Assembly: GCA_900316965.1 (NCBI GenBank)
Contig: ONEY01000002.1
Span: 1-64,000 of the forward strand
DNA from: an uncultured Bacteroidales bacterium
GTDB lineage: Bacteria; Bacteroidota; Bacteroidia; Bacteroidales; P3
Length of the DNA: 64,000 bases
Reading direction: 5' to 3'
A program made the position numbers and the translations under genes. Under the pieces are notes generated by a model. That model was not told where the DNA came from. It worked only from the letters and a program-made list of their open reading frames with translations, and ran no database searches. Positions 1 to 64,000 of this stretch are shown one piece after another; within the stretch, counting starts at the first letter, position 1, and each line of letters opens with the position of its first letter.

Positions 1-93
1 CGCTATCCGGTCTTCCCCATAGCCTTCTTCATAATGCAACCGTATCACTTCACTGAAGTACCTGCGCTGCTTTTCTGTGTGTAAGTTGTACAT
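1..93 (-). CDS. Helix-turn-helix (transposase-like) protein, N-terminus only
   Basis: Reading the minus strand from an ATG at 93-91 gives 31 uninterrupted codons before the window edge. The peptide begins MYNLHTEKQRRYF and continues with a pattern (SEVIRLHYEEGYGEDRIA) typical of the first helices of helix-turn-helix domains in transposases and related DNA-binding proteins. The rest of the gene lies outside the window. Its start sits 10-30 bp from the abrupt 5' end of the broken secreted-protein gene on the other strand, which would fit an insertion sequence that landed in that gene. The transposase assignment is inference from a short motif; any HTH regulator is possible. Confidence 0.45.
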   Translation of the reverse strand, partial: MYNLHTEKQRRYFSEVIRLHYEEGYGEDRIA

Positions 94-102
94 TGTTAAA
101 TC

Positions 103-1217
103 GTGTTTGTGAGTCAACTTTTTTCAGGACAATACACTTGTCTGCTGAAATTGAACAGAGATGGAGAAATCGTCTGGGTACAACAACTATATAATGAACC
201 AACAACAACCAGACCAAATAATTATATGGTGTGGGGAAGTGTAGCGACGGACGAGGAAAATGTTTATGTTTTCTATAGACCTTCATGGGTTGACGTAACC
301 AGATTTTATATCGATAGTGCACACAGTATGAGACTTCCAGGAGGTGAAAGTCATTGTTTAGTGGTATCTTATAATCGCAATACCGGCTCTCCCGTCGATT
401 ATTATGTTGCGGATACTGTCAACAAAAACGATTCACAAAACTCCTTGGCGATTCTCGGCGACGAGTTGTTGATAAATGTATGTTATCCATATAATTTAAA
501 AACGACCGAATTATGCAAGATTAACAAGTACACCAAAGAGGTGACCCGATCATCACCGATATATTATAACTATATAGTTGAATGTAAAAACATATCAGTA
601 AATGATCACGGGTGGGTTTTTAGAGGAGAAAAGGGTGATGAACCACGAGTTTATGACAGCATTTTCTTAGGGAATTATCAAGAAGCCTCCGTTATGACAT
701 TCTTCTACGATCCTGGAGCAGTTCTGCCAGTCATCCTGGCTATGAGCTGGCCTATATCCCCGAAACAGACAGTTGGGACAACGCCACCATCGTTGAGACT
801 TCAGACACCACGTTGGACGTTACCCTGCCCAACGACGGGTGCCACCTTTTTCGTGTCCGTGCCCTGTGCGACGGCAACCGTGTGGCACACAGTGCCTGGA
901 ACAACAGTATCACCGTCTGCCCCGGAGTAGGAATTGGCGAAGCTGACGGTTCTTCCTCCATCTCGTTGTACCCCAACCCGACGAATGACATGGTTCAAAT
1001 ACTTGGTCTGCGTGACCAAATGGCGACTGTTGAGATACTGGATATGACTGGACGATTGATTAACACTTTCGACAATACCTCCACCTTCAACATCTCCACC
1101 CTCCCATCCGGCACCTACATCGTCTGCATCAAGACCCATCACGACAATGAAACTCACAATGCCTCTCCACGCACTCCACAGGAGCTTGTGTCATACCTCA
1201 AACTCGTGAAGAAATAG
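103..1217 (+). pseudogene. Broken T9SS-secreted protein (beta-propeller-like body, Fn3, sorting domain)
   Basis: Two overlapping open frames together make one recognisable protein. Frame 1 (about 103-720) encodes a repeat-like body with the pattern LLKLNRDGEIVW, as in Bacteroidetes propeller proteins, and has no signal peptide or sensible start; stops at 82 and 97 close the frame upstream. Frame 3 (about 720-1217) encodes a fibronectin-III-like tail (YELAYIPETDSWDNATIV) followed by a T9SS type A sorting domain with YPNPTNDMVQI, then ILDMTGRLI, ending LKLVKK. The body and tail are out of register, so there is a frameshift or a recombination joint near 690-725. Missing 5' end plus frameshift make this a pseudogene. 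The 5' loss coincides with the IS-like gene at 1-93. A joint of two different genes is an alternative to a simple frameshift. Confidence 0.7.
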
Positions 1218-1237
1218 CCAAAACAATCCGTGGTTAG

Positions 1238-1261
1238 TGGGCACCCACGCCCATGCTTTTT
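1238..1261 (+). terminator. Hairpin with T-run after the T9SS pseudogene
   Basis: TGGGC (1238-1242) pairs with GCCCA (1249-1253) around a 6-base loop and is followed by TGCTTTTT. It lies 20 bp after the stop of the sorting-domain frame. The stem is short, so this is a modest terminator candidate. The remaining bases to 1404 hold only a 23-codon open frame (1269-1340), which I do not call. Confidence 0.45.
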
Positions 1262-1404
1262 CTATGCTATGAAAGAGGAAAAAGAATGTTGTGGGGTTGC
1301 TTTGTGCTTGCTGTTTTTTTTGATTATGGGGAATAAATGAAAACATGCAAAAAAGGTTTTGCGAGGAGAATGCTTAATGCCAGTCGTCAATAGATGGGAG
1401 AATG

Positions 1405-2235
1405 TTAGCCGATGAATGTGAATATGCAACGGGAAGTGTAGCCAAGGCCGAGGAGCTGAGCTGCGGAGCCGCGGTTGACGGCAAGCTGCATTTGGCCTGT
1501 GGCAGACACGGTGAGGAGGAGAGAACCTACACGCACTTCGTTGTAGTTGCGGCTGACACCGACAATGGATTCGTAGCGGTCGCTGCTGCCTGCGCGCCAT
1601 TCGAGTTCGACACGGAAACGGCGACCAGCGCGAAGAGTCTCGAAATCGGAATAGGTTACGTTGAGGTTGACGTTGCCGTAGGAGTCGATGCTGGAGACGC
1701 GGGCCTCGATTCTGTTGTCGCTGGAGATGGCCATAAGCATGGCGCGGCAGCGGATGGGGGAGGTGAGAGTCCCGATGGAATCAATGGGTTCGTCGTTGGC
1801 GATGCGTTTGGCGACATCGCAGAAAAGAGTGGCGGCGAGGAAAGTGATGGAGGGGGAGACAGAAGGCGGTTCCAACTCGACAACGGTAGAGCAGTCGTTG
1901 ACAAAAGATTGCTCGAGTATGCGACGGTCGTTGCAGATGAAATAGTGTTCGTTGTAGAGAGCCAGGACGGGCTTGGAGTTGTTGATGTTGCGGTTGCCGT
2001 CGAGTTGAGCCTGGCCGCAGCAGACGTCGACAAAATGGATTGTATGTGGCGGGAACGCCAAGCAACCGTGGCGAAGGAGGTTGGCGGTGACGGTGATGTC
2101 GTTCCAGTTTTGGCGATGGCTGAGGTCGACGACGTTGACAGAGGGGATCATGGAATAGAGCCGACCCTTGACTGCCGCGGCGAAGAAGTCGCTTTCGCCC
2201 CAGTCGGTGGTTAGAGTTATGATGGGAGATTCCAT
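1405..2235 (-). CDS. SAM hydroxide adenosyltransferase (DUF62 family)
   Basis: 276 residues, close to the usual length of the family. The N-terminus ITLTTDWGESDFF matches the family's signature, in which the Asp lies in the nucleoside pocket, followed by VVDLSHRQNW and TIHFVDVCCG where homologues have a SH-R and a H-x-V-D-P element. The C-terminal half carries the second beta domain with SIDSYGNVNLNV. Known members hydrolyse S-adenosylmethionine to adenosine and methionine using hydroxide; the fluorinase and chlorinase enzymes belong to the same superfamily. No signal peptide, so cytosolic. It stands alone, divergent from sufC. A TAACTTTG box on the minus strand at 2338-2331 is a plausible -7 element, about 95 bases before the start. 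Confidence 0.85.
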   Translation of the reverse strand: MESPIITLTTDWGESDFFAAAVKGRLYSMIPSVNVVDLSHRQNWNDITVTANLLRHGCLAFPPHTIHFVDVCCGQAQLDGNRNINNSKPVLALYNEHYFICNDRRILEQSFVNDCSTVVELEPPSVSPSITFLAATLFCDVAKRIANDEPIDSIGTLTSPIRCRAMLMAISSDNRIEARVSSIDSYGNVNLNVTYSDFETLRAGRRFRVELEWRAGSSDRYESIVGVSRNYNEVRVGSLLLTVSATGQMQLAVNRGSAAQLLGLGYTSRCIFTFIG

Positions 2236-2642
2236 GATGGCTAATTTGTTGTGATTGATTATTTACAATAGGGGATATTGGTTTGATACACAGTTGGTAA
2301 GATGTAGAACCGCAAGAGTGTTTCGTTTTGCAAAGTTACGTAAAAATAACGACAAAAAGAAACATGGCGTCGAGTTTAAGTGTTAATGCTTACAGATGAT
2401 GATGGTTATTGGATGATGTTTAGAGTGTTATGATGGCGTGATTCTTACAATTATTGCTTGTTGGAGCTTTTATCGAAAAAAGGATTATATTTTTTTTAAT
2501 AAAAAAAGTTCTAAAAATTTTATTAATGTTATCAAAAAAAGATGCATGGTTCAGATATAAAAAAAATTGTTATTTTTGTATAATTGTGTGTGGTGTTCAT
2601 GCACGAGTCAATCGATATAAAAACAGATAATTATATAAAAAT
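2236..2642. promoter_or_regulatory. AT-rich divergent intergenic region with sufC -7 box
   Basis: This 407-bp interval separates divergent genes and holds no convincing gene. On the plus strand TATTTTTG at 2571-2578 matches the Bacteroidetes -7 consensus TAnnTTTG, 65 bases before the sufC start; I see no good TTTG element 19-21 bp upstream of it. The minus-strand box TAACTTTG at 2338-2331 serves the divergent gene. No sufB gene or fragment is present here. Confidence 0.5.
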
Positions 2643-3407
2643 ATGTCACTGCTTTCAATTCGCAATTTACATGCCTCGATAGGAGATAGAGAAATACTGA
2701 AGGGTGTGAACCTTGAAATAAACAAAGGAGAAGTCCATTCGATAATGGGTCCCAACGGGAACGGCAAGAGCACGTTGGCGGGCATAATAGCTGGCAACCC
2801 AAAGTACACAGTAACAGAAGGCGAGGTAATATACAACGGCAAGAACATTTTGGATATGCCCGTTGACGTAAGAGCCAACGAAGGAATATTTTTAGGGTTC
2901 CAGTATCCAGTGGAGATACCGGGAGTAACGATCACCAACTTTATGCGCACCGCCGTGAACGAGCAACGCAAATACAGAGGCTTGGATCCGTTGAGCGGAG
3001 CGGCATTTTTGAAGTTGATGGAAGAGAAAAAGAAGGTAGTAGAGATGACGACCAATTTGGCCAATAGGTCGGTCAACGAAGGATTCAGCGGAGGAGAGAA
3101 GAAGAAGAACGAGATATTCCAGATGGCGATGCTCAATCCCACGCTGGCGATACTAGACGAGACCGACAGCGGCCTTGACATAGACGCATTGCGTATTGTG
3201 GCCAATGGAGTGAACCAGCTGCGCTCGCCCGAGAACGCCACGATAGTAATCACGCACTATCAAAGGCTGTTAGACTATATAGTTCCCGACTATGTGCATG
3301 TGCTGTACGAAGGGCGCATAGTGAAGACAGGGCCCAAGGAGCTGGCGTTGGAGCTGGAGGAAAAGGGCTACGAGTGGATAAGAGAAGAGTTGAATGCTGC
3401 AAAATAA
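2643..3407 (+). CDS. sufC: Fe-S cluster assembly ATPase SufC
   Basis: 254 residues, the normal size for SufC. It is the ABC-type ATPase that powers the SufBCD scaffold in [Fe-S] cluster assembly. Visible motifs are the Walker A GPNGNGKST near residue 36, the ABC signature FSGGEKKKNE, the Walker B LAILDETDSGLD and the H-loop ITHYQRLLDYI; the KKNE after the signature is characteristic of SufC. The next gene, sufD, starts 12 bp downstream, so the two are surely cotranscribed. The usual first gene of the operon, sufB, is missing from this locus. Confidence 0.95.
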   Translation: MSLLSIRNLHASIGDREILKGVNLEINKGEVHSIMGPNGNGKSTLAGIIAGNPKYTVTEGEVIYNGKNILDMPVDVRANEGIFLGFQYPVEIPGVTITNFMRTAVNEQRKYRGLDPLSGAAFLKLMEEKKKVVEMTTNLANRSVNEGFSGGEKKKNEIFQMAMLNPTLAILDETDSGLDIDALRIVANGVNQLRSPENATIVITHYQRLLDYIVPDYVHVLYEGRIVKTGPKELALELEEKGYEWIREELNAAK

Positions 3408-3419
3408 GGGGAGCGGGCA

Positions 3420-4709
3420 ATGGAAAACATCATACAACAGTTTCGCGATATCAGGGCGACGATGCGCAAGAACGAAGTTTGGCGAGAAGTCGACTTCAGC
3501 GACATGCTGCCCGAGACGTTGGCGCTGCCAGTAAAGGAAGTGCAGACAGAGAAGGAATATCTGTGCAATATACCCAATATAAGCGCCAAGAAACTAACCA
3601 TAGTGAATGGATATTGCACCACGCCCTATACGGTGGACGCCGACGGGATATGCTACGGAAGCCTTAGAGAAGCAATGGCAAAGGCCCCCGACCTGGTTGC
3701 AGGCTACCTTTCGAAGAGCGACAAGAGCGACAATGCGTACGAAAAAATCAACGACTCCCATTTTCTGGACGGAGCATTCATATATGTTCCCGACGGAGTA
3801 GGCACATGGCCGACGTTCCAGATAGTGTCGGTGACGGACAGCGACAAGGCGTTGTTTTTGCAGACGCGCAATGTCGTTGTGGTAGGGAAGAGGTCGACAT
3901 TGAACCTGATACAATGCGACGACAGCATAGGAGAGAACCGCAGCATGGCCAACAATGTGACCGAGATGTTCTGCAAGGCAGAGAGCAAAGTGAGCCACTA
4001 CAAGATGCAGAACATGAACGACGAGAGCGGATTGCTGAATCATAATTATGTGGTGTGTGACGAGAGCGCAGAGTTCCACTCGTTTGCCATATCGCTAAAT
4101 GGAGGTCATTTGCGCAATCACACCGAAGTGAGCATGAAGGGAGAGCATTGCAATGTGGAGGTGCACGGGCTGTACCTGATAGACAAAGAGCAGAAGGCCG
4201 ACAATTATGTTTTTGTGGACCATGCCAAGCCCAACTGCAAAAGCCACGAGCTGTTTAAAGGCATAATGGACGACTCGGCGAGGGCCACATTCAACGGTCA
4301 TGTCCTGGTGGAAGAGGGCGCCACCAAAACAGAGGCTTATCAAAGCAACCGCAACATACTGCTCACCGACAAGGCACATGTGCAGAGCAAGCCATTCTTG
4401 GAGATATACAACGACGATGTGAAGTGCTCGCACGGCAGCACCACAGGGCAGCTAGACGAACAAGCCCTGTTCTATCTGCGCAGCAGAGGCATTAGTGAGC
4501 GCACAGCCAGGACATTGATGCTGTATGCCTTCTGCGACGAGGTGATACAGAAGATAGCCCTAGGAGAGTTGAGAGAGCGCCTGAGCGATATGGTGAAGAA
4601 GCGTCTGCACGGCGAGCTGACGCCATGCTCAGAGTGCGCGCTGCATTGCTCGAACACATGCGGCTGTGAGGACGCCCCCGCATTTGAGATAGATCCAGAA
4701 AAACTGTGA
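3420..4709 (+). CDS. sufD: Fe-S cluster assembly protein SufD
   Basis: 429 residues with the SufB/SufD beta-helix core. The late motif KCSHGSTTGQLDEQALFYL followed by SRGI is diagnostic of the family; SufD partners SufB and SufC in cluster assembly and iron acquisition. The length (SufB is usually about 470-480) and the sequence fit SufD better than SufB. The C-terminus carries a cysteine cluster, CSECALHCSNTCGC, at about residues 407-420, which could bind metal; similar short Cys tails are, to my recollection, seen in other Bacteroidales SufD proteins. It is tightly spaced with sufC before and the PorE-like gene after (3 bp). Confidence 0.93.
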   Translation: MENIIQQFRDIRATMRKNEVWREVDFSDMLPETLALPVKEVQTEKEYLCNIPNISAKKLTIVNGYCTTPYTVDADGICYGSLREAMAKAPDLVAGYLSKSDKSDNAYEKINDSHFLDGAFIYVPDGVGTWPTFQIVSVTDSDKALFLQTRNVVVVGKRSTLNLIQCDDSIGENRSMANNVTEMFCKAESKVSHYKMQNMNDESGLLNHNYVVCDESAEFHSFAISLNGGHLRNHTEVSMKGEHCNVEVHGLYLIDKEQKADNYVFVDHAKPNCKSHELFKGIMDDSARATFNGHVLVEEGATKTEAYQSNRNILLTDKAHVQSKPFLEIYNDDVKCSHGSTTGQLDEQALFYLRSRGISERTARTLMLYAFCDEVIQKIALGELRERLSDMVKKRLHGELTPCSECALHCSNTCGCEDAPAFEIDPEKL

Positions 4710-4712
4710 TAG

Positions 4713-6605
4713 ATGTCGCCCAAAACGGCAATAATAGTCATACTGAGCAGCATAATGCTGTTTGGCATCACTGTGGAGGCAGTGGCGCAGAACGACGATT
4801 GTCACTACAAGTTGAGTGGCAGTGACCGAGCCGATTTTGACAAAGGAGTAGAAGCTTACAATAACAAGCGATACCAGCAGTGTATCACGCTGATGCGCAA
4901 AGTGTCGTCGAAGCATCGTACCGCCGCTGACCCATACTTTTACCTAGGAGTGGCGTCGGTGAAGGCCGGAGAGAGGCCAGCGGTGATAAAGAACCACTTT
5001 GCGCGACTGTTCAAACTGTGTCCAGATTATCCCAACGCGTTGGCGTACTACTATATGGGCGTAGTGCACTACACCTACAAAGAGTATGCCGAGGCGGTGA
5101 CGCAGCTGCAGCACTATTTTGACATAGCCAACCAGCAGCCCAATCCGGCATACGACGCAGTGTACGAAGAGGCGTCGACCTACCTGTCGTGGTCAGAGTT
5201 TTTGGCCGAGGCGCAGCAGAATGAGGCACCCTTTTTCCCAGTAGTAGTGACGGGAGTGTCGACGTCGGCCGACGAATATCTGCCATATATGACCCACGAC
5301 AAGAAGGAGCTTTATTATCTGCGTAGAGTGGCGATGGAGTCGCACAACTCATTCTACAGCCGCGAAGACGACGACAAAGTGCTGAGGTTGTATGGCAGCC
5401 GATGGAAAGACACATCATACACGCGAGGCGAGATGCTGCCAACGCCATTCAACGAAAGTGGCGAAGAGGGCTGTGTTACGCTCACCGCCGACAACAGGAT
5501 GCTATACTATTCGGTGACGACGCGCGAAAAGGGATACAACAATTGTGATATATGGTACAGTGAGCGCAAGAAAGGAGTATGGCAGCCATTGCAGAACGCC
5601 GGTAGGAATGTGAATGGCGAGCGCACATGGGAGTCGCAGCCCTCCATCAGCGCCGACGGCCAGTATCTCTATTTTGCCAGCAACAGGCCGGGAGGTCAAG
5701 GAGGGACAGACATATGGGTGTGCAGGAGGCTGGCCAACGGAGACTGGAGCCGCGCAGAAAATATGGGTCCGTCGATAAACACGCCAGGCAATGAAAAGAG
5801 TCCATTTATCCATGCCGACGGCAAGACACTCTACTTTGCCAGCGACGGATGGCAAGGATTTGGCGGGTACGATATGTATTTTATAGACATCACCGACACA
5901 TACCGGAAATATCCCACCAATCTTGGTTTGCCGATAAACACCGAAGATGACGACATCTGTTTTGGAGTCACCGCCGACGGCAAACAAGGCTATTTTGCAG
6001 GCAAGTCGACGGAGTGGCGCGGAGTGGGAGGGAGCGATGTGTTTGTGTTTGAGTTGTACCCCTCGGCGCAACCCGAGGAGATGGCGATAGTGGAGGGCAC
6101 GTTGCGAGACGCCACAGGGCGAGCAATGGCAGGTACCATAGAGGTGTTGAGACAAAAGAGTGGCGCCGACAGATACAACGCAGACACCATTGACGGGCAC
6201 TACGCGCTGGCGTTGGCTGCGAAAGGTGTGAATACAGTCATATACAATGCAGAAGGCTACCTGCCGCGAGTGGCGATAGGCAACGCGGCACAGTTGCGCC
6301 GAGACATAAGAGCGACAGATTTTGTGATGCTGCCCATGAAATTGTGGGGGCGCTATCCGATGCCGCTTCCCAAGAACGGCAAGAATCTGTTGCCATTGAG
6401 CAGGAATGCGACGATGGTGTTGGACGCCTATACCGACTTCATGTTGGAACACCCCAAGGTTAGGGTGCGTATCGAGGCCACCACAATGGAAGAGGCCAAA
6501 GCGATATACGACTATCTGCTTTCGCGCCAGCTCAGAGCCGAGCGGCTAGAGTATAAACCCAACCAGTCGTTGTCGGCGCCCGTGCTGGTGATAACACAGA
6601 TGTAA
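4713..6605 (+). CDS. PorE-like exported TPR/PD40 protein with degenerate OmpA-like end
   Basis: 630 residues. A signal peptide ends near VEAVAQ (about residue 26). Residues 40-165 form TPR-like helices (FDKGVEAYNNKRY, YYYMGVVHYTYKEYAEA). Five PD40/WD40-type strands follow, for example ISADGQYLYFASNRPGGQG, IHADGKTLYFASDGWQGF and VTADGKQGYFAG. Then comes a carboxypeptidase-regulatory-like segment (VEGTLRDATGRAMAGTIEV). The last 75 residues resemble an OmpA/MotB fold (TDFMLEHPKVRVRIEATT, then YDYLLSRQLRAERL), but the central segment with the peptidoglycan-binding Asp is shortened. TPR-PD40-CRD-OmpA is the architecture of PorE, a periplasmic T9SS component, so a T9SS or cell-envelope role is likely but not shown. 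It sits 3 bp after sufD. Confidence 0.7.
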   Translation: MSPKTAIIVILSSIMLFGITVEAVAQNDDCHYKLSGSDRADFDKGVEAYNNKRYQQCITLMRKVSSKHRTAADPYFYLGVASVKAGERPAVIKNHFARLFKLCPDYPNALAYYYMGVVHYTYKEYAEAVTQLQHYFDIANQQPNPAYDAVYEEASTYLSWSEFLAEAQQNEAPFFPVVVTGVSTSADEYLPYMTHDKKELYYLRRVAMESHNSFYSREDDDKVLRLYGSRWKDTSYTRGEMLPTPFNESGEEGCVTLTADNRMLYYSVTTREKGYNNCDIWYSERKKGVWQPLQNAGRNVNGERTWESQPSISADGQYLYFASNRPGGQGGTDIWVCRRLANGDWSRAENMGPSINTPGNEKSPFIHADGKTLYFASDGWQGFGGYDMYFIDITDTYRKYPTNLGLPINTEDDDICFGVTADGKQGYFAGKSTEWRGVGGSDVFVFELYPSAQPEEMAIVEGTLRDATGRAMAGTIEVLRQKSGADRYNADTIDGHYALALAAKGVNTVIYNAEGYLPRVAIGNAAQLRRDIRATDFVMLPMKLWGRYPMPLPKNGKNLLPLSRNATMVLDAYTDFMLEHPKVRVRIEATTMEEAKAIYDYLLSRQLRAERLEYKPNQSLSAPVLVITQM

Positions 6606-6621
6606 AACAAACAGCAAGGCT

Positions 6622-8499
6622 TTGAAAGAAAGAGGCAAAACATACAAAACGGAGAAGCGTGCCATTTGGCGGGTGTTCAGCTATTTGCGCTATTATCCAA
6701 AAGAGATAGCACTGAACATCGTCTTCAACCTGCTGTCGATAATCTTCAACCTGCTGTCGTTTGTGCTGATAGTCCCCGTGATAGAGCTCTTTTTCGGGAT
6801 GGCAGAGCCACCCGCCGCCGAGCCCGCGCTGGGATTCAGCCAGAAAGAGCTGACAGAATGGGCATTCTACCACATCTATCTAATAAAAGAAGAGTCGGGG
6901 CTATGGCATTGCCTGTTCATATTTGCCGGAGCATACCTAGTGTGCTCGCTGCTGTACAATGCCACGCGCTACTTGGGGCTGTTTTATCTGAGTCCCATCC
7001 GCAACGGCGTATTGCAGCGATTGCGTGACGACCTATATCACAGGATAACGATACTGCCCATCTCGTTTTTTGCCGGGAAAAGGAAAGGCGACCTAATCAG
7101 CCGCATGTCGGCCGACTTGGCCGATATAGAATGGAGCGTGGTGAGCACGCTGCAGTCGTTGGTGAAAGACCCAATCAATGTTGTGGTTTTTGCGGCGACG
7201 TTGATATTTATAAGTCCCAAGTTGTTTTTGCTCTTCCTTGTGGTGCTTCCCCCCGCGGTGTTGCTGATAGGGAAGATAGGAGCCAGCCTGAAGCGCAATT
7301 CGCAGAAAGGGCAGCAGAAACTAGGCGAGATGATGTCGACATACAAAGAGACATTGGACAACCTAGAGGTTGTAAAAGCCTACCAGCGCGAGGATTATAG
7401 GCAAGAAGTGTTTGAGAGAGCCAACGGGCAGTATAGCCAGCGCATGATGAAGGTGGCGCGAAGGAGAGAAGCCGGCAGCCCGTTGTCGGAGGTTTTGGGC
7501 ACAATAGGGTTGGGTTTTATACTTGTAATGGGCGGTATGTCGGTGCTGGAAGGAGAGATAGAGGCGTCGGTGTTTATACTATTCGTCATCATATTCGCGC
7601 GACTGATCCCCCCCGTGCAGGCGTTGGTGAAAGCCTACAGCAGTTTGCAGAAAGGCAGTGCGTCGGCAGCGAGGATATATGAGATAATAGACGCCGACGA
7701 GCGGATAACAGAGAAACCCGGGGCGGTGATGATGAAAGGATTTGAGCGAGCGATAGAATACAGAAATGTCACATTCTCGTATCAAGACGAAGGCAGCGAG
7801 CCCGTAAATGTGCTGGACAATCTCAGTTTGAGGATAGAGAAAGGCAGCAAGGTAGCAATAGTAGGTCCGTCGGGTGCAGGCAAGACAACCCTAGCCGATT
7901 TGCTTCCCCGTTTTTATGATCCCGCTCAGGGCGAGATTTTGATTGATGGAGTGCCAATAAAGGATATGAACATCAATTCGTTGAGGAGCAATGTAGGAGT
8001 GGTTTCGCAAAATTGCATACTGTTTAACGACACCATAGAGCATAATATCGCATTCGGGCTAGAAAGAGTGGACAAAGAGGCGATACGAAATGCCGCGCGG
8101 CTAGCCCATGCCGACGATTTTATAGAGCAGATGCCGCAAGGTTACGACACCATGGTAGGAGATCATGGCAGCGCCCTCAGTGGAGGCCAGCGGCAGCGAA
8201 TAAGCATAGCGAGAGCCATATTGCGCAATCCGCCGATAATGATACTCGACGAGGCGACATCGGCGCTAGACAACGAGTCGCAGCAGGCAGTGCAAGCCGC
8301 ATTGGACAATATGATGAAGGGGCGCACCACCATCGTCATTGCCCATCGCCTGTCCACAATAGAGAATGCCGATATGATAGTGGTTATGGAGAGAGGAAAA
8401 ATAGTCGAAAAAGGGACTCACAAGAGCCTTTTGGAGGCAAATGGGATGTATAAATCGTTGTTGGAAATGCAGAATTTTGCTAAAATTAATACCAAATAA
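6622..8499 (+). CDS. ABC exporter, MsbA/lipid-type half transporter
   Basis: 625 residues combining an N-terminal six-helix transmembrane domain (first helix about 33-55) and a C-terminal ATPase. The ATPase shows Walker A GPSGAGKTT, Q-loop VVSQNCILFND, signature LSGGQRQR, Walker B IMILDEATSALD and H-loop IAHRLSTI. The family exports lipids, lipid A, peptides or drugs; in this phylum such a lone half transporter is usually annotated as MsbA-like, and substrate cannot be told from sequence. The start is a TTG at 6622, preceded by AAGG; no ATG gives a complete first helix. It lies 16 bp after the PorE-like gene, at the end of the suf-porE transcription unit. Confidence 0.88.
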   Translation: MKERGKTYKTEKRAIWRVFSYLRYYPKEIALNIVFNLLSIIFNLLSFVLIVPVIELFFGMAEPPAAEPALGFSQKELTEWAFYHIYLIKEESGLWHCLFIFAGAYLVCSLLYNATRYLGLFYLSPIRNGVLQRLRDDLYHRITILPISFFAGKRKGDLISRMSADLADIEWSVVSTLQSLVKDPINVVVFAATLIFISPKLFLLFLVVLPPAVLLIGKIGASLKRNSQKGQQKLGEMMSTYKETLDNLEVVKAYQREDYRQEVFERANGQYSQRMMKVARRREAGSPLSEVLGTIGLGFILVMGGMSVLEGEIEASVFILFVIIFARLIPPVQALVKAYSSLQKGSASAARIYEIIDADERITEKPGAVMMKGFERAIEYRNVTFSYQDEGSEPVNVLDNLSLRIEKGSKVAIVGPSGAGKTTLADLLPRFYDPAQGEILIDGVPIKDMNINSLRSNVGVVSQNCILFNDTIEHNIAFGLERVDKEAIRNAARLAHADDFIEQMPQGYDTMVGDHGSALSGGQRQRISIARAILRNPPIMILDEATSALDNESQQAVQAALDNMMKGRTTIVIAHRLSTIENADMIVVMERGKIVEKGTHKSLLEANGMYKSLLEMQNFAKINTK

Positions 8500-8555
8500 A
8501 CTATTGTCCGTCAGTAAAATGATTGTGAAGCTGCTATAAAAAGTCAAAAAAAAAT

Positions 8556-8586
8556 TTTGTCATGACAAAAAAATGCAGTACTTTTG
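8556..8586 (+). promoter_or_regulatory. Promoter of tRNA-Val
   Basis: TTTG (8556-8559), 19 bases, then TACTTTTG (8579-8586): an exact match to the Bacteroidetes primary-sigma promoter. The expected transcription start is about 40 bases before the tRNA. Confidence 0.85.
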
Positions 8587-8635
8587 CAATCTCAAAAAAA
8601 CGAGGAGGCTTGTATAAAAAGCTTCAAAAACAAAG

Positions 8636-8710
8636 GGGAGTTTAGCTCAGCTGGTTCAGAGCACTTGCCTTACAAGCAAGGGGTCACTGGTTCGAATCCA
8701 GTAACTCCCA
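8636..8710 (+). tRNA. tRNA-Val (anticodon TAC)
   Basis: A complete cloverleaf is visible: acceptor GGGAGTT/AACTCCC with discriminator A, D stem GCTC/GAGC, anticodon stem CTTGC/GCAAG around CTTACAA (anticodon TAC), and T arm ACTGG-TTCGAAT-CCAGT. The CCA end is not encoded. It has its own promoter and terminator. Confidence 0.97.
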
Positions 8711-8716
8711 CTAATG

Positions 8717-8749
8717 ACGGAAACAACAAGCTGTTTCCGTTTTTTTTTT
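8717..8749 (+). terminator. Rho-independent terminator of tRNA-Val
   Basis: ACGGAAACA (8717-8725) pairs perfectly with TGTTTCCGT (8732-8740) across a 6-base loop and is followed by a run of nine T. Confidence 0.9.
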
Positions 8750-8775
8750 AATATATATTGCAATAGCGTCGAAGT

Positions 8776-9195
8776 ATGAAAACAAAGCGATTAAGAGGGA
8801 TCATCTTAGCGATGATGATATCCATAACAATAGGTGGCTGCAAGCATGAGCAAGAGCCACAAGGGATAATGGATACAGCCACGTTGGCCGACTTTCTTGT
8901 CGAGGCACAGCTGATAGACAGTTACCGCAATATAATGTCGTCGTATAACCGAGACTCGATAGACAGCATAGCCGACGCCGCATTTGCCTCATTGTATGCC
9001 AAGTATAACATCACCGAGGCGGTATACGATTCCAGTATCAGCTACTATATGAACAAGAAAGGAGTGCTGGAGTCGGTATATAAACGAGTTATCGTCAAGT
9101 TACAAGAGCAAAGCGAGAATGTGCAAAGTGATGGTTACGAGCAAACCATAGACAGCATAGGAGAGGTACATCGCATTATCAACAAGATGATGTAG
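8776..9195 (+). CDS. DUF4296 lipoprotein
   Basis: 139 residues. The N-terminus is a lipoprotein signal with the lipobox TIGGC, placing Cys-22 at the membrane anchor. The rest is a short helical domain, DTATLADFLVEAQLIDSY with a later YYMNKKGVLESVYKRV, matching the Bacteroidetes DUF4296 family, whose function is unknown. It is first of three closely spaced genes (24 bp to yraN, which is 13 bp from yifB), probably one operon downstream of the tRNA-Val terminator. Confidence 0.8.
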   Translation: MKTKRLRGIILAMMISITIGGCKHEQEPQGIMDTATLADFLVEAQLIDSYRNIMSSYNRDSIDSIADAAFASLYAKYNITEAVYDSSISYYMNKKGVLESVYKRVIVKLQEQSENVQSDGYEQTIDSIGEVHRIINKMM

Positions 9196-9219
9196 GGAAA
9201 AAACACAATAAAGAAAGAT

Positions 9220-9639
9220 ATGAAAAGTCAGAAGACGCCAGACGGCAGCTCGTCAGCAGGAAGTTATGCCAAGCATATGAAAGCCAATGCGCTGGGCAAA
9301 GCAGGCGAGCAGTTGGCGGTGAAATATCTAGAGGATGAGGGGTATCTGATAGTGGAGCGCAATTACAGAGCGGGGAAGCATGAGATAGATATTATTGCGC
9401 ATAAAGAGAACGAGTTGGTGGTAGTGGAGGTTAAAACACGCACAGACAATGATGTGATAGAGCCCGAGGAGGCTGTGGACCATCGAAAAAGACAGTCGCT
9501 GATATGGGCAGCCAACAGCTATGTGCAAGAGAAAGAGATAAGCGAGCAGGTGAGATTTGACATAATAGCAATAATCACAAAAGACGAAAAAACAGAGATA
9601 CGTCATATAAAAGACGCATTCAATGTGTTGAACTATTGA
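9220..9639 (+). CDS. YraN family (UPF0102) nuclease-fold protein
   Basis: 139 residues. After a basic N-terminal extension of about 24 residues comes the family core GKAGEQLAVKYLEDEGY, then HEIDIIAHKENELVVVEVKTR, the D...E-x-K signature of a PD-(D/E)xK restriction-endonuclease fold. YraN proteins are widespread small proteins, often next to rnhB or the yifB/comM gene as here; a role in DNA repair or processing is suspected but not proven for most members. The N-terminal extension relative to the usual ~120 residues may indicate a downstream start at the internal ATG (MKANALGKAGEQ). Confidence 0.88.
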   Translation: MKSQKTPDGSSSAGSYAKHMKANALGKAGEQLAVKYLEDEGYLIVERNYRAGKHEIDIIAHKENELVVVEVKTRTDNDVIEPEEAVDHRKRQSLIWAANSYVQEKEISEQVRFDIIAIITKDEKTEIRHIKDAFNVLNY

Positions 9640-9652
9640 AAATAAAAAAGAT

Positions 9653-11191
9653 ATGCTTGTAAAGACATATGGCAGCGCAATAATAGGAGTCAATGCTGTG
9701 ACTGTCACCGTAGAGGTGAACGTCTGTTCCGGTGTTGGCTTTAGCATGGTAGGGTTGCCCGACAATGCCGTGAAAGAGAGCACCCAGCGCATAACATCGG
9801 CATTTGAGCAGTCGGGATACAAAGTGCCAGGGAAGCGTATTATCATCAATCTAGCTCCCGCTGACTTGAAGAAAGAGGGCACCGCATACGACTTGACAAT
9901 AGCGATGGGCATTTTGGGCGGCAACGGAGACATCAATGCCGAAGATTTGGATAAATATGTCATAATGGGAGAGTTGGGTTTGGATGGCTCATTGCGACCC
10001 ATAAAAGGAGTGTTGCCTATAGCAATAGAGGCTCGCCGACAGAAATGCAAAGGCATCATTATCCCTGCAGCCAACGCGCGCGAGGCAGCCATAGTGAACA
10101 ATTTGGAGGTGTATGGCGCAAACAGTCTTAAGGAGGTGATAGCTTTTTTCAACGGAACGGGGAGCATACAGCAAACCGTGGTGGATACCAGGGCCGAATT
10201 TGCCAATTCGCTTAACAACTATGAGTTTGATTTTGCCGATGTCAAAGGGCAAGAGAGCATAAAGCGTGCGTTGGAAATCGCTGCCGCGGGCTCACATAAT
10301 GTGATACTGGTAGGGCCTCCAGGCAGCGGCAAGACAATGTTGGCCAAGCGAATGCCCAGCATATTACCGCCATTGACATTGGGAGAGTCTCTGGAGACGA
10401 CACAGATATATTCCGTAGCCGGCAAGATGCGAAAAGAAGACTCGTTGATTTCGATACGACCATTCCGATCCCCCCATCATACAGTTTCCGACGCCGGATT
10501 GTGTGGCGGAGGTTCCAATCCACAGCCGGGAGAAATTAGCTTAGCCCATAATGGTGTGCTCTTTCTGGATGAGCTTCCTGAGTTTAAACGTACTGCGTTA
10601 GAAGTACTTAGACAACCTATGGAAGAGCGTAGGATAACCATCAGCAGGGCCAAGATGACCATAGAGTATCCCGCCTCCTTTATGCTTGTGGCGGCAATGA
10701 ACCCTTGTCCTTGCGGCTATTACAACCATCCAACGATAGAGTGTACCTGCCCTCCGGGTTCGGTGAGAAAATATATGAACAAAGTCAGCGGACCCCTAAT
10801 GGACAGAATAGACCTGCACATTGAGGTGACGCCGGTGCCGGTGACCGACTTGGGGAAGACACAGCCGTCGGAGAGCAGCGCTGCTGTTAGAGAGCGAGTG
10901 CTTGCGGCGAGAGCCATTCAGACAGAGCGTTTCAAGAACAATCCTGGTGTGCACTGCAATGCGCAGATGACAAGCAAGTTGACAAGACAGCATTGCGTGC
11001 TTACCGACGAATGCCGAAACATAATGGAGCAGGCCATGGACCGCCTGGGGCTTAGTGCCCGAGCCTACGACCGCATATTGCGAGTGAGCCGCACTATAGC
11101 CGACCTAGAGGCAAGTCCCGACATAAAGCCCCACCACCTGCAAGAGGCCATCACTTATAGGTCGCTGGATAGAGACAGCTGGGGAAGATAA
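9653..11191 (+). CDS. YifB/ComM family Mg-chelatase-like AAA+ ATPase
   Basis: 512 residues, typical length. The N-terminal ChlI-like domain (VNVCSGVGFSMVGLPDNAVKES) is followed by an AAA+ module with Walker A VGPPGSGKTMLA near residue 220, then RPFRSPHHTVSDAGLCGGG, Walker B LFLDELPEF, sensor region MNPCPCGYYNHP and a C-terminal Mg-chelatase subdomain. The best-known relative, ComM, is a hexameric branch-migration helicase that helps integrate incoming DNA during natural transformation. Located after yraN, forming a DNA-processing pair; a convergent inverted repeat follows the stop. Confidence 0.93.
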   Translation: MLVKTYGSAIIGVNAVTVTVEVNVCSGVGFSMVGLPDNAVKESTQRITSAFEQSGYKVPGKRIIINLAPADLKKEGTAYDLTIAMGILGGNGDINAEDLDKYVIMGELGLDGSLRPIKGVLPIAIEARRQKCKGIIIPAANAREAAIVNNLEVYGANSLKEVIAFFNGTGSIQQTVVDTRAEFANSLNNYEFDFADVKGQESIKRALEIAAAGSHNVILVGPPGSGKTMLAKRMPSILPPLTLGESLETTQIYSVAGKMRKEDSLISIRPFRSPHHTVSDAGLCGGGSNPQPGEISLAHNGVLFLDELPEFKRTALEVLRQPMEERRITISRAKMTIEYPASFMLVAAMNPCPCGYYNHPTIECTCPPGSVRKYMNKVSGPLMDRIDLHIEVTPVPVTDLGKTQPSESSAAVRERVLAARAIQTERFKNNPGVHCNAQMTSKLTRQHCVLTDECRNIMEQAMDRLGLSARAYDRILRVSRTIADLEASPDIKPHHLQEAITYRSLDRDSWGR

Positions 11192-11217
11192 TTCGGCGTA
11201 TAGTATAAGCATCGTAT

Positions 11218-11261
11218 CAACCCCCAATCGTTCGTTTGAAAATACGTCAGATTGGGGGTTG
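11218..11261. terminator. Inverted repeat between convergent genes
   Basis: CAACCCCCAATC (11218-11229) and its exact complement GATTGGGGGTTG (11250-11261) flank a 20-base loop between the convergent yifB and ABC-permease genes. There is no clear T-run, so bidirectional termination or mRNA 3'-end stabilisation is inference. Confidence 0.55.
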
Positions 11262-11303
11262 GGTGGAATACATCGGTTGTCGCCCAATGAGGCGAGAGGC
11301 GGA

Positions 11304-12428
11304 TTATTTCTGGTTTCGGATGTCGAGGGCGTCGCGGATGCCGTTGCCAATAATCATAAAGGCAAGGACGATGATCATTATGGCCAGGCCCGGGATGAAA
11401 GCCAGATGGGCGTTGTCGAGGAGAATCTGAGCGTAGTTCTCTTTCACCATCGAGCCCCATGACGGCATAGGAGGTTGCACGCCAATGCCCAAAAAGCTAA
11501 GACCAGCCTCGAGGAGTATGGCGCTTGCGAAATTGGAGGCAGTGATGACAATAACAGGGCCAATGATGTTGGGCAGGATGTGCCGCAAAATAATGCGCGG
11601 AGTGCTATATCCTAGAGCTTTGGCAGCTTCGATATACTCTTTTTCTTTTACCGACAACACTTGTCCTCTCACAACACGTGCCACATCGACCCACATGGTG
11701 AGGCCTACCGCAATGAACACCTGCCAAAAGCCTTTGCCCAAAGCGAAGGTTATGGCGATGACGAGCAATACGGTGGGTATGGACCACACAACATTGATAA
11801 TCCACATTATAAGGTTGTCGACCCATTTGCCGTAATATGCGGCAAGGGAGCCAAGAAGGATGCCTATCAGCAGGGCTATGGCGACAGCGATGAAACCCAC
11901 CGAAAGGCTGACTCGGCTGCCTATCATAATTTGGCTGAGGACATCGCGACCGTAGGTGTCGGTGCCTAAGAAGAAATGGCGAGTCGCTATTTTTTTAACT
12001 TTGGAGAGAGGCACAGAGAGAATCTCGCCGTCGTTGGGTACAGAGCCGGTCATAGTTTCATAGCGCAGAGAGTCGCCCAGGGTTTCATAGGAAAAGACAG
12101 GAATAGCTTCGGCGTCAAGAGGTTTGCCTTTGACGAGGGTGCGCAGAGGCCCTTGCGGCAGAGAGTTGCCGTTGTCGAGATAGACGAATGTGGCTTTGCT
12201 GAAGGGTTTGAGCGAGGCAAGTTCGAGATACTGCTGGTTGCAATGGGGAGTATGGTCGGGGGTTATGAGATAGCCGAGGATGGCTATCACAGTAAAAACG
12301 ACGATGACGCACAGCGATATCATAGCCATGATGTTGTGCTTGAATCGACTCCAAAACATGGCGCCGAAACCCAAGCCTTCAGAGCTGGCTTTGTCGATGA
12401 ACTGCTGTTGCTTTTTTCGCAATCTCAT
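11304..12428 (-). CDS. Oligopeptide-type ABC transporter permease (OppC/DppC-like)
   Basis: 374 residues. TM1 is at about 33-56, followed by an unusually long periplasmic loop (about 57-175), then five more hydrophobic segments. The cytoplasmic loop carries the permease EAA motif: EYIEAAKALGYSTPRIILRHILPN, and the tail has LLEAGLSFLGIG with PSWGSM, hallmarks of OppC/DppC. The family forms an inner-membrane channel with an OppB-like partner and ATPases to import peptides or nickel; none of those partners is in the window, so this permease is orphaned here. The gene ends the minus-strand sufE-sufT group, 30 bp after sufT. Confidence 0.85.
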   Translation of the reverse strand: MRLRKKQQQFIDKASSEGLGFGAMFWSRFKHNIMAMISLCVIVVFTVIAILGYLITPDHTPHCNQQYLELASLKPFSKATFVYLDNGNSLPQGPLRTLVKGKPLDAEAIPVFSYETLGDSLRYETMTGSVPNDGEILSVPLSKVKKIATRHFFLGTDTYGRDVLSQIMIGSRVSLSVGFIAVAIALLIGILLGSLAAYYGKWVDNLIMWIINVVWSIPTVLLVIAITFALGKGFWQVFIAVGLTMWVDVARVVRGQVLSVKEKEYIEAAKALGYSTPRIILRHILPNIIGPVIVITASNFASAILLEAGLSFLGIGVQPPMPSWGSMVKENYAQILLDNAHLAFIPGLAIMIIVLAFMIIGNGIRDALDIRNQK

Positions 12429-12458
12429 ATCGCTGTTGCCTCTAGTTGGTGAAGCGGT

Positions 12459-12782
12459 TTAAATAAACCCCAGTTCAGCTTTGGTGGCATCGCTCAGGTT
12501 GTCGAAGCTCCAAGGAGGGTCGAAAGTAAGCTCAACATCAACACTTTTAATGCCTTGGATGTAGGATATCATATCCTTCACCTCGCGGAACATATATTCG
12601 GCTTCGGGGCAATCGGGGGCCGTCATTGTCATGAGCACCTTGACGTTGAAGTCGTCGTCGATATCGATTTTGTAGATAAGCCCCAAGTCGTAGATGTTGA
12701 CAGGAATCTCGGGGTCGTAAATGTTTTTAAGACAATTGATGATGGCGTCGTTGAGAGTCTCTTTGGTTGGTTCCACTTGCAA
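12459..12782 (-). CDS. MIP18/DUF59 family Fe-S assembly factor (SufT-like)
   Basis: 107 residues. The family signature DPEIPVNIYDLGLIY lies near residue 23, and the conserved Cys in TMTAPDCPEA is Cys-58; the tail has VELTFDPPW. DUF59/MIP18 proteins such as SufT act in maturation of Fe-S proteins. Located 23 bp downstream of sufE on the same strand, which supports the assignment; the sufC-sufD pair lies about 8 kb away in opposite orientation. Confidence 0.88.
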   Translation of the reverse strand: MQVEPTKETLNDAIINCLKNIYDPEIPVNIYDLGLIYKIDIDDDFNVKVLMTMTAPDCPEAEYMFREVKDMISYIQGIKSVDVELTFDPPWSFDNLSDATKAELGFI

Positions 12783-12805
12783 TGGGGGGGATTAGAGATT
12801 AATAA

Positions 12806-13231
12806 TTATGCTTTGCCGCTCATTTTGAAGGCGAGAGCGTACATTTTTATTTGCTTTATCATGGATGTGAGACCGTTGGAGCGGGTAGGAGAGAGGTGCT
12901 CTTTGAGACCTATGGTGTCGATAAACTGCAGGTCGGCGTCGAGGATGTCCTGAGGAGTTTGACCGTTGAAGGTGCGGATAAGAAGCGTAATGATGCCCTT
13001 GGTGATCACCGCGTCGCTGTCGGCGGCAAAAAATAACTTGCCGTCCTCATGGCGGCAGCTGAGCCAAACGCGGCTTTGGCAGCCCTTGATAAGGTTGCTT
13101 TCTACTTTATCTTTTTCGTCGATGGCGGGACATTCCTTGCCGAGTTCGATAAGGTAGCTGTATTTGTCGAGCCATTCGTCGAAATTGGCGAATTCGTCGA
13201 TAATCTGTTGCTCAATTTCTTGTATTGTCAT
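12806..13231 (-). CDS. sufE: SufE family sulfur acceptor
   Basis: 141 residues. SufE accepts persulfide sulfur from the cysteine desulfurase SufS and passes it to SufBCD. The active-site motif NLIKGCQSRVWL is clear, with Cys-51 in the same position as in the E. coli protein. The remaining core (KGIITLLIRTFNGQTPQDI) fits the family. It probably heads a unit with sufT-like DUF59 gene and perhaps the ABC permease. Confidence 0.93.
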   Translation of the reverse strand: MTIQEIEQQIIDEFANFDEWLDKYSYLIELGKECPAIDEKDKVESNLIKGCQSRVWLSCRHEDGKLFFAADSDAVITKGIITLLIRTFNGQTPQDILDADLQFIDTIGLKEHLSPTRSNGLTSMIKQIKMYALAFKMSGKA

Positions 13232-13313
13232 TATGGTGAAAATGTATATTATTAGATAAAAAGAATGGTCAATGATGTGTTTTTCAATGTGCTTTTGCGA
13301 AAAATCGCGAAGA

Positions 13314-14441
13314 CTACTTTGGCGCGAAATGTATTAGAACAACGGCCGCGATGCCGAATGTGAGCTGAGGCAGCAGGACTGCAAGGAATGGAGGGAAGTT
13401 GCCGTTGAGGGCAAAAACGTTGCACATTCGCATAAAGACGATAAATCCGAAAGCCAGCGTTATGCCTATGGCGAGGTGAACGCCTAGGCCGCCGCGTGTT
13501 TTGCGCGACGAGATGGCGACGCCGATAAAGGTCATGATAATGAAAGCCAACGGGTTCAGCAGTCTTTGGTATAATTCCAATTTGGCAGTTGTGACTGTTC
13601 CCGAGCCTCGCAACGATTCAAGCTTGATGTGCTCCTGAAGTTCAACGCTGTTCATGGTGCTTATTTTCTTGGAGGCTTGGTTGAAATCGTCGGGTGTGAG
13701 GTTGAGTTGCAGGATCTCTTTGTAATTCTTTTCGTAGCTTTCCTTGTCGCCGTCGAAGGTGCGGTGCACATATCCCAGGGCGATCCAAGTGTTGTTGGTA
13801 GTGTCGTAGGTTATCTTGTTGGCACTTATGCGGTCGGTCAATGCGCCATCGGGCGAATAGGTGTCTTGTTGGAACATCACGGCGCTGTTTTCGTTGACAT
13901 CGTAGGTGAATGCGCTCACCTGCACTCCGCGAGCCGTTTGGAAATGCAGGTCGCTATAGTAGTTGCGGTGATGGGTGTGAATGTATTGGCTTTCGAACTC
14001 CTCGAGGTGGACATTGCTTCGAGGGATCACAAAGTTGCCGATAATCATTATGCCGGCGGCTAGAATGAGAGCTCCGTGCAGATAGGGTCTGAGAATACGT
14101 CGGTAGCTGATGCCGCTTCCAAGTATGGCTATTATTTCGGTGTTACCGGCCATCTTGGAGGTGAAGAAGAGGGTGGAGATGAAGACGAAGAGAGGTCCGT
14201 AGAGGTTGAAGAAGTTTGGGATAAAGTTGAGATAGTATTTGAAGACAATCTCTTTGAAGGGAGCGTGATTGCCCAGAAAGTCATCCAGTTTTTCCGACAC
14301 ATCGAACGTAATGACTATGACAATGATCAAAACCAGCCAAAGAAGGAAGTTTTTAAGATATTTGCCAAGAATATAGCGGTCTATGATGGGGTATTTAATC
14401 AAGATAGCGTTGTTTTTTGTCGGAGTTGGTTTGAAGAGCAA
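13314..14441 (-). CDS. LptF/LptG family permease (YjgP/YjgQ)
   Basis: 375 residues. The architecture is that of LptF/LptG: a first helix (about 32-50) followed by the family's coupling stretch and two more helices, a large periplasmic beta-jellyroll region (about 130-280), then three C-terminal helices (LAFIIMTFIGVAISSRKTRGG is characteristic). These proteins form the inner-membrane part of the LptB2FG lipopolysaccharide extractor. F cannot be told from G by eye. It sits 58 bp downstream of the methylmalonyl-CoA mutase gene. Confidence 0.85.
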   Translation of the reverse strand: MLFKPTPTKNNAILIKYPIIDRYILGKYLKNFLLWLVLIIVIVITFDVSEKLDDFLGNHAPFKEIVFKYYLNFIPNFFNLYGPLFVFISTLFFTSKMAGNTEIIAILGSGISYRRILRPYLHGALILAAGIMIIGNFVIPRSNVHLEEFESQYIHTHHRNYYSDLHFQTARGVQVSAFTYDVNENSAVMFQQDTYSPDGALTDRISANKITYDTTNNTWIALGYVHRTFDGDKESYEKNYKEILQLNLTPDDFNQASKKISTMNSVELQEHIKLESLRGSGTVTTAKLELYQRLLNPLAFIIMTFIGVAISSRKTRGGLGVHLAIGITLAFGFIVFMRMCNVFALNGNFPPFLAVLLPQLTFGIAAVVLIHFAPK

Positions 14442-14499
14442 TCAAAAAGAGGTTCCTTTGAGGAGGAACCCCTTTCCTATGTTTCCACTTGGGTTGTTG

Positions 14500-16365
14500 T
14501 TATTTCATTATTCCCATAATCTTTTGGAAGTTGGTGAGCGACTCGAGCACGTTGGTTTTAACGTGGATGAATTCGTCTACGCCGTAGCCTTTGTAGGTGT
14601 CGACCATCTCTTTGGGGAAGCCTGCGAGGACAATAGATTTGACCTTGCCTTTCAGCAGTTGGCAAGCTTTCTCGGTGATGTCGGCATATTCCTCGTCGCT
14701 GGAGCACAGTACCACGATGTCGGCTTTAGCGTCGAGAGCGGCTTTTACGCCCTCTTCAGCGGTTGCGAAGCCGTTGTTGTCGATGATTTCGTATCCGGCG
14801 CAGCCGAAGAAGTTGGTGGCGAAACCCGAGCGTGCGCGGCGCATAGCCAGGTTGCCGTAGGTGAGTAGGAACACTTTGGGACGCATGCCCGATTGCTCGG
14901 TGGCCAGGCGCAGATGTTCGAAAGCCTCGGCTCCGCGGTAAGGTTTGATGGTCTTTATTTCGGTGCCGTCCTCAGCGTGGCAGCAGCAGCATTCGTGTTT
15001 CTCGATTTTTGCGTTCATGCTTTCGGTGAGGTTGGGGTACTGGTTGGTTCCGATGATGGTGGTGCGGCGGGTAGCGATTTCCATATCGCGCTGTTGTGCT
15101 GTCTTGCTGATCTCGTCTTGAACGAAGCCTTCGCGGATGGCGTTGGCGAAACCGCCTTTTTCCTCAACGGCGAGGAAGTTTTTCCATGCATACTGTGCGA
15201 TAGAGTCGGTGAGGTTCTCGATGTAGTAGCTGCCAGCTGCGGGGTCGGCGATTTTGTCGAGGTAGGACTCTTCTTTGAGCAGCAGTTGCTGGTTGCGGGC
15301 AATGCGGTAGCTGAAGTCGTCGGCTTGTTTGAATGTGGTGTCGAAAGCGCCGGTGCTGATAGAGTCGGCGCCAGCTATGGCGGCGCTCATAGTCTCGGTG
15401 GTGGTGCGGAGCATGTTGACGTAGGGGTCGAAGATGCTCTTGTTCCAGGTTGACGAAGTGGAGTTGATGAAGGCCTTGTAGGCGCAGTCGCACGAGGGTT
15501 TGTATTGTTCCACGATCTTGCTCCACAGAAGTCGAGCGGCGCGAATCTTGGCAATTTCCATGAAGTAGTTGCCGCCGATAGCGAAGTTGAAGACAATGTT
15601 TTTGGCTATGGTGACAACATCGATGCCTCTTTCGCTGAGTTTAGCCATAAGCTCGTTGGCAGCTGCCAGCGAGAAACCGAGTTCCTGGACAATGTTAGAG
15701 CCGGCGTTGGCCATCAGACTTCCGCCCACAGAGAGGACGCGGAAATTGGGCAGGTTCTCGTGAGCATAGTTGACCAGCTGAGCAGCTTCGTCGAGGTCGC
15801 CATTCTCGCCACCCCAGAATTTGCCGTGCTTCAAAGCGTGGCTATAGATGTCGAAGTTGACGCTGCCTTTCAGCTCTTTGGCGTCGAAACCGTTGCGTTT
15901 GGCGACGGCGACGAAAAGTTTAAGGATGTCGATATATTTTTTTGCGCAGTTGAAGTGGATAGTGATGGCGGGCAGATGAATGTCTTTGACAAGTGCTGCC
16001 ATTTCATCCTCAGTGGAGATGTTTTTGGCGCAAAAACCGATAGCTGTGGCGCCGCGGCGAAGGGCGTCGAGAGCGAAGGTGTTGGCTTTGACAGGGTCTT
16101 TTTCCTGTATGTCTTGACGGATGTCCCAGGTGTTGCTGTCAGCCTGCTTGCCTCTTGTGAAAGGGAATTGGTTGGGGTTGGAATTCAGGTATTCAATGTG
16201 TTCGAGGTCTTCGGCGCGATAATAAGGCTTCACTTTGAACCCTTCGATGGTTTTCCAAACCAATTTTTTCTCGTAGTCGGCCCCTTTAAGGTCTTTGTTG
16301 ATGACTTCTTCCCATTTTTCGGTTGACACGGGAGGAAATTCGGCAAACAATTTATTGTCTTCCAT
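14500..16365 (-). CDS. mutA: Methylmalonyl-CoA mutase small (beta) subunit
   Basis: 621 residues, the usual size. The N-terminal part resembles the substrate-binding TIM barrel (FPPVSTEKWEEVINKDLKG, later SVGGSLMANAGSNIVQELGFSLA and SSTWNKSIFDPYVNMLR). The C-terminal ~150 residues have the B12-domain fold but lack the DxHxxG cobalamin ligand motif; the equivalent stretch reads NLAMRRARSGFATNFFGCAGYEI. That loss is the mark of the non-catalytic small subunit, which pairs with MutB to interconvert succinyl-CoA and methylmalonyl-CoA in propionate metabolism. mutB normally follows directly, but here the next gene is an LptF/G permease. A TATATTTG box on the minus strand (16409-16402) is a candidate -7 element. 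Confidence 0.92.
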   Translation of the reverse strand: MEDNKLFAEFPPVSTEKWEEVINKDLKGADYEKKLVWKTIEGFKVKPYYRAEDLEHIEYLNSNPNQFPFTRGKQADSNTWDIRQDIQEKDPVKANTFALDALRRGATAIGFCAKNISTEDEMAALVKDIHLPAITIHFNCAKKYIDILKLFVAVAKRNGFDAKELKGSVNFDIYSHALKHGKFWGGENGDLDEAAQLVNYAHENLPNFRVLSVGGSLMANAGSNIVQELGFSLAAANELMAKLSERGIDVVTIAKNIVFNFAIGGNYFMEIAKIRAARLLWSKIVEQYKPSCDCAYKAFINSTSSTWNKSIFDPYVNMLRTTTETMSAAIAGADSISTGAFDTTFKQADDFSYRIARNQQLLLKEESYLDKIADPAAGSYYIENLTDSIAQYAWKNFLAVEEKGGFANAIREGFVQDEISKTAQQRDMEIATRRTTIIGTNQYPNLTESMNAKIEKHECCCCHAEDGTEIKTIKPYRGAEAFEHLRLATEQSGMRPKVFLLTYGNLAMRRARSGFATNFFGCAGYEIIDNNGFATAEEGVKAALDAKADIVVLCSSDEEYADITEKACQLLKGKVKSIVLAGFPKEMVDTYKGYGVDEFIHVKTNVLESLTNFQKIMGIMK

Positions 16366-16469
16366 TGTATTATATCAGTTTATATGTTTTCTAATAAAAT
16401 ACAAATATACTAAAATAATTTATTAGGGAGAAATGGGAATAAAAATGGATGTTAAAAAAAGCGGGAAAA

Positions 16470-17126
16470 TTAATTCTCGAAAGCATAGCGAACTATGTTT
16501 TCGCCCATTTTCAAAGCGCGCAGTCGTGTTTGTTGGCTGTCGTTGTGCACATCTTGGTCCTCCCAACCGTCGCCGAGGTCGCATTCCCAGGTAAAGAAAC
16601 ACACAAGGCGACCTTCCCAAATAAGTCCGAAGCCTTTGGGGGGCTTGTTGTCGTGTTCGTGTATTTTGGGCAGGCCATTGGGGAAGTCGTATTTCTGATG
16701 ATAGATGGGATGGTTGAAGGGTAGCTCGACAAAGTCGAGTTCGGGGAAAACCTTCTTCATCTGTGGCACCACAAAATCGCGCAAACCGTAGTTGTCGTCG
16801 ATATGTAGAAAGCCGCCGCCAATAAGGTAGTTGCGCAGATTCTGAGCCTCTTGCGAGCTGAAAACGATGTTGCCGTGACCGGTGATGTGCACAAAGGGGT
16901 AGTTGAAGAGCTCGCTGCTACCCACATCGACGGTGGCGTAGGTTGGCTCCAAATTCATGTGAGCATCGCTGTTGCAGAAAGCTATGAGGTTGGTCAACGA
17001 GGTGGGGTTGGCGTACCAGTCGCCGCCTCCGCCATATTTCAGCAGCGCTATCTGAGTTTTGTTTTGAGCGTAGGAGCACGAGGCGAGAAGGCATAGGAGC
17101 AATATGGCGATTTTTTTTGATATCAT
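16470..17126 (-). CDS. DUF4159 exported protein
   Basis: 218 residues with a signal peptide (cleavage near SCSYAQ). The mature part contains YGGGGDWYANPTSLTNLI, the stretch PFVHITGHGNIVFSS and LIGGGFLHIDDNYGLRD, all typical of DUF4159, a domain with a glutamine-amidotransferase-like fold and no established activity. DUF4159 genes often sit in clusters with von Willebrand-type proteins; here it lies between the 1523-residue exported protein gene (93 bp upstream) and mutA. Confidence 0.82.
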   Translation of the reverse strand: MISKKIAILLLCLLASCSYAQNKTQIALLKYGGGGDWYANPTSLTNLIAFCNSDAHMNLEPTYATVDVGSSELFNYPFVHITGHGNIVFSSQEAQNLRNYLIGGGFLHIDDNYGLRDFVVPQMKKVFPELDFVELPFNHPIYHQKYDFPNGLPKIHEHDNKPPKGFGLIWEGRLVCFFTWECDLGDGWEDQDVHNDSQQTRLRALKMGENIVRYAFEN

Positions 17127-17219
17127 ATCTTCGTTGGTGTTAGTCTAGTCATAGTTTGCGTGCAATAGGCACATTTGACTTTCAAGGTTCAAGTTAAAGT
17201 TAACGTTAAGGTTAGCGTT

Positions 17220-20200
17220 TTAATCTTCAAGCACCTCGCCCTCTTCCTCATAGTCGTTGTCACCTTCCGAGTTGCCACCCATGCGGAGCAGGAAGTTGGG
17301 CACTTCGGTGCGGCTGGGGCTTATTCTGTAGCGATAGTCGCCTTGGTCGCCCTTGCCTGAAACCTGACGTTTGTCGGCGGGCAGCGCCTTGATCATGTCA
17401 ACCCATTCGCCCACGCTGCTCTGAATGAGCATCTGCTGGCTGTTGAATTCGTAGTTGAAGTAGTACCAGTGGTCGGAGGCCACTTGGATGTAAAGCACTA
17501 GGAACACGCCGTTGCCCTTGCGGTATATCTGGCTTTTGACGCGTGTGGCGAGATGTAGTTGTTTTTTGCCTACCATAGCCAGCGAGGCGACGCCGTCGTA
17601 GCGGTAGCCCAGAGTGGGGTCGTAGCTCCAATCCATACCCTCGATGAGGATGGTGTTTTCAAACTCCTTGGGCATCTTGGAGTAGAATCCCGTACTGACA
17701 TAATCGCTATAGGCTGTTGCTCCCTGTTCGGCGCCCATGTAATAGTGCATTGCGCGACGGGTGGCTTCGTTGCCTGGCTGCGATGGCGACAGGCGGAGGT
17801 CGTCGGCGATGATTTGAGCCATAGCCGAAAGTACCTTGTCGTCGATGGGGAACGAGAATCCGAATACGGTGTTCATTTCGAGAGGGTCGGAGTTGTCGAC
17901 ACCCTTCGAGTTCTGCGATTGCAGCGTGGCTGTGCCATAGCAGAATAGCGACACAAGGTTCTGTTTTACATTGAAGTTGACGGGGCCCTCGGCGGTCATC
18001 TCGCAGGTGTTGGTGTTAAGAGTCAGGTAGCGGTCAACCACGCCTTCGGGGTCGGCGATCTTCTCGGCCGAGGCAATCATATATTCTTGCTTTTCGTCGT
18101 TGTAGGTCACATATCCGTGCGCACCCATCAGCTCGTTGTCGGCGGCGCGTTCCGAGGTTAGGAACGCAGGGTAGGGGCGCATGTTTTGTGTCTTGCTGAA
18201 AAGCATCGACGCGGTGATGCGGTTGCCCTTCCAGTCGGTGGGTATTTCGGGCACAGCGACAAGTATGTGTTTGGGGTCTAGGTAGCTTGAGTATGCCAGC
18301 AAACCCAGTTCTGCCTCACCGCTGCATTTGTGCAGCAGTCTTACTCCGCCGTCAAAATAGTAGTGCTCCTTGTCGGCCTCAACTCTCACGTTGCCGGCAA
18401 AGCCGAAAGCTCGGTTGAGAGTGAAGTTGCTGCTGTCGGGGACAAAGCCTTTGCCTATGGTGACTCCGCGTTGGTCAGGGGCTATCTCGCTGAGGAATAT
18501 GCGCTGCTTGCGTTCGTTTTCGTCAACATAGTCGATATAACCCTTGCCGCTGTAGCTTTTGCCGCCGGCCAGCATAACGTCGGCGTCATAGATGAGGTGG
18601 TAGCGGTTGTCGCGGTTGGCAAGGATTTGCGAGTGTTTCATAAGGTCTATAACGCCGCCTCTGCTTATGTGGAGTGTGTCGCCGCCGGGAGCTATTACGG
18701 CGTCGGCGCTGGCAACGGTAAACACCTGTCGGCAGCTCAGCTGTCCGGCATTGTATAGGTAGGTCGAGCGGACAGCGTGGAATCTGAGGCTGTCGCGTGT
18801 CGGGTCGGTCGATACAAAGAGCGCGCCGGGTTGGTCTTTGTGGGCAAAGCGTTCGCGCAAAGTCAGCCCCTCAAGTCCCATACTGCTCTCGCTGTGGCTG
18901 TTGATGAGGTCAAGCTCTTTGCGATCCATCTCCCACGAAAACTTGTCGACATAGGCGGCATAAGCCAGAAGAGGCAGTTCTGTGCGTCCCAATCCTATGG
19001 CGCTGTTGGTGACAAAGTCGGCGCGGCGTTTGGTGTAGTCGACGTGCGACTTCATGTCGGTGGCATAGAAGGCTATGTTGTTGTACACTTCCGACCGCAG
19101 GGTGAACGCCGTAACGCGGCTGTCCATATCCTTGGTGTGTAGTGCGAAACGCAGCGATTCCAGTGTGCCCTCGCCAATGGTTATGCTCCCCGAAGCATAG
19201 GCGCCTTCGGGTTTCAGCACCACATGGCCTGCAAGCAGGGCGTCGTTATGGTACATACGGAACATGGGACCGTTCTGCAGCTGAGCCACACGCATCGAGT
19301 CGACATGTGGATACCAGCGTTGCATAGCCCTGCTGTTGCGTATGTCGGGAAATCCGCCTTGCTCTTTGACATAGAAGGTGTCGCTCACCGATATCATCGA
19401 GTCGGGCATAAAATAGATATTCTTGGATTGTGTGACCGAGGTAAGGTAGTCGACTTGGCCTTGGGCGCGGAAGCCGCGGTAGCTCAAGTCTATTTTGTTG
19501 GTGAAATGACCTTTGCCGCCGTATGCGGGGTATCCGCCGCGAGGTGTCTTGCGCACAAAGCCAAGCGAGTAGTCGGGCTGCACCTTCAAAGGCTCCTCTA
19601 TGTCGGGAAATATGCCCGCCGAGGTCAGCACACCATTGAAACTGAGGCTGTCGGTGACAAAATTAACCATGTTCTTCACCACAAAGGGATGTATTGTGTA
19701 GTAGAATCGGTCTCTAACATAGGCTCCGTTGTGGATATCCTTGCGGTCGTAGTAGACATAGCTGTCTCGCTGGCTTGTGAATATGGGGTATTGCTCGTCA
19801 ACTTGTTTCAACCCGCTGTGGTTGTCGCTTTGGTCAATCTGCAGGTAGCCGGTAAGGTTGTGTAGCGGGGTGTATACAATGTGCTCCTCCTGAGGATTGT
19901 TGAATTTGGTGACATAGAACACCATCGAGTCAACCTGAGGCAGGTCAAGTTTAAAGTCGTCGTATAGGAATGTTGCGTTGGTGGCATAGAATATGAACCG
20001 CCCCGCGTGGATGCGGCCGTTGAAGTTGATGTCGCGGTTGCGGTGAACCACCAAGTTGCCGCGCTCGGGAAAGATGGCCACCTGCTGGCTGTCGCTGAGC
20101 ACAAATTTCTCAACGCCATGCACATTCAGGTCGTTGTTGCTCAGGTTCAGTTCGGCGTTGTTGTTTCGTGTCGACGACTCCAACACAAGGGCGTCATAGT

Positions 20201-21791
20201 CAAACTCCTTGTTTTTGGCGCTGGCTTTGGCATAGTCGACCAGCTTCTCGTTCACAAAAATCATCCCCTTGGCCTCGTTGTACGATACCAAGCCCGATCG
20301 CGCCAAGGTGTGAATCATCGATTTGGCCTGCATAATGTCCATCCTGATGGCTTGGGCAAATTCGTCCATATAAAACTCGTAGGTCATCCCGCGGCTTTTC
20401 ATGTACTGATACACGCGGATGACGGGGTTTATTTGATCTATGCCGCCAATCTCGCGAAATTTCCGCTCCGAGTAGTAGCTGTTCGACTCAAAGGTCGAGA
20501 ACGTCTGGTCGCCCGAGGCGCCGAGCATGGCAAATTCAAGCTTGTCGTCGTTCATCTTCCATGTTATCGACTCGCAGTACATATCCAGGTTGTGGTAGCT
20601 GTTCGAGTAAGGGCTGTAGTAGTTGCGCCGCGAGTCGTTGATGAGGTTCACCTGCTTCTCCGACTGCAGATAGCGCATCGTGATACCGTTGTTGCATATC
20701 GAGTCGCCGTCAATATAAATCTTCACGGCGGCGTTTTCCGACAATATCTTGCTCGCCGTGATGGTGAACTTCACCGAGTTGACGGTTATAAACCGTTTCC
20801 CTTGTCGGTAGAAGATAAGTGTGGCCGGATTTTTCGAGTCCGATGTGATGAACTTCGAGCCGTTCATCATAAAGCTGCCGCTGTAATCCACCCCGGGAAG
20901 TATGTCCTTCAGCTTAAAGTCCTTCTGATAGCTGCGGAATTTCGGAAACGAGTATTTCTCAGGCTCCATCTTGGCGCTCAGAGCCTCCTCCACGCGACCG
21001 TATATCGGCTGGCTGAAGTAGTTGGTGTTGGTAAAAAGCACCGAGTCGGCCGTAAACTTGGGAAATTTCGTCACAGCCTCATATCGCGATAGGGTGGCCC
21101 AGCAGGCCGTCGTCGGAATACCTGTGCGGTCCCAGTTCAGCCTCCCACCGTTGCCTACCCATTTGTTGTCAAAATAGATATACTCACCTTTGGTGCCGTA
21201 TATGGTGCCGTTGTCCTTGTCCGAGCTGTAGTAAAGCTCAACGGGCTTGTCAATGACAACCTTTATCTCGTTGTTAGCAAAAATTAGCCGGTATTGGCAT
21301 CCGTTCTGCAGCTGCCACGAGCACGAGCGGCTCTCGTTGAGGGTCCTCGACGACGCGAACGACGACGTGAAATCAACAAAGTCATTGAAGTCTTTCAGTT
21401 TCTTGTTGCGACTTTGGATATACTCTATGCATGCAACCCATTGCTCAAAATTGGCGCTGTTGGCCCCCGAGTTCATAAGGTCGAGGGTCGCCACAAAATT
21501 GTAAAAATCCGGCAGCTGGCGTATCTTAAGCTTCAATGCGGTGTTGCATATCGCCGTCACACGACCCTGCATATCTCCGCCCATCGTGTTGTACACACCG
21601 CCAAACTCTTTCACTAGCTTGGCGTTTGCAGCCTTTTTATCCTTGTCGCTGGTGGCCTGGTCAAGATATTCCAGCACCTGCGTGGGAAGATCGTTGGCCG
21701 TGAATTGGGTGATGTTTTTCTTCTGACCAAATGAGGCAGTAATCTGCAAACAAAACAACGAGGCGAATAACGCTATTTTTATCTTCGACAT
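17220..21791 (-). CDS. Very large exported protein of unknown function
   Basis: 1523 residues with a signal peptide ending near ITASFG. I do not recognise the family. The N-terminal ~150 residues are helical; from about 160 on the protein is rich in short alternating strands and aromatic residues, with recurring phrases of the type 'VRVEADKEHYYFDGGVRL' (about residue 1145) and VMLAGGKSYSGKGYIDYV that suggest a long stacked beta-structure, as in OstA/LptD-N or AsmA-like bridge proteins; that comparison is inference. The end is acidic (DNDYEEEGEVLED). No T9SS sorting domain, no lipobox and no strong internal transmembrane segment are visible, so a periplasmic location is most likely. Bacteroidales genomes commonly carry a similar single-copy giant next to DUF4159 genes, as far as I recall. 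Confidence 0.75.
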   Translation of the reverse strand: MSKIKIALFASLFCLQITASFGQKKNITQFTANDLPTQVLEYLDQATSDKDKKAANAKLVKEFGGVYNTMGGDMQGRVTAICNTALKLKIRQLPDFYNFVATLDLMNSGANSANFEQWVACIEYIQSRNKKLKDFNDFVDFTSSFASSRTLNESRSCSWQLQNGCQYRLIFANNEIKVVIDKPVELYYSSDKDNGTIYGTKGEYIYFDNKWVGNGGRLNWDRTGIPTTACWATLSRYEAVTKFPKFTADSVLFTNTNYFSQPIYGRVEEALSAKMEPEKYSFPKFRSYQKDFKLKDILPGVDYSGSFMMNGSKFITSDSKNPATLIFYRQGKRFITVNSVKFTITASKILSENAAVKIYIDGDSICNNGITMRYLQSEKQVNLINDSRRNYYSPYSNSYHNLDMYCESITWKMNDDKLEFAMLGASGDQTFSTFESNSYYSERKFREIGGIDQINPVIRVYQYMKSRGMTYEFYMDEFAQAIRMDIMQAKSMIHTLARSGLVSYNEAKGMIFVNEKLVDYAKASAKNKEFDYDALVLESSTRNNNAELNLSNNDLNVHGVEKFVLSDSQQVAIFPERGNLVVHRNRDINFNGRIHAGRFIFYATNATFLYDDFKLDLPQVDSMVFYVTKFNNPQEEHIVYTPLHNLTGYLQIDQSDNHSGLKQVDEQYPIFTSQRDSYVYYDRKDIHNGAYVRDRFYYTIHPFVVKNMVNFVTDSLSFNGVLTSAGIFPDIEEPLKVQPDYSLGFVRKTPRGGYPAYGGKGHFTNKIDLSYRGFRAQGQVDYLTSVTQSKNIYFMPDSMISVSDTFYVKEQGGFPDIRNSRAMQRWYPHVDSMRVAQLQNGPMFRMYHNDALLAGHVVLKPEGAYASGSITIGEGTLESLRFALHTKDMDSRVTAFTLRSEVYNNIAFYATDMKSHVDYTKRRADFVTNSAIGLGRTELPLLAYAAYVDKFSWEMDRKELDLINSHSESSMGLEGLTLRERFAHKDQPGALFVSTDPTRDSLRFHAVRSTYLYNAGQLSCRQVFTVASADAVIAPGGDTLHISRGGVIDLMKHSQILANRDNRYHLIYDADVMLAGGKSYSGKGYIDYVDENERKQRIFLSEIAPDQRGVTIGKGFVPDSSNFTLNRAFGFAGNVRVEADKEHYYFDGGVRLLHKCSGEAELGLLAYSSYLDPKHILVAVPEIPTDWKGNRITASMLFSKTQNMRPYPAFLTSERAADNELMGAHGYVTYNDEKQEYMIASAEKIADPEGVVDRYLTLNTNTCEMTAEGPVNFNVKQNLVSLFCYGTATLQSQNSKGVDNSDPLEMNTVFGFSFPIDDKVLSAMAQIIADDLRLSPSQPGNEATRRAMHYYMGAEQGATAYSDYVSTGFYSKMPKEFENTILIEGMDWSYDPTLGYRYDGVASLAMVGKKQLHLATRVKSQIYRKGNGVFLVLYIQVASDHWYYFNYEFNSQQMLIQSSVGEWVDMIKALPADKRQVSGKGDQGDYRYRISPSRTEVPNFLLRMGGNSEGDNDYEEEGEVLED

Positions 21792-21866
21792 TTTCTTGCT
21801 TATGAGGTTATATATTATATTACAACGTCACATTGGATGAAAAAGTATAAAACAATATTTTTTTTG

Positions 21867-21874
21867 TATTTTTG
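21867..21874 (+). promoter_or_regulatory. -7 box deciding the rsmE start
   Basis: TATTTTTG, followed by C, fits the Bacteroidetes -7 consensus. It lies inside a possible longer reading frame opening at 21837, so transcription would begin after that ATG, favouring the ATG at 21900. Confidence 0.6.
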
Positions 21875-21899
21875 CCATTCCAAACAAAGAGGTTTTCTT

Positions 21900-22604
21900 A
21901 TGCAGCTTTTCTTTGCAGACGACATTCAATCAGACTTTTGCACCCTCAGCGAAGAGGAGTCGACCCATTGTGTCAAAGTCCTCAGGCTTGGCGCCGGCGA
22001 CACCCTTTCCATCACCGATGGCCGCGGCACCCTCTGCCATTGCCACATCCTCGACCCCCATCACAAACATTGCACCCTCCAGGTCGACGAGCGCATCAGC
22101 GATTTCGGCCGTCACAGCTTCTCATTCCATCTCGCCGTAGCTCCCACCAAAAACAGCGCCCGCATGGAATGGCTCATGGAAAAAGCCGTCGAGATGGGCG
22201 TCGACCGTTTCACCCCCATCGTCTGCCAGCATTCCGAGCGCGCCGTCATCAAACGCGAACGACTTGAAAAAATCGCCGTCAGCGCCATCAAGCAGTCGCA
22301 GAAAGCCTTCAAACCCCTTATCGACGACCCAACACCCTTGGCAACCCTGCTCCATCAGCCCTTCGACGGACAAAAGTTCATCGCCTACTGCAACGGAGAC
22401 CTCCGCGTCCCCTTGCGCGACTGCTACACCCCGCGCTCCAACGCCCTTATCCTCATCGGCCCCGAGGGCGACTTCAGCGACACCGAGGTCCAAGAGGCTC
22501 TAGCGTCCGGTTTCAATCCCGTCACATTGGGCCAATACCGCTTGCGCACCGAAACAGCCGCCCTCGCCGCCACAGCCTTCTTCAATCTGATGAATGGCGA
22601 TTAG
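21900..22604 (+). CDS. rsmE: 16S rRNA m3U1498 methyltransferase RsmE
   Basis: 234 residues from ATG 21900, matching the family length. RsmE methylates N3 of U1498 in 16S rRNA using SAM. The N-terminal PUA-like domain begins MQLFFADDI and includes HCVKVLRLGAGD; the SPOUT methyltransferase domain shows ARMEWLMEKAVEMGVDRF, then the knot motifs LIGPEGDFSDTEV and LGQYRLRTETAALAA. An upstream in-frame ATG at 21837 would add 21 residues unlike any homologue and precedes the -7 box, so I reject it. Divergent from the 1523-residue gene. Confidence 0.93.
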   Translation: MQLFFADDIQSDFCTLSEEESTHCVKVLRLGAGDTLSITDGRGTLCHCHILDPHHKHCTLQVDERISDFGRHSFSFHLAVAPTKNSARMEWLMEKAVEMGVDRFTPIVCQHSERAVIKRERLEKIAVSAIKQSQKAFKPLIDDPTPLATLLHQPFDGQKFIAYCNGDLRVPLRDCYTPRSNALILIGPEGDFSDTEVQEALASGFNPVTLGQYRLRTETAALAATAFFNLMNGD

Positions 22605-22632
22605 CTCTCCATCCCTTCTCTCCACCCGCCGC

Positions 22633-22665
22633 GATAGTACTTCGATAGTACTTTGATAGTACCCA
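22633..22665. repeat. Three tandem 11-bp repeats (GATAGTACTTY)
   Basis: GATAGTACTTC, GATAGTACTTT and GATAGTACCCA follow each other without spacer. The unit is one turn of DNA. It lies 29 bp after rsmE. Confidence 0.85.
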
Positions 22666-22703
22666 GACGCTATTTTTTGGTGCCCTTCCCCAAGCACCCT
22701 TTT

Positions 22704-22736
22704 AGCGAACTCATAGCGGACTCATAGCGAACTCAT
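22704..22736. repeat. Three tandem 11-bp repeats (AGCGRACTCAT)
   Basis: AGCGAACTCAT, AGCGGACTCAT and AGCGAACTCAT in perfect tandem. Same unit length as the unrelated triplet 38 bp upstream. It is followed by a C/T-rich stretch (about 22737-22850) with no gene. Confidence 0.85.
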
Positions 22737-22912
22737 CCCCCCCCCTCATCTCACTCCTCCTTTTGCCCCCCCTCGCGTCACCCTCGCCACAACCCCTGCG
22801 TCTCCATCATCCTTTACTCATCCAGCACCCATGCGGATTTTAACATTCCACGCATGCCATATTTATGTGCCTCAACTCTTTCAAGCATGCCAAAAATATT
22901 TTTTTAATACAT

Positions 22913-22943
22913 TTTGTTGTTCCAAAAAAAGTTTATATATTTG
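22913..22943 (+). promoter_or_regulatory. Promoter of the 6365-residue protein gene
   Basis: TTTG (22913-22916), 19 bases, TATATTTG (22936-22943): an exact Bacteroidetes promoter. Start of transcription is expected near 22950, giving a leader of about 310 bases before the ATG at 23264. Confidence 0.85.
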
Positions 22944-22949
22944 CAGTAA

Positions 22950-23263
22950 CCAATTACTACTGTGATAATATCACAGTCGAAGAGTTTCACGACTGTGTAA
23001 CTACTTTATTCTTACCAATATGTAGTTGTTTTTGACCCTTCTCAATATCCCGTTGCGAAGCGTCAATTCGATTGCACTTTTACTATAATATTCTATAATT
23101 GGAGATAAAATTGTTAATAAAAGTGTTGATAAATCAATAAAAAATCTACAAAAAAACATTTTTTTTTAAAATAATACAATTATGGCTGCCCGAAAGGGCT
23201 AAAAAAGTCGATAGAAATATAAATCTCTATAATTCACTTTTTTATTAACCAAAATTATGTAAC
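22950..23263 (+). promoter_or_regulatory. Long structured 5' leader of the giant gene
   Basis: Several hairpins can be drawn. H1: ACTGTGA (22959-22965) with TCACAGT (22971-22977). H2: CACAGTCG (22972-22979) with CGACTGTG (22990-22997); H1 and H2 share CACAGT and cannot form together. H3: AACTAC (22999-23004) with GTAGTT (23022-23027), followed by GTTTTTG, which resembles a weak terminator. H4: GCCC-GAAA-GGGC (23188-23199), a GNRA-type tetraloop hairpin within a seven-codon frame ATG GCT GCC CGA AAG GGC TAA (23182-23202). The rest is A/T rich. I do not recognise a known riboswitch. Regulation by attenuation is inference. Confidence 0.5.
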
Positions 23264-26200
23264 ATGAAGCGAAAAAGTATTTTTTTGCAACTGCTTCTCC
23301 TCGTGGCCCTCTTAGTGCCATGGGTGACGCAAGCACAGGTGGCAAAAGTCTCGGAGTACGACTTCGCGGCTAATAATGTCGCCTACGCTTCCATCGCCGG
23401 CAATGGCGGCACCGTTTGGTCCGCAGCCGACGTGACTAATGGTTACACGACCATCACGATGCCGTTTGCCATGCAGTATGGCCAGACCTCCATCGGGCGT
23501 GGTGCCACGCTCTATGTGTCCGCCAACGGCTACGTCACCACTGGTGACCCCTCCATGTCGGGCATCGTGATCGCGCCTTTGGGCACACCCAGTGGCTTTG
23601 GCAACATCGCTGCCAACACCATCTACACCAAGGTGGAGTCCAACAAGGTGACCGTCGAGTGGCGTAAGCTTAAGGTTGGAAACAACGTCGTTAGTTTCCA
23701 ACTTGTGCTTACCAACACCGGTACCATCAAGTTCAACTATGGTCCGATGACTCTCTCCACCACGGCGCAGGTCTACGCAGGTATGCAGTCCTCCGCGGCT
23801 GACATCTACTGCGTCGCAACCATCAACAACCGCTGGGACACCATCGTCCCAACCTACACGTCGCTCACAGCGACTCGCACCCTCTCGCCCTCCGTCCACC
23901 CCTACTACAATGTGGACAACAACCAGGGCTTATCCTACACCTTTACTCAGCCCGAGTGCGCCAAGCCCAACAGCTTCGGCGCCGTGCCCAGCGATTTCAG
24001 CGTCATCTTCAACTGGACCGGCAACGGCTCCAAGTACCAGATCAAGTACAATGAAGGTTCCGACTTCGCACCCATGACCCAAGGCACTCTTCTTGACAAT
24101 CTGACGGGCAACACCTACACCCTCAACAACCTGCCTCAGCGCACCACCTACTACGCCTACATCCGCGCCTTCTGCGCCACCAGCGGCAGTTGGAGCGCCT
24201 GGCGCGCCGTCGCCGACGAGAGCTTCTCGACAGGTTGCGGCTACGAGGCCCTTCCTATGGTGCAGAACTTCACCACAGCGCCTGAATGCTGGGATGTGCT
24301 TGTCAGCAACAACAACGCCAGCAACACCGTTTGGCTCGATGGCGACATATTGAGAATGCGCGCAGGCGACGAGAACGGCGGCTATGCAAGCCAAGTCTTC
24401 GCCGTCCTCCCCAAGTTCAACGCCAACCTCAACAACTACGAGCTCGACATCAACGGCTATCGTGAAAGCAGCACCAGCGGTACTCTCACCCTCGGCTATT
24501 TCACCAATATCAACAATATGTCTGGCTTTGTGGTCCTCGACACTCTCGAGGGATTCACCACAACTCCTCAGAATCTCTCCTTCTATCTCACCGACTACGC
24601 TGCCATCCCCTCCGGAGCGCGCCTGGCCCTGAGATGGAGCCATAGCAGCAGCTATTGGGACTTTTTCATTGACGAGATTACCGTCAAGCCGCAGCCTACC
24701 TGCTTCCCCATCAGCAATCTGCAGGTCTCCAACATAACACCCACATCGGCCAAGTTCTCCTTCACCGATGGCCATAACACCTCCACCGCCTACCAGTTGG
24801 TTTACGGCGCTCCCGGCTTCAGCCCTGCTGCCGCCACTCCCGTAGCCATCACCAACGGAGGTGTTGTCAACACCCTCGAAGGCTCAACCCACTACGAGGC
24901 TTATGTCCGCGCCATCTGCGGCACCGAGCCGCTCGACTGGATCGGACCTGTCGACTTCTTCACTCCCTGCCCTGCTGTCACTGTTTCGGCAGCTAACCCC
25001 TTCAAAGAAGAATTCAATTCGGACGAGCTTCCCAACTGCTGGAGCAAGGAGGGTTTTGCATCTTCTGACTGGAGCTTCGAAAGCGGTAATGCTAAAGGCA
25101 GTTCATCAAGCTGCGGTACCGACTGCGAAGCTTGGCTCTATACTCCAGTGTTCAGTTTTGGTACTGGCGACATCATCCTGTCGTTTAAGCACAAACAGCA
25201 AGACTGGGCTGGAGATCAGAATTATTTGACTGTCTACTATCGCACTTCGCCATCTGATGAATGGCATCAGATTGTTCAGTACACCAATTCGATATCAGAT
25301 ATGACAAATGAAGAGATGATACTCCCCTACACGGCTAATGCATCTCAATATCAGTTGGCATTCACCAGTACTAACAGTTATGGTTATGCAGTTTATCTGG
25401 ATGACGTTAAAGTACGTCCTGCTCCGACCTGTGCACCTGTTGCTAATTTGGCCATCAGCCCCAGCAAGGTGCTGACCTGGACGGCCGGCAACGCCACCCA
25501 GTGGCAGGTACGTTATGGCATTGCAGGTTCTGACAACTATACATTCCTTTTCACCAATGCAGCCACAGCCACTCTGCCTCTCACGGGTGCAGCAGGAACG
25601 CAGTATGAAATCTCTGCGCGTTCTATCTGTGGTGCCGGTGATACCAACGATTGGGCAGATCCTGTCAATTACACTATGCCGCTCAGCCTGCCTTACAGCT
25701 GCGACTTTGAGAACGGTGCCACAGGATTCATTACCCAGAGCACTGGCAATAACGAATGGGTAGTCGGTACTGCAAAGAGTAATGGCGGCAATGGTTACTA
25801 CGTCTCCAACGACGGTGTCAGTAATGTATATGCAACTGGCAGCAACATTGCTTATGCATATGTGACCCTGCCGTTCGAGACCGCCGGCGACTATATGGTG
25901 AAGTATGATTGGACCGCCAATGGTGAGTCTACTTGGGACTTCCTCCGTGTCGCCCTGGTGCCGGATAATGTTACGCTGATTACTTCTTATAGCAATTCCT
26001 ATAACAGCACAACTCCCACGGGTTGGATTCCTGTTGACGGTGGTTCGAAATTGAATTTGAATACGTCTTGGAACACCTATGCCGAGGTTATTAATGTTAC
26101 CACCCCAGGCATCTATAAGCTTGTCTTTGCTTGGATGAATGATAATAGTGGAGAATATCAGCCTCCTGCAGCCATCGACAATGTGTCGGTGCGTGCTCTG

Positions 26201-29200
26201 AACTGCAACGCTCCTACCAACTTGGCTATCAGCCCCAGCAAGGTTCTTACTTGGACTGCCGGCAATGCCACCCAGTGGCAGGTCCGTTGGGCTGAAGATG
26301 GTAGTGATGTCTACACACTATCTAATGTTGTGACAACGGCATCTTACACTCTGCCTCTCACCGGTGGTGCAGGTACTACCTATAATGTTTCTGTCCGCTC
26401 CATCTGCGGTGCAGGCGATACACTTGATTGGACCGCCCCGCTGTCGTATACCATTCCCGTTGCAATACCCTACTCTTGCGACTTTGAGAATGGTGTCAAC
26501 GGCATTGTCTTTGCCAACGGTTCCCTGACCAATAAATGGTATATGGGTACTGCCGACAACAATACCACTGGCGGTAGCCACAGTATCTATATTTCTAACA
26601 ATAGTGGTACTTCGGCTGACTATAACAAGTCCTCCAGTTCAGTTGTCTATGCATATGTAACACTGCCTATGACCATAGCTGCCGACTATAACATTTCCTA
26701 TGACTGGAAGTGCTATGGTGAGTCTACCTACGACTATTTACGCGTTGCTTTGGTTCCTGAATCTGTCACCCTTACCCCTGGTACCTCGTTGCCTTCAGGT
26801 TTGAGTACCACGGCAACTCCTTCGACCTGGATTGCCGTAGATGGTGGCAGCAAACTCAATTTGAGCAGTTCGTGGAATTCGGTAAGCCGTACTGTCAATA
26901 TCTCCACTCCAGGCAACTACAAGCTTGTCTTTGTGTGGCGCAACGACCCTTCCAGCGGTACCAATCCTCCTGCAACTATCGACAACATTTCTGTGACGAG
27001 AATGAGTTGCAACGCTCCTGCAGATATAGCATACAGCGCTGGCACTGTTACCTGGACGGCTGGCAATGCCACCCAGTGGCAAGTTCGTCTGGCCAAGGAA
27101 GGTAGCGATAATTACACCTATGCAGTTGTCAATAATGCCAGCTACACTCCCACAGGTTTGCTTGACAATACCAGCTACACTATTGGAATTCGCTCTATTT
27201 GTGGCGTTGATGACACCTTACAATGGACTAATACCACCTTCCGTACTCCCTGCGGTGCTATTCAGGTTCTGCCTTACGCAGAGGACTTCAGCGGTTATAC
27301 TGGACTGCCGAGCTATCCCTACTACGGACCTGCTGTGGCTCCCCACTGCTGGAACTACTACAGCAACGGTACCAATACCGCCGCCACCACCGGAAGTAGT
27401 AGCTACTATGGCAGCGTGGGTACGTATAGTGGTACTTCATATGGTAGTATGATCAGCAACGATCCTTATTTCTGTATGCCGCTTTATGTTATCAGCTCCA
27501 GCACGACAAGTTCCACATACGTGAACTATAACACGCAGCGTGGTGACACCAAATATGCGGTGATGCCGCAATTTGACCAGCCGCTGAATAACATTATGGT
27601 GTCGTTCGACTATAAGTTCTCTTCCTCCAACACTGCGACGACCTATAACACGGCCCTCGAGCTTGGTTATATCACCGAGAATGATGTGAACACATTTGTC
27701 TCGATGCAGACCTATGCGGCCACCTCCACTGCTATCCAACATATTGTTGATATGTCTCTTGCCACTCTGGCAGCTTCGGCTCCCGCCGATGCCCGTCTGA
27801 CCCTCAAGTACTCTGGTACCCACAACGGTACGAGCTCTACCAGCAGCGGCACTGTGTACTGCGGTATCGACAATATCCGAGTAAAGGTTATCCCCAACTG
27901 CTTTGCTCCTCAGGTAAGCACAATGACAGCTACCAATGTAACTCCTACCAGTGCTACTGTTAGCTGGGTTGACCAGAACACTAATACCCCGACTTCGTGG
28001 AGCGTTAAGTACAGCAGCAATGCCAACTTCGACCCCGCCACTGAGGGTACTGCCACTACGGTCAACACTCCTACTATAAACCTCAACGGCCTTGAGTCTC
28101 AGACTACATATTATGTATATGTAGGTGTTGATTGCGGCAGCTTCGGTGAGAGTGAATGGAGTAATGCCTTTACTTTCACTACAGAATGCGTTCCGATGAC
28201 AGTGCTTCCGTATGTGTATGGTTTTGAAGATGCCACCACCGGCACAAGCACGGGCACTGATTTCGATGCTGAATGTTGGAAGCGCCTTAACAACGGTACT
28301 ACATATTATGGATATCCTTATATAAGTAGTTCCTCGACATACTGCCACAGCGGCAGTCGTGGTCTCTATTGGTACAATGCCACTACCACTGGCACTTATG
28401 GTGACTACCAGATTTTGGTGCTCCCCGGTGTGGATGCAACAAGCCATCCTGCCAACACTTTGCAGATGAAGTTCTGGGCAAAGGCTTCTAGTACATCTTA
28501 TCATCCTGTATTCCAGGTTGGTGTGATGACCGATCCTAATGATGTCAGCACTTTCGTCAATGTTGCAACTATTAATGTTGAGGGAACCACGTGGACAGAA
28601 TATACAGCCTTCCTTGACAGTTATACTGGCAATGGCATTTATGTGGCTCTGCGAGCCAACCGTCCTACCTCGGCGTGGTATGCCTATGTTGATGACTTTG
28701 AACTCAGTGTGATTCCGCCGTGCATCAAACCAAGCAATGCCCATACCACCGCACTGACTTACAATGCTGCTACTATCGACTGGACGCAGAATACAGTCCT
28801 CTCGACCGAGAGCAGCTGGGATGTGATGTTCGGTCCCAGCCCGCTGGATACTACCACTGCGACAGTCACCACTCTGACCGACCACGTGTTCAACGCCACT
28901 GGTCTCGACGAGCAGACAAGCTACGACTTCTATGTCCGCGCCAACTGCGGTGCTGACGGTTATAGCGACTGGAGCATTGTCTATACTTTCACTACTCCGT
29001 GTGCTCCTATAGCTGTTACCAAGTACAATCACTACACTGAAGATTTTGAAAGCACAGCAACCAATAACCTGCCTGATTGTTGGACCAAGGTAGGTACGGG
29101 TACTGTAGCTGTCTTAAGCAGTACTAGTAATGCACACAACAGTAGCTATTATCTCAGATTCAGCGGTTCGTTGAGCAATTTGGTGCTTCTGCCAGAAACT

Positions 29201-32200
29201 GAGAATGAAGCCAACACATTGCAACTGAACTTCTGGACTCGTCCTGAAAGTTATTCAAATACCAGTTGTGGATCTTTTTCTGTTGGTTATGTGACCGACG
29301 CTGAAGACGCTTCTACTTTTGTAGCTATTGCCACTTATAACCACAATGACTGGACATCTAATACACACGAAGAGAAGACTGTGTATATGGATGCTGCTCC
29401 TGCCGGTGCCCGTATGGCTATGCGCCACAATGCTGGCTCTACCTCGTGGTATTGGTATGTCGACGATATCGAGGTTATGCCTGTTCCTACTTGCCGTGTG
29501 GCTACCAACCTCACCTCGGAGAATGTCTATGCCAAGACTGCCAACCTGAGCTGGACTGATAACTGTCTTGTTACTCCCGCCGCTTGGGAGGTGCGTTATG
29601 CTCCTGTGGCTGCCGACCTCGACAACGAGGGCGTCAGCGTTGAGGTGACTGGTGCTCCTGCTCTGGCTCTTGCCAACCTGCTCCCCGAAACGGCTTATCA
29701 GTGGAAGGTTCGCAGCATCTGCGTTGCCGCTGCTAACTACAACGGTGACACCGCCGACTGGAGCAACGTCGCCAACTTCACCACGATGGCTACCTGTGTT
29801 GTTCCTACCCTTAGCTCCCCTGTGGCTTCTGCCAACAGCGTGACCTTGAGCTGGACAGAGAACACAATGCCTGTCGGTGCCACCCAGTGGGAGGTTGCCG
29901 TCGGCGAGCCTGGCTTCAACAAGAATATCGACGGTATGCACTTCACCACCAACCAGAACAGCAACTTTGTTGTCACCGGTCTGAAACACTCCACCGCTTA
30001 TCAGGTCTATGTCAGTTCGCTCTGCTCGGACGAAGACTGGAGCGAATGGAGCACTGCTGCCAACTTCAGCACCTCGTGCGCTCCTTGGCAGTATGCCGAT
30101 ATGCCGCTTGTCCAGACCTTCTCGGTCTCTGGCCTGCCCGCTTGCTGGACCAAGGCTGGCGGTTATACTATTACTAGTACGGCTTACAACAGAATGGAAA
30201 TCTACGGTACCAAGAGTATGGTTGTCCTGCCTGAGATGGCCTTTGCTCTCGACACAATCGAGATGAGCCTTGAGGCTGCCAACTACAGCGGCACAACCGA
30301 ACGCAGCTTCCAGGTTGGTTACCTTGCCGATGGTACGGATACCACTACCTTTACCGCTGTACAGACCATTACTCTCAACAGTCCTGAGTACAATACATTC
30401 AATATTTCATTTGCCGACATCAACAACACCACCGGCCGCTACATTGCCATCCGTGGTCTGCAGACAGGTACCACCTGGGCCGACTTCTATGTCAAGAATG
30501 TACAGGTGAAGCTCCGCGAGCCTATAGCCTACTTGCCAAGCAACGAGACTGAAAGCAATTGCGTTGTCTTCTACATGGCCGACACCGTCAACCATGAGAA
30601 TACCTATGCCGGCAATGTCAACATGACTCAAACCATCTATCCTGGTGAGCCTGGTAAGGTGCTCCACTTGACTGGTATGGTGGATTGCGAGTATGGTTAT
30701 GACTACCTGACAATCTACGAGGGTGTCGGAACCAACGGCACCATACTCTACTCAGGTACCGGTTATGACGACAACATCGACATCAAGACCAATAGCTACG
30801 ACTGGGTTAACAAGGGTGCTATGACCATTGTCTTCACCTCTGATGTCGACAATGCCGACCAGTATCTTGGCTTCAAGCTGTTGGCATTGTGCGAGTGCCC
30901 CACTGCCGCTCCTCAGCGCGACTGGGTTGTCGACACCAACACCGCCTTCGCATGGGTCAATGGCCGTACCTACACCAACAATGTAACTATCGCCAACCAA
31001 CCCGACAAGACTTGGAACGAGGAGTTTATGGAGAAGAATCTCGGTCAGTGCGACTCGGTGTACCACACCCTCAACCTGACTATCCATCCTACATATAACC
31101 TCACCGCTCGCAAGGAACTCTGCCAGCGCGAAAGCTTCGAGTTCTACGACACTACTCTCAACGCCACTGGCGTTTACACTCGTACAAAGAAGACTGCTTT
31201 TGGCGCCGACAGTACCACGACACTGACCCTGCAGGTACGTCCCGCTCCTACAGCTTACATCTATGTCGATAACGAACGCACAAACGGCACCATCGACGCA
31301 TTCTGCGACAATGCCGACCTCGTTATGACGGCTCGTGCCACCATCGAAGGTTCGAACTTCAAGTGGGAAGACAACAGCACCGCTGCTGTCCGCACCGTCA
31401 ACCCCCACGAGAATGCTTCTTACTCCGTTATCGCTTACGACCCGACTTACAACTGTCCCAGCTTGCCTGTCGACCTCGCTGTAACAACAACTCCTGTGCC
31501 CGAACTGAGCATCGTGGTTGAAAATGGCGACTCCGTCATCTGCGCCGGTGGTTCTACCACCCTCACGGTTGCCGATGCCAACAACACCGAATGCACTTAT
31601 GTTTGGAGCAACAATGAGACTGGCAATAGCATCACTGTAAGTCCTGCCACAACAACTACCTACACGGTCACCGCTACCACTCCTAACGCTAGCGCTTGCG
31701 TGGCCACAGCTTCCGCTGTTATCACAGTCAATCAGCTGCCTGTTGTTACTATCACTCCTTCGGCCAACGAGATCTGCCGTTACGACAGCCTCACTCTCTC
31801 GGCTACCGAGGTTGATGGTTACAACTACAACTGGACAAGCCTAAACGGCGCTACTACAGCTGCTGTTAGCTTCGTGCCCGCCAACACTGGACGTTACAAC
31901 CTGACAGTGACCGACGCCAACGGTTGCGTCAACGAGTTTACCTCGGCTACCGTCACCGTACGTCCTGCTTATAATATTAATGATACATTATCTGTATGTG
32001 AGGCTATGCTCCCCGTCACTTGGGATGCTCAAACCCTCAGCGCCGCCGGCAACTATGACCAGACTTGGAACATAGCTTACGGCTGCGACAGTACTGTCCA
32101 CCTCTATCTCGACGTGACCGCCACTGGTGTCTCCAACGCCTACGCAACCTACTGCGAAGGTAGCGCTTTCACCTTCGGTCAGGGTCAGTATATGACCAAC

Positions 32201-35200
32201 CACGTCGCCGACCTCAACGTAACCTCGTTGAGCTACATCGACAGCACCTCTGAGGAGTGCCCAGTTCAGTACAACCTCTACCTCACTGTCAATCCTAAGA
32301 AGGCCACCAGTTTCGAGGCCAACGAGTGCGACAGCTACACTTGGAATGAGGTTGAATACACTGCCGCTGGCAGCTACAACCAGACTCTCCAGACCATCAA
32401 CGGCTGCGACAGTGTGGTTACTCTGAACCTCACTCTCCGCAACTCGACCATAGGTACCGATGTCCAGACAGTTTGCGACAAACTCGTTTGGATTGATGGC
32501 AACACCTATACCGAGAACAACACCACAGCACAGTACACTATCCAGAATGAGGCTGGTTGCGACAGCGTTGTGACCCTCAACCTCACTGTGAACTATGCCA
32601 ATACCGGTGTTGACGATATCCGTTGGTGCAACACTCCGACCTATACCTGGATCAATGGTGTTACCTACGATATGAACGAGACCGATGGTAATGTTCGTTA
32701 TCTACTGCCCAATGTCACCAACCAGTACGGCTGCGACAGTACTCAGATACTGAACCTCGTGTTCAACCTCGCTGCCGACACTATGGCTTGGGCCGATACC
32801 GCTGTCTGCGACATCTTCATCCTCGACACCGTTGCTTGCGACGGCAGCCTCGTGGAATGCCAGATCAACCAGAGCGGCGCTTATCAGCTTAAGACCTCTA
32901 TCGGCAATGGCCGCTATGTCGTAAGCCGTTACAATGTCACCATCAACCACAGCGAATATCACACCACTGTGAAACGTAATGTTTGTCTGCCCTACACCTG
33001 GACCGATGCCAATGACAACTTTATCGCTGTCATCAACGACATCTTCACAGGAAGCGACACTAACATTTCGCTCACTTTCGCTGCCTCCGAGAATGGTTGC
33101 GACCGCACCGAGGTTCTACGTCTCATCAACGCCAAACCACAGACCTATAACTATGTCTCTGGTCAGGTTTGCCTCGGTGAGACCTACTCCTATGGCTCTT
33201 ATGTGTTGACCCCGGTTGAAGCCGGCGAAACCACCTATCGTCTAGCTACCGGCGAACCCAACAGCTTTGGCTGCGACTCGACCGACGTTCTCACTCTCAC
33301 CGTCTTCCCGACCTCTACTGAGGAAATGGAAATCGCTCTTTGCGAGAACTCCTTCGAGAAGGGCGCCGACAGCGCATACCACTACACCTTTGTCAACGAA
33401 GAGAATGCTACCGAGACTGTTGACTTGACCTATGCCAACGCTCTTAACGGTTCTGTTTACAACGGATCTGCCGTTGCCAACTGGACTACCGAGAACGGCT
33501 GCGCTCGCACAGTCACCGTCAACTTCACTGTCAAACCTAACACTAGTAGCTCGTTTGAGACCACCGAGCTTTACACCTACACTTGGGATCTCAATGGCGA
33601 AACCTACGACAACGAGGGCGTATATACCGCCACCGCTATCTATGGCGAGAATAGTTATGGTTGCGACAGCATCATCACTATGAACTTGACTCTGCACGAT
33701 ACTGTCTATACTGTTATCGACACCACCGTCTGCACCAGCTATAAGGGACCAGACGATGAAGTGTACCGCGATGACAGAAGCTTTACTAAAGTCCTTGCTG
33801 GTGCATCGCACTTCGGTACCGACAGCGTCATTGTCACCAACTTCTACGTCAACCAGAACCCGCTGACAGATGTCTATGTCGCTACCAACGTGCCTTACAC
33901 TTGGGTCGACGGCATTGAGTACACCGCCACTGGCGAGGCTTTCTACACCCTCTCCGACAAAAACGGTTGCGACAGTACTCTGCATCTGTTCTTCACCAAG
34001 CTCAACCCGATAGTGCTTTGCTACAGCGAGCTGCCTTACGAGACCGGCTATGGCTTCACCATCACCGACCCGATCAGCAACACCTATAGCAACAACGACC
34101 TCAATGGTAACGACACTATCGTCAGCTACGTCATCAACCAGCCCATCCGCAAAGTATTTGTCGACACTGCTTGCGACAACTACACTTGGGATGCAACGGC
34201 TTTGACCTACAATGAGAGCGGCGTTTACTTCTACGATTATACCGATTCCAACAGCTGTCCTGCTACCGACACCTTGAAGCTGACCGTGTTCCATAACACT
34301 AACAGCAGCGAGACTGTCACAGCTTGCGACACCTACACTTGGAACAACAACGGAAACAGCGTCACCAAGACTGAGAACGGCGTATACTACAGCAATTATC
34401 TTACTACCGACAATTGCCCGAGCGTCGACACTCTCTACCTCACTGTCAACTACAACACCAACAGCGGCGCTACCGCTATTGCTTGCGACAGCTACACTTG
34501 GCACGATTCTGCTTACACCGCTACTGGTGAGTACACTTACAACTACACTGCGGGCAATGGCTGCGCCAGCGTAGATACCCTCTACCTGACCATCGGAACC
34601 GCCGGCAACACCAACGTCAACGCAAATGTTTGCGACAGCTACACTTGGACTGAAAATGGCGTTACCTACACCGAAAGCACCGTCGACAGCGTGGTTTATC
34701 AGAGCGTGGCTGGCTGCGACAGCACCATCACTCTCACCCTCACCGTGCGCCACAGCACTGACTCTACTGTTACTGAGGTGGCTTGCGACACTTACACATG
34801 GGCTCAGAATGGCGAGACCTACACCGTCTCTGGCAACTATGTCGACACCATCGCCAACGAAGCTCTGTGTGACAGCATCGTAACCTTGAACTTGACTGTC
34901 AACTACAATAGCAACACTGCTTACACTGTTGCTGCTTGCGACAGCTACGAGTGGACCAACAATGGCAACACCGTCACCAATACCGTGAGCGGCACCTACT
35001 TCAGCAGCTATACAAATGTTGCTGGATGCCCCAGCGTTGATACTCTCTATCTGACCATCAACAATAGCAAGGTCTATGATACTACTATCTATAGCAGCGA
35101 AGGCTTCTACCAGTTCAACCTGGTAGCCAACGATGTCACTTACGACACCTTGTTCTCTGCCAATGCTCCTACAACCTTCGGTCCTCTGACCGCCACCCTC

Positions 35201-38200
35201 ACCACTGTCGCTGGTTGCGATAGCGTTGTTACCTACACCTTCGTTGTCGGAACAACACGCACCAAGACCGAGGTCGTCGTGGCATGCCAGGAGTACACTT
35301 GGCCACGCAACAATGTGACCTACGAGTTCATCGACGCCGCTGAAAGCGCTGCCAACAACAACGCTCTCTACAAGACTACTACAGGAACCTATATTTATGA
35401 GGCACCTATCGTTACCATTACCAACAATAATGCTATCGACAGCACCTTCATCCTGCAGCTGGTTCTCACCGAGCGTTACACTGGCTCTGCCGACACCACC
35501 TTCTTGCTGAGCAACGAGACTCTTGCCCTTGGCGACAGCGTCTTCAACTTCAGCGCTCAGAAGGCCGCAGGCTACAGAGGCTACACCGAGACAGTACAGC
35601 GTAGTGTTTATCATCCTGCCGTCAACTACTGCGACAGCTTGATCAACTACAACATCACTCTTGTTTACAACTACGATACCGCTTGGGTAGACATCTGCGC
35701 CGAGCAGACATCTGTAAACTGGGGTACTCACTCCTATGTCACCACAACTCCTGGCACCACATACATTTTCGACACTGTTGCCGACAATGGCTGGTTCCAG
35801 ACTTTGGTTGTCAACCAGAAACCTGTCATCGCTTCGACCGACACCAAGGTTGCTTGCGACACCTACACCTGGATTGACGGAGTGACCTACACCGCTAGCA
35901 ACACAACTGCTACCGATACTCTCACAGCATTTGATGGTTGTGACAGCGTAGTGACCTTGAACCTGACCATCAAACACAGCAATACCGGTGATACCACCGC
36001 TGTGTCTTGTGGCAGCTTCACTTGGTATGGCACCACCTATACCGCCAGCACCGAGGAACCCACTCATCTGTTCACCAACGCCGCTGGCTGCGACAGCACC
36101 GTGACGCTGCATCTCACCATCAATAATGCTACCACTGGCGACACCACTGCTGTGGCTTGCGAAAGCTTCACATGGTACGGCACAACATATACTGCCAGCA
36201 CCGAGGAGGCTACTCACACCTTCGCCAATGGCAACGCTACAGGTTGCGACAGCACCGTGACTCTGCACTTGACCATCAATATGCCAACCAGCAGTGTCCT
36301 TGACACCGCCGTTTGCGACAACTTTGAATGGAACAATGTTACCTACACTGAAAGCGCTAACGTTGTTATCGACAACTTGACTAACGTTAAGGGTTGCGAC
36401 AGTACCGCTACTCTCCACCTGACCATCAAGACCTCTAACACTGGTATTGACGAGGTTATCGCTTGCGACAGCTTGCGTTGGATTGACGGTACTCTCTACA
36501 CCATCAACAACTACACTGCACAGCACACTATCCAGAATGTCGCTGGTTGCGATAGCGTTGTAACACTCAACCTGACTATCAACCACGCTACACACAACAT
36601 CACAAATGTCACCGACGCTTGCGATAATTATGTGTGGACTACCTCAGGTATGAACTATGTTTATGACGCTAATGCCACCTACCCATTGACTATTACTCAC
36701 AACTATGTCAATGGTCAGAACTGCCCGAGTGTCGATACTTTGAAGCTGACTCTCCACCAGAGCTCGGCCGAGACCTTCTACGACACCGTTTGCGACAGCT
36801 ACACATGGGTTAACAATGGCAACAGTGTTACCTACACTGAAAGTGGCATCTACACCAGCAACTACATTAATACCGACAACTGCCCAAGTACAGATATGCT
36901 CTATCTAACCATCAATGTGGCTACCACCGGCAATGACGAGATCATCGCCAACAATGGCTACTACAGATATGACAATGTACTCTACACCGCTGACCGCGAC
37001 GGTGGCGAATATTTCGACACCACATTCACGGTTGCCAGTGGCCTCAATGCCGCAGGTTGCGACAGCACCACAATGCTGCACCTCCTGGTTGGTACCAATG
37101 CCATCGGTATGGAAAATCAAGTTGTCTGCGACCACTTCACCTGGATCAATGGTCACACTTATGAGTATCGTGAGAATGCTCCTGAGGGCGCACTCTACTA
37201 CGATGCCACTGCCGACGAATGGGTATATGCCCGTCCGCGTTACACTCTGCCTGGTGTCCTCAGCGCTAATGGCTTCGACACCATCGCAGTCCTCAACTTG
37301 ACCTTGACTCAGATCAACTACACCGAACAGAATGTACGCTTCCTGTTGAGCCAGCAGCAGTGCTTCCTCACCAGCGACAGCAATGCAGCTTACACTATCA
37401 ACTTCAGCGGCGCTGAGGCTGGTATTGTCGACACTGCATTCCACTTCGGTGCTACAACTCACTATTGCGACAGTGTTATCACTTACCACATCACTCTTGT
37501 CGACAACTACACCAACGTCGGTACTGAAGACATCTGCGCTACCGTTGAGGATTACACATGGAACAACACCAACATCCTTGGCGGCCACAGCAAGACCTTC
37601 GACATGACCGAGTTGATTACCGACTTCGACCACGTGACCACCATCACGCTGACCGATACCGTCTTCAAGGGCGATGCCGATAACGAATGGGTTTATGCCA
37701 AGACTCTTGTTGTCCACCCGGTTGTCTACGCCACCGAGCGCCGCACCGCTTGCGACAGCTATGAATGGAATGGCACTGTGTTCACCGCCAGCACAACCAC
37801 AGCTACCCGCTTCTTCCCGAACGGTTCTTCCTATGGTTGCGACAGTACTGTGACACTGAACCTCACTATCAAGTACAACAGTAACACTGCTTATACCGCC
37901 ACCGCTTGCGACGAGTACACATGGACTCTGAACAACAACCAGGTTTACACAACATCTGGAGACTACACCCGCGCTTACACCGCCGCTAATGGCTGCCCGA
38001 GCGTCGATACTCTCCACTTGACTGTAAACTACAAGGGCGACACTACCTACACTGTTACCGCTTGCGACAGCTACGAATGGAATAGCACAACCTACACCAC
38101 CTCTGGTCACTACGGCTTCAGCTATAATACCAACGAAGGCTGCGCCAGCGTCGATAGCCTCTTCCTCACTGTTAACCACAACAGCAATAGCGGAGAGACT

Positions 38201-41200
38201 GTTGAGTCTTGCAACAGCTACACTTGGAACAACCACGGCAACGTGATTGACACCAATGTCAGCGGTGTATACTTCAGCAACTACATCAACGCCGACAACT
38301 GTCCGAGCGTCGATACCCTCTACCTGACCATCAACAAGAACAACGGCCAGACTCTCACCGAGAGCGTCTGCGACAGCTACACTTGGGCTGTTGACGGCCA
38401 GACTTACACTCAGACGGGTGTCTATACCTTCGACAGCACCGACGCTAACGGTTGCTACGCTCAGTGCACTCTCAACCTCACCGTGGGCTACACCACCAAC
38501 AATGCTGAAACCGTCGTCGCTTGCCACGCTTACAACTGGCATGGTACCGACTACAGCACCAGCGGTGATAAGCTTTATGCTTACACCAACGATGATGGTT
38601 GCCCGAGCGTTGACACCCTCCACCTGACCATCAACAACCAGACTACCTACGCTGTTCAGACTATCGAGAACTGCGGTCCTTACACTTGGACTGTTGGCGA
38701 TAGCATTATCGGTGTATTTGATCAGAGTATCGAAACTTCGACCACTCTCACCAACCCGAGAACAATGTGCGACAGCGTGGTCTTCTTGCGCCTGACGGTC
38801 TTCGAGGCTCCTCACGCTTATGAAACTGCTACTGTTTGTGCCGACGCACTGCCTTACACATGGCGTGGTATCGAGTTTGCCGCAGCTGGTGACACCGCTA
38901 TCACCACTGCTTACACCGACAACTGCGACAGCACAATCCACTTCGCTCTTACTGTCAACCCGTTGATCAATGTTGAGATTACCGACGTTGTTTGCCTCGG
39001 TCAGGATTACAGCGCTAACAACTTTGTTATCGCTGCCGCCGACCTCACAGCAGGTACTCACACATTCAGCCACACTGACGCTTCTGTACTCACCGGTTGC
39101 GACAGCACCACGACACTGACCCTCACCGTAGGCGATGTTATCTACAATGCTGCCGTCGAGGTTACCGCTTGCGACACCTATAATTGGACTCCTGGCGATG
39201 GTGAAACCTATAACTTCACCACCAGCGGCACCTACAACTCGAATGTCTATGCCAACAACATGGGCTGCTCGAGTGTCGATGTCCTCAACCTCACCATCAA
39301 CGAGAACAGCAGCACCGGCTACAACGCTACCGCTTGCGATACCTACACTTGGAACAACACCGTCTACACCGAAAGCGGCGACTACACATTCGCCTACAGC
39401 GATGCTAACGGCTGCGCCAGCGTAGATACTCTCCACCTCGTAATCAACAACAATAGCAACAGCAGCATTACCGCAGTTGCTTGCGACAGCTACGAGTGGC
39501 ACGGTACCGTCTACACCACCAGCGGCGACTACACCTATGATTATAGCACCAATGAAGGTTGCGCCAGCGTCGACACACTCCACCTGACTGTCAACTACAA
39601 CAGCAATAGTGCTATGAACGCTACCGCTTGCGACAGCTACGAGTGGAACGGCACTGTCTACACCGAAAGTGGCGACTACACCTATAATTATAACACCACT
39701 GACGGTTGCGCCAGCGTTGACACACTCCATCTGACTGTCAACTTCAACAGCAACAGCGCCATGAACGCTACTGCTTGCGACAGCTACACATGGAACAACA
39801 CTGTCTACACCGAAAGCGGCGACTACACCTATAGCTATACCAATGCTGACGGTTGCGCTAGCGTTGACACACTCCACCTGACTGTTAACTACAACAGCAG
39901 CAATGGCGTTGTTATCACCGCTTGCGACGGATACGAATGGCACGGTCAGAACTACACTTCTACTGGCGTCTACTACTATCCTTACAACACCGAAGAAGGT
40001 TGTGCTAGCCTCGATACCCTCCGTCTTACTGTCAACTACAACAGCAACAGCTCGTTCACCGAGACCGCTTGCGACAGCTATGAATGGAACGGTACCGTCT
40101 ACACCACTAGCGGCGACTATACTTATAGCTATACTACCGTTGCCGGCTGCGCCAGCACCGACACTCTCCACTTGACTGTCAACTACAACAGCAACCTTGG
40201 CACCACCATCACCGCTTGCGACAGCTACAATTGGAAGGGTACTGACTACACCACCAGCGGCACCTACTACTTCAACTACACCACCGAGGCCGGTTGCGCC
40301 AGCGTTGATACTCTCTATCTCACCATCAACGAGAACTCGAATCGTCAGCGTACCATCATCGCTTGCGACGAGTACACTTGGAACGGCGAGACCTATTATC
40401 AGTCTGGCGACTACTACTATAGCTACACCGCTAACAACGGTTGCCCGAGCGTCGATACTCTCCACCTCACTGTCAACTACAACACTAGCACCAAGCAGAC
40501 TGTTGTGGCTTGCGATGAGTACACTTGGAATGGTACCGAATACAACGCCAGCGGCATGTACATCCACGACTATGTAGCAGCTAACAACTGCGAAAGCAGC
40601 GACACTCTGATGCTCACCATCAACAACAGCACCACGAGCAGCTTCACTGACGCAGCTTGCAACTACTACATCTGGGATGGCAGAGCTTACACCGAGAGTG
40701 GATCTTACGATTACACCTACACCACTGACAATGGTTGCGACAGCGTGGTTACTCTCAACCTCACTATCAACACCCAGAAGACCAGCTCCGAGACCGCTAC
40801 CGCTTGCGGCAGCTACACTTGGAACGGCGCTACCTACAATGTCAGCGGTATCTACACCTACAATACCACCAGCGTCGATGGTTGCGATAGCGTTGTGACA
40901 CTCGCCCTGACTATCAGCCAGGCTGTTACTTCAACTATCAATGCTTCGGCTTGCAACGGTTATGTATGGAACGGTACTCCTTACACTGCTAGCGGCAACT
41001 ATACCGCCACCTACACCGCTGCCAACGGCTGTGACAGCGTCGTTACACTTGTACTGACTATCAATCAGCCCAAGACCACGACCATTGTTGCCACCGCTTG
41101 CGACAGCTACACATGGGCAGGCACCACCTACACCACTAGCGGCAACTACAGCAATACCACTATTGCTTCCAACGGTTGCGACAGTATCGTTACACTCCAG

Positions 41201-42361
41201 CTTACTATCAACAATGCTACTGCATCGACGGTCAATGTCACAGCTTGCGAAAGCTACACCTGGATTGATGGCCAGACCTACACGGCTTCTACCACTCAGC
41301 CCACAATGACTTTCGTCAACGCTAATGGCTGCGACAGCGTTGTCACTCTCAACCTGACAGTGAACAATGCCGCAACCTCGACAACCTACATGACAGCATG
41401 CGACAGCTACACCTGGAATGGCAATGTCTACACCACCAGCGGCAACTACACCTACAATGGTACTGCTGCCAACGGTTGCGACAGCATCGCTACCCTCGTT
41501 CTTACTGTCAACAGTCCAGTAAGCTCAACAACCACGATGACTGCTTGCGAAAGCTACACTTGGAACGGCAATGTCTATACCAATAGCGGAATCTACACCT
41601 ACAATGGTGTCGCCGTTAACGGTTGCGACAGCACCGCTACACTTATCCTCACTGTCAACCAGCCCAAGACCAACATTCTCACTGTCTCTGCTTGCGACAG
41701 CTACACTTGGGACGGCACCGCATACACCACCAGCGGCGAATACAGCCAGGCCTACACAGCCGCCAACGGCTGCGATAGCATTGTGACTCTCGCCCTGACG
41801 GTCAACACCAGCGATGCTGTTGTCGACGAGGTTACCGAATGCGACGGATTCTTCTGGATCAATGGTGTATACTACACCGAGAGCACCAACACTCCGACAA
41901 TGACATTCGTTAATGCCGCCGGCTGCGACAGCGTGGTAACTTTGAATCTTACTGTCAACCACAGCGTGGAAATCCACGATTCTATCGACATCCTCGACAC
42001 CCAGTTGCCATACAACTACAACGGTTTCATCGTGAATGAGGCTGGTGACTACTGGATCAACGGTACCACCGTTAATGGATGCGACAGTTCAATCTATCTC
42101 CACGTTGGTGTTTCTCACATCGGTGTCGACGTTGTCAGCGTCCTCGACGAGGTTAAGGTTTATCCTAACCCAACTCGTGGTCATGTTACCGTCAGCGCCA
42201 ATGAGGTTGTTAAAGTTGAGGTCTTCGACCTTGTCGGCCGTCTGGTCGCTTCGTTCGATAACACTGCCAACTTCGACATCTCCAACCTGGCTGAAGGCAG
42301 CTACACACTGCGTATCACTCTGCCAGAAGGTGTGACAACACGTAGGATAGTCAAGAAGTAA
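23264..42361 (+). CDS. Giant T9SS-secreted adhesin-like protein (6365 residues)
   Basis: A signal peptide (MKRKSIFLQLLLLVALLVPW, cleavage near TQAQ) is followed by a 200-residue beta domain. Residues about 229-2417 alternate nine fibronectin-III-like units (e.g. TAGNATQWQVR) with eight MAM/choice-of-anchor-J-like units starting DFENG/PECW and ending IDNVSV. A CUB-like domain lies at about 2420-2545. Two or three Ig/PKD-like domains follow (to about 2903). Then come more than 50 Cys-containing repeats of about 49 residues (CDSYTW ... GCDSVVTLNLTV) to about 6285. A T9SS type A sorting domain (VKVYPNPTRGHVTV, VFDLVGRLVASF) ends the protein. It should be exported by Sec, cross the outer membrane through T9SS and be displayed or released; adhesion is inferred from the domains. 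No catalytic domain seen. One uninterrupted frame, own promoter and terminator. Confidence 0.93.
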   Translation: MKRKSIFLQLLLLVALLVPWVTQAQVAKVSEYDFAANNVAYASIAGNGGTVWSAADVTNGYTTITMPFAMQYGQTSIGRGATLYVSANGYVTTGDPSMSGIVIAPLGTPSGFGNIAANTIYTKVESNKVTVEWRKLKVGNNVVSFQLVLTNTGTIKFNYGPMTLSTTAQVYAGMQSSAADIYCVATINNRWDTIVPTYTSLTATRTLSPSVHPYYNVDNNQGLSYTFTQPECAKPNSFGAVPSDFSVIFNWTGNGSKYQIKYNEGSDFAPMTQGTLLDNLTGNTYTLNNLPQRTTYYAYIRAFCATSGSWSAWRAVADESFSTGCGYEALPMVQNFTTAPECWDVLVSNNNASNTVWLDGDILRMRAGDENGGYASQVFAVLPKFNANLNNYELDINGYRESSTSGTLTLGYFTNINNMSGFVVLDTLEGFTTTPQNLSFYLTDYAAIPSGARLALRWSHSSSYWDFFIDEITVKPQPTCFPISNLQVSNITPTSAKFSFTDGHNTSTAYQLVYGAPGFSPAAATPVAITNGGVVNTLEGSTHYEAYVRAICGTEPLDWIGPVDFFTPCPAVTVSAANPFKEEFNSDELPNCWSKEGFASSDWSFESGNAKGSSSSCGTDCEAWLYTPVFSFGTGDIILSFKHKQQDWAGDQNYLTVYYRTSPSDEWHQIVQYTNSISDMTNEEMILPYTANASQYQLAFTSTNSYGYAVYLDDVKVRPAPTCAPVANLAISPSKVLTWTAGNATQWQVRYGIAGSDNYTFLFTNAATATLPLTGAAGTQYEISARSICGAGDTNDWADPVNYTMPLSLPYSCDFENGATGFITQSTGNNEWVVGTAKSNGGNGYYVSNDGVSNVYATGSNIAYAYVTLPFETAGDYMVKYDWTANGESTWDFLRVALVPDNVTLITSYSNSYNSTTPTGWIPVDGGSKLNLNTSWNTYAEVINVTTPGIYKLVFAWMNDNSGEYQPPAAIDNVSVRALNCNAPTNLAISPSKVLTWTAGNATQWQVRWAEDGSDVYTLSNVVTTASYTLPLTGGAGTTYNVSVRSICGAGDTLDWTAPLSYTIPVAIPYSCDFENGVNGIVFANGSLTNKWYMGTADNNTTGGSHSIYISNNSGTSADYNKSSSSVVYAYVTLPMTIAADYNISYDWKCYGESTYDYLRVALVPESVTLTPGTSLPSGLSTTATPSTWIAVDGGSKLNLSSSWNSVSRTVNISTPGNYKLVFVWRNDPSSGTNPPATIDNISVTRMSCNAPADIAYSAGTVTWTAGNATQWQVRLAKEGSDNYTYAVVNNASYTPTGLLDNTSYTIGIRSICGVDDTLQWTNTTFRTPCGAIQVLPYAEDFSGYTGLPSYPYYGPAVAPHCWNYYSNGTNTAATTGSSSYYGSVGTYSGTSYGSMISNDPYFCMPLYVISSSTTSSTYVNYNTQRGDTKYAVMPQFDQPLNNIMVSFDYKFSSSNTATTYNTALELGYITENDVNTFVSMQTYAATSTAIQHIVDMSLATLAASAPADARLTLKYSGTHNGTSSTSSGTVYCGIDNIRVKVIPNCFAPQVSTMTATNVTPTSATVSWVDQNTNTPTSWSVKYSSNANFDPATEGTATTVNTPTINLNGLESQTTYYVYVGVDCGSFGESEWSNAFTFTTECVPMTVLPYVYGFEDATTGTSTGTDFDAECWKRLNNGTTYYGYPYISSSSTYCHSGSRGLYWYNATTTGTYGDYQILVLPGVDATSHPANTLQMKFWAKASSTSYHPVFQVGVMTDPNDVSTFVNVATINVEGTTWTEYTAFLDSYTGNGIYVALRANRPTSAWYAYVDDFELSVIPPCIKPSNAHTTALTYNAATIDWTQNTVLSTESSWDVMFGPSPLDTTTATVTTLTDHVFNATGLDEQTSYDFYVRANCGADGYSDWSIVYTFTTPCAPIAVTKYNHYTEDFESTATNNLPDCWTKVGTGTVAVLSSTSNAHNSSYYLRFSGSLSNLVLLPETENEANTLQLNFWTRPESYSNTSCGSFSVGYVTDAEDASTFVAIATYNHNDWTSNTHEEKTVYMDAAPAGARMAMRHNAGSTSWYWYVDDIEVMPVPTCRVATNLTSENVYAKTANLSWTDNCLVTPAAWEVRYAPVAADLDNEGVSVEVTGAPALALANLLPETAYQWKVRSICVAAANYNGDTADWSNVANFTTMATCVVPTLSSPVASANSVTLSWTENTMPVGATQWEVAVGEPGFNKNIDGMHFTTNQNSNFVVTGLKHSTAYQVYVSSLCSDEDWSEWSTAANFSTSCAPWQYADMPLVQTFSVSGLPACWTKAGGYTITSTAYNRMEIYGTKSMVVLPEMAFALDTIEMSLEAANYSGTTERSFQVGYLADGTDTTTFTAVQTITLNSPEYNTFNISFADINNTTGRYIAIRGLQTGTTWADFYVKNVQVKLREPIAYLPSNETESNCVVFYMADTVNHENTYAGNVNMTQTIYPGEPGKVLHLTGMVDCEYGYDYLTIYEGVGTNGTILYSGTGYDDNIDIKTNSYDWVNKGAMTIVFTSDVDNADQYLGFKLLALCECPTAAPQRDWVVDTNTAFAWVNGRTYTNNVTIANQPDKTWNEEFMEKNLGQCDSVYHTLNLTIHPTYNLTARKELCQRESFEFYDTTLNATGVYTRTKKTAFGADSTTTLTLQVRPAPTAYIYVDNERTNGTIDAFCDNADLVMTARATIEGSNFKWEDNSTAAVRTVNPHENASYSVIAYDPTYNCPSLPVDLAVTTTPVPELSIVVENGDSVICAGGSTTLTVADANNTECTYVWSNNETGNSITVSPATTTTYTVTATTPNASACVATASAVITVNQLPVVTITPSANEICRYDSLTLSATEVDGYNYNWTSLNGATTAAVSFVPANTGRYNLTVTDANGCVNEFTSATVTVRPAYNINDTLSVCEAMLPVTWDAQTLSAAGNYDQTWNIAYGCDSTVHLYLDVTATGVSNAYATYCEGSAFTFGQGQYMTNHVADLNVTSLSYIDSTSEECPVQYNLYLTVNPKKATSFEANECDSYTWNEVEYTAAGSYNQTLQTINGCDSVVTLNLTLRNSTIGTDVQTVCDKLVWIDGNTYTENNTTAQYTIQNEAGCDSVVTLNLTVNYANTGVDDIRWCNTPTYTWINGVTYDMNETDGNVRYLLPNVTNQYGCDSTQILNLVFNLAADTMAWADTAVCDIFILDTVACDGSLVECQINQSGAYQLKTSIGNGRYVVSRYNVTINHSEYHTTVKRNVCLPYTWTDANDNFIAVINDIFTGSDTNISLTFAASENGCDRTEVLRLINAKPQTYNYVSGQVCLGETYSYGSYVLTPVEAGETTYRLATGEPNSFGCDSTDVLTLTVFPTSTEEMEIALCENSFEKGADSAYHYTFVNEENATETVDLTYANALNGSVYNGSAVANWTTENGCARTVTVNFTVKPNTSSSFETTELYTYTWDLNGETYDNEGVYTATAIYGENSYGCDSIITMNLTLHDTVYTVIDTTVCTSYKGPDDEVYRDDRSFTKVLAGASHFGTDSVIVTNFYVNQNPLTDVYVATNVPYTWVDGIEYTATGEAFYTLSDKNGCDSTLHLFFTKLNPIVLCYSELPYETGYGFTITDPISNTYSNNDLNGNDTIVSYVINQPIRKVFVDTACDNYTWDATALTYNESGVYFYDYTDSNSCPATDTLKLTVFHNTNSSETVTACDTYTWNNNGNSVTKTENGVYYSNYLTTDNCPSVDTLYLTVNYNTNSGATAIACDSYTWHDSAYTATGEYTYNYTAGNGCASVDTLYLTIGTAGNTNVNANVCDSYTWTENGVTYTESTVDSVVYQSVAGCDSTITLTLTVRHSTDSTVTEVACDTYTWAQNGETYTVSGNYVDTIANEALCDSIVTLNLTVNYNSNTAYTVAACDSYEWTNNGNTVTNTVSGTYFSSYTNVAGCPSVDTLYLTINNSKVYDTTIYSSEGFYQFNLVANDVTYDTLFSANAPTTFGPLTATLTTVAGCDSVVTYTFVVGTTRTKTEVVVACQEYTWPRNNVTYEFIDAAESAANNNALYKTTTGTYIYEAPIVTITNNNAIDSTFILQLVLTERYTGSADTTFLLSNETLALGDSVFNFSAQKAAGYRGYTETVQRSVYHPAVNYCDSLINYNITLVYNYDTAWVDICAEQTSVNWGTHSYVTTTPGTTYIFDTVADNGWFQTLVVNQKPVIASTDTKVACDTYTWIDGVTYTASNTTATDTLTAFDGCDSVVTLNLTIKHSNTGDTTAVSCGSFTWYGTTYTASTEEPTHLFTNAAGCDSTVTLHLTINNATTGDTTAVACESFTWYGTTYTASTEEATHTFANGNATGCDSTVTLHLTINMPTSSVLDTAVCDNFEWNNVTYTESANVVIDNLTNVKGCDSTATLHLTIKTSNTGIDEVIACDSLRWIDGTLYTINNYTAQHTIQNVAGCDSVVTLNLTINHATHNITNVTDACDNYVWTTSGMNYVYDANATYPLTITHNYVNGQNCPSVDTLKLTLHQSSAETFYDTVCDSYTWVNNGNSVTYTESGIYTSNYINTDNCPSTDMLYLTINVATTGNDEIIANNGYYRYDNVLYTADRDGGEYFDTTFTVASGLNAAGCDSTTMLHLLVGTNAIGMENQVVCDHFTWINGHTYEYRENAPEGALYYDATADEWVYARPRYTLPGVLSANGFDTIAVLNLTLTQINYTEQNVRFLLSQQQCFLTSDSNAAYTINFSGAEAGIVDTAFHFGATTHYCDSVITYHITLVDNYTNVGTEDICATVEDYTWNNTNILGGHSKTFDMTELITDFDHVTTITLTDTVFKGDADNEWVYAKTLVVHPVVYATERRTACDSYEWNGTVFTASTTTATRFFPNGSSYGCDSTVTLNLTIKYNSNTAYTATACDEYTWTLNNNQVYTTSGDYTRAYTAANGCPSVDTLHLTVNYKGDTTYTVTACDSYEWNSTTYTTSGHYGFSYNTNEGCASVDSLFLTVNHNSNSGETVESCNSYTWNNHGNVIDTNVSGVYFSNYINADNCPSVDTLYLTINKNNGQTLTESVCDSYTWAVDGQTYTQTGVYTFDSTDANGCYAQCTLNLTVGYTTNNAETVVACHAYNWHGTDYSTSGDKLYAYTNDDGCPSVDTLHLTINNQTTYAVQTIENCGPYTWTVGDSIIGVFDQSIETSTTLTNPRTMCDSVVFLRLTVFEAPHAYETATVCADALPYTWRGIEFAAAGDTAITTAYTDNCDSTIHFALTVNPLINVEITDVVCLGQDYSANNFVIAAADLTAGTHTFSHTDASVLTGCDSTTTLTLTVGDVIYNAAVEVTACDTYNWTPGDGETYNFTTSGTYNSNVYANNMGCSSVDVLNLTINENSSTGYNATACDTYTWNNTVYTESGDYTFAYSDANGCASVDTLHLVINNNSNSSITAVACDSYEWHGTVYTTSGDYTYDYSTNEGCASVDTLHLTVNYNSNSAMNATACDSYEWNGTVYTESGDYTYNYNTTDGCASVDTLHLTVNFNSNSAMNATACDSYTWNNTVYTESGDYTYSYTNADGCASVDTLHLTVNYNSSNGVVITACDGYEWHGQNYTSTGVYYYPYNTEEGCASLDTLRLTVNYNSNSSFTETACDSYEWNGTVYTTSGDYTYSYTTVAGCASTDTLHLTVNYNSNLGTTITACDSYNWKGTDYTTSGTYYFNYTTEAGCASVDTLYLTINENSNRQRTIIACDEYTWNGETYYQSGDYYYSYTANNGCPSVDTLHLTVNYNTSTKQTVVACDEYTWNGTEYNASGMYIHDYVAANNCESSDTLMLTINNSTTSSFTDAACNYYIWDGRAYTESGSYDYTYTTDNGCDSVVTLNLTINTQKTSSETATACGSYTWNGATYNVSGIYTYNTTSVDGCDSVVTLALTISQAVTSTINASACNGYVWNGTPYTASGNYTATYTAANGCDSVVTLVLTINQPKTTTIVATACDSYTWAGTTYTTSGNYSNTTIASNGCDSIVTLQLTINNATASTVNVTACESYTWIDGQTYTASTTQPTMTFVNANGCDSVVTLNLTVNNAATSTTYMTACDSYTWNGNVYTTSGNYTYNGTAANGCDSIATLVLTVNSPVSSTTTMTACESYTWNGNVYTNSGIYTYNGVAVNGCDSTATLILTVNQPKTNILTVSACDSYTWDGTAYTTSGEYSQAYTAANGCDSIVTLALTVNTSDAVVDEVTECDGFFWINGVYYTESTNTPTMTFVNAAGCDSVVTLNLTVNHSVEIHDSIDILDTQLPYNYNGFIVNEAGDYWINGTTVNGCDSSIYLHVGVSHIGVDVVSVLDEVKVYPNPTRGHVTVSANEVVKVEVFDLVGRLVASFDNTANFDISNLAEGSYTLRITLPEGVTTRRIVKK
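31976..42120 (+). repeat. Coding tandem repeats, ~147-bp unit (CDSYxW ... GCDS)
   Basis: The C-terminal half of the giant gene is built of repeats that each encode one Cys in a C-D-S-Y-x-W motif and a second about 25-30 residues later in G-C-D/A/P-S, then L-x-L-T-V/I-N. The paired cysteines probably form a disulfide in each unit (inference). Between 31976 and about 37860 units are divergent and vary in length; from about 39300 to 41830 they are regular, 49 codons each, and several (39.3-40.5 kb) are nearly identical in DNA, pointing to recent duplication. Confidence 0.88.
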
Positions 42362-42402
42362 TCTTCCTCGCCCACATCAAAGTGGGCAATACACTCTACC
42401 TT

Positions 42403-42438
42403 GGACGGGCGCCAATCATGGTGCCCGTCCCTTTTTTT
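42403..42438 (+). terminator. Rho-independent terminator of the giant gene
   Basis: GGACGGGC (42403-42410) pairs with GCCCGTCC (42423-42430), extended inward by GCC/GGT, with seven T after it. A smaller hairpin GCCCAC/GTGGGC (42370-42387) lies just before it. Confidence 0.9.
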
Positions 42439-42582
42439 GAATGCCGATTTTATTGATAACTATAATGAAATCTCTTCTTTTGGGTAGTAGTCACGGTTGT
42501 TTTTTTTTATTGCTTAAATATTAGTAATATTCGGAAATATAGTAGTTTATGTTGTGTATGGTAAAAAAATATCAAAAAAAAT

Positions 42583-42613
42583 TTTGTCAGTATTCAAAAA
42601 TGTAGTAATTTTG
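42583..42613 (+). promoter_or_regulatory. Promoter of the tRNA-Leu pair
   Basis: TTTG (42583-42586), 19 bases, TAATTTTG (42606-42613), an exact consensus promoter 62 bases before the first tRNA-Leu. No other promoter is visible before the second tRNA-Leu, so the two are likely cotranscribed. Confidence 0.85.
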
Positions 42614-42674
42614 CACCCGCTTTCGAGAGGAAAAGAAGGTGCAAATGAATAATCTTCTTTTTGCTTGGAAACAA

Positions 42675-42761
42675 GCCCAGGTGGTGGAATTGGTAGACAC
42701 GCTACTTTGAGGGGGTAGTGCCGTTTTAGGCGTGCAAGTTCAAGTCTTGTCCTGGGCACCA
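42675..42761 (+). tRNA. tRNA-Leu (anticodon GAG), CCA encoded
   Basis: Class II tRNA with long variable arm. Acceptor GCCCAGG/CCTGGGC, discriminator A, then encoded CCA. The anticodon stem CTACT/GGTAG holds loop TTGAGGG, anticodon GAG. T arm includes GTTCAAGT. Sits 70 bp before the second tRNA-Leu. Confidence 0.93.
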
Positions 42762-42831
42762 AAAAGGGAGAGCTGACGACAATCAGAGTCCTTTTTTTTT
42801 CGGGTTCCGCGTGCTTAGGAACCTTCTACCA

Positions 42832-42916
42832 GCCCGGATGGCGGAATTGGTAGACGCGCACGTTTCAGGTGCGTGTATCGAAAGATGTGCAGGTTCAAGT
42901 CCTGTTCCGGGCACCA
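42832..42916 (+). tRNA. tRNA-Leu (anticodon CAG), CCA encoded; integration target
   Basis: Acceptor GCCCGGA/TCCGGGC with discriminator A and encoded CCA. The anticodon stem CACGT/GCGTG holds loop TTCAGGT, anticodon CAG; a long variable arm (TATCGAAAGATG) follows. Its last 17 bases recur at 49981, 51968 and 53703 (15 bases), so this gene appears to be the attachment site of the cassette array downstream. Confidence 0.93.
42900..42916 (+). other. att core copy A (within tRNA-Leu 3' end)
   Basis: TCCTGTTCCGGGCACCA, the 3' T-arm and acceptor strand of the intact tRNA-Leu(CAG). It is followed by the same 55-base hairpin sequence as copies B and C. The role as attachment site is inferred from the direct repeats. 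Confidence 0.7.
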
Positions 42917-43010
42917 AAGAGATTTTGCAAGTAACTCAAAATGAGCGAAAAAGCAAAATCTTTTTTCTTTTATATCCCAATCTTGGCCATAATATGGCCA
43001 TATTTTCGGA

Positions 43011-43465
43011 AAACCCACTTGACTCTTCTCTACGAGCAAGGAACAGGACTCACACAAACCCACTTGGTCATTTTGACTGTTATGCCGCCATTAGGACGGT
43101 CGTTTCAGAAATATCCAAGACACCCTTTGAGAAAGCAAGATTCTCGATATGAACATCGGCCAATTCCATTGGACTTTCATCTTTGACTAGGTCAGTGAAG
43201 TTTTTCAGGGATTATATTCTGTCTGAGCACTTTACTTTTGCTTTCGTATGCTTTTGTTGTATTCCGTTGCAAACAACTGAACCCTTGCAATATGCACCAT
43301 CTTGTTGTGCAGAGTTCCTCTGTGCGATATCTGGCATAAAACGACCTTCTTTTCGTTTCTGTGCATTTTTTTGAGGGCAAAAATGCACCGTGGTATTTAT
43401 TCCTTGTTAGCATACCTTATTCAATTGTACAATAAATAAATCTTATTTACGTTAATATAGTCAAA
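43011..43465. other. Non-coding start of module 1
   Basis: 455 bp between the left arm and the first cargo gene. No gene is convincing. On the minus strand an open stretch (43211-43080, ending at a TAA) would encode SPMELADVHIENLAFSKG and flanking residues, which looks protein-like and could be the decayed end of a lost gene, but there is no start. No promoter matching the consensus is seen before 43466. Confidence 0.35.
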
Positions 43466-43846
43466 ATGAAACGAACGGTGTCCATATTATTCTTGCTGCT
43501 GGCCAATGTTTTTTTGTTGGCTCACGTGGTTGTGCCGCACCACCATCACGACAGTGTGCCGGTGGAGGTGCTGTATTTGCACGACAACGGACACCACCAT
43601 CATCACGACCACGATTCTTCTCACCATCACGACGGGCCAGAGACTTGCCTAATAAGTCAGTCGGTGGCATCTGCCGTGGTGCGACACAGCGACGATGTAC
43701 CGTTGCCGACATTGTCGGCGGTTCTTTTCGACAGCTGGGAAGAGACTCCCCTCGAGGCTGAGCGTATACCGTCGGCTTTCATCGTGAGCGAGGCTGTCTT
43801 CCAGCCACATCGCGCCCATTCCCTCCGTGCTCCGCCATTGGGCTGA
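43466..43846 (+). CDS. Histidine-rich exported protein, efflux-associated
   Basis: 126 residues. An N-terminal hydrophobic segment (MKRTVSILFLLLANVFLLAH) acts as signal or anchor. It is followed by two histidine clusters, VPHHHHD near residue 24 and HHHHHDHDSSHHHD near 45-60, then a polar tail. Such a sequence should bind divalent metal ions in the periplasm. It lies 85 bp before the RND adaptor gene and reads the same way, so it is probably part of the same metal-response operon. Small His-rich proteins of this type accompany CusBA-like systems in Bacteroidetes. No enzymatic domain. Confidence 0.7.
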   Translation: MKRTVSILFLLLANVFLLAHVVVPHHHHDSVPVEVLYLHDNGHHHHHDHDSSHHHDGPETCLISQSVASAVVRHSDDVPLPTLSAVLFDSWEETPLEAERIPSAFIVSEAVFQPHRAHSLRAPPLG

Positions 43847-43931
43847 TTTCTTTACCATACTTTTCTGTTAACGGCGTTTCGGCTTTTGGGCCGACAATGC
43901 CATTGTATTCATTTTATGATAGAAATCAGCA

Positions 43932-45422
43932 ATGAGAACGAATTATTTCGTCCTTATGTCTGTCGGCGTATTGATGCTGGCAGCAAGTTGCAGTCGGGCG
44001 GTGAAGGACGACGCCCATTCGCACGACGAAAGTTTGCAACTGACAGCATATAATGAATTGTTTGAAGTTTATGCCGAGGTGACACCGCCCGTGGCTGGCG
44101 ACACCTGCGAGATAGTGGCGCACTTTACCTGGCTTGACGGTTTCAAACCTCTTGAGAGCGGTGCAATCAAGGCCACCCTCGGCATTGCCGGGCAGACGCT
44201 TGAAGCCCCGACAAGGGTAGGCATCTACAAGTTCCACCTGGTGCCTGCGGCTACCGGCGAGGCTTGCATAACCTTTGACATCGCTACGCCTGACGGCAGT
44301 TCGCACCTTGTCACCCCGACATTCACTGTGTGCGACGACAATCACGAGGCGCAGCATATCGCTGCCGACCTGAAAGCAGCCAGCAGCAATGGTGTGGTCT
44401 TTACCAAGGAGATGAGTTGGAAGGTGGATTTCGCCACCGACAGCTGCCGCCGCGAGTTGTTCGGACAGGTCATCCGCACAATGGCGCAGGTGCAGCCCTC
44501 GCAGGACGACGAGCGTGTGGTGGCAGCACAGGGCAGCGGCATCGTGGCCTCGGCCATGGCTTCGCTTGTGGAGGGCAGCGCCGTCAGCGGCGGACAGACG
44601 CTCTTCACCATCGAGAGCGGTGCCATGGCCGAAGGCAACCTCGCTGTGCGTTACAGCGAAGCAGAATCGGCCTATAGGTTGGCCAAGACCGATTATGAGC
44701 GCAAGCAGTCGCTCGCTGCCGACCGCATTGTGTCGGAGGCCGAGCTGCAACGAGCCAAGGCCGCCTTGGAGCAGGCTGAGGCTGTGTACAACAACCTGCG
44801 CAGCCACTTCTCGTCGGGTCGGCTGGCAGCGAAGTCGCCCATTGGCGGCTACGTCAAGCAGTTGCTTGTCCGCAGCGGCGAGTATGTCGAAGCCGGGCAG
44901 CCGCTGGCTGTGGTGTCGCAGAACCGACAGCTTATGGTACGTGCCGATGTGCCGTCGCGCTACTGGAATCTGCTGGCTGATATAGCTACTGCCACGCTTC
45001 GTACTACAAGCGAAGGTCGCACTTATAGCCTCGAAGAACTTGGCGGCAAGGTGGTTTCATACGGACGCTCTGTCGACTTGTCATCCCCGATGGTGCCTGT
45101 CACTTTCGAAGTGCGTAACGCGGCAGGGCTTCTCCCGGGCTCGATGGTGGAGATGTTTATCCATACCCGCGGCAGTCGTCCAGTAGTCACCATCCCCACC
45201 TCGGCACTCATCGAGGAGATGGGAAACTGGTTTGTCTATGTGCAGCTTACGCCTGAATACTTCGAGAAACGCGAGGTGACTGCCGGCCAAAACGACGGCC
45301 TCCGCACAGAGATTACCAGCGGCCTTAATGGTACGGAACGCGTGGTAACCCGTGGAGCCGTGCTGGTGAAGATAACCCAGATGTCGGGCGGCCTCGATGC
45401 CGAATCGGGCCATCAACACTAA
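43932..45422 (+). CDS. RND efflux periplasmic adaptor (CusB/CzcB-like)
   Basis: 496 residues, lipoprotein signal with lipobox LAASC. The membrane-fusion core begins near residue 190 (VVAAQGSGIVASAMASLVEGSAV), followed by a coiled-coil hairpin (AESAYRLAKTDYERKQSLAADRIV) and a second lipoyl half (AAKSPIGGYVKQLLVRSGEYVEAGQPL), then beta-barrel and membrane-proximal parts. Residues about 35-150 form an extra N-terminal beta domain not found in classic CusB. His residues occur at both ends (AHSHDE near the start, GHQH at the end). It bridges the inner-membrane pump and the outer-membrane channel encoded next; the gap to the pump gene is 18 bp. Confidence 0.88.
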   Translation: MRTNYFVLMSVGVLMLAASCSRAVKDDAHSHDESLQLTAYNELFEVYAEVTPPVAGDTCEIVAHFTWLDGFKPLESGAIKATLGIAGQTLEAPTRVGIYKFHLVPAATGEACITFDIATPDGSSHLVTPTFTVCDDNHEAQHIAADLKAASSNGVVFTKEMSWKVDFATDSCRRELFGQVIRTMAQVQPSQDDERVVAAQGSGIVASAMASLVEGSAVSGGQTLFTIESGAMAEGNLAVRYSEAESAYRLAKTDYERKQSLAADRIVSEAELQRAKAALEQAEAVYNNLRSHFSSGRLAAKSPIGGYVKQLLVRSGEYVEAGQPLAVVSQNRQLMVRADVPSRYWNLLADIATATLRTTSEGRTYSLEELGGKVVSYGRSVDLSSPMVPVTFEVRNAAGLLPGSMVEMFIHTRGSRPVVTIPTSALIEEMGNWFVYVQLTPEYFEKREVTAGQNDGLRTEITSGLNGTERVVTRGAVLVKITQMSGGLDAESGHQH

Positions 45423-45440
45423 CCATAGGGAGGACTTGCT

Positions 45441-48400
45441 ATGAATATCATAAACAGTATTATACGGTTCTCGTTGAAGAACCGGCTTGTTGTCATCCTT
45501 GGTGCGGTGCTGGTAGTGATAGGCGGCATCTGGTCGTCGAAGCAGATGGATATAGATGTCTTTCCGGACCTGACGGCACCCACGGTGGTGGTGATGACCG
45601 ACGCTCACGGCATGGCAGCTGAAGAGGTGGAACGCCTGGTGACTTTCCCCATCGAGACGGCCGTCAACGGTGCCACCAATGTGCGCCGAGTGCGCTCGGC
45701 CTCGATGTCGGGATACTCATTCGTATGGGCGGAATTCAACTGGGGTATGGATGTTTTCAAGGCACGCCAGATTGTGAGCGAGAAGATGTCGGCCCTCGGG
45801 GAGACTCTGCCCGACGGCATCACGCCGCAGCTGGCTCCGCAGTCGAGCATTATGGGTGAGATTTTGTTTGTTGGCCTTCAATCCGACACTACTTCTATGA
45901 TGGAGCTGCGAACGCTGGCCGAATGGACCATCAAGCCTGCCATACTGGCCACCGGTGGAGTGTCGCAGGTGACTATCATTGGCGGCGACTACAAGCAATA
46001 TCAGATTCTTGCCGACCCGCAGCGGATGGCCGTCTACGACGTGACGATGGACGACCTGCAACGGGCTGGCAGCACCATGAGTGCCAACTCGTCTGGCGGC
46101 GTGGTGCGCGACTTCGGCAACGAATACGCTCTGCGCGGTATGGCCCGCACTACCGACCTCGACGAGTTGGGTGCCACATTGGTGAAGATGTCCGACGGCA
46201 AGCCCGTCACCCTCGCCGACGTGGCAGAGGTGCGCGTGGGTGCTGCTGTAAAGCTTGGTACCGCCTCGCAAAATGCCTCGCCAGCAGTCATACTTTCCAT
46301 CACCAAACAGCCCAACATCAACACGCTAGAGGTCACGGAGATGATTGAGGCCAACCTGCGTGACATACAGAAGTCGCTGCCTGCCGACGTCAGGTTCGAC
46401 ACCCGTATTTTCCGTCAAGCCGACTTCATCGAGAGTTCGGTCAACAACGTGGGTCGTGCGTTGGTGGAAGGCTCATTGCTTGTCATACTTATATTGTTCC
46501 TCTTCCTTGGCAGCTGGCGCACAACGGTCATATCGGTGCTGGCCATCCCGTTGTCGCTGCTTGGCTCGCTGGTGGTGCTGCACCTGATAGGGATGAATAT
46601 CAACACAATGACCCTCGGCGGTATGTGTATCGCCATCGGCTCGCTGGTCGACGACGCCATTATCGACGTGGAGAACGTCTACAAGCGGCTGCGGCGGAAC
46701 CACGCCTTGCCGCCCGAACAGCGCGAGAACGCCTTCAAGGTGGTCTTCGACGCCTCGTCCGAGATTCGCTCCTCAATCCTCAACGCCACGCTGATAGTGA
46801 TGGTGGCATTCTTGCCGCTCTTCTTCCTTTCCGGAATGGAAGGCAGGATGCTGAAACCGCTTGGCGTTGCATATATTGTATCGCTCGCCATGTCGCTGCT
46901 GGTGGCCATGACGGTCACTCCGCTCATGTGCAGGATGATGCTCTATGATGAGTGCTATCTGGCAAAGAACAGCCGCGAAAGCCGACTCGCCGCTTGGCTC
47001 ACACGCCTCTATCACCGTTCGCTCGACTGGTCGATGGCACATCGTAGCACGATGGTTTCGGGCACCGCCGTGCTGCTGGTGGCTGCCGTGGTGATGTTCT
47101 TCCTGATGGGACGCAGTTTTTTGCCCGACTTCAACGAGGGCTCGGCAGTCATCTCGGCTGTGACCGCACCAGGCACCTCGCTCGACGTGAACGATGAATT
47201 GGGCAACCTGATGGAACGTGAGTTGATGCAAATACCCGAGGTGACAGCCACCGCACGGCGCACCGGACGCGGCGAGTTGGACGAGCATTCGCAGTCGGTC
47301 AACAGCACCGAACTGGATGTGCAGTTCACACTTGCCGGTCGCAGCCGCAAGGAAGTTTTCGACGATATGCGTCAGCGGCTGGTCTCCATCCCCGGCATCG
47401 CCGTCACCATCGGACAGCCTCTCGGACACCGCATCGACCATATGCTCTCTGGTACTCGCGCCAATATCGCAATCAAACTCTTCGGCACCGACCTGAGCCG
47501 GATGCTTTTGATTGGCAACCAGATAAAGGGATGTATAGAAGATATTGACGGCCTTGTGGACGTGGCGGTGGAGCAGATTGCCGAAACACCGCAGCTGCAG
47601 ATACGCGCCAACCGACGAGCTCTGGCGGCCCACGGCATCGGCATAGACGACTTCAACCGCTTTGTCAACTTAGCTTTCAGCGGCGAGAAGATTGCCGATA
47701 TCTACGAGGGACAACGCAGTTTCGACCTTGTGCTGCGGATGGACAGCAACTACACCTCTGGCATCGATGCTGTGCGCCGTGCACTCATTGACCTGCCCGA
47801 TGGCGGCAAAATACCCCTCGAGGAGGTGGCTGACATTGTCTCGACAGCGGGGCCCAGCACCATCACACGCGAGAATGTACAGCGCAAGCTGGTGGTGTCG
47901 GCCAATGTTTCAGGACGCGACCTGCAGAGTGTCGTCACCGACGTGCAGAAGACCATCGCCCGCGAGGTGGCGCTGCCCGAAGGCTACCGCGTCGAGTATG
48001 GCGGCCAGTTCGAAAGCGCTCAGAGTGCGTCGCGCACGTTGACCATAGCCACCATTCTGGCGCTGCTGGTCATCTTCCTGCTGCTCTTTGGTGAGTTCCG
48101 TAACGTGCCGCTGGCAGCCATCGTGATGGCAAGTCTGCCGCTGGCTCTGATTGGTGGCGTGCTGGCCGTGGCACTCTCCAGCCGTGTGCTGAGCATTCCC
48201 TCCATCATTGGCTTCATTACGCTCTTCGGTATCGCCACGCGCAACGGCATATTGCTGGTGTCGCGCTACCAACACCTAGTGTCTTCGGGCTTACCCATCC
48301 GCACGGCTGTAGTTGAAGGCTCTGTCGACCGACTGAATCCAATCCTGATGACTGCCCTCACTTCGGCGTTGGCACTGATACCGTTAGTATTCAACGGCGA

Positions 48401-48560
48401 CAAGCCCGGCAACGAGATACAGAGCCCTATGGCCGTCGTCGTGCTTGGCGGCTTGCTCACCTCCACACTTCTCAATCTCTACCTGATGCCCATGGTATAT
48501 GAATGGTTTCATCGCAAGGTGGAGTTTAAAGGTTTTGGTTTAAAGATTAAAGATGAATGA
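45441..48560 (+). CDS. Heavy-metal-efflux RND pump (CusA/CzcA family)
   Basis: 1039 residues with the RND layout: TM1 (about 14-33), a large periplasmic domain, TM2-6, a second periplasmic domain and TM8-12. The N-terminus (DIDVFPDLTAPTVVVMTDAHG, EEVERLVTFPIETAVNG) is characteristic of the heavy-metal branch rather than the drug branch. The TM4 motif IAIGSLVDDAIIDVEN carries the proton-relay acidic residues and resembles the Cu/Ag-type CusA more than the Zn/Co/Cd-type CzcA, but with an extra Asp; the metal cannot be fixed. It exports ions from periplasm or cytoplasm through the outer-membrane partner. It overlaps the next gene by 4 bp. Confidence 0.92.
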   Translation: MNIINSIIRFSLKNRLVVILGAVLVVIGGIWSSKQMDIDVFPDLTAPTVVVMTDAHGMAAEEVERLVTFPIETAVNGATNVRRVRSASMSGYSFVWAEFNWGMDVFKARQIVSEKMSALGETLPDGITPQLAPQSSIMGEILFVGLQSDTTSMMELRTLAEWTIKPAILATGGVSQVTIIGGDYKQYQILADPQRMAVYDVTMDDLQRAGSTMSANSSGGVVRDFGNEYALRGMARTTDLDELGATLVKMSDGKPVTLADVAEVRVGAAVKLGTASQNASPAVILSITKQPNINTLEVTEMIEANLRDIQKSLPADVRFDTRIFRQADFIESSVNNVGRALVEGSLLVILILFLFLGSWRTTVISVLAIPLSLLGSLVVLHLIGMNINTMTLGGMCIAIGSLVDDAIIDVENVYKRLRRNHALPPEQRENAFKVVFDASSEIRSSILNATLIVMVAFLPLFFLSGMEGRMLKPLGVAYIVSLAMSLLVAMTVTPLMCRMMLYDECYLAKNSRESRLAAWLTRLYHRSLDWSMAHRSTMVSGTAVLLVAAVVMFFLMGRSFLPDFNEGSAVISAVTAPGTSLDVNDELGNLMERELMQIPEVTATARRTGRGELDEHSQSVNSTELDVQFTLAGRSRKEVFDDMRQRLVSIPGIAVTIGQPLGHRIDHMLSGTRANIAIKLFGTDLSRMLLIGNQIKGCIEDIDGLVDVAVEQIAETPQLQIRANRRALAAHGIGIDDFNRFVNLAFSGEKIADIYEGQRSFDLVLRMDSNYTSGIDAVRRALIDLPDGGKIPLEEVADIVSTAGPSTITRENVQRKLVVSANVSGRDLQSVVTDVQKTIAREVALPEGYRVEYGGQFESAQSASRTLTIATILALLVIFLLLFGEFRNVPLAAIVMASLPLALIGGVLAVALSSRVLSIPSIIGFITLFGIATRNGILLVSRYQHLVSSGLPIRTAVVEGSVDRLNPILMTALTSALALIPLVFNGDKPGNEIQSPMAVVVLGGLLTSTLLNLYLMPMVYEWFHRKVEFKGFGLKIKDE

Positions 48561-49744
48561 TTATGAAAAAGAGTGTTTTTTTAGCCATATTGATTTCCAT
48601 CTTAAGTAATCAACTTTCGTTTTCACAAGAGGTCTATACCTCTGTGTTGGAACAGATAGAACGGAACAGCACAGAACTCCGTGTCTTGCGGCAAATGGCC
48701 GATGCCAAAGTGGCGGAACATCACACGGGGCTTGCCCCCGACAATCCTACCGTGGAAGCAGGCTATCTGTGGGGAATGCCGTCGGCAGTAGGTCCGCGTA
48801 TCGACGTTGCGGTACGGCAGGATTTCGATTTTCCGACTGCCTATGTATGGCAGCGGCGACTGGCCGTTGTGCGCGACAGTAGCGCTGAGTATCAGTATCG
48901 CTACGGACGGCAGCAACTACTGCTTGCTGCCAAACAGACTTGCATTCGGCTCATCTATAGCAACGCTCTTGTCGCTTTGCGTCTGGCCGATGCCGAACGA
49001 GCCCGGCAGGTGGCCGATGCCTACGACAAGATGCTACAGCAAGGCGGTGCTACGCAGCAGGAGGTGAATCGCGCGCGTCTGGGGCTGACAACCACCGAGG
49101 CGGCGCTGACTGAGGCTGAAATGGAGCGCGACCGCTGCAGGTCAGAACTACAAGCTCTGAATGGAGGCACACCGTTGCAGTTTGAGTGTGTGGAGTTTCC
49201 TGTCGCGGTCTTGCCTGTCGACACAGCGGCGTGGCTTTCGGCCATTAGTGCCGTCGACCCATCGTTGGCCGTCGCCCGCACCGAGAGCGATGCAGCACAA
49301 GGTGCCGTATCGCTTGCCCGTTCCCGCACCCTGCCGCGTTGGTCGATAGGTTATATGGGCGAATTTGTCGTGGACAACACCTTCCAAGGTGTCACTTTCG
49401 GCTTGTCACTGCCTCTTTGGGGCAACGCAGGACGGGTGCGCCAAGCACAGCTCAGCGCTCAAGCCGTTAAATCACAAGGGGACGTAATTCGCCTGCAGCT
49501 CTCCACACGGTACAAAAGTCTCTTGCAAGAGGCGCAGCGTCTCGTCACTCTCATTGCGCAAATCGACAACACGCTTCCAACCGCAGATGCTGACCTGCTG
49601 CATCGTGCATTCCTTGCAGGCGAACTATCACTTACTGACTACCTCCTCGAGCAAAGTCTTTCCTCTTCTGCCCTCGCGCGTCGCCTCGCCGCCCAGCGCG
49701 ACCTGCACCTGCTTCTTGCTGAAATGTATGCTTTTAAATTGTAG
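48557..49744 (+). CDS. TolC-family outer-membrane efflux channel
   Basis: 395 residues with a signal peptide (ending near LSFSQ). The rest is the alpha-helical repeat of outer-membrane efflux proteins, with heptad-rich helices (DAERARQVADAYDKMLQQ, GATQQEVNRARLGLTTTEAALTEAEMERDRC) and a second half ending in LSLTDYLLEQSL. It is the channel of the tripartite pump with the two preceding genes. The ATG at 48557 overlaps the pump's stop; an ATG six bases later is equally possible. Slightly shorter than typical CusC (about 450), as is common in this phylum. Confidence 0.87.
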   Translation: MIMKKSVFLAILISILSNQLSFSQEVYTSVLEQIERNSTELRVLRQMADAKVAEHHTGLAPDNPTVEAGYLWGMPSAVGPRIDVAVRQDFDFPTAYVWQRRLAVVRDSSAEYQYRYGRQQLLLAAKQTCIRLIYSNALVALRLADAERARQVADAYDKMLQQGGATQQEVNRARLGLTTTEAALTEAEMERDRCRSELQALNGGTPLQFECVEFPVAVLPVDTAAWLSAISAVDPSLAVARTESDAAQGAVSLARSRTLPRWSIGYMGEFVVDNTFQGVTFGLSLPLWGNAGRVRQAQLSAQAVKSQGDVIRLQLSTRYKSLLQEAQRLVTLIAQIDNTLPTADADLLHRAFLAGELSLTDYLLEQSLSSSALARRLAAQRDLHLLLAEMYAFKL

Positions 49745-49747
49745 TTA

Positions 49748-49867
49748 ATGATGAAGCATACTAAAACAAATATTGCAATCCTGCTGGCTGTGCTGGCGGC
49801 GGCACTCTACACCGTCAGCACGCCGGGGCGTGGAATTGTTTTGAGTATGACGAACAGGGTTACATAG
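49748..49867 (+). pseudogene. Truncated small gene at the right edge of module 1
   Basis: ATGATG begins a 39-codon frame, MMKHTKTNIAILLAVLAAAL followed by YTVSTPGRG, three bases after the efflux channel stop. It starts like a membrane or secreted protein but the reading frame breaks within the right-arm repeat TTTGGCCAT. I read it as the 5' remnant of the next operon gene, cut when the module boundary was formed. A genuine short membrane peptide is the alternative. Confidence 0.4.
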
Positions 49868-49980
49868 TTTGGCCATTTTTTTGACGTTTTACTGGATTTT
49901 GATGTGTTATTTGAGTGTATAATAATTCATAAAACCCGAAATAATAACTAATTATACTTAATAGGAAGTAATTAAAGCGT
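49866..49980 (+). repeat. Right arm of module 1
   Basis: From 49884 (ACGTTTTACTGGATTTTGAT and onward) to the att core this is almost the same as 51871-51967; the first 35 bases after ACG are identical. It opens with TTTGGCCATTT. Confidence 0.75.
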
Positions 49981-49997
49981 TCCTGTTCCGGGCACCA
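49981..49997 (+). other. att core copy B
   Basis: TCCTGTTCCGGGCACCA, identical to the 3' end of tRNA-Leu(CAG), without the rest of a tRNA. Directly followed by the left arm of module 2. Confidence 0.7.
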
Positions 49998-50186
49998 AAG
50001 AGATTTTGCAAGTAACTCAAAACGAGTGAAAATGCAAAATCCTTTTTCTTTTAAACCCCAGTTTTGGTCATAATTTGGTCATATTTTCGGAAAAAGGTAT
50101 GAAAAAGGGGTGTCGTTTGACACCCCTTAAACATTGCTTTTTCTGTGAAGGAGCATTAGGTATAACCAATATTTTTGGCACTATCC

Positions 50187-51539
50187 CTACAGGAACATTG
50201 TCATAAACACAGGCAACAGTGTCGTTGACCCGTCCTTCCGGAAATCCTTGGTATAGATAAGATACCTTTCTCCAACTCGTGAAGAATATTTCTCACAAAA
50301 GGCATCAAGCGACTTGTGAGTGCTGTATCCTGAAGATTTCACCTCAATGGGGTATAGTTTGGAGCCTTTCGACATCAAAAAGTCTATTTCATAGTTGTGG
50401 GTGGCATCTCTGGGCCAAGTGTAATAAAACAGTTTGTTGCCAGATGCAGCGAGCATCTGTGCTATCATATTTTCATAGATGTAGCCAAGATTGGTGCTGA
50501 GTTTGTCGTTTAGCAACTTTTGATAAATGTCGTTCTCCGTATAGTCTTTGTCCCAAAAGGCAAGCGTGACAAACAAGCCAGTGTCAGCACAGAAGATTTT
50601 GTACTTTGAGAACTCCTTCGTGAGCGACATACCCACGTTGGGGTCGTTGGAGTGGTAGGAGAAAAGCGTGGTCTTGCTGTCTTCTAAGTTTTTCATCATT
50701 TCCATCAGTTTGTCCCCATCCACGTTGCCGAGAATGGAATAAGGTTTATAACGATTAACCGTCTGGCTTAGTTGTGACGGTATCTCCATATAAAGCGTTT
50801 CCAGTCGTCCTGTTGGGTCAAGTTTCTGAAAGTCGTCACGGTAAATCTGAATAATCCCACGCTTGGCCGAATCAACCAGGCTGAAGTTGTTTGTTTCAAT
50901 GTAGGTGCTGACGGCCTGGGGCATACCGCCAATGAGCATATAAAGCCTGAAATCACGGATTTTGTCACGGAACGACTGCTCGAGTGGTAGTTTTTTTTCG
51001 TAGAAGGTTCGGAGCAGTGGTACGGAAGCTTCATCTCCCATAGCCCAACGGAATTCCTCGTAATCCATAGGATGGAGTGTTACCCGTTCTTCCTCGCTTG
51101 GGAGTGTGATATTTTTTGTGTTCTTCTTGATGCTGATAAGCGAACCGGTTTCGATATAATCGTATCGGCCGTCTTTCACCAAATACTTGATGGCTTGACG
51201 GGCAAGGGGACAGTTCTGTACTTCATCGAGGATGATAACTGACTTACGTTTTTTCAAGACCACATTGTACAGCGACTGTAGCTGCAAAAAGATAAAGTCC
51301 AAATTCATCAGATTATCAAACAAAGACTTCACCTCCGCTGATGCCTCGTTGAAATCAATGAGAATGTATGATTCATACTCGTTTTTGGCAAATTGTTCGA
51401 CCAATGTCGATTTCCCCACACGTCGTGCTCCTTCAATCAAAATGGCAGTTTTTCCATCACGAACTCGCTTCCATTCGAGCAATCTTCCATACAGTTTTCT
51501 TTTGAAAATCAGATTCATATCAATATTAGCATTATTCAT
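50187..51539 (-). CDS. AAA ATPase with DUF4143-type C-terminus (module 2)
   Basis: 450 residues. Walker A EGARRVGKST near residue 37, Walker B SVIILDEVQNCP, a TGS sensor-like motif (YIETGSLISI), then a winged-helix middle region and a C-terminal EIDFLMSKGSKLYPIEVKSS, the D...E-x-K core of a PD-(D/E)xK-like fold. This AAA/DUF4143 family is abundant and multi-copy in Bacteroidetes and archaea; its function is unsettled. The minus-strand -7 box ends only 11 bases before the first ATG (51539), so the second Met (MNLIFKRKLYG, 51518) may be the true start. It is the sole cargo of the module and points opposite to its neighbours. Confidence 0.88.
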   Translation of the reverse strand: MNNANIDMNLIFKRKLYGRLLEWKRVRDGKTAILIEGARRVGKSTLVEQFAKNEYESYILIDFNEASAEVKSLFDNLMNLDFIFLQLQSLYNVVLKKRKSVIILDEVQNCPLARQAIKYLVKDGRYDYIETGSLISIKKNTKNITLPSEEERVTLHPMDYEEFRWAMGDEASVPLLRTFYEKKLPLEQSFRDKIRDFRLYMLIGGMPQAVSTYIETNNFSLVDSAKRGIIQIYRDDFQKLDPTGRLETLYMEIPSQLSQTVNRYKPYSILGNVDGDKLMEMMKNLEDSKTTLFSYHSNDPNVGMSLTKEFSKYKIFCADTGLFVTLAFWDKDYTENDIYQKLLNDKLSTNLGYIYENMIAQMLAASGNKLFYYTWPRDATHNYEIDFLMSKGSKLYPIEVKSSGYSTHKSLDAFCEKYSSRVGERYLIYTKDFRKDGSTTLLPVFMTMFL

Positions 51540-51549
51540 ATTTCAATTG

Positions 51550-51581
51550 CAAAAATAAACTTTCTTTTTTATTTACACAAA
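51550..51581 (-). promoter_or_regulatory. Promoter of the module-2 ATPase
   Basis: On the minus strand, TTTG (51581-51578), 20 bases, TATTTTTG (51557-51550). This leaves almost no leader before the ATG at 51539, favouring the start at 51518. Confidence 0.7.
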
Positions 51582-51603
51582 TTTATTTGTAGAAAATATC
51601 CAA

Positions 51604-51677
51604 AAATACCAAAATTTTTTACGGCGACTTCTGTAAAAATACCAAAATGTCTAATTGTAAAACATCCTCAAATACCA
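51604..51677 (-). repeat. Phased direct repeats upstream of module-2 ATPase
   Basis: AAATACCA occurs at 51604, 51637 and 51670, exactly 33 bp apart; the first two lie in a longer shared AAAAATACCAAAAT. In gene orientation these are TGGTATTT sites just upstream of the -33 element. Likely operator sites; binding protein unknown. Confidence 0.6.
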
Positions 51678-51843
51678 CTATGTCGTATAGCTTGCGACAG
51701 TTCAAATATAGAAATTATGGTTTGAGGTCACAATATTGAGACTTCAAACCAAAGAAGAGCACCATCCAGTCGATAGAAGTATGTGCAGACAGAGGCTGGT
51801 CGGAAACTGATAAAGGATTGTTCATTCAAATAATGTGAAATCC

Positions 51844-51967
51844 CTTGGCCATAGTTTGGCCATATTTTTTACGTTTTACTGGATTTTGATGTGTTATTTG
51901 AGTGTAGGATAATTCATAAAGCCCAAAATAACAACTATTTATGCTTAATAGGAAATAATTAAAGCAG
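51844..51967 (+). repeat. Right arm of module 2
   Basis: TTGGCCATAGTTTGGCCATA is followed, from 51871, by the ~97-base segment shared with the right arm of module 1, ending AATTAAAGCAG before the att core. Confidence 0.75.
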
Positions 51968-51984
51968 TCCTGTTCCGGGCACCA
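51968..51984 (+). other. att core copy C
   Basis: TCCTGTTCCGGGCACCA again, preceded by AG as in the intact tRNA. It is followed by a terminator (51986-52012) and a GC-rich linker, then a partial second copy CCGGGCAC at 52070 joined to the left arm. Confidence 0.7.
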
Positions 51985-51985
51985 A

Positions 51986-52012
51986 AGCAAGTTGAAAGAC
52001 TTGCTTTTTTTT
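51986..52012 (+). terminator. Terminator hairpin behind att copy C
   Basis: AGCAAGT (51986-51992), loop TGAAAG, ACTTGCT (51999-52005), T-run. The same stem occurs behind copy D, suggesting that both derive from the original 3' flank of a tRNA-Leu gene. Confidence 0.8.
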
Positions 52013-52278
52013 ATGCCCGTCGCAGTCCTTGTCCAAGTCCCGTTGTCGGCCGAGCCGACGCCTCCGGCACCGGGCACGAAAGAGATTTTGCAAGTAACTC
52101 AAAACGAGTGAAAAAGCAAAATCTTTTTTCTTTTATGTTTCATTATGGCCATGGTTTGGCCATATTTTCGGAAATCTTCGTTAAAATACATCTGATGCTT
52201 CCACACAAGCTATCACCTATCAGTTTCATCTATTTCAATACATAAATTTGTCAGAAAAAACTAAAATTATCAAATAAA

Positions 52279-52352
52279 TTGAGTAATTTTGCAGCGCAAT
52301 TTGAGTAAATTTATAATTAAAATTGAGTAAAATTACCTATTGATTTGAATAA
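52279..52352 (+). repeat. 22-bp-phased direct repeats at the module-3 ATPase promoter
   Basis: TTGAGTAA at 52279, 52301 and 52323 and TTGAATAA at 52345, each exactly 22 bp from the last. The first overlaps the -7 box TAATTTTG (52284-52291) and the last touches the ATG at 52352. Arrangement fits an autoregulatory operator; the binding protein is unknown. Confidence 0.75.
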
Positions 52353-53560
52353 TGGAATATATTCGTAAACAGTTCCATACGCTTAAGAAACGAATTCTGG
52401 AACCAAGAAAATTTATACAGGTGCTTGCTGGACCAAGACAGATTGGAAAGTCCACTCTGGTGAATCAATTGCTGGAGAAGGTGAGCATTCCTCATACGAT
52501 AGAGGTTGCAGATGCAGTGGAACCGAGAGACAGCGACTGGATCCACCGCGTATGGGAGTCGGCCCGCACCACGATGATGCTCCGCAGGTTGGACGAGTAC
52601 CTACTGGTGATTGACGAGGTGCAAAAGATTGAGAACTGGAGCGAGGTCGTGAAACGGGAATGGGATACCGACTCTCGAAACCATTTGAACCTGAAGGTGG
52701 TGCTGCTGGGCAGTAGTCGTCTGCTGCTGAAGAAGGGTCTTACCGAGTCGTTGGCTGGTCGCTTTGAACTAATCAGGATGCCGCACTGGAGCCTGCAAGA
52801 GATGCGTGATGCCTTTGGGCTTTCGCTGGACGAATATATCTACTTTGGCGGATATCCAGGTGCTGCACACATGATACATGATGAGCGACGCTGGCGGAAG
52901 TACATAAAAGATTCGCTGGTGGCTCCTGCCATTGAGAAAGATGTGATCATGACGTCGAACATCTACAAGCCAGCACTAATGAAGCAAATGTTCGAGCTGG
53001 GGTGCGGCTATTCGGCCGAAATTCTGTCACTCACCAAGATGATGGGGCAGTTGCAGGATGCGGGCAATGTGACCACATTGGCCAGCTATCTGGATATTCT
53101 GGAACAATGTGCCTTGTTGACAGGATTGCAAAAATACGCCAAGGACGAGGCTCGTAAACGAAACTCGATACCGAAGTATCAGGTGTATAACAATGCATTG
53201 TTGACTGCCTACAAGGGGAGAGAATTCGTGGAAGACAGGACAGACACCCGAGTCTGGGGACGCTGGGTAGAGAGTGCCGTAGGTGCACATCTGCTGAGCA
53301 TGGCTGACGAATTGGACTATAAAGTGTATTATTGGCGCGAAACGTCAAAGAACAAAGATGAGAAGGATAAAGAAGTGGACTTCATCGTGGTTCGCGACGG
53401 CGAGGTAACGGCAATTGAGGTGAAGAGCGGCCGCAGGGGAATGAATTCCGGACTGCCAGCCTTTGTGGAGGACTTCCACCCCAAACGTTCGTTTGTGGCG
53501 GGGACAGGAGGTGTGAGCTTGGAAGATTTCCTTAGTAGCGATATTGAGGAGTTGCTGTAG
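52352..53560 (+). CDS. AAA ATPase with DUF4143-type C-terminus (module 3)
   Basis: 402 residues. Walker A AGPRQIGKST near residue 26, Walker B YLLVIDEVQKIENW, sensor region VVLLGSSRLLLKKG, arginine-rich LAGRFELIRMPHWS, then winged-helix-like segments (SAEILSLTKMMGQLQDAGNVTTLASYL) and a C-terminal EVDFIVVRDGEVTAIEVKSG with the nuclease-like D...E-x-K core. Same broad family as the ATPase of module 2 but clearly a different subfamily, so the two were not made by local duplication. Preceded by phased repeats at 22 bp. The family's molecular job is not established. Confidence 0.88.
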   Translation: MEYIRKQFHTLKKRILEPRKFIQVLAGPRQIGKSTLVNQLLEKVSIPHTIEVADAVEPRDSDWIHRVWESARTTMMLRRLDEYLLVIDEVQKIENWSEVVKREWDTDSRNHLNLKVVLLGSSRLLLKKGLTESLAGRFELIRMPHWSLQEMRDAFGLSLDEYIYFGGYPGAAHMIHDERRWRKYIKDSLVAPAIEKDVIMTSNIYKPALMKQMFELGCGYSAEILSLTKMMGQLQDAGNVTTLASYLDILEQCALLTGLQKYAKDEARKRNSIPKYQVYNNALLTAYKGREFVEDRTDTRVWGRWVESAVGAHLLSMADELDYKVYYWRETSKNKDEKDKEVDFIVVRDGEVTAIEVKSGRRGMNSGLPAFVEDFHPKRSFVAGTGGVSLEDFLSSDIEELL

Positions 53561-53570
53561 TGGAATAGTA

Positions 53571-53702
53571 CGAAAGGCTGGTCATAATTTGGTCATATTT
53601 TAGAAGTTTTGTTGGTCATAAATGTCATATTCAGAGTAAAAAAAGAAATTATAAAATGAACAATATCAACCAATAAGAAATAATAACAAGTCTTCGATTT
53701 AG
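53571..53702 (+). repeat. Right arm of module 3
   Basis: TGGTCATAATTTGGTCATATTTT near 53579-53601 and a further TTGGTCATAAATGTCATA, then an A/T-rich stretch ending AATAAGAAATAATAACAAG, weakly like the ends of the other right arms. Confidence 0.6.
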
Positions 53703-53717
53703 TCCTGTTCCGGGCAC
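53703..53717 (+). other. att core copy D (distal end of the array)
   Basis: TCCTGTTCCGGGCAC, preceded by AG; the CCA is altered to CTA. It is followed by terminator 53721-53747 (AGCAAGT/ACTTGCT, T-run), a GC-rich stretch to about 53920 without a gene, and a diverged version of the left-arm hairpin (AGATCTTGC, 53931). No TTGGCCATA repeat follows, so the array ends here. Confidence 0.65.
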
Positions 53718-53995
53718 TATAGCAAGTCTGATGACTTGCTTTTTTTATGCCCTTCATAGTCCTTTATTTTGAGCCGTTGCCTCCCGTTGGTCGGCGACAG
53801 CACAAGTCCCGTTTGCTCTTCTTCGGTCGCAGGCCTTCGGCAGCCTCATCAAGTTGACTCGCTACATGTTTTTTTTATTCATCGGTGCTCGCAGGCGTTG
53901 CCACGGCAGGCTTCGCCACGGTACATTAGAGATCTTGCAAACAACTCAAAATGAATGGGAATGCAAAATTCTTCTTTTTTCTTTCATTTTTTTCG

Positions 53996-54003
53996 TATCT
54001 TTG
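53996..54003 (+). promoter_or_regulatory. -7 box of the cytidylate-kinase-like gene
   Basis: TATCTTTG followed by C. It lies within the longer frame that opens at 53951, so the ATG at 54029 is the probable start. Confidence 0.6.
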
Positions 54004-54028
54004 CATTTTCAAAAAAAGAGAGTTAACC

Positions 54029-54658
54029 ATGAGCAAAACTATCATCACCATCAACCGCGAATGCGGGAGTGGCGGCAGGGACATTGCTAGCCGCCTGGGA
54101 GAAATACTCGGACTGAAGGTCTACGACAAGGTCATCCTCGATGCCATCTGCGAGAAATACAAGCTCGACAAGGATGAAATCTTGCGCATCAAAAGCAAGA
54201 AGTTCAACCTGTGGGACGATATATGCCAGTTCTACAGCCAGTTCGACACCATTGGCAGCAATTACCAGACGGAGAACAGAAAGATTACCTCGCGCGAACT
54301 ATACTATGCCGAGTCACAGATTATGCGCAACATGGCCGAGCAGGAGAGCTGCATCATCGTGGGTCGTGCCGGCTTTCACATCTTCAAAGACAACCCCGAC
54401 GCAATACATATCTTCCTTATTGCCGACCGCGACCTCCGCATCCGGCGCATTGCTGAGCGCGAGGCCCTCGACGAGAAGTCCGCAGCCAAGTATGTCGATG
54501 AGACCGACAATGCCCGCGAGAATTTCACCAAGAGCTTCGCAGGGGTGTCACGCTACGATGTCCACAACTACGACATCGTTTTCAACGTCAGCCGCTTCAC
54601 ACCCGAGGAGGTGGCTACTTTCCTCGCTGAGAATCTAAGGAAGAGGGTAGAGGAATAA
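54029..54658 (+). CDS. Cytidylate kinase-like family protein
   Basis: 209 residues from ATG 54029. The start MSKTIITINRECGSGGRDIA is the modified P-loop (GSGGRDIA) of the cytidylate-kinase-like family (Cmk2-type), followed by helical YDKVILDAICEKY, IIVGRAGFHIF, and a lid-type RIRRIAEREALDEKSA with a C-terminal YDVHNYDIVFNVSRFTPEE. The family is related to CMP kinase, but its substrate is uncertain. It is the first chromosomal gene after the cassette array. Its TAA stop overlaps an ATG (TAATG) that opens a small broken gene. Confidence 0.85.
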   Translation: MSKTIITINRECGSGGRDIASRLGEILGLKVYDKVILDAICEKYKLDKDEILRIKSKKFNLWDDICQFYSQFDTIGSNYQTENRKITSRELYYAESQIMRNMAEQESCIIVGRAGFHIFKDNPDAIHIFLIADRDLRIRRIAEREALDEKSAAKYVDETDNARENFTKSFAGVSRYDVHNYDIVFNVSRFTPEEVATFLAENLRKRVEE

Positions 54659-54813
54659 TGAATATCAGCAACTATTGAAATAGTTATTTGGTCGACAAAG
54701 CCTACTGGCTGACGCTGGTTAGTGTAACGCTTACGGCATTGAATGAAAAAGAGATCAAATTGATGATGAAATATGTGTTAGAATATGAATTATCTCGTCC
54801 TGTTGACAAATGA
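54658..54813 (+). pseudogene. Small gene with in-frame TGA, coupled to the kinase-like gene
   Basis: The ATG at 54658 overlaps the previous stop as TAATG, a layout typical of translational coupling. The frame reads MNISNY, a TGA at 54676, then NSYLVDKAYWLTLVSV, TLTALNEKEIKLMMKYVL, EYELSRPVDK and a TGA at 54811. The second part has the character of a real amphipathic protein. Either a nonsense mutation has killed a ~51-residue protein, or the 41-residue part is translated from the TTG at 54688. No family recognised. The rest of the spacer to 54896 is A/T-rich and empty. Confidence 0.4.
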
Positions 54814-54896
54814 TAGCCAACACATAGTTTTATAAAAAACATTTTGATTATAGGTATTCTTATCCGTGGATAAATAATACCCAAATAAAGCATATT

Positions 54897-55871
54897 ATGG
54901 GAGTCTTAAAGAATCTGACAGAAGAGTATTTTGGCGACAAGGTACGAGAAGAAGATGTGATTTTCAGCTACGACATTGACGAAAAGTGTCCTCCTAAATA
55001 TGAGCTAGAACCTGATGCAGAGGCATTCTTACGGGGATTGGCTGAGCATCGGCTGTTTCTTGACAAGTCCCTGTCGTTCCAAATCAATGACCTTCAGCGG
55101 CACACTAGATTGATGCTCAGTGGAAAGTGGATAGACCGATTTGAATTTCCACCCACCGACCAACTGAAAGAAGAAATCGAGGAGCTGGACAAGCTGATAA
55201 AGAGTCTTGAGGACAGATTGAGTCAGGCCAAAAAGGAGAACCGGAATCTGGAAGAGATGCTTAGTGTCTGCAAAGGACAGCGGAAAGAGCTGGAGAAGGC
55301 ATTAGGTAGTACAGAGGCGAGACCTTATCTGGGTATGTATTATTACGATGACGATGAGTGCGTCATTACGTTATTTGTGGATGTTATTGAGTCTATCACC
55401 GCTGGCCTTGACGAAATGAAGCTTCTGATGGGCCAGGTGCTGCTCCACGAATATTTCCATTCGTTCTATCATCATGTGGGTGTTGGAACCAGAGACCTTT
55501 TGAGATGTGTGGAAGAGCCGATGGCTGAATATGGCAGCTTGATGGTTTTGGACAGCGTGGCTTCATCTAATTCCACGATAGCGTCAACGGCCAAGGAGGC
55601 TCTTGATTACGCCAAAAAATTCGTTGAGGAAAAACAATCCTGCATAGGTCGGATTGCCGCCTATGGGTTCGGAGCCTATCTCTACGAATTTCACAAGAAT
55701 GACTACCAGAGCCTGATAGCCAAATATGCAAATGCGTCTCTTCTGCTGGATAAACAGAGCAATAGTGCTTTGGAGTACAAATACCTGCTCTATCCAAAGT
55801 ATCCCGCCCCTTGGCTGGAGGATGTTGCTTATGAAAAACTGCAGGTACTCTTGAAAAATGTGATGGTTTGA
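54897..55871 (+). CDS. Cytosolic HExxH metallopeptidase-like protein, unrecognised family
   Basis: 324 residues, no signal peptide or membrane segment. Residues about 95-145 form a coiled coil (EEIEELDKLIKSLEDRLSQ, then KKENRNLEEMLSVCKGQRK). At about residue 183 is LLHEYFHSFYHHVG, a zinc-binding HExxH followed by further histidines, and CVEEPMAEYGSL about 20 residues later could give the third ligand as in gluzincins. The C-terminal third is helical. The peptidase assignment rests on the motif only. Stands alone between the kinase-like gene and a convergent DUF4369 lipoprotein gene. Confidence 0.65.
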   Translation: MGVLKNLTEEYFGDKVREEDVIFSYDIDEKCPPKYELEPDAEAFLRGLAEHRLFLDKSLSFQINDLQRHTRLMLSGKWIDRFEFPPTDQLKEEIEELDKLIKSLEDRLSQAKKENRNLEEMLSVCKGQRKELEKALGSTEARPYLGMYYYDDDECVITLFVDVIESITAGLDEMKLLMGQVLLHEYFHSFYHHVGVGTRDLLRCVEEPMAEYGSLMVLDSVASSNSTIASTAKEALDYAKKFVEEKQSCIGRIAAYGFGAYLYEFHKNDYQSLIAKYANASLLLDKQSNSALEYKYLLYPKYPAPWLEDVAYEKLQVLLKNVMV

Positions 55872-55982
55872 CAGTCAGGGAGGTGTGAGATAGATCTGGT
55901 GGTAGCCATGTATATCTCAAAATCAAGATTCATCAACCGGACATGCTGTCCGATGTATTTCCCGAATTCTTTTAAGGGAGGT

Positions 55983-56702
55983 TCAAATGTTGCAGGAGTG
56001 GGCTTCTCTGATAATCTTTTCCCTCACCTCGTCATTCTCAATGAACTCTTTGACGCGTTTGCTGTAGATTGACTCGGTGGTGAAGCTGTCGTACACTTCT
56101 TTTACCTGCTCAAGCTCCATCTCGGGCATCATTGTGCTGAGCAGATAGTGTGCCAGATAGCTGTCGGGGTGGCTGCGGATATATTCTATATTGTTTTCGG
56201 TATATGCGTTGTAGAGCGTCATCATCTGCTCATTGAGTTCTGCGCCTTTGACGGTGTCACCTTCGGCGTAGGCAGTAATCACCTCGGCAGAGAGAGCCAT
56301 GATTTTATCTTCAAATTGTGTGAGGTTTTTCTGATGGTAAGCGTTCAACTCATTCAATGTCGGGCAGCCTTCGCAGGTCCAGTGCGGCATGTCGTTCAAG
56401 TCGCCCGTGATTGTGGCATTTTGGTTCTCCGTAAAGAAGGGCATGATGCCGCATTTGTCATTGGGAGAGAACTTGATGAAGTAGGTAATCTGTGGGTCGT
56501 CGAAACCTGCCTTTAACACAGCATGTTCTCCGACAAAGACGGTGCTGTCGACGAATGTTTCGGTTCCATTGACATCCTTAAAGAGATAGACACTCTTGCC
56601 GTCGGCATTGCTGAGGTTGAGCGTCACCTCAAACTGTTTTGTTTTGTTGCAGCCACAAAGCAAAAACATTGTAGCGAAGATTGTAAAAACGAGTTTTTTC
56701 AT
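55983..56702 (-). CDS. DUF4369 lipoprotein
   Basis: 239 residues with a lipoprotein signal (lipobox LLCGC, Cys-18). The N-terminal part, FEVTLNLSNADGKSVYLFKD followed by beta strands and ATITGDLNDMPHW, matches the DUF4369 domain that usually precedes a thioredoxin domain in Bacteroidetes TlpA-like proteins. Here the C-terminal part is helical (LTQFEDKIMALSAEVITAY, YIRSHPDSYLAHYLLS) with no CxxC thioredoxin motif, so it is a stand-alone member. A TACTTTTG box on the minus strand (56824-56817) is a candidate -7 element. Confidence 0.78.
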   Translation of the reverse strand: MKKLVFTIFATMFLLCGCNKTKQFEVTLNLSNADGKSVYLFKDVNGTETFVDSTVFVGEHAVLKAGFDDPQITYFIKFSPNDKCGIMPFFTENQNATITGDLNDMPHWTCEGCPTLNELNAYHQKNLTQFEDKIMALSAEVITAYAEGDTVKGAELNEQMMTLYNAYTENNIEYIRSHPDSYLAHYLLSTMMPEMELEQVKEVYDSFTTESIYSKRVKEFIENDEVREKIIREAHSCNI

Positions 56703-56988
56703 GATGGTGTTATTATGTTTTTAATGTTCGACAATCGATGAAATGACCTTGCAGTAAATGATAATACTATAGTATACCAGCTAATAATCTAAAAGTATAC
56801 CATTAAAATCATGCTGCAAAAGTACAAAATGTTCTTTAAACATCAGTATTTCGATTGTTTTTTTGTTTCCTTCAATAGGTAAGAGCTTTAATCAGGTAGG
56901 ATTTGGAGACAATGCCTATCGACGAGTGTGGATCAGAGGAGATGGAATAGGTACATGTGCTATCTCTCCTTTAGGAGTCAACCTTTTC

Positions 56989-57390
56989 ATGAAAGTCGTC
57001 AGATGGTACCGCAAAGCTGCTGAGAAGGGCAATGTTGAAGCTCAAAGAATCCTCGGCGCTTGTTATGATGATGGCGATGGTGTGGAAAAATCCCCCAAGG
57101 ATGCAGTCTATTGGTATCGCAAGGCCGCCGAAGAGGGCGATCCCGAAGCCGAAAACTCGCTTGGAAATTGTTATGAGAAAGGCGAAGGCGTGGAACAGTC
57201 CTACGATATGGCTATCTATTGGTACAAAAAGTCTGCCGCACAAGGCCACGTCATGGCACAGTACAACCTGGGATTGGCTTACTATTATGGTACTGGCGTG
57301 GAGAAGGACATCCAAGAGGCACGCCGCTGGTTGGAACTGTCTTCCAAGCAAGGGTTCAATCTCGCGAGCCGTATGCTCCTCAAATTATAG
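56989..57390 (+). CDS. Sel1-repeat protein, probably 5'-truncated
   Basis: 133 residues from ATG 56989, with AGGAG 12 bases upstream. It starts in the middle of a Sel1 repeat (RWYRKAAEKGN) and then has three full ones: EAQRILGACYDDGDGVEKS, EAENSLGNCYEKGEGVEQS and MAQYNLGLAYYYGTGVEKD, each closing with WYRKAA or WLELSS. Sel1 repeats are TPR-like scaffolds for protein contacts. There is no signal peptide. The frame stays open upstream to a TTG at 56863 but those residues are not repeat-like, so the protein looks like the 3' part of a longer Sel1 gene. Confidence 0.72.
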   Translation: MKVVRWYRKAAEKGNVEAQRILGACYDDGDGVEKSPKDAVYWYRKAAEEGDPEAENSLGNCYEKGEGVEQSYDMAIYWYKKSAAQGHVMAQYNLGLAYYYGTGVEKDIQEARRWLELSSKQGFNLASRMLLKL

Positions 57391-57527
57391 GAATAGTACT
57401 TGGAATGCCCTATACGTATCAGGTTGATTTCAGAGGGTCAGTTGTATTTACCACCCCCTCATTCCTAAACGATACAATTTTTTTGAGGATTGCACGTTAA
57501 AAAAGAAATGAATAAAAATTACCGAAT

Positions 57528-58577
57528 ATGAAAAATTTCATGAGATTTTTATGTGCCGCGATGCTGTGTGTGTCATTTGCGGCATGCGACCCTGAAGATA
57601 TGTTCAACGTCGATGGCGACAACAACAACTACAGCACCCTCATTCTGGGTACTTGGCAGGTGGATCTGATGTCGGCCAACGGGCTTGACATGACCCCTCC
57701 GAACATGCAGATCTCTTTCTATGAGAACGGGAGCGGCCTGATGAACGATGGCGGCGTGACCGATCACAACAACTTTACATGGGCCATCAATGGCAGTATC
57801 GTCAATGTCACTACTGATAAATATCAATTTGCCTTCACCATCGATTCGATCACCGCTACCGAGTGTGCTTTCCATGGCGACTTCATCGAGATGGACGGCT
57901 ATGAGATTAGTGGCGACATCCGCTTCCACATGACCAAGGCGGGCGGCACACCAGGCGGCGATCCCGACCCGAGCGACACCAATTGGGTTGACCTCGGCCT
58001 GCCCTCAGGTCTGTTGTGGGCCAAGTGCAACGTAGGTGCCACTGTGCCGGAAGGCTATGGCGACTACTTTGCCTGGGGCGAGACACTGCCCAAGAGCGAC
58101 TACAGCTGGAGTACCTACCAATACTGCACTGTAAATGGCGATGGTGGATTAGCCACACTGACCAAGTACAACACCTCGTCAACCTATGGAACTGTGGATA
58201 ACATGACCGTCCTCGAGTCTGGCGACGATGCCGCCACCGCCAACATGGGCAATGGCGCCTGTACCCCCACCAAAGAGAATTGGGAGGAGCTTCTGAATAA
58301 TACCAGGGCTGAATGGACTACTCTCAATGGCGTCTATGGTCGCCGTTTCACTGCTGCCAACGGCAACAGCATATTCCTGCCTGCCACAGGCTACCACAAG
58401 GACTCGGATTCTTACTTCCTTGGTGAATACGGCTTCTACAGCTCCGCCTCGCTCAGCGTGGAAAATCCATCCTACATATGGGATTTCTACTTCTTCTCGG
58501 ACAATCAGGAAGTGGTCAGCTACTACAACAGCCGATGCACCGGTCTGTCTGTCCGTGCTGTTAAGAGCTCCAAATAA
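57528..58577 (+). CDS. Lipoprotein with lipocalin-like and FISUMP domains
   Basis: 349 residues with lipoprotein signal (lipobox FAAC, Cys-20). Residues about 35-135 form a lipocalin-like beta domain (LILGTWQVDLMSANG, MQISFYENGSGLM). After a linker (GGTPGGDPDPSD) comes a FISUMP-type domain, recognised by WVDLGLPSGLLWAKCNVGA, then YGDYFAWGET and the closing LSVRAV. FISUMP domains are common in surface proteins of Bacteroidetes and Fibrobacter; function unknown. A hairpin follows the stop. Confidence 0.8.
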   Translation: MKNFMRFLCAAMLCVSFAACDPEDMFNVDGDNNNYSTLILGTWQVDLMSANGLDMTPPNMQISFYENGSGLMNDGGVTDHNNFTWAINGSIVNVTTDKYQFAFTIDSITATECAFHGDFIEMDGYEISGDIRFHMTKAGGTPGGDPDPSDTNWVDLGLPSGLLWAKCNVGATVPEGYGDYFAWGETLPKSDYSWSTYQYCTVNGDGGLATLTKYNTSSTYGTVDNMTVLESGDDAATANMGNGACTPTKENWEELLNNTRAEWTTLNGVYGRRFTAANGNSIFLPATGYHKDSDSYFLGEYGFYSSASLSVENPSYIWDFYFFSDNQEVVSYYNSRCTGLSVRAVKSSK

Positions 58578-58599
58578 TATTGATATTACAGCTATATTC

Positions 58600-58633
58600 A
58601 AGGGGTATGCCGCTAGGTGTACCCCTTTCCTTT
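58600..58633. terminator. Hairpin between convergent genes
   Basis: AAGGGGTA (58600-58607) and TACCCCTT (58620-58627) around a 12-base loop, followed by TCCTTT. It may serve both the FISUMP gene and the convergent aroE. Confidence 0.6.
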
Positions 58634-58665
58634 AGACCTCTCCGAGATTGAGATAATGCGCACGC

Positions 58666-59430
58666 TTACAGCTGCGACCAGATTTGGAAGGCTTGGTCGG
58701 CTTGACGATGTAGCATGGCAAGTCCGTCGACGGTTTTGGCGCCCATAAGGGAGGCTTGGCGCATGAAAAGGGTAGGGTAGGGGTTGTAGACGAGGTCGTA
58801 AACCAAGTGTTTGGGAGTCAGTAGTTCGGGATGTGCCCATGGCGAGGTGTCGACGTTGGGGAACATGCCCACAGGGGTGCAGTTGACGATGAGGAGACTC
58901 TTGGAAACTCGTTGGAATGCCTCTTCGTAGTCTATTTGGTTGTCGCCATGAGGTTGCCGGCTGACAAAGCAATGGTCTATGCCCATTTTTTTCAGAGCCC
59001 ATGCCACGGCTTTGGCGGCGCCTCCAGTGCCAAGTATTAATGCTGATTGATGGTATGGCTGCAGATGTCTTTTCAAAGTGTCGGCAAAAGCGGTGGCGTC
59101 GGTGTTGAAGCCTTTAAGCCGATAGTTGTCACCATTGGTGCGGTATACAGCCACAGTGTTGACGGCACCAATCTCGTTGGCGGTGCTGTCGATGTCGTCG
59201 AGAAGGGGGATGATGGCTTCCTTGTAGGGTATGGTGACATTGAAGCCGTCGAGTCTATTGTCGTCGATGAGTTTTGCAATCTGATTGACGTCGGACAGCT
59301 CATAGAGTTGGTAATGACCAGGGATTCCCATACGGTCAAATTTCTGATCGAAATAAAGCTTGGAAAAAGAGTGTGACAGTCTTTCGCCGATGAGGCCCAG
59401 ATTAATTGTGTTTGAAGATAATAAACTCAT
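58666..59430 (-). CDS. aroE: Shikimate dehydrogenase
   Basis: 254 residues. AroE reduces 3-dehydroshikimate to shikimate with NADPH in aromatic amino-acid synthesis. Substrate-site motifs are clear: LSHSFSKLYFDQKF near residue 18, FNVTIPYKEAI with the catalytic Lys, GAVNTV, and FNTDATAF with the paired Asp. The nucleotide-binding loop is GTGGAAKAVAWAL, followed by NCTPVGMFP and DLVYNPYPTLF. Slightly short (usually about 270) as in many Bacteroidetes. Stands alone; a TATTTTTG box on the minus strand (59480-59473) is a likely -7 element. Confidence 0.95.
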   Translation of the reverse strand: MSLLSSNTINLGLIGERLSHSFSKLYFDQKFDRMGIPGHYQLYELSDVNQIAKLIDDNRLDGFNVTIPYKEAIIPLLDDIDSTANEIGAVNTVAVYRTNGDNYRLKGFNTDATAFADTLKRHLQPYHQSALILGTGGAAKAVAWALKKMGIDHCFVSRQPHGDNQIDYEEAFQRVSKSLLIVNCTPVGMFPNVDTSPWAHPELLTPKHLVYDLVYNPYPTLFMRQASLMGAKTVDGLAMLHRQADQAFQIWSQL

Positions 59431-59510
59431 TGATAATAAAGTATGACGATGTGTCTATAGTGTAAAAGTATACAAAAATAAGAAATAATTCGGAATTGCC
59501 TTTTTTTCTG

Positions 59511-59518
59511 TAAATTTG
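59511..59518 (+). promoter_or_regulatory. -7 box of the rhomboid gene
   Basis: TAAATTTG followed by C, 20 bases before the ATG at 59539, in the short divergent spacer with aroE. No good TTTG element 19-21 bp upstream. Confidence 0.55.
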
Positions 59519-59538
59519 CAGTTTCAAAAAATAATTCA

Positions 59539-60399
59539 ATGCAAGATAAAAGAGTTGGAAGTCAATTGAAAGATTTTTTACGTAGTGGCAGCCTCTTGTC
59601 TATTTTGATTATCGTCAACGTAGGGTTGTGGCTGCTAATGCTGTTGTTTCCGATTGTGGATTATCTGTATGCCATGCCATCGGGGCGTGCCCGGGCGGGA
59701 TGGTATGATTGGCTTGCTTTGTCGTCGGATTGGGATTATCTTTGGTATCAGCCATGGACATTGCTGAGCTATATGTTTCTGCATGATGGCTTTTGGCATA
59801 TATTTTTCAATATGGTGATGCTGTTTTTTGGAGGCACAATGTGCTGCCGGTATCTTGGGACAAAGCGTTTCGGGTGGTTGTATTTCATTTGTGGTATTGT
59901 TGGAGGACTATTCTTTTTGATGATATACAATTTGTTTCCGGTGGGGAGGGTCCATTCGTCGCAACTTGTAGGGGCTTCTGCCGCCATCCTTGGCGTTACT
60001 GTGGCCGTGGCGGTATACAATCCTAACCAGGAAGTCGACGTGTGGATGGTGCGAACATTTCCTATCAAGTTGAAATGGATTGTGTTGGCACTCATTGTTA
60101 TAGATTTGCTGACAATACCCAAGTCAAATGCCGGTGGGCATGTGGCGCATATAGGAGGAGCGTTGTGCGGAGCTGTTTATGTTATAGTTATGCGATGGCT
60201 GGCGGAGCGAAAAACAAGAGAGCACCACAAAAGGGATAAACGAGCCACCCACGACCAGCGACCACTTAGCGACGAAGAATATAACCGTCGTCGCGCTGCC
60301 GAGCAGAAGCGTATTGACGAGATATTGGACAAGATATCACGTTCGGGATACGAAAGTCTGAGTAGAGAGGAGAAAGAGATACTGTTCAGGTATAAGTAG
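59539..60399 (+). CDS. Rhomboid family intramembrane serine protease
   Basis: 286 residues. Six or so membrane helices between residues 18 and 225. Rhomboid hallmarks are WHIFFNMVMLFFGG (the HxxxN loop), GASAAILG with the catalytic Ser, and GGHVAHIGGALCG with the catalytic His; proteases of this family cleave transmembrane substrates inside the membrane. The C-terminal ~60 residues are charged and cytosolic (SDEEYNRRRAAEQKRIDEI, LSREEKEILFRYK), a tail common on Bacteroidetes rhomboids. Followed by the EEP gene in the same orientation. Confidence 0.92.
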   Translation: MQDKRVGSQLKDFLRSGSLLSILIIVNVGLWLLMLLFPIVDYLYAMPSGRARAGWYDWLALSSDWDYLWYQPWTLLSYMFLHDGFWHIFFNMVMLFFGGTMCCRYLGTKRFGWLYFICGIVGGLFFLMIYNLFPVGRVHSSQLVGASAAILGVTVAVAVYNPNQEVDVWMVRTFPIKLKWIVLALIVIDLLTIPKSNAGGHVAHIGGALCGAVYVIVMRWLAERKTREHHKRDKRATHDQRPLSDEEYNRRRAAEQKRIDEILDKISRSGYESLSREEKEILFRYK

Positions 60400-60448
60400 C
60401 CGCTGGATTAATTATTTTTAATGTTGGTATAGATAAAACAAAAAAGCT

Positions 60449-61546
60449 GTGATTGGAAAGATAATAAAAATAATATTCATCATTGTCAATTTTTTGCTTG
60501 TCGTGCTGATGGTTTGCTCTACATTGGCAGGGCACAAACCACCGTCGAGCGACATGATATTCTCGCTGCTAAGCTATTTTTATCTTTATCTGGTGTTTGC
60601 CAATGTGATATGTGTTGTTATATGGCTAGCATGTGGTAGCAAGTGGTTTTTGTTGTCGCTGGTGGCTATATTGGCACGTTGCGGTTTTTTGCCATTATAT
60701 TTCCAGATAGGAGGAACCGAGACAGTAGAGGAGGGCTCGGATGGAAACGTGCCGATGGTGAAAGTGTTGTCGTTCAACGCACATCATTTCCATGGGGTAG
60801 AGTATGACGTCGCTCTTACCGATTCAAACATGCTTCTTTTTCTGGACATAGTAGACAACGAGAATCCCGATGTGCTGGCAATGCAAGAGTATATAGGTCG
60901 AGGCGACACCGTTCATCTTACCGAGAGATTGGAGCAAAGAGGATACCGCCACATGACATCGGGATATGAGAGCGGCTCCATCACAGGAGAGGTTATATTC
61001 TCGAAACTGCCCATAGTGCGAGTGGCTCGTATTGACGGGCCTACAAAGTTATGCACAAGCATATTGTGGAACAGCGACACATTGAGACTCTTTTGCTTGC
61101 ATTTGAACTCGTATGGTCTTGACACCAGCGACAGTAGGCACATACACAACATATCGCACGGCACAATGGATAGCCTTACTGGACGTAGCACCCTAAACAA
61201 GTTCAAGGAAACAATACTGGCCCACGAGCAAGAGTGGAACACTTTGAAGCCTATATTTGAAAGCCGGGATAATCTGACAATTGTTGCCGGTGATTTTAAC
61301 GAGACACCAGCGTCATATTTTTATCAGCAATGCCGCAAATACTATAAAGATAGCTATTGTGAGGCAGGTCAAGGTTTCTGCACCACATATCATGGCACTT
61401 TTACAAAGAGCAGACGAGCGACATTCCCATCATACCGTATTGATATGCTGTTGCATACGGAAGATATGGAAGCTGTGGCATATAAGCGTATAAAGACAGA
61501 GATATCAGACCATTATCCGATTGTTGTAACATTAAAGCAAAAATAA
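60449..61546 (+). CDS. Endonuclease/exonuclease/phosphatase (EEP) family membrane protein
   Basis: 365 residues starting at GTG 60449. Two or three N-terminal membrane helices (first at 5-25) anchor a C-terminal EEP domain. The catalytic signature is visible in order: VLSFNAHHF (Asn), VLAMQEY (metal-binding Glu), LHLNSYGLD, VVAGDFNETPAS (Asp-x-Asn) and ISDHYPIVV (Asp-His). These are all the key residues of the DNase I/inositol phosphatase fold; the substrate, nucleic acid or lipid phosphate, is unknown. Its TAA overlaps the ATG of nth by one base (TAATG), so the pair is translationally coupled. Confidence 0.87.
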   Translation: MIGKIIKIIFIIVNFLLVVLMVCSTLAGHKPPSSDMIFSLLSYFYLYLVFANVICVVIWLACGSKWFLLSLVAILARCGFLPLYFQIGGTETVEEGSDGNVPMVKVLSFNAHHFHGVEYDVALTDSNMLLFLDIVDNENPDVLAMQEYIGRGDTVHLTERLEQRGYRHMTSGYESGSITGEVIFSKLPIVRVARIDGPTKLCTSILWNSDTLRLFCLHLNSYGLDTSDSRHIHNISHGTMDSLTGRSTLNKFKETILAHEQEWNTLKPIFESRDNLTIVAGDFNETPASYFYQQCRKYYKDSYCEAGQGFCTTYHGTFTKSRRATFPSYRIDMLLHTEDMEAVAYKRIKTEISDHYPIVVTLKQK

Positions 61547-62199
61547 TGAGGAAAGAGGAACGATACAGACGGTTGATAGCCTATTTCGAGCAAGCTATGC
61601 CCAAGGCAGAGAGTGAGTTGCATTACGAGAACCCATTCCAGCTCCTTGTGGCGGTGATGTTGTCGGCACAATGTACCGACAAAAGAGTGAATATGGTTAC
61701 ACCGGCGTTGTTCAAAGCCTATCCCGACGCCAAAACCATGGCAGTTGCCTCGGTGGATGAGATATTGGCATATGTGAAGTCGGTGTCGTACCCCAACAGC
61801 AAAAGCGCACATTTGAAAGGCATGGCTGAGAAGTTGGTTTCGGATTTTGGCGGGGTGGTTCCAGATGATGTCGACAAGTTGCAGACGTTGCCAGGAGTGG
61901 GACGCAAAACAGCCAATGTCGTTGCCGCGGTTGAATTCAACCAATCTGTAATGCCAGTCGACACACATGTTTTTCGAGTGTCGGAGCGCATAGGGTTGAC
62001 GAACAACTCAAAAACTCCTTTGCAGACAGAGCTTACCCTCGAGCAGAATTTTCCGCCCGAGAAGATCCCCGTTGCCCATCATTGGCTCATTCTTCATGGT
62101 CGTTATGTATGTACCGCGCGCAAACCCCATTGCCAGCAATGTGGCATTAGTGACATTTGCCGCTATTATGCCCGAAAGAAACGAGAGCAGGAAAGATGA
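61546..62199 (+). CDS. nth: Endonuclease III
   Basis: 217 residues. Nth is a DNA glycosylase/AP lyase of base-excision repair for oxidised pyrimidines. The helix-hairpin-helix LPGVGRKTANVVAA carries the catalytic Lys, and the catalytic Asp lies in PVDTHVFRVSERIGL. The [4Fe-4S] cluster ligands C-x6-C-x2-C-x5-C are present in the tail CTARKPHCQQCGISDIC. The early part LLVAVMLSAQCTDKRVN is also conserved. Overlaps the EEP gene by one base. Confidence 0.96.
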   Translation: MRKEERYRRLIAYFEQAMPKAESELHYENPFQLLVAVMLSAQCTDKRVNMVTPALFKAYPDAKTMAVASVDEILAYVKSVSYPNSKSAHLKGMAEKLVSDFGGVVPDDVDKLQTLPGVGRKTANVVAAVEFNQSVMPVDTHVFRVSERIGLTNNSKTPLQTELTLEQNFPPEKIPVAHHWLILHGRYVCTARKPHCQQCGISDICRYYARKKREQER

Positions 62200-62283
62200 C
62201 AGTAGCATATGCCATAAAGAAAAGCATAGTTCCGCATAATGATACCTTTTTTATAGTACAAATTCATAAACAACATCTCATCA

Positions 62284-64000
62284 ATGATATTCACCTCCCC
62301 TTTGTTCCTTATAGGTCTTGTGGCTATGGCAATCCCGGTGATTGTCCATCTCTTCAATTTCCGCCGATATAAGAAGATATACTTTAGCAATGTCGACAAA
62401 TTGGAGGAAATGCAGTCGGAGACACGCCGCCAGTCGACATTGCGGCAGATACTCATCATGGTGGCGCGTATGATGGCGATAGCCTTTTTGGTGCTTGCTT
62501 TCGCCCAACCGGTGATAAACAGAAGCGACAAGGCGGTGAGGGCAGGAGGCAACGACGTGGCTGTTTTTATCGACAACTCGTTCAGCATGCAAAACACAGA
62601 TGGCAATGGCCCGATGATAGAAAAAGCCAAGGCCAAGGCCCGCGAGATAGTGTCCGCTTATGGAGAGAGCGACAGGTTTCATTTGATGACATGCGATGTT
62701 GAGGGGCGCCATTTCCATTGGCTTAGCAAAGAAGAGATGCTTACAATGATTGACGAGGTAGAGCCAGGAAGTGCGTCGCCATCACTATCGTCGATGATAG
62801 AACGCCAACGTGATTTTGTTCGCGGAGGTAGCGGAGAGAACAAAGAGATCTTTGTGATTTCAGATTTTCAGACTTCGGTGGCTGACATCGACAATTTTGA
62901 GAGCGACAGTAATATAGCCCTAACGTTAGTGCCTCTTAAGCCCGCGGAGCTAGAGAATGTCTATGTCGACTCGGTGGCTTTGGTGGCACCGGTATATTAT
63001 CGAGGCAATACCGTTGTGACAGAGGTGTGGATACGAAACGACGGCATCGAGAACCTTGAAGGTGTGCCAGTAACGCTTTATGTTAATGGACGACAGCGAG
63101 CTGTTGCCACCGTCGACCTGCCAGCCGAGGGTAGGACGGCACTGACGATGCCGTTTACTGTGGACGCGACAGGAGTGTTGGATTGTCGGGTGGAATGCAG
63201 CGATTATCCCGTTGTTTTTGACGACAGCTATTTTTTTACGCTCAACATAAGAGATTATATAAAAGGTCTTATTGTAGAAGGCATTACCTCCAATGTGTTT
63301 TTGACACGCCTGTTTGATGGCGACACAGCGGTGAAAATGCAGACAATGAGTGTGCAACAGATGGATTTCAGCCGTATAGAGGGCAACGATGTGGTAATCC
63401 TGGACGAATTGCCATCGTTGTCGTCGGGTATGGTACAGTCGTTGCGAAGCTTTGTTGATGGAGGAGGAACCATTGTCGTGGTTGTTGCCGACAATGCCGA
63501 CAAGGAAAGTTATAATGCTGCGTTGACGCAGTTTGGCGCTCCGGGATTGGAACAGCAGCACAAAGGCCGAGTGGCGGCGGGGACGGTAAGTATGGACAAT
63601 GCCCTGTATCGCAACGTCTTCAATGGTCGCAATAGTGAGATGGAGCTGCCCACGGTTGTCAACTATTGGCGACTGGCGAAATCGTCATCGACACTTTACG
63701 AGCCTATTATCACGCTTGCCAATGGCGATGTCTACGTGAGTGCGACCATGTGTGGAGCAGGTCGTATATACCTTATCGCCGCGCCCTTGCGCGACGAGCA
63801 TACTGATTTTGTCCGTCAAGCGCTTTTTGTGCCAACGTTGTACAATATGGCGCTATATAGTGTACGACCGTCATTGCCGGCATTTTCAATGGGTGGTGGT
63901 GACCCCGTGCCTCTCTCGCAACGCTATGACGGAAAAGAGACCGTCCACCTTGTGTCGGCACAATCGTCGATACAGGGCAAGGACAGTAGCGCCACAAGGT
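62284..64000 (+). CDS. BatA-like membrane protein with von Willebrand domain, runs off the window
   Basis: The frame opens at ATG 62284 and remains open through the last base, 572 codons. The N-terminus (FTSPLFLIGLVAMAIPVIVH, then LFNFRRYKKIYFSNV) is the BatA/aerotolerance-regulator type membrane anchor. After a second helix (ILIMVARMMAIAFLVLAFAQ) comes a von Willebrand A domain with the metal site VAVFIDNSFSMQNTD. CARDB-like (VTEVWIRNDG) and amidotransferase-like segments (VVILDELPSLSSGMVQ, FVDGGGTIVVVV) follow. Such proteins belong to a stress-related operon with MoxR ATPases or DUF4159 genes; the window ends before any partner is seen. Confidence 0.85.
   Translation, partial: MIFTSPLFLIGLVAMAIPVIVHLFNFRRYKKIYFSNVDKLEEMQSETRRQSTLRQILIMVARMMAIAFLVLAFAQPVINRSDKAVRAGGNDVAVFIDNSFSMQNTDGNGPMIEKAKAKAREIVSAYGESDRFHLMTCDVEGRHFHWLSKEEMLTMIDEVEPGSASPSLSSMIERQRDFVRGGSGENKEIFVISDFQTSVADIDNFESDSNIALTLVPLKPAELENVYVDSVALVAPVYYRGNTVVTEVWIRNDGIENLEGVPVTLYVNGRQRAVATVDLPAEGRTALTMPFTVDATGVLDCRVECSDYPVVFDDSYFFTLNIRDYIKGLIVEGITSNVFLTRLFDGDTAVKMQTMSVQQMDFSRIEGNDVVILDELPSLSSGMVQSLRSFVDGGGTIVVVVADNADKESYNAALTQFGAPGLEQQHKGRVAAGTVSMDNALYRNVFNGRNSEMELPTVVNYWRLAKSSSTLYEPIITLANGDVYVSATMCGAGRIYLIAAPLRDEHTDFVRQALFVPTLYNMALYSVRPSLPAFSMGGGDPVPLSQRYDGKETVHLVSAQSSIQGKDSSATR

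Follow-up and report, generated by a model that had tools for sequence, protein, structure and literature searches.

The locus lies in a 2.4-Mb rumen-type Bacteroidales genome, the nearest named relatives of which are rumen Bacteroidales MAGs and the genus of which is represented here by 120 genomes. The window, meaning the whole analysed stretch of 64,000 nucleotides on contig C11, carries a giant gene with a transcript of ~19 kb. Its product is a secreted protein of 6,365 residues that combines fibronectin type III domains with a C-terminal sorting domain for type IX secretion. The octamer TATATTTG at 22936-22943 was assigned to what we take to be a Bacteroidetes-type promoter, presumably with transcription starting near 22949, and since this -7 box ends at 22943, the giant gene has a leader of ~315 nt. 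The leaders of B. thetaiotaomicron have a median length of 32 nt (PMC7366714). Folding of the whole window leader was better than that of its shuffles (z -4.03, 0/100 as good). The features of the locus are as follows.

22936..22943, + strand: -7 box TATATTTG, assigned from its sequence, with a possible -33 TTG at 22917-22919 and a predicted transcription start at ~22949
22959..22977, + strand: hairpin H1, a near-perfect palindrome (9-base inverted repeat with one centre base) competing with H2
22972..22997, + strand: hairpin H2, the conserved promoter-proximal hairpin, covarying in orthologue leaders and the sole helix returned by RNAalifold
22998..23009, + strand: conserved flank TAACTACTTTAT, at an offset of 58 nt from the -7 TTTG; its consensus is UAACUAYUUUAN
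22999..23034, + strand: hairpin H3, weak and AT-rich (AACTAC/GTAGTT, then GTTTTTG), overlapping part of the conserved flank, unconserved
23182..23202, + strand: ATGGCTGCCCGAAAGGGCTAA, a small frame of six sense codons and a stop around GCCC-GAAA-GGGC, found only in the window
23242..23252, + strand: TTATTAACCAA, conserved 3' terminus of the leader, just upstream of the start codon, seen in alignment A4 and in individual orthologue leaders
23264..42361, + strand: the giant gene, 6365 codons

The gene context of the giant varies, with rsmE upstream in the window (21837-23264), a xerC-like frame followed by an hpf-like frame in several of the orthologue contexts (L062-L078) and ribosomal-protein-like frames in others, all neighbour names other than rsmE being assigned by eye. 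Because the neighbours differ between genomes, the leader and the gene seem to travel as a unit.

Hairpins and small frame of the window leader

In practice the H1 stem has 8 bp and closes a 3-nt loop (-8.3 kcal/mol), and H2 in the window has 8 bp and a 10-nt loop (-10.8 kcal/mol). Both use the CACAGT strand and are mutually exclusive, exactly where a sequence-only reading of this DNA had placed them, and the competing pair exceeds chance: two perfect 8-bp hairpins sharing one strand occurred in 0/2000 dinucleotide shuffles of the leader, while 299/2000 contained one or more perfect 8-bp hairpins with loops of 3-12. The H1 state has a total energy of -12.4 versus -10.8 for H2, because H1 leaves the 3' part free for a second small hairpin. 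Equilibrium folding of the growing transcript predicted H1 at 0.95 for 45 nt, H2 at 0.98 for 50 nt and H1 again above 0.9 for 60-75 nt, with H2 as the predicted minor fold in the window transcript beyond ~60 nt. The bistability is thus real on paper.

H1 is not conserved in the orthologue alignment, with 43.2% of cells paired, the same as after sliding by three columns (slide -3), and no second H1 site with up to two mismatches was found in the host genome or in 36 relatives. As H1 is unconserved and has no second site, the H1/H2 switch is private to the host genome, where H1 may trade with H2 and so tune it. Two further ideas on H1 were dropped, namely a genome-wide operator, which was rejected with its own site as the only one in the host genome and none in the 36 relatives, and an H1 analogue displaced by three columns in the orthologues, which was unsupported.

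The sequence-only reading had added a third hairpin with a following T-run at 22999-23033 and, further on, a seven-codon frame enclosing a GNRA hairpin. The former, H3, exists, but as a putative terminator it is weak: its energy is -4.7 kcal/mol, terminator-like sites of matching quality arose in 17/200 shuffles, which is chance level, RNAalifold returned no H3-like or terminator helix from the orthologue alignments, and the other orthologue leaders contain only scattered loose terminator-like sites. The latter is present and rare for the composition, as a GNRA hairpin with four GC pairs occurred in 0/5000 shuffles and the pattern was found three times in 64 kb on both strands; however, it is confined to the window, and no counterpart was found in the relatives, where 23182-23202 falls in a stretch of alignment A4 missing from most.

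Conservation and promoter register of H2

Orthologues were sought with the first 300 residues of the giant protein, which gave 18/120 genus genomes at E 1e-30 or better, and minus-strand leaders were reverse-complemented before comparison. Eleven leaders, including that of the window, align as ACTNCA-hairpin-UAACUAYUUUA. For the 5-bp core of H2, 83.6% of cells are paired in the 11 leaders against 22-56% in slid positions, with 9 both-side changes (0/500 shuffles), and for the exact 8-bp H2 of the window the same alignment gives 72.7% against 31-50%, with 14 both-side changes, although such counts overstate independence because the leaders are related. Omitting the close trio G094, G035 and G069 left eight leaders with 83.3% of the H2 cells paired, 10 both-side changes and 1/500 shuffles. 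The H2 region was the only helix returned by RNAalifold from whole leaders or from their first 200 nt. The loop of H2 is not conserved across leaders, and 12 leaders compared pairwise over the 49-nt 5' module have a median identity of 0.37. In most orthologues of one giant gene, the H2 sequence changes but compensatory substitutions preserve its pairing, and a helix with compensatory change in homologues is what marks a structured cis-acting leader RNA. Over their first 55 nt, the element leaders show no excess stability compared with the sequences that follow other promoters (mean z -0.57, n=9, versus -0.58, n=35), the comparison covering the 9/11 element leaders that fitted the promoter pattern used.

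The flank on the 3' side of H2 is conserved as well. A matrix built from seven orthologues, the window excluded, ranked the window flank first among 127,976 window positions. The sequence TAnnTTTG precedes the element in 18/18 leaders compared. Nine of 11 leaders place the AACU block 58 nt from the TTTG of their -7 box, and the remaining two place it at 57 and 59 nt; these offsets come from leaders first selected by a loose pattern tolerating spacings of 20-75 nt. YAACY stands 57-58 nt after this TTTG in 12/14 leaders of the H2 type, with the -7 boxes of G079 and G076 chosen knowing the spacing (an alternative box puts G079 at 45); the best 3-nt window across 500 shuffled sets held 4. G132 has UAAUC at 59, and the element is absent from the leader of G083. 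The remainder from UAACU to the ATG varies from 192 to 278 nt (SD 28 nt, eight leaders) against the near-fixed promoter register. In most orthologues H2 and its flank thus stand at a fixed promoter register, about +50 if +1 lies near 22949.

Of the regulatory RNA that the sequence-only reading had proposed just after the transcription start, the general idea holds up, since H2 is conserved, covarying and fixed to the promoter, while a terminator switch between H1 and H2 acting near 23035 does not; likewise, when conservation and covariation were examined over the orthologue leaders, H2 showed both and the H1/H2 switch failed.

A covariance model trained on seven core leaders recovered the held-out G034 (E 0.015) and, weakly, G078 (E 5.2), and gave no match to the window copy in wide or local search, nor to G085, G079 and G083. 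The window copy has its flank at the same offset as the orthologues and immediately 3' of a hairpin, so that by position and flank it is likely, not certainly, homologous to the orthologue elements. An 11-leader model (R1) matched 11/119 genus genomes, once each and before the giant gene, with no further match in these genomes up to E 2; as all 11 trained the model, these matches show restriction rather than discovery. Among the 18 orthologue genomes, the E 2 level gave four extra R1 matches, none below E 0.12; they fall in G080, G139 and G036, where the giant is preceded by another type of leader. A search of 344 genomes of the order gave matches in two genomes of this genus and, outside the genus, one weak match only (G288, E 0.014), antisense inside a reading frame. 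A DNA similarity search with the whole leader over 61 genomes returned, besides itself, only short AT-rich and promoter-motif matches. With Rfam, the window gave no leader family at the gathering threshold (tRNAs only), and in eight orthologue loci every match stayed below threshold and was AT-rich or of an unrelated kind. No published description of the element was found in a non-exhaustive literature search.

A second leader type carries TATA[TC]TAAAT at offset 47 in 4/4 orthologues (G139, G036, G105 and G080; L066, L067, L065 and L068). By pattern, this motif occurs in 6/119 genomes, three of them with orthologue leaders (G036, G139, G105), and the occurrences in G017, G141 and G006 could be due to chance. 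By eye, three of the four leaders show a hairpin with an AGTGT loop, and letters resembling TACTAAATG occur in both leader types at offsets ~21 nt apart. In two more distant relatives of the giant, L040 (G063) and L041 (G011), a long leader-initial hairpin ending at offset 54 was seen by eye, possibly a third leader type.

Genes were also observed between the 5' module of the leader and the giant, in both leader types. Toxin-antitoxin-like pairs of a nucleotidyltransferase and a HEPN/HepT gene lie at L070:4240-4958 (G069) and L068:4645-5260 (G080), and similar pairs in L069 and L071 (G035, G094); G076 (L062:166-585) has a nucleotidyltransferase-like frame and a PIN gene there. The Pfam basis for these genes covers L070, L068 and, for L062, the PIN gene only. 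In G080 (L068 ~5300-5650), three tandem copies of a ~90-base repeat (ATTCCACTGCCCCGGAGGGGC...) stand just upstream of the giant.

Possible modes of action

As the helix is kept by compensation, its flanks are conserved and the promoter register is fixed, we infer an event in early transcription. H2 may be a gene-specific, promoter-proximal hairpin that folds co-transcriptionally and acts on the early stage of transcription through a pause or the loading of a factor, a tentative reading to which we give a probability of roughly 0.4. With RNA polymerase near +60, H2 would have folded immediately behind it, leaving the conserved stretch of 11-12 nt between H2 and the RNA 3' end. Hairpin-stabilised pauses place their hairpin 11-12 nt behind the RNA end (PMC12288461), and the length of the conserved H2 flank, 11-12 nt, fits this spacing of a putative pause. 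Such a pause could allow an elongation factor, either core NusG or a specialised paralogue, to be recruited before transcription of the 19-kb gene proceeds. LoaP, a specialised NusG, can use a leader hairpin (PMC12691694). Two results on the window copy speak against this reading: H2 is its predicted minor fold beyond ~60 nt, and the seven-leader core model did not recover it.

The host genome has one NusG paralogue besides core NusG, located on another contig (G000:C18:61951-62226, in L094) with its -7 box 45 nt before the start and without a long leader of its own. NusG-family matches were found in 109/119 genus genomes, two in many of them, and in nine element genomes examined the leader of the paralogue is short, with the -7 box 44-46 nt before the start. 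Co-occurrence of the paralogue and the element was considered and rejected, as no correlation was seen among the genus genomes in a tally that parsed 44/52 paralogue loci and missed eight owing to the pattern used. The paralogue does not track the element, because it occurs in genomes without the giant, e.g., G123, G066 and G107, and G078, an element-carrying genome that is 96% complete, gave no paralogue. A more detailed version of the early-transcription reading is put forward as doubtful: a promoter-locked loading site at ~+50, in which the covarying nascent-RNA hairpin and a non-template motif would equip the polymerase with an elongation factor ahead of a gene of 15-20 kb, serving one family of giant secreted-protein genes, with the offsets 57-59 and 47 as two specificities of one device.

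A post-transcriptional role is an unlikely alternative that still deserves weight. A hairpin close to the 5' end with conserved, presumably single-stranded flanks, on a long mRNA, might shield that mRNA from decay or be bound by an RNA-binding protein or small RNA, and PMC7366714 suggests that the leaders longer than 100 nt on 13.5% of B. thetaiotaomicron mRNAs are platforms for small RNAs and RNA-binding proteins. Simple protection, however, accounts neither for the conservation of UAACUAYUUUA nor for the fixed register, the 5' stability does not exceed that after other promoters, and the element is restricted to one gene. Fixed spacing to the promoter also speaks for a DNA operator in the initial transcribed region, where a regulator would bind duplex DNA and the RNA hairpin would be incidental; several flanks do extend by eye into near-dyads, e.g., TTTAGTACTAAA, and H1 is a palindrome. 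This explanation is improbable, since the stem is kept as pairing and not as sequence, unlike a sequence-specific operator, and the H1 palindrome has no second site. That the 5' part is alike by shared ancestry alone, with no function, is less probable still: related leaders and the failure of the core model on several orthologues speak for it, whereas against it stand the pairing and length that are retained in a 49-nt module with a median identity of only 0.37 (12 leaders).

The H1/H2 switch proposed by the sequence-only reading, in which their exclusion would decide whether transcription stops at the T-run hairpin near 23035, ranks near the bottom of the explanations considered and is very improbable. 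Its competition beyond chance and the swing of predicted H1/H2 occupancy with transcript length speak for it, whereas H1 is unconserved, so that two alternative structures are not kept in homologues, and the window terminator is weak and at chance level, with no terminator helix in the alignment folds and no Rfam match. We consider hardly credible an attenuation by a leader peptide, in which ribosomes would translate a short frame across the hairpin and stop at the UAA of UAACU. The frame leading into UAAC is open for 16 codons back to +1 in 6/10 UAAC leaders and reads KLQRRREP-like in several, but 16-codon open frames are common by chance, an ATG start occurs in 0/10 leaders (GTG or TTG in 4/10), and at spacings of 57 or 59 the frame falls out of step with +1.

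Relation to known leader elements

UpxY, a NusG paralogue of Bacteroides, reportedly joins paused polymerase with the help of nascent RNA hairpins, a result attributed to Saba et al. 2024. Among known systems, the element comes near to the NusG-dependent hairpin pauses of the B. subtilis trp leader type, where the hairpin stands 11-12 nt behind the RNA 3' end and is joined by a T-rich non-template motif (PMC12288461); the flank here is 11-12 nt and partly T-rich. It differs from trp-type sites in its motif, TAACTAYTTTA instead of TTNTTT, and in being fixed to a promoter and to one gene family, and the pause here is putative. With the dfn hairpin of Bacillus, which the NusG paralogue LoaP uses, it has in common a small leader hairpin for a long and costly transcript. 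In contrast, dfn combines a UNCG hairpin with a functional downstream terminator and LoaP is described from Bacillota, Actinomycetota and Spirochaetota (consulted portion of PMC12691694), while the element here has an unconserved loop and no clear terminator was found, and it occurs in Bacteroidales.

UpxY of the Bacteroides capsule operons is also a Bacteroidetes NusG paralogue and promotes the expression of long operons, and the upxY genes lie inside their target operons (available extracts of PMC7593976 and PMC12632263), unlike the paralogue here, which lies elsewhere, has a short leader and does not track the element. Riboswitches and the leader families of Rfam share with H2 a structured leader before one gene, although no Rfam leader match was obtained here.

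The comparison of orthologues separates the conserved element, H2, from the genome-private switch that involves H1. What relatives share is H2, which is conserved and locked to the promoter in one family of giant genes; H1, H3 and the small frame belong to the host genome alone. To our knowledge, how bacterial genes of 15-20 kb are completed without loss of the polymerase has been little studied outside phages, rRNA, and capsule and antibiotic operons. The fixed position of the hairpin suggests a dedicated early control point for the giant gene, and such a leader hairpin, held in register with the promoter, flanked by conserved sequence and confined to one giant gene, offers a testable candidate for long-gene control in uncultured Bacteroidales.

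What the first reader, a model, noticed from the sequence alone, without database searches (positions are those of the whole stretch)
52279..52352. Four TTGAGTAA sites at exact 22-bp intervals over the ATPase promoter and start codon
Sites at 52279, 52301, 52323 and 52345 are spaced by exactly two helical turns, the first overlaps the -7 box and the last touches the ATG. This would place a cooperative repressor along one face of the DNA, covering the whole initiation region. Since the gene is the only one in the module, autoregulation by the AAA ATPase or by its winged-helix part is a natural guess.
Basis: partly seen in the sequence, partly recalled or inferred. Interest (0 to 1): 0.6.

Follow-up and report, generated by a model that had tools for sequence, protein, structure and literature searches.

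The report
Phased DNA array beside its reader ATPase
The row of repeats in front of this ATPase-nuclease gene is real, recurs in front of its relatives in several bacterial phyla with their own words and the same fixed spacing, and is probably the switch that the protein itself reads; the gene belongs to one of the commonest unexplained antiviral-defence candidates.

Summary
The array is real. TTGAGTAA stands at 52279, 52301 and 52323; the fourth site (52345) is TTGAATAA. No shuffle reproduces three equally spaced copies. In relatives of this AAA_14-DUF4143 ATPase, 3-7 repeats precede the gene, and 111 of 131 adjacent spacings are exactly 22 bp. The word differs by clade (TTGAGTAA, TTGCGTAA, GAAGATTT, TTGAGAATTT, CCTAATAA). 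The window's second DUF4143 ATPase (50187-51539) has its own array, three TGGTATTT at 33 bp, and its relatives keep 33 bp (33 of 38). 22-bp arrays also precede relatives from Clostridiales, Collinsella and Rhizobium. In ~80%-identical relatives, homology starts near the array and ends near the stop codon. In this subfamily only the helix-turn-helix covaries with the repeat beyond the tree (partial r 0.44, p 0.002). The protein is a AAA+ ATPase, winged helix and PD-(D/E)XK nuclease with invariant active-site residues, and matches PADLOC's defence candidate PDC-S01. Best explanation: the cassette's own winged helix reads a helically phased operator, most likely for negative autoregulation. Reading by the own protein is strongly supported by inference; repression is not shown. 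A role as assembly platform for the nuclease is not excluded. Flanking direct duplications are not specific to this family.

The parts
52279..52286 (+). repeat 1, TTGAGTAA, overlaps the -7 box
52301..52308 (+). repeat 2, TTGAGTAA, 22 bp on
52323..52330 (+). repeat 3, TTGAGTAA, 22 bp on
52345..52352 (+). repeat 4, TTGAATAA (one mismatch), last base is the A of the start codon
52284..52291 (+). TAnnTTTG -7 box (TAATTTTG) inside the array
   Evidence: sequence; promoter type from general knowledge of Bacteroidota
52352..53560 (+). AAA_14-DUF4143 ATPase with winged helix and PD-(D/E)XK nuclease; PADLOC PDC-S01
52970..53185 (+). winged helix (residues 207-278); residues 205-252 covary with the repeat word
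53246..53536 (+). PD-(D/E)XK nuclease domain (about residues 299-395); E307, D343, E356 and K358 invariant in the 32-sequence alignment
51604..51677 (-). second array: TGGTATTT at 51677-51670, 51644-51637, 51611-51604, spaced exactly 33 bp
   Evidence: conserved 33-bp period in relatives
50187..51539 (-). second AAA_14-DUF4143 ATPase (PDC-S01, another subfamily), behind the 33-bp array

Best explanation
The array is the cognate DNA site of the ATPase it precedes. Several copies of the protein bind along one face of the DNA through the winged helix, one per repeat, held at two helical turns (22 bp) by protein-protein contacts; in the sister subfamily the contact sets three turns (33 bp). The bound row covers or adjoins the promoter, so the protein most likely keeps its own expression low, as one would expect for a horizontally moving ATPase-nuclease. 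Array and gene are inherited and transferred as one unit. Shown: the array, its period, its linkage to the gene, the diversification of the word with the HTH. Inferred: direct binding, filament-like cooperation. Least certain: that the outcome is repression.
For: Lag-22 repeat signal 1331 against 14.6 +- 12.8 in shuffles over 68 upstream regions; 0 in 18 SLFN_AlbA_2 control genes. 111 of 131 spacings exactly 22 bp; 33 of 38 exactly 33 bp in the second subfamily. The word tracks the ATPase tree: 7 changes, minimum 6, shuffled mean 20. In palindromic versions both half-sites change together (TTGAGTAAAATTACTCA to TTGCGTAAAAATACGCA). In 20 relatives of about 80% DNA identity, homology begins near the array and ends near the stop codon, so a host-encoded reader is unlikely. 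HTH residues 205-252 covary with the repeat unit beyond the tree, best p(max) 0.002 over all windows. AlphaFold model pLDDT 90.5: AAA+, winged helix, nuclease; structural neighbours SSO1545 Z 16.6 and PABY2304 Z 16.5, origin-bound Orc1/Cdc6 Z 13.9. No second array in the own genome.
Against: No binding or expression data exist. Array position relative to the -7 box varies (22-bp subfamily: 12 upstream, 5 over, 23 downstream; 33-bp subfamily: 19 of 19 upstream), so in the 33-bp subfamily activation is as possible as repression. In that subfamily the covariation peak is not in the HTH (residues 331-354, p 0.012, n 17). Linkage of word and gene tree is expected for any neighbouring DNA; only the partial test addresses this.
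Confidence: 0.6

Rival explanations
1. Assembly platform rather than, or besides, an operator: the ATPase-nuclease is stored or activated as a row on its own array, and the array is a working part of the defence candidate (loss or occupation of the array by an invader would release the nuclease).
For: Period fixed at exact multiples of 11 bp and tied to the protein subfamily; array kept whether upstream, over or downstream of the promoter; fold relatives are oligomerising ATPases such as CED-4 and Orc1/Cdc6; nuclease residues invariant.
Against: All arrays of intact genes lie next to the gene's own start, which autoregulation alone explains; no functional data.
Confidence: 0.2
2. Autogenous activation: the row recruits RNA polymerase, as SARP and LAL regulators do from direct repeats upstream of promoters.
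For: In the 33-bp subfamily all 19 scored arrays lie upstream of the -7 box; SARP-LAL precedent PMC5930380.
Against: In many 22-bp arrays the repeats lie downstream of or over the -7 box, where an activator would block.
Confidence: 0.1
3. A host-encoded repressor silences these acquired genes through the repeats.
For: Genes are accessory and AT-rich upstream.
Against: TTGAGTAA-like words at 22 bp recur in Clostridiales and Actinomycetota relatives, while words differ between clades in one genus; a host factor would show the reverse pattern.
Confidence: 0.05
4. Iteron-like origin or mobile-element end: the repeats serve replication or transposition of the one-gene cassette.
For: 22-bp direct repeats beside a AAA+ winged-helix gene resemble iterons and origin boxes; cassettes sit in unrelated contexts; 12 of 52 carry long flanking direct duplications and one empty site was found.
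Against: No conserved ends; duplications of 21-186 bp are variable and also flank 3 of 18 control genes; no plasmid Rep family match.
Confidence: 0.04
5. Chance or low-complexity repeats in AT-rich DNA.
For: Region is AT-rich.
Against: 0 of 3000 shuffles; conserved period across phyla.
Confidence: 0.01

Closest known systems
PDC-S01 (PADLOC single-gene phage defence candidate); Pfam AAA_14 + DUF4143
   Same: Both window ATPases match PDC-S01 models at 1.7e-180 and 1.3e-92 and both Pfam domains over cut-off.
   Different: No description of the arrays was found in the papers searched; PDC-S01 is ranked fourth most common defence in prokaryotes and validation of most such candidates is pending (PMC12988326).
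RptR operator of a phage defence island (PMC12255303)
   Different: RptR is a small separate regulator with 9-bp repeats; here the repeats are 22 or 33 bp apart and the candidate reader is the effector itself.
SARP / SARP-LAL and MalT-type STAND regulators
   Same: ATP-binding regulators with direct repeats phased at one helical turn (11 bp) on one face of DNA (PMC5930380; MalT from general knowledge).
   Different: They activate separate target genes and have no PD-(D/E)XK nuclease; here the only array is at the own gene.
Archaeal AAA+ ATPases SSO1545 (2fna) and PABY2304 (2qen)
   Same: Closest solved folds, Z 16.6 and 16.5 over residues 1-289.
   Different: 16% identity; the aligned part stops before the nuclease domain.
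Iterons and Orc1/Cdc6 origin boxes
   Same: AAA+ or winged-helix protein that reads repeats beside its own gene (general knowledge); origin-bound Orc1/Cdc6 among structural neighbours.
   Different: No Rep family match and no evidence of replication.

Membership tests
PDC-S01 / AAA_14-DUF4143 | Match to the family models over cut-off | tested here: met
PDC-S01 / AAA_14-DUF4143 | Antiviral activity | not testable with these tools
   candidate only; validation pending according to PMC12988326
PD-(D/E)XK nuclease | Catalytic acidic residues and lysine | tested here: met
   E307, D343, E356, K358 invariant in 32 sequences; activity not tested
STAND-like archaeal ATPase fold (SSO1545) | AAA+ domain followed by winged helix, similar fold | tested here: met
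   model pLDDT 90.5, Z 16.6
Autoregulatory phased operator | Direct binding and change of expression by the gene product | not testable with these tools
   covariation with the HTH is indirect support
Iteron replicon | Plasmid Rep initiator family | tested here: not met
   Pfam scan shows AAA_14 and DUF4143, no Rep family
DDE or Tn7-type transposon | Conserved terminal inverted repeats and short fixed target duplication | tested here: not met
   variable 21-186 bp duplications in a minority, no common ends; a TniB match just over its cut-off covers part of the AAA domain only

The most novel reading that the evidence does not exclude
The array is an obligatory second component of PDC-S01: each ATPase-nuclease assembles as a row on its private, helically phased array, and the fast-changing word gives each cassette its own identity, so that several can coexist in one genome without cross-talk and the array decides whether the nuclease is held or released.
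Probability: 0.2. Interest if true: 0.88.

Novelty: new variant of a known kind. Interest (0 to 1): 0.72.

Why it matters
PDC-S01 is reported as the most frequent single defence locus in rumen genomes (PMC13356809) and among the commonest in prokaryotes (PMC12988326), yet how it works is unknown. A private array at exactly two or three helical turns, tied to the protein subfamily, gives a direct handle: it names the DNA ligand, the reading domain and the geometry of the assembly, and it can be tested with a gel shift. It also supplies natural paired sets of word and HTH for studying how DNA recognition diversifies.

Tried and rejected
Mobility of the cassette by its own means: long flanking direct duplications looked telling (12 of 52 against 0 of 56 window controls), and one insertion (L027) has an empty site in a relative, but SLFN_AlbA_2 genes show them too (3 of 18), so they are taken as a general mark of acquired genes. 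tRNA-directed integration as the rule: the window's genes sit between copies of a tRNA-Leu 3' end, but only 3 of 70 loci have a tRNA within the fetched DNA. RNA-level role: rejected because many arrays lie upstream of the promoter. Regulon: no second array in the genome. Structure of the nuclease part alone was not searched, so its nearest solved fold is untested. Covariation in the 33-bp subfamily did not point to the HTH. Literature terms DUF4143, COG1373 and PDC-S01 gave no account of the repeats, in an open-access library only.

Full report
What is there. Upstream of the ATPase gene 52352-53560, TTGAGTAA stands at 52279, 52301 and 52323, and TTGAATAA at 52345, at exactly 22-bp steps. The first site overlaps TAATTTTG (52284-52291), a TAnnTTTG box; the last ends on the A of the ATG. 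The title's 'four TTGAGTAA' is thus three plus one variant. Chance is excluded: 0 of 3000 dinucleotide shuffles hold three equally spaced exact 8-mers, and only three places in the 64 kb do.

Relatives keep it. Upstream regions of relatives found in the same genus and in other genomes were read directly. Nearly all of this subfamily carry three to seven repeats at 22 bp just before the gene. Over 68 regions the lag-22 signal is 1331 against 14.6 +- 12.8 in shuffles, with echoes at 44 and 66. Of 131 adjacent spacings, 111 are exactly 22. The word is not fixed: TTGAGTAA in the window's clade and in several deeper ones, GAAGATTT, TTGAGAATTT, TTGCGTAA, CCTAATAA and others elsewhere. Some clades have palindromic units (TTGAGTAAAATTACTCA); where the word changed to TTGCGTAA the partner half changed with it (TTGCGTAAAAATACGCA, L027 and L029). 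The same 22-bp step precedes relatives in Clostridiales (L067), Collinsella, Bacteroides finegoldii, a faecal phage scaffold and Rhizobium.

A second case in the window. The neighbour 50187-51539 on the other strand is also an AAA_14-DUF4143 ATPase. It has TGGTATTT three times at exactly 33 bp. Its relatives show a sharp period of 33 bp (lag 33 score 546, median over lags 0; 33 of 38 spacings) with very diverse words, and two further groups show 33 or 34 bp. The period therefore goes with the protein subfamily, in whole helical turns of 11 bp. Members of the best-matching DUF4143 subfamily drawn across the phylum instead mostly have one inverted repeat of 31-44 bp ending a few bases before the ATG (25 of 30 with score 8 or more; no shuffle control was run for this).

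Array and gene are one unit. In 20 relatives with about 80% DNA identity, similarity starts near the array and stops near the stop codon, with unrelated flanks. L058 and L059, 94% identical, share only the stretch from the first repeat to 3 bases after the stop. Truncated genes and arrays without a gene also occur, pointing to rapid gain and decay. The only shared thing that could read the array is the gene product.

Which part reads it. The repeat word follows the ATPase tree (7 changes, 6 is the minimum, shuffled mean 20), which linkage alone would give. The sharper test asks which protein windows resemble each other in step with the repeat unit once overall similarity is removed. Only windows within residues 205-252, peak 217-246, pass the permutation threshold (partial r 0.44, p 0.002 against the maximum over all windows, 26 thinned sequences). 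In the AlphaFold model (pLDDT 90.5) these are the helices of a winged helix (207-278). In the 33-bp subfamily the peak lies elsewhere (331-354, p 0.012, 17 sequences), which is unexplained.

The protein. AAA+ domain, winged helix, and a C-terminal PD-(D/E)XK domain with E307, D343, E356 and K358 invariant in 32 sequences. Solved neighbours are SSO1545 and PABY2304 (Z 16.6, 16.5), then CED-4 and Orc1/Cdc6. PADLOC files both window ATPases as PDC-S01 (1.7e-180 and 1.3e-92). PDC-S01 is reported as the most frequent single locus in rumen genomes (PMC13356809) and fourth most common defence in prokaryotes, with most such candidates unvalidated (PMC12988326).

Mechanism. Fixed phasing on one face, a covarying winged helix and a site next to the own promoter point to cooperative binding by the gene product, most simply negative autoregulation. 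RptR, which represses a defence island from three direct repeats (PMC12255303), and SARP regulators, phased at 11 bp (PMC5930380), are precedents for the parts. The array may lie upstream of, over or downstream of the -7 box, so the effect on transcription could differ between subfamilies, and a role as an assembly platform for the nuclease remains open.

Insertion marks. Twelve of 52 cassettes have direct duplications of 21-186 bp on both sides, and one empty site with a single copy was found. Control SLFN_AlbA_2 genes show such duplications too (3 of 18), so no claim of self-mobility is made. In the window both ATPases lie between copies of a tRNA-Leu 3' end, a local island feature.

Noticed in passing
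42898-42914, 49979-49995, 51966-51982, 53701-53717: Copies of the 3' end of tRNA-Leu(CAG) (gene 42832-42916) divide the region into tandem segments; each DUF4143 ATPase lies alone in a 1.7-2.0 kb segment without an integrase, with repeated TGGCCATA or TGGTCATA motifs near the borders. Looks like accreted islands at one tRNA.
   Followed up: partly
50187-51539 and 51604-51677: The neighbouring DUF4143 ATPase has its own array, TGGTATTT x3 at 33 bp.
   Followed up: yes
L084, L087, L090: Internally deleted or truncated ATPase genes with intact array and start beside a dUTPase gene in three genomes.
   Followed up: partly
L076, L077, L089: TTGAGTAA arrays at 22 bp without an ATPase gene of this subfamily; L077 stands before another ATPase-like ORF.
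   Followed up: no
L104-L133 upstream of ATG: Canonical DUF4143 genes mostly have one clade-specific inverted repeat ending a few bases before the ATG.
   Followed up: partly
L085 and L103 (G050): Long run of TTGAGTAAGGT units at 11 bp, with no relative of the ATPase found beside it.
   Followed up: no
22632-22736: Two short tandem arrays of 11-bp units (CGATAGTACTT and TAGCGAACTCA).
   Followed up: no
39297-41744: Large tandem repeats with a period of about 147 bp.
   Followed up: no
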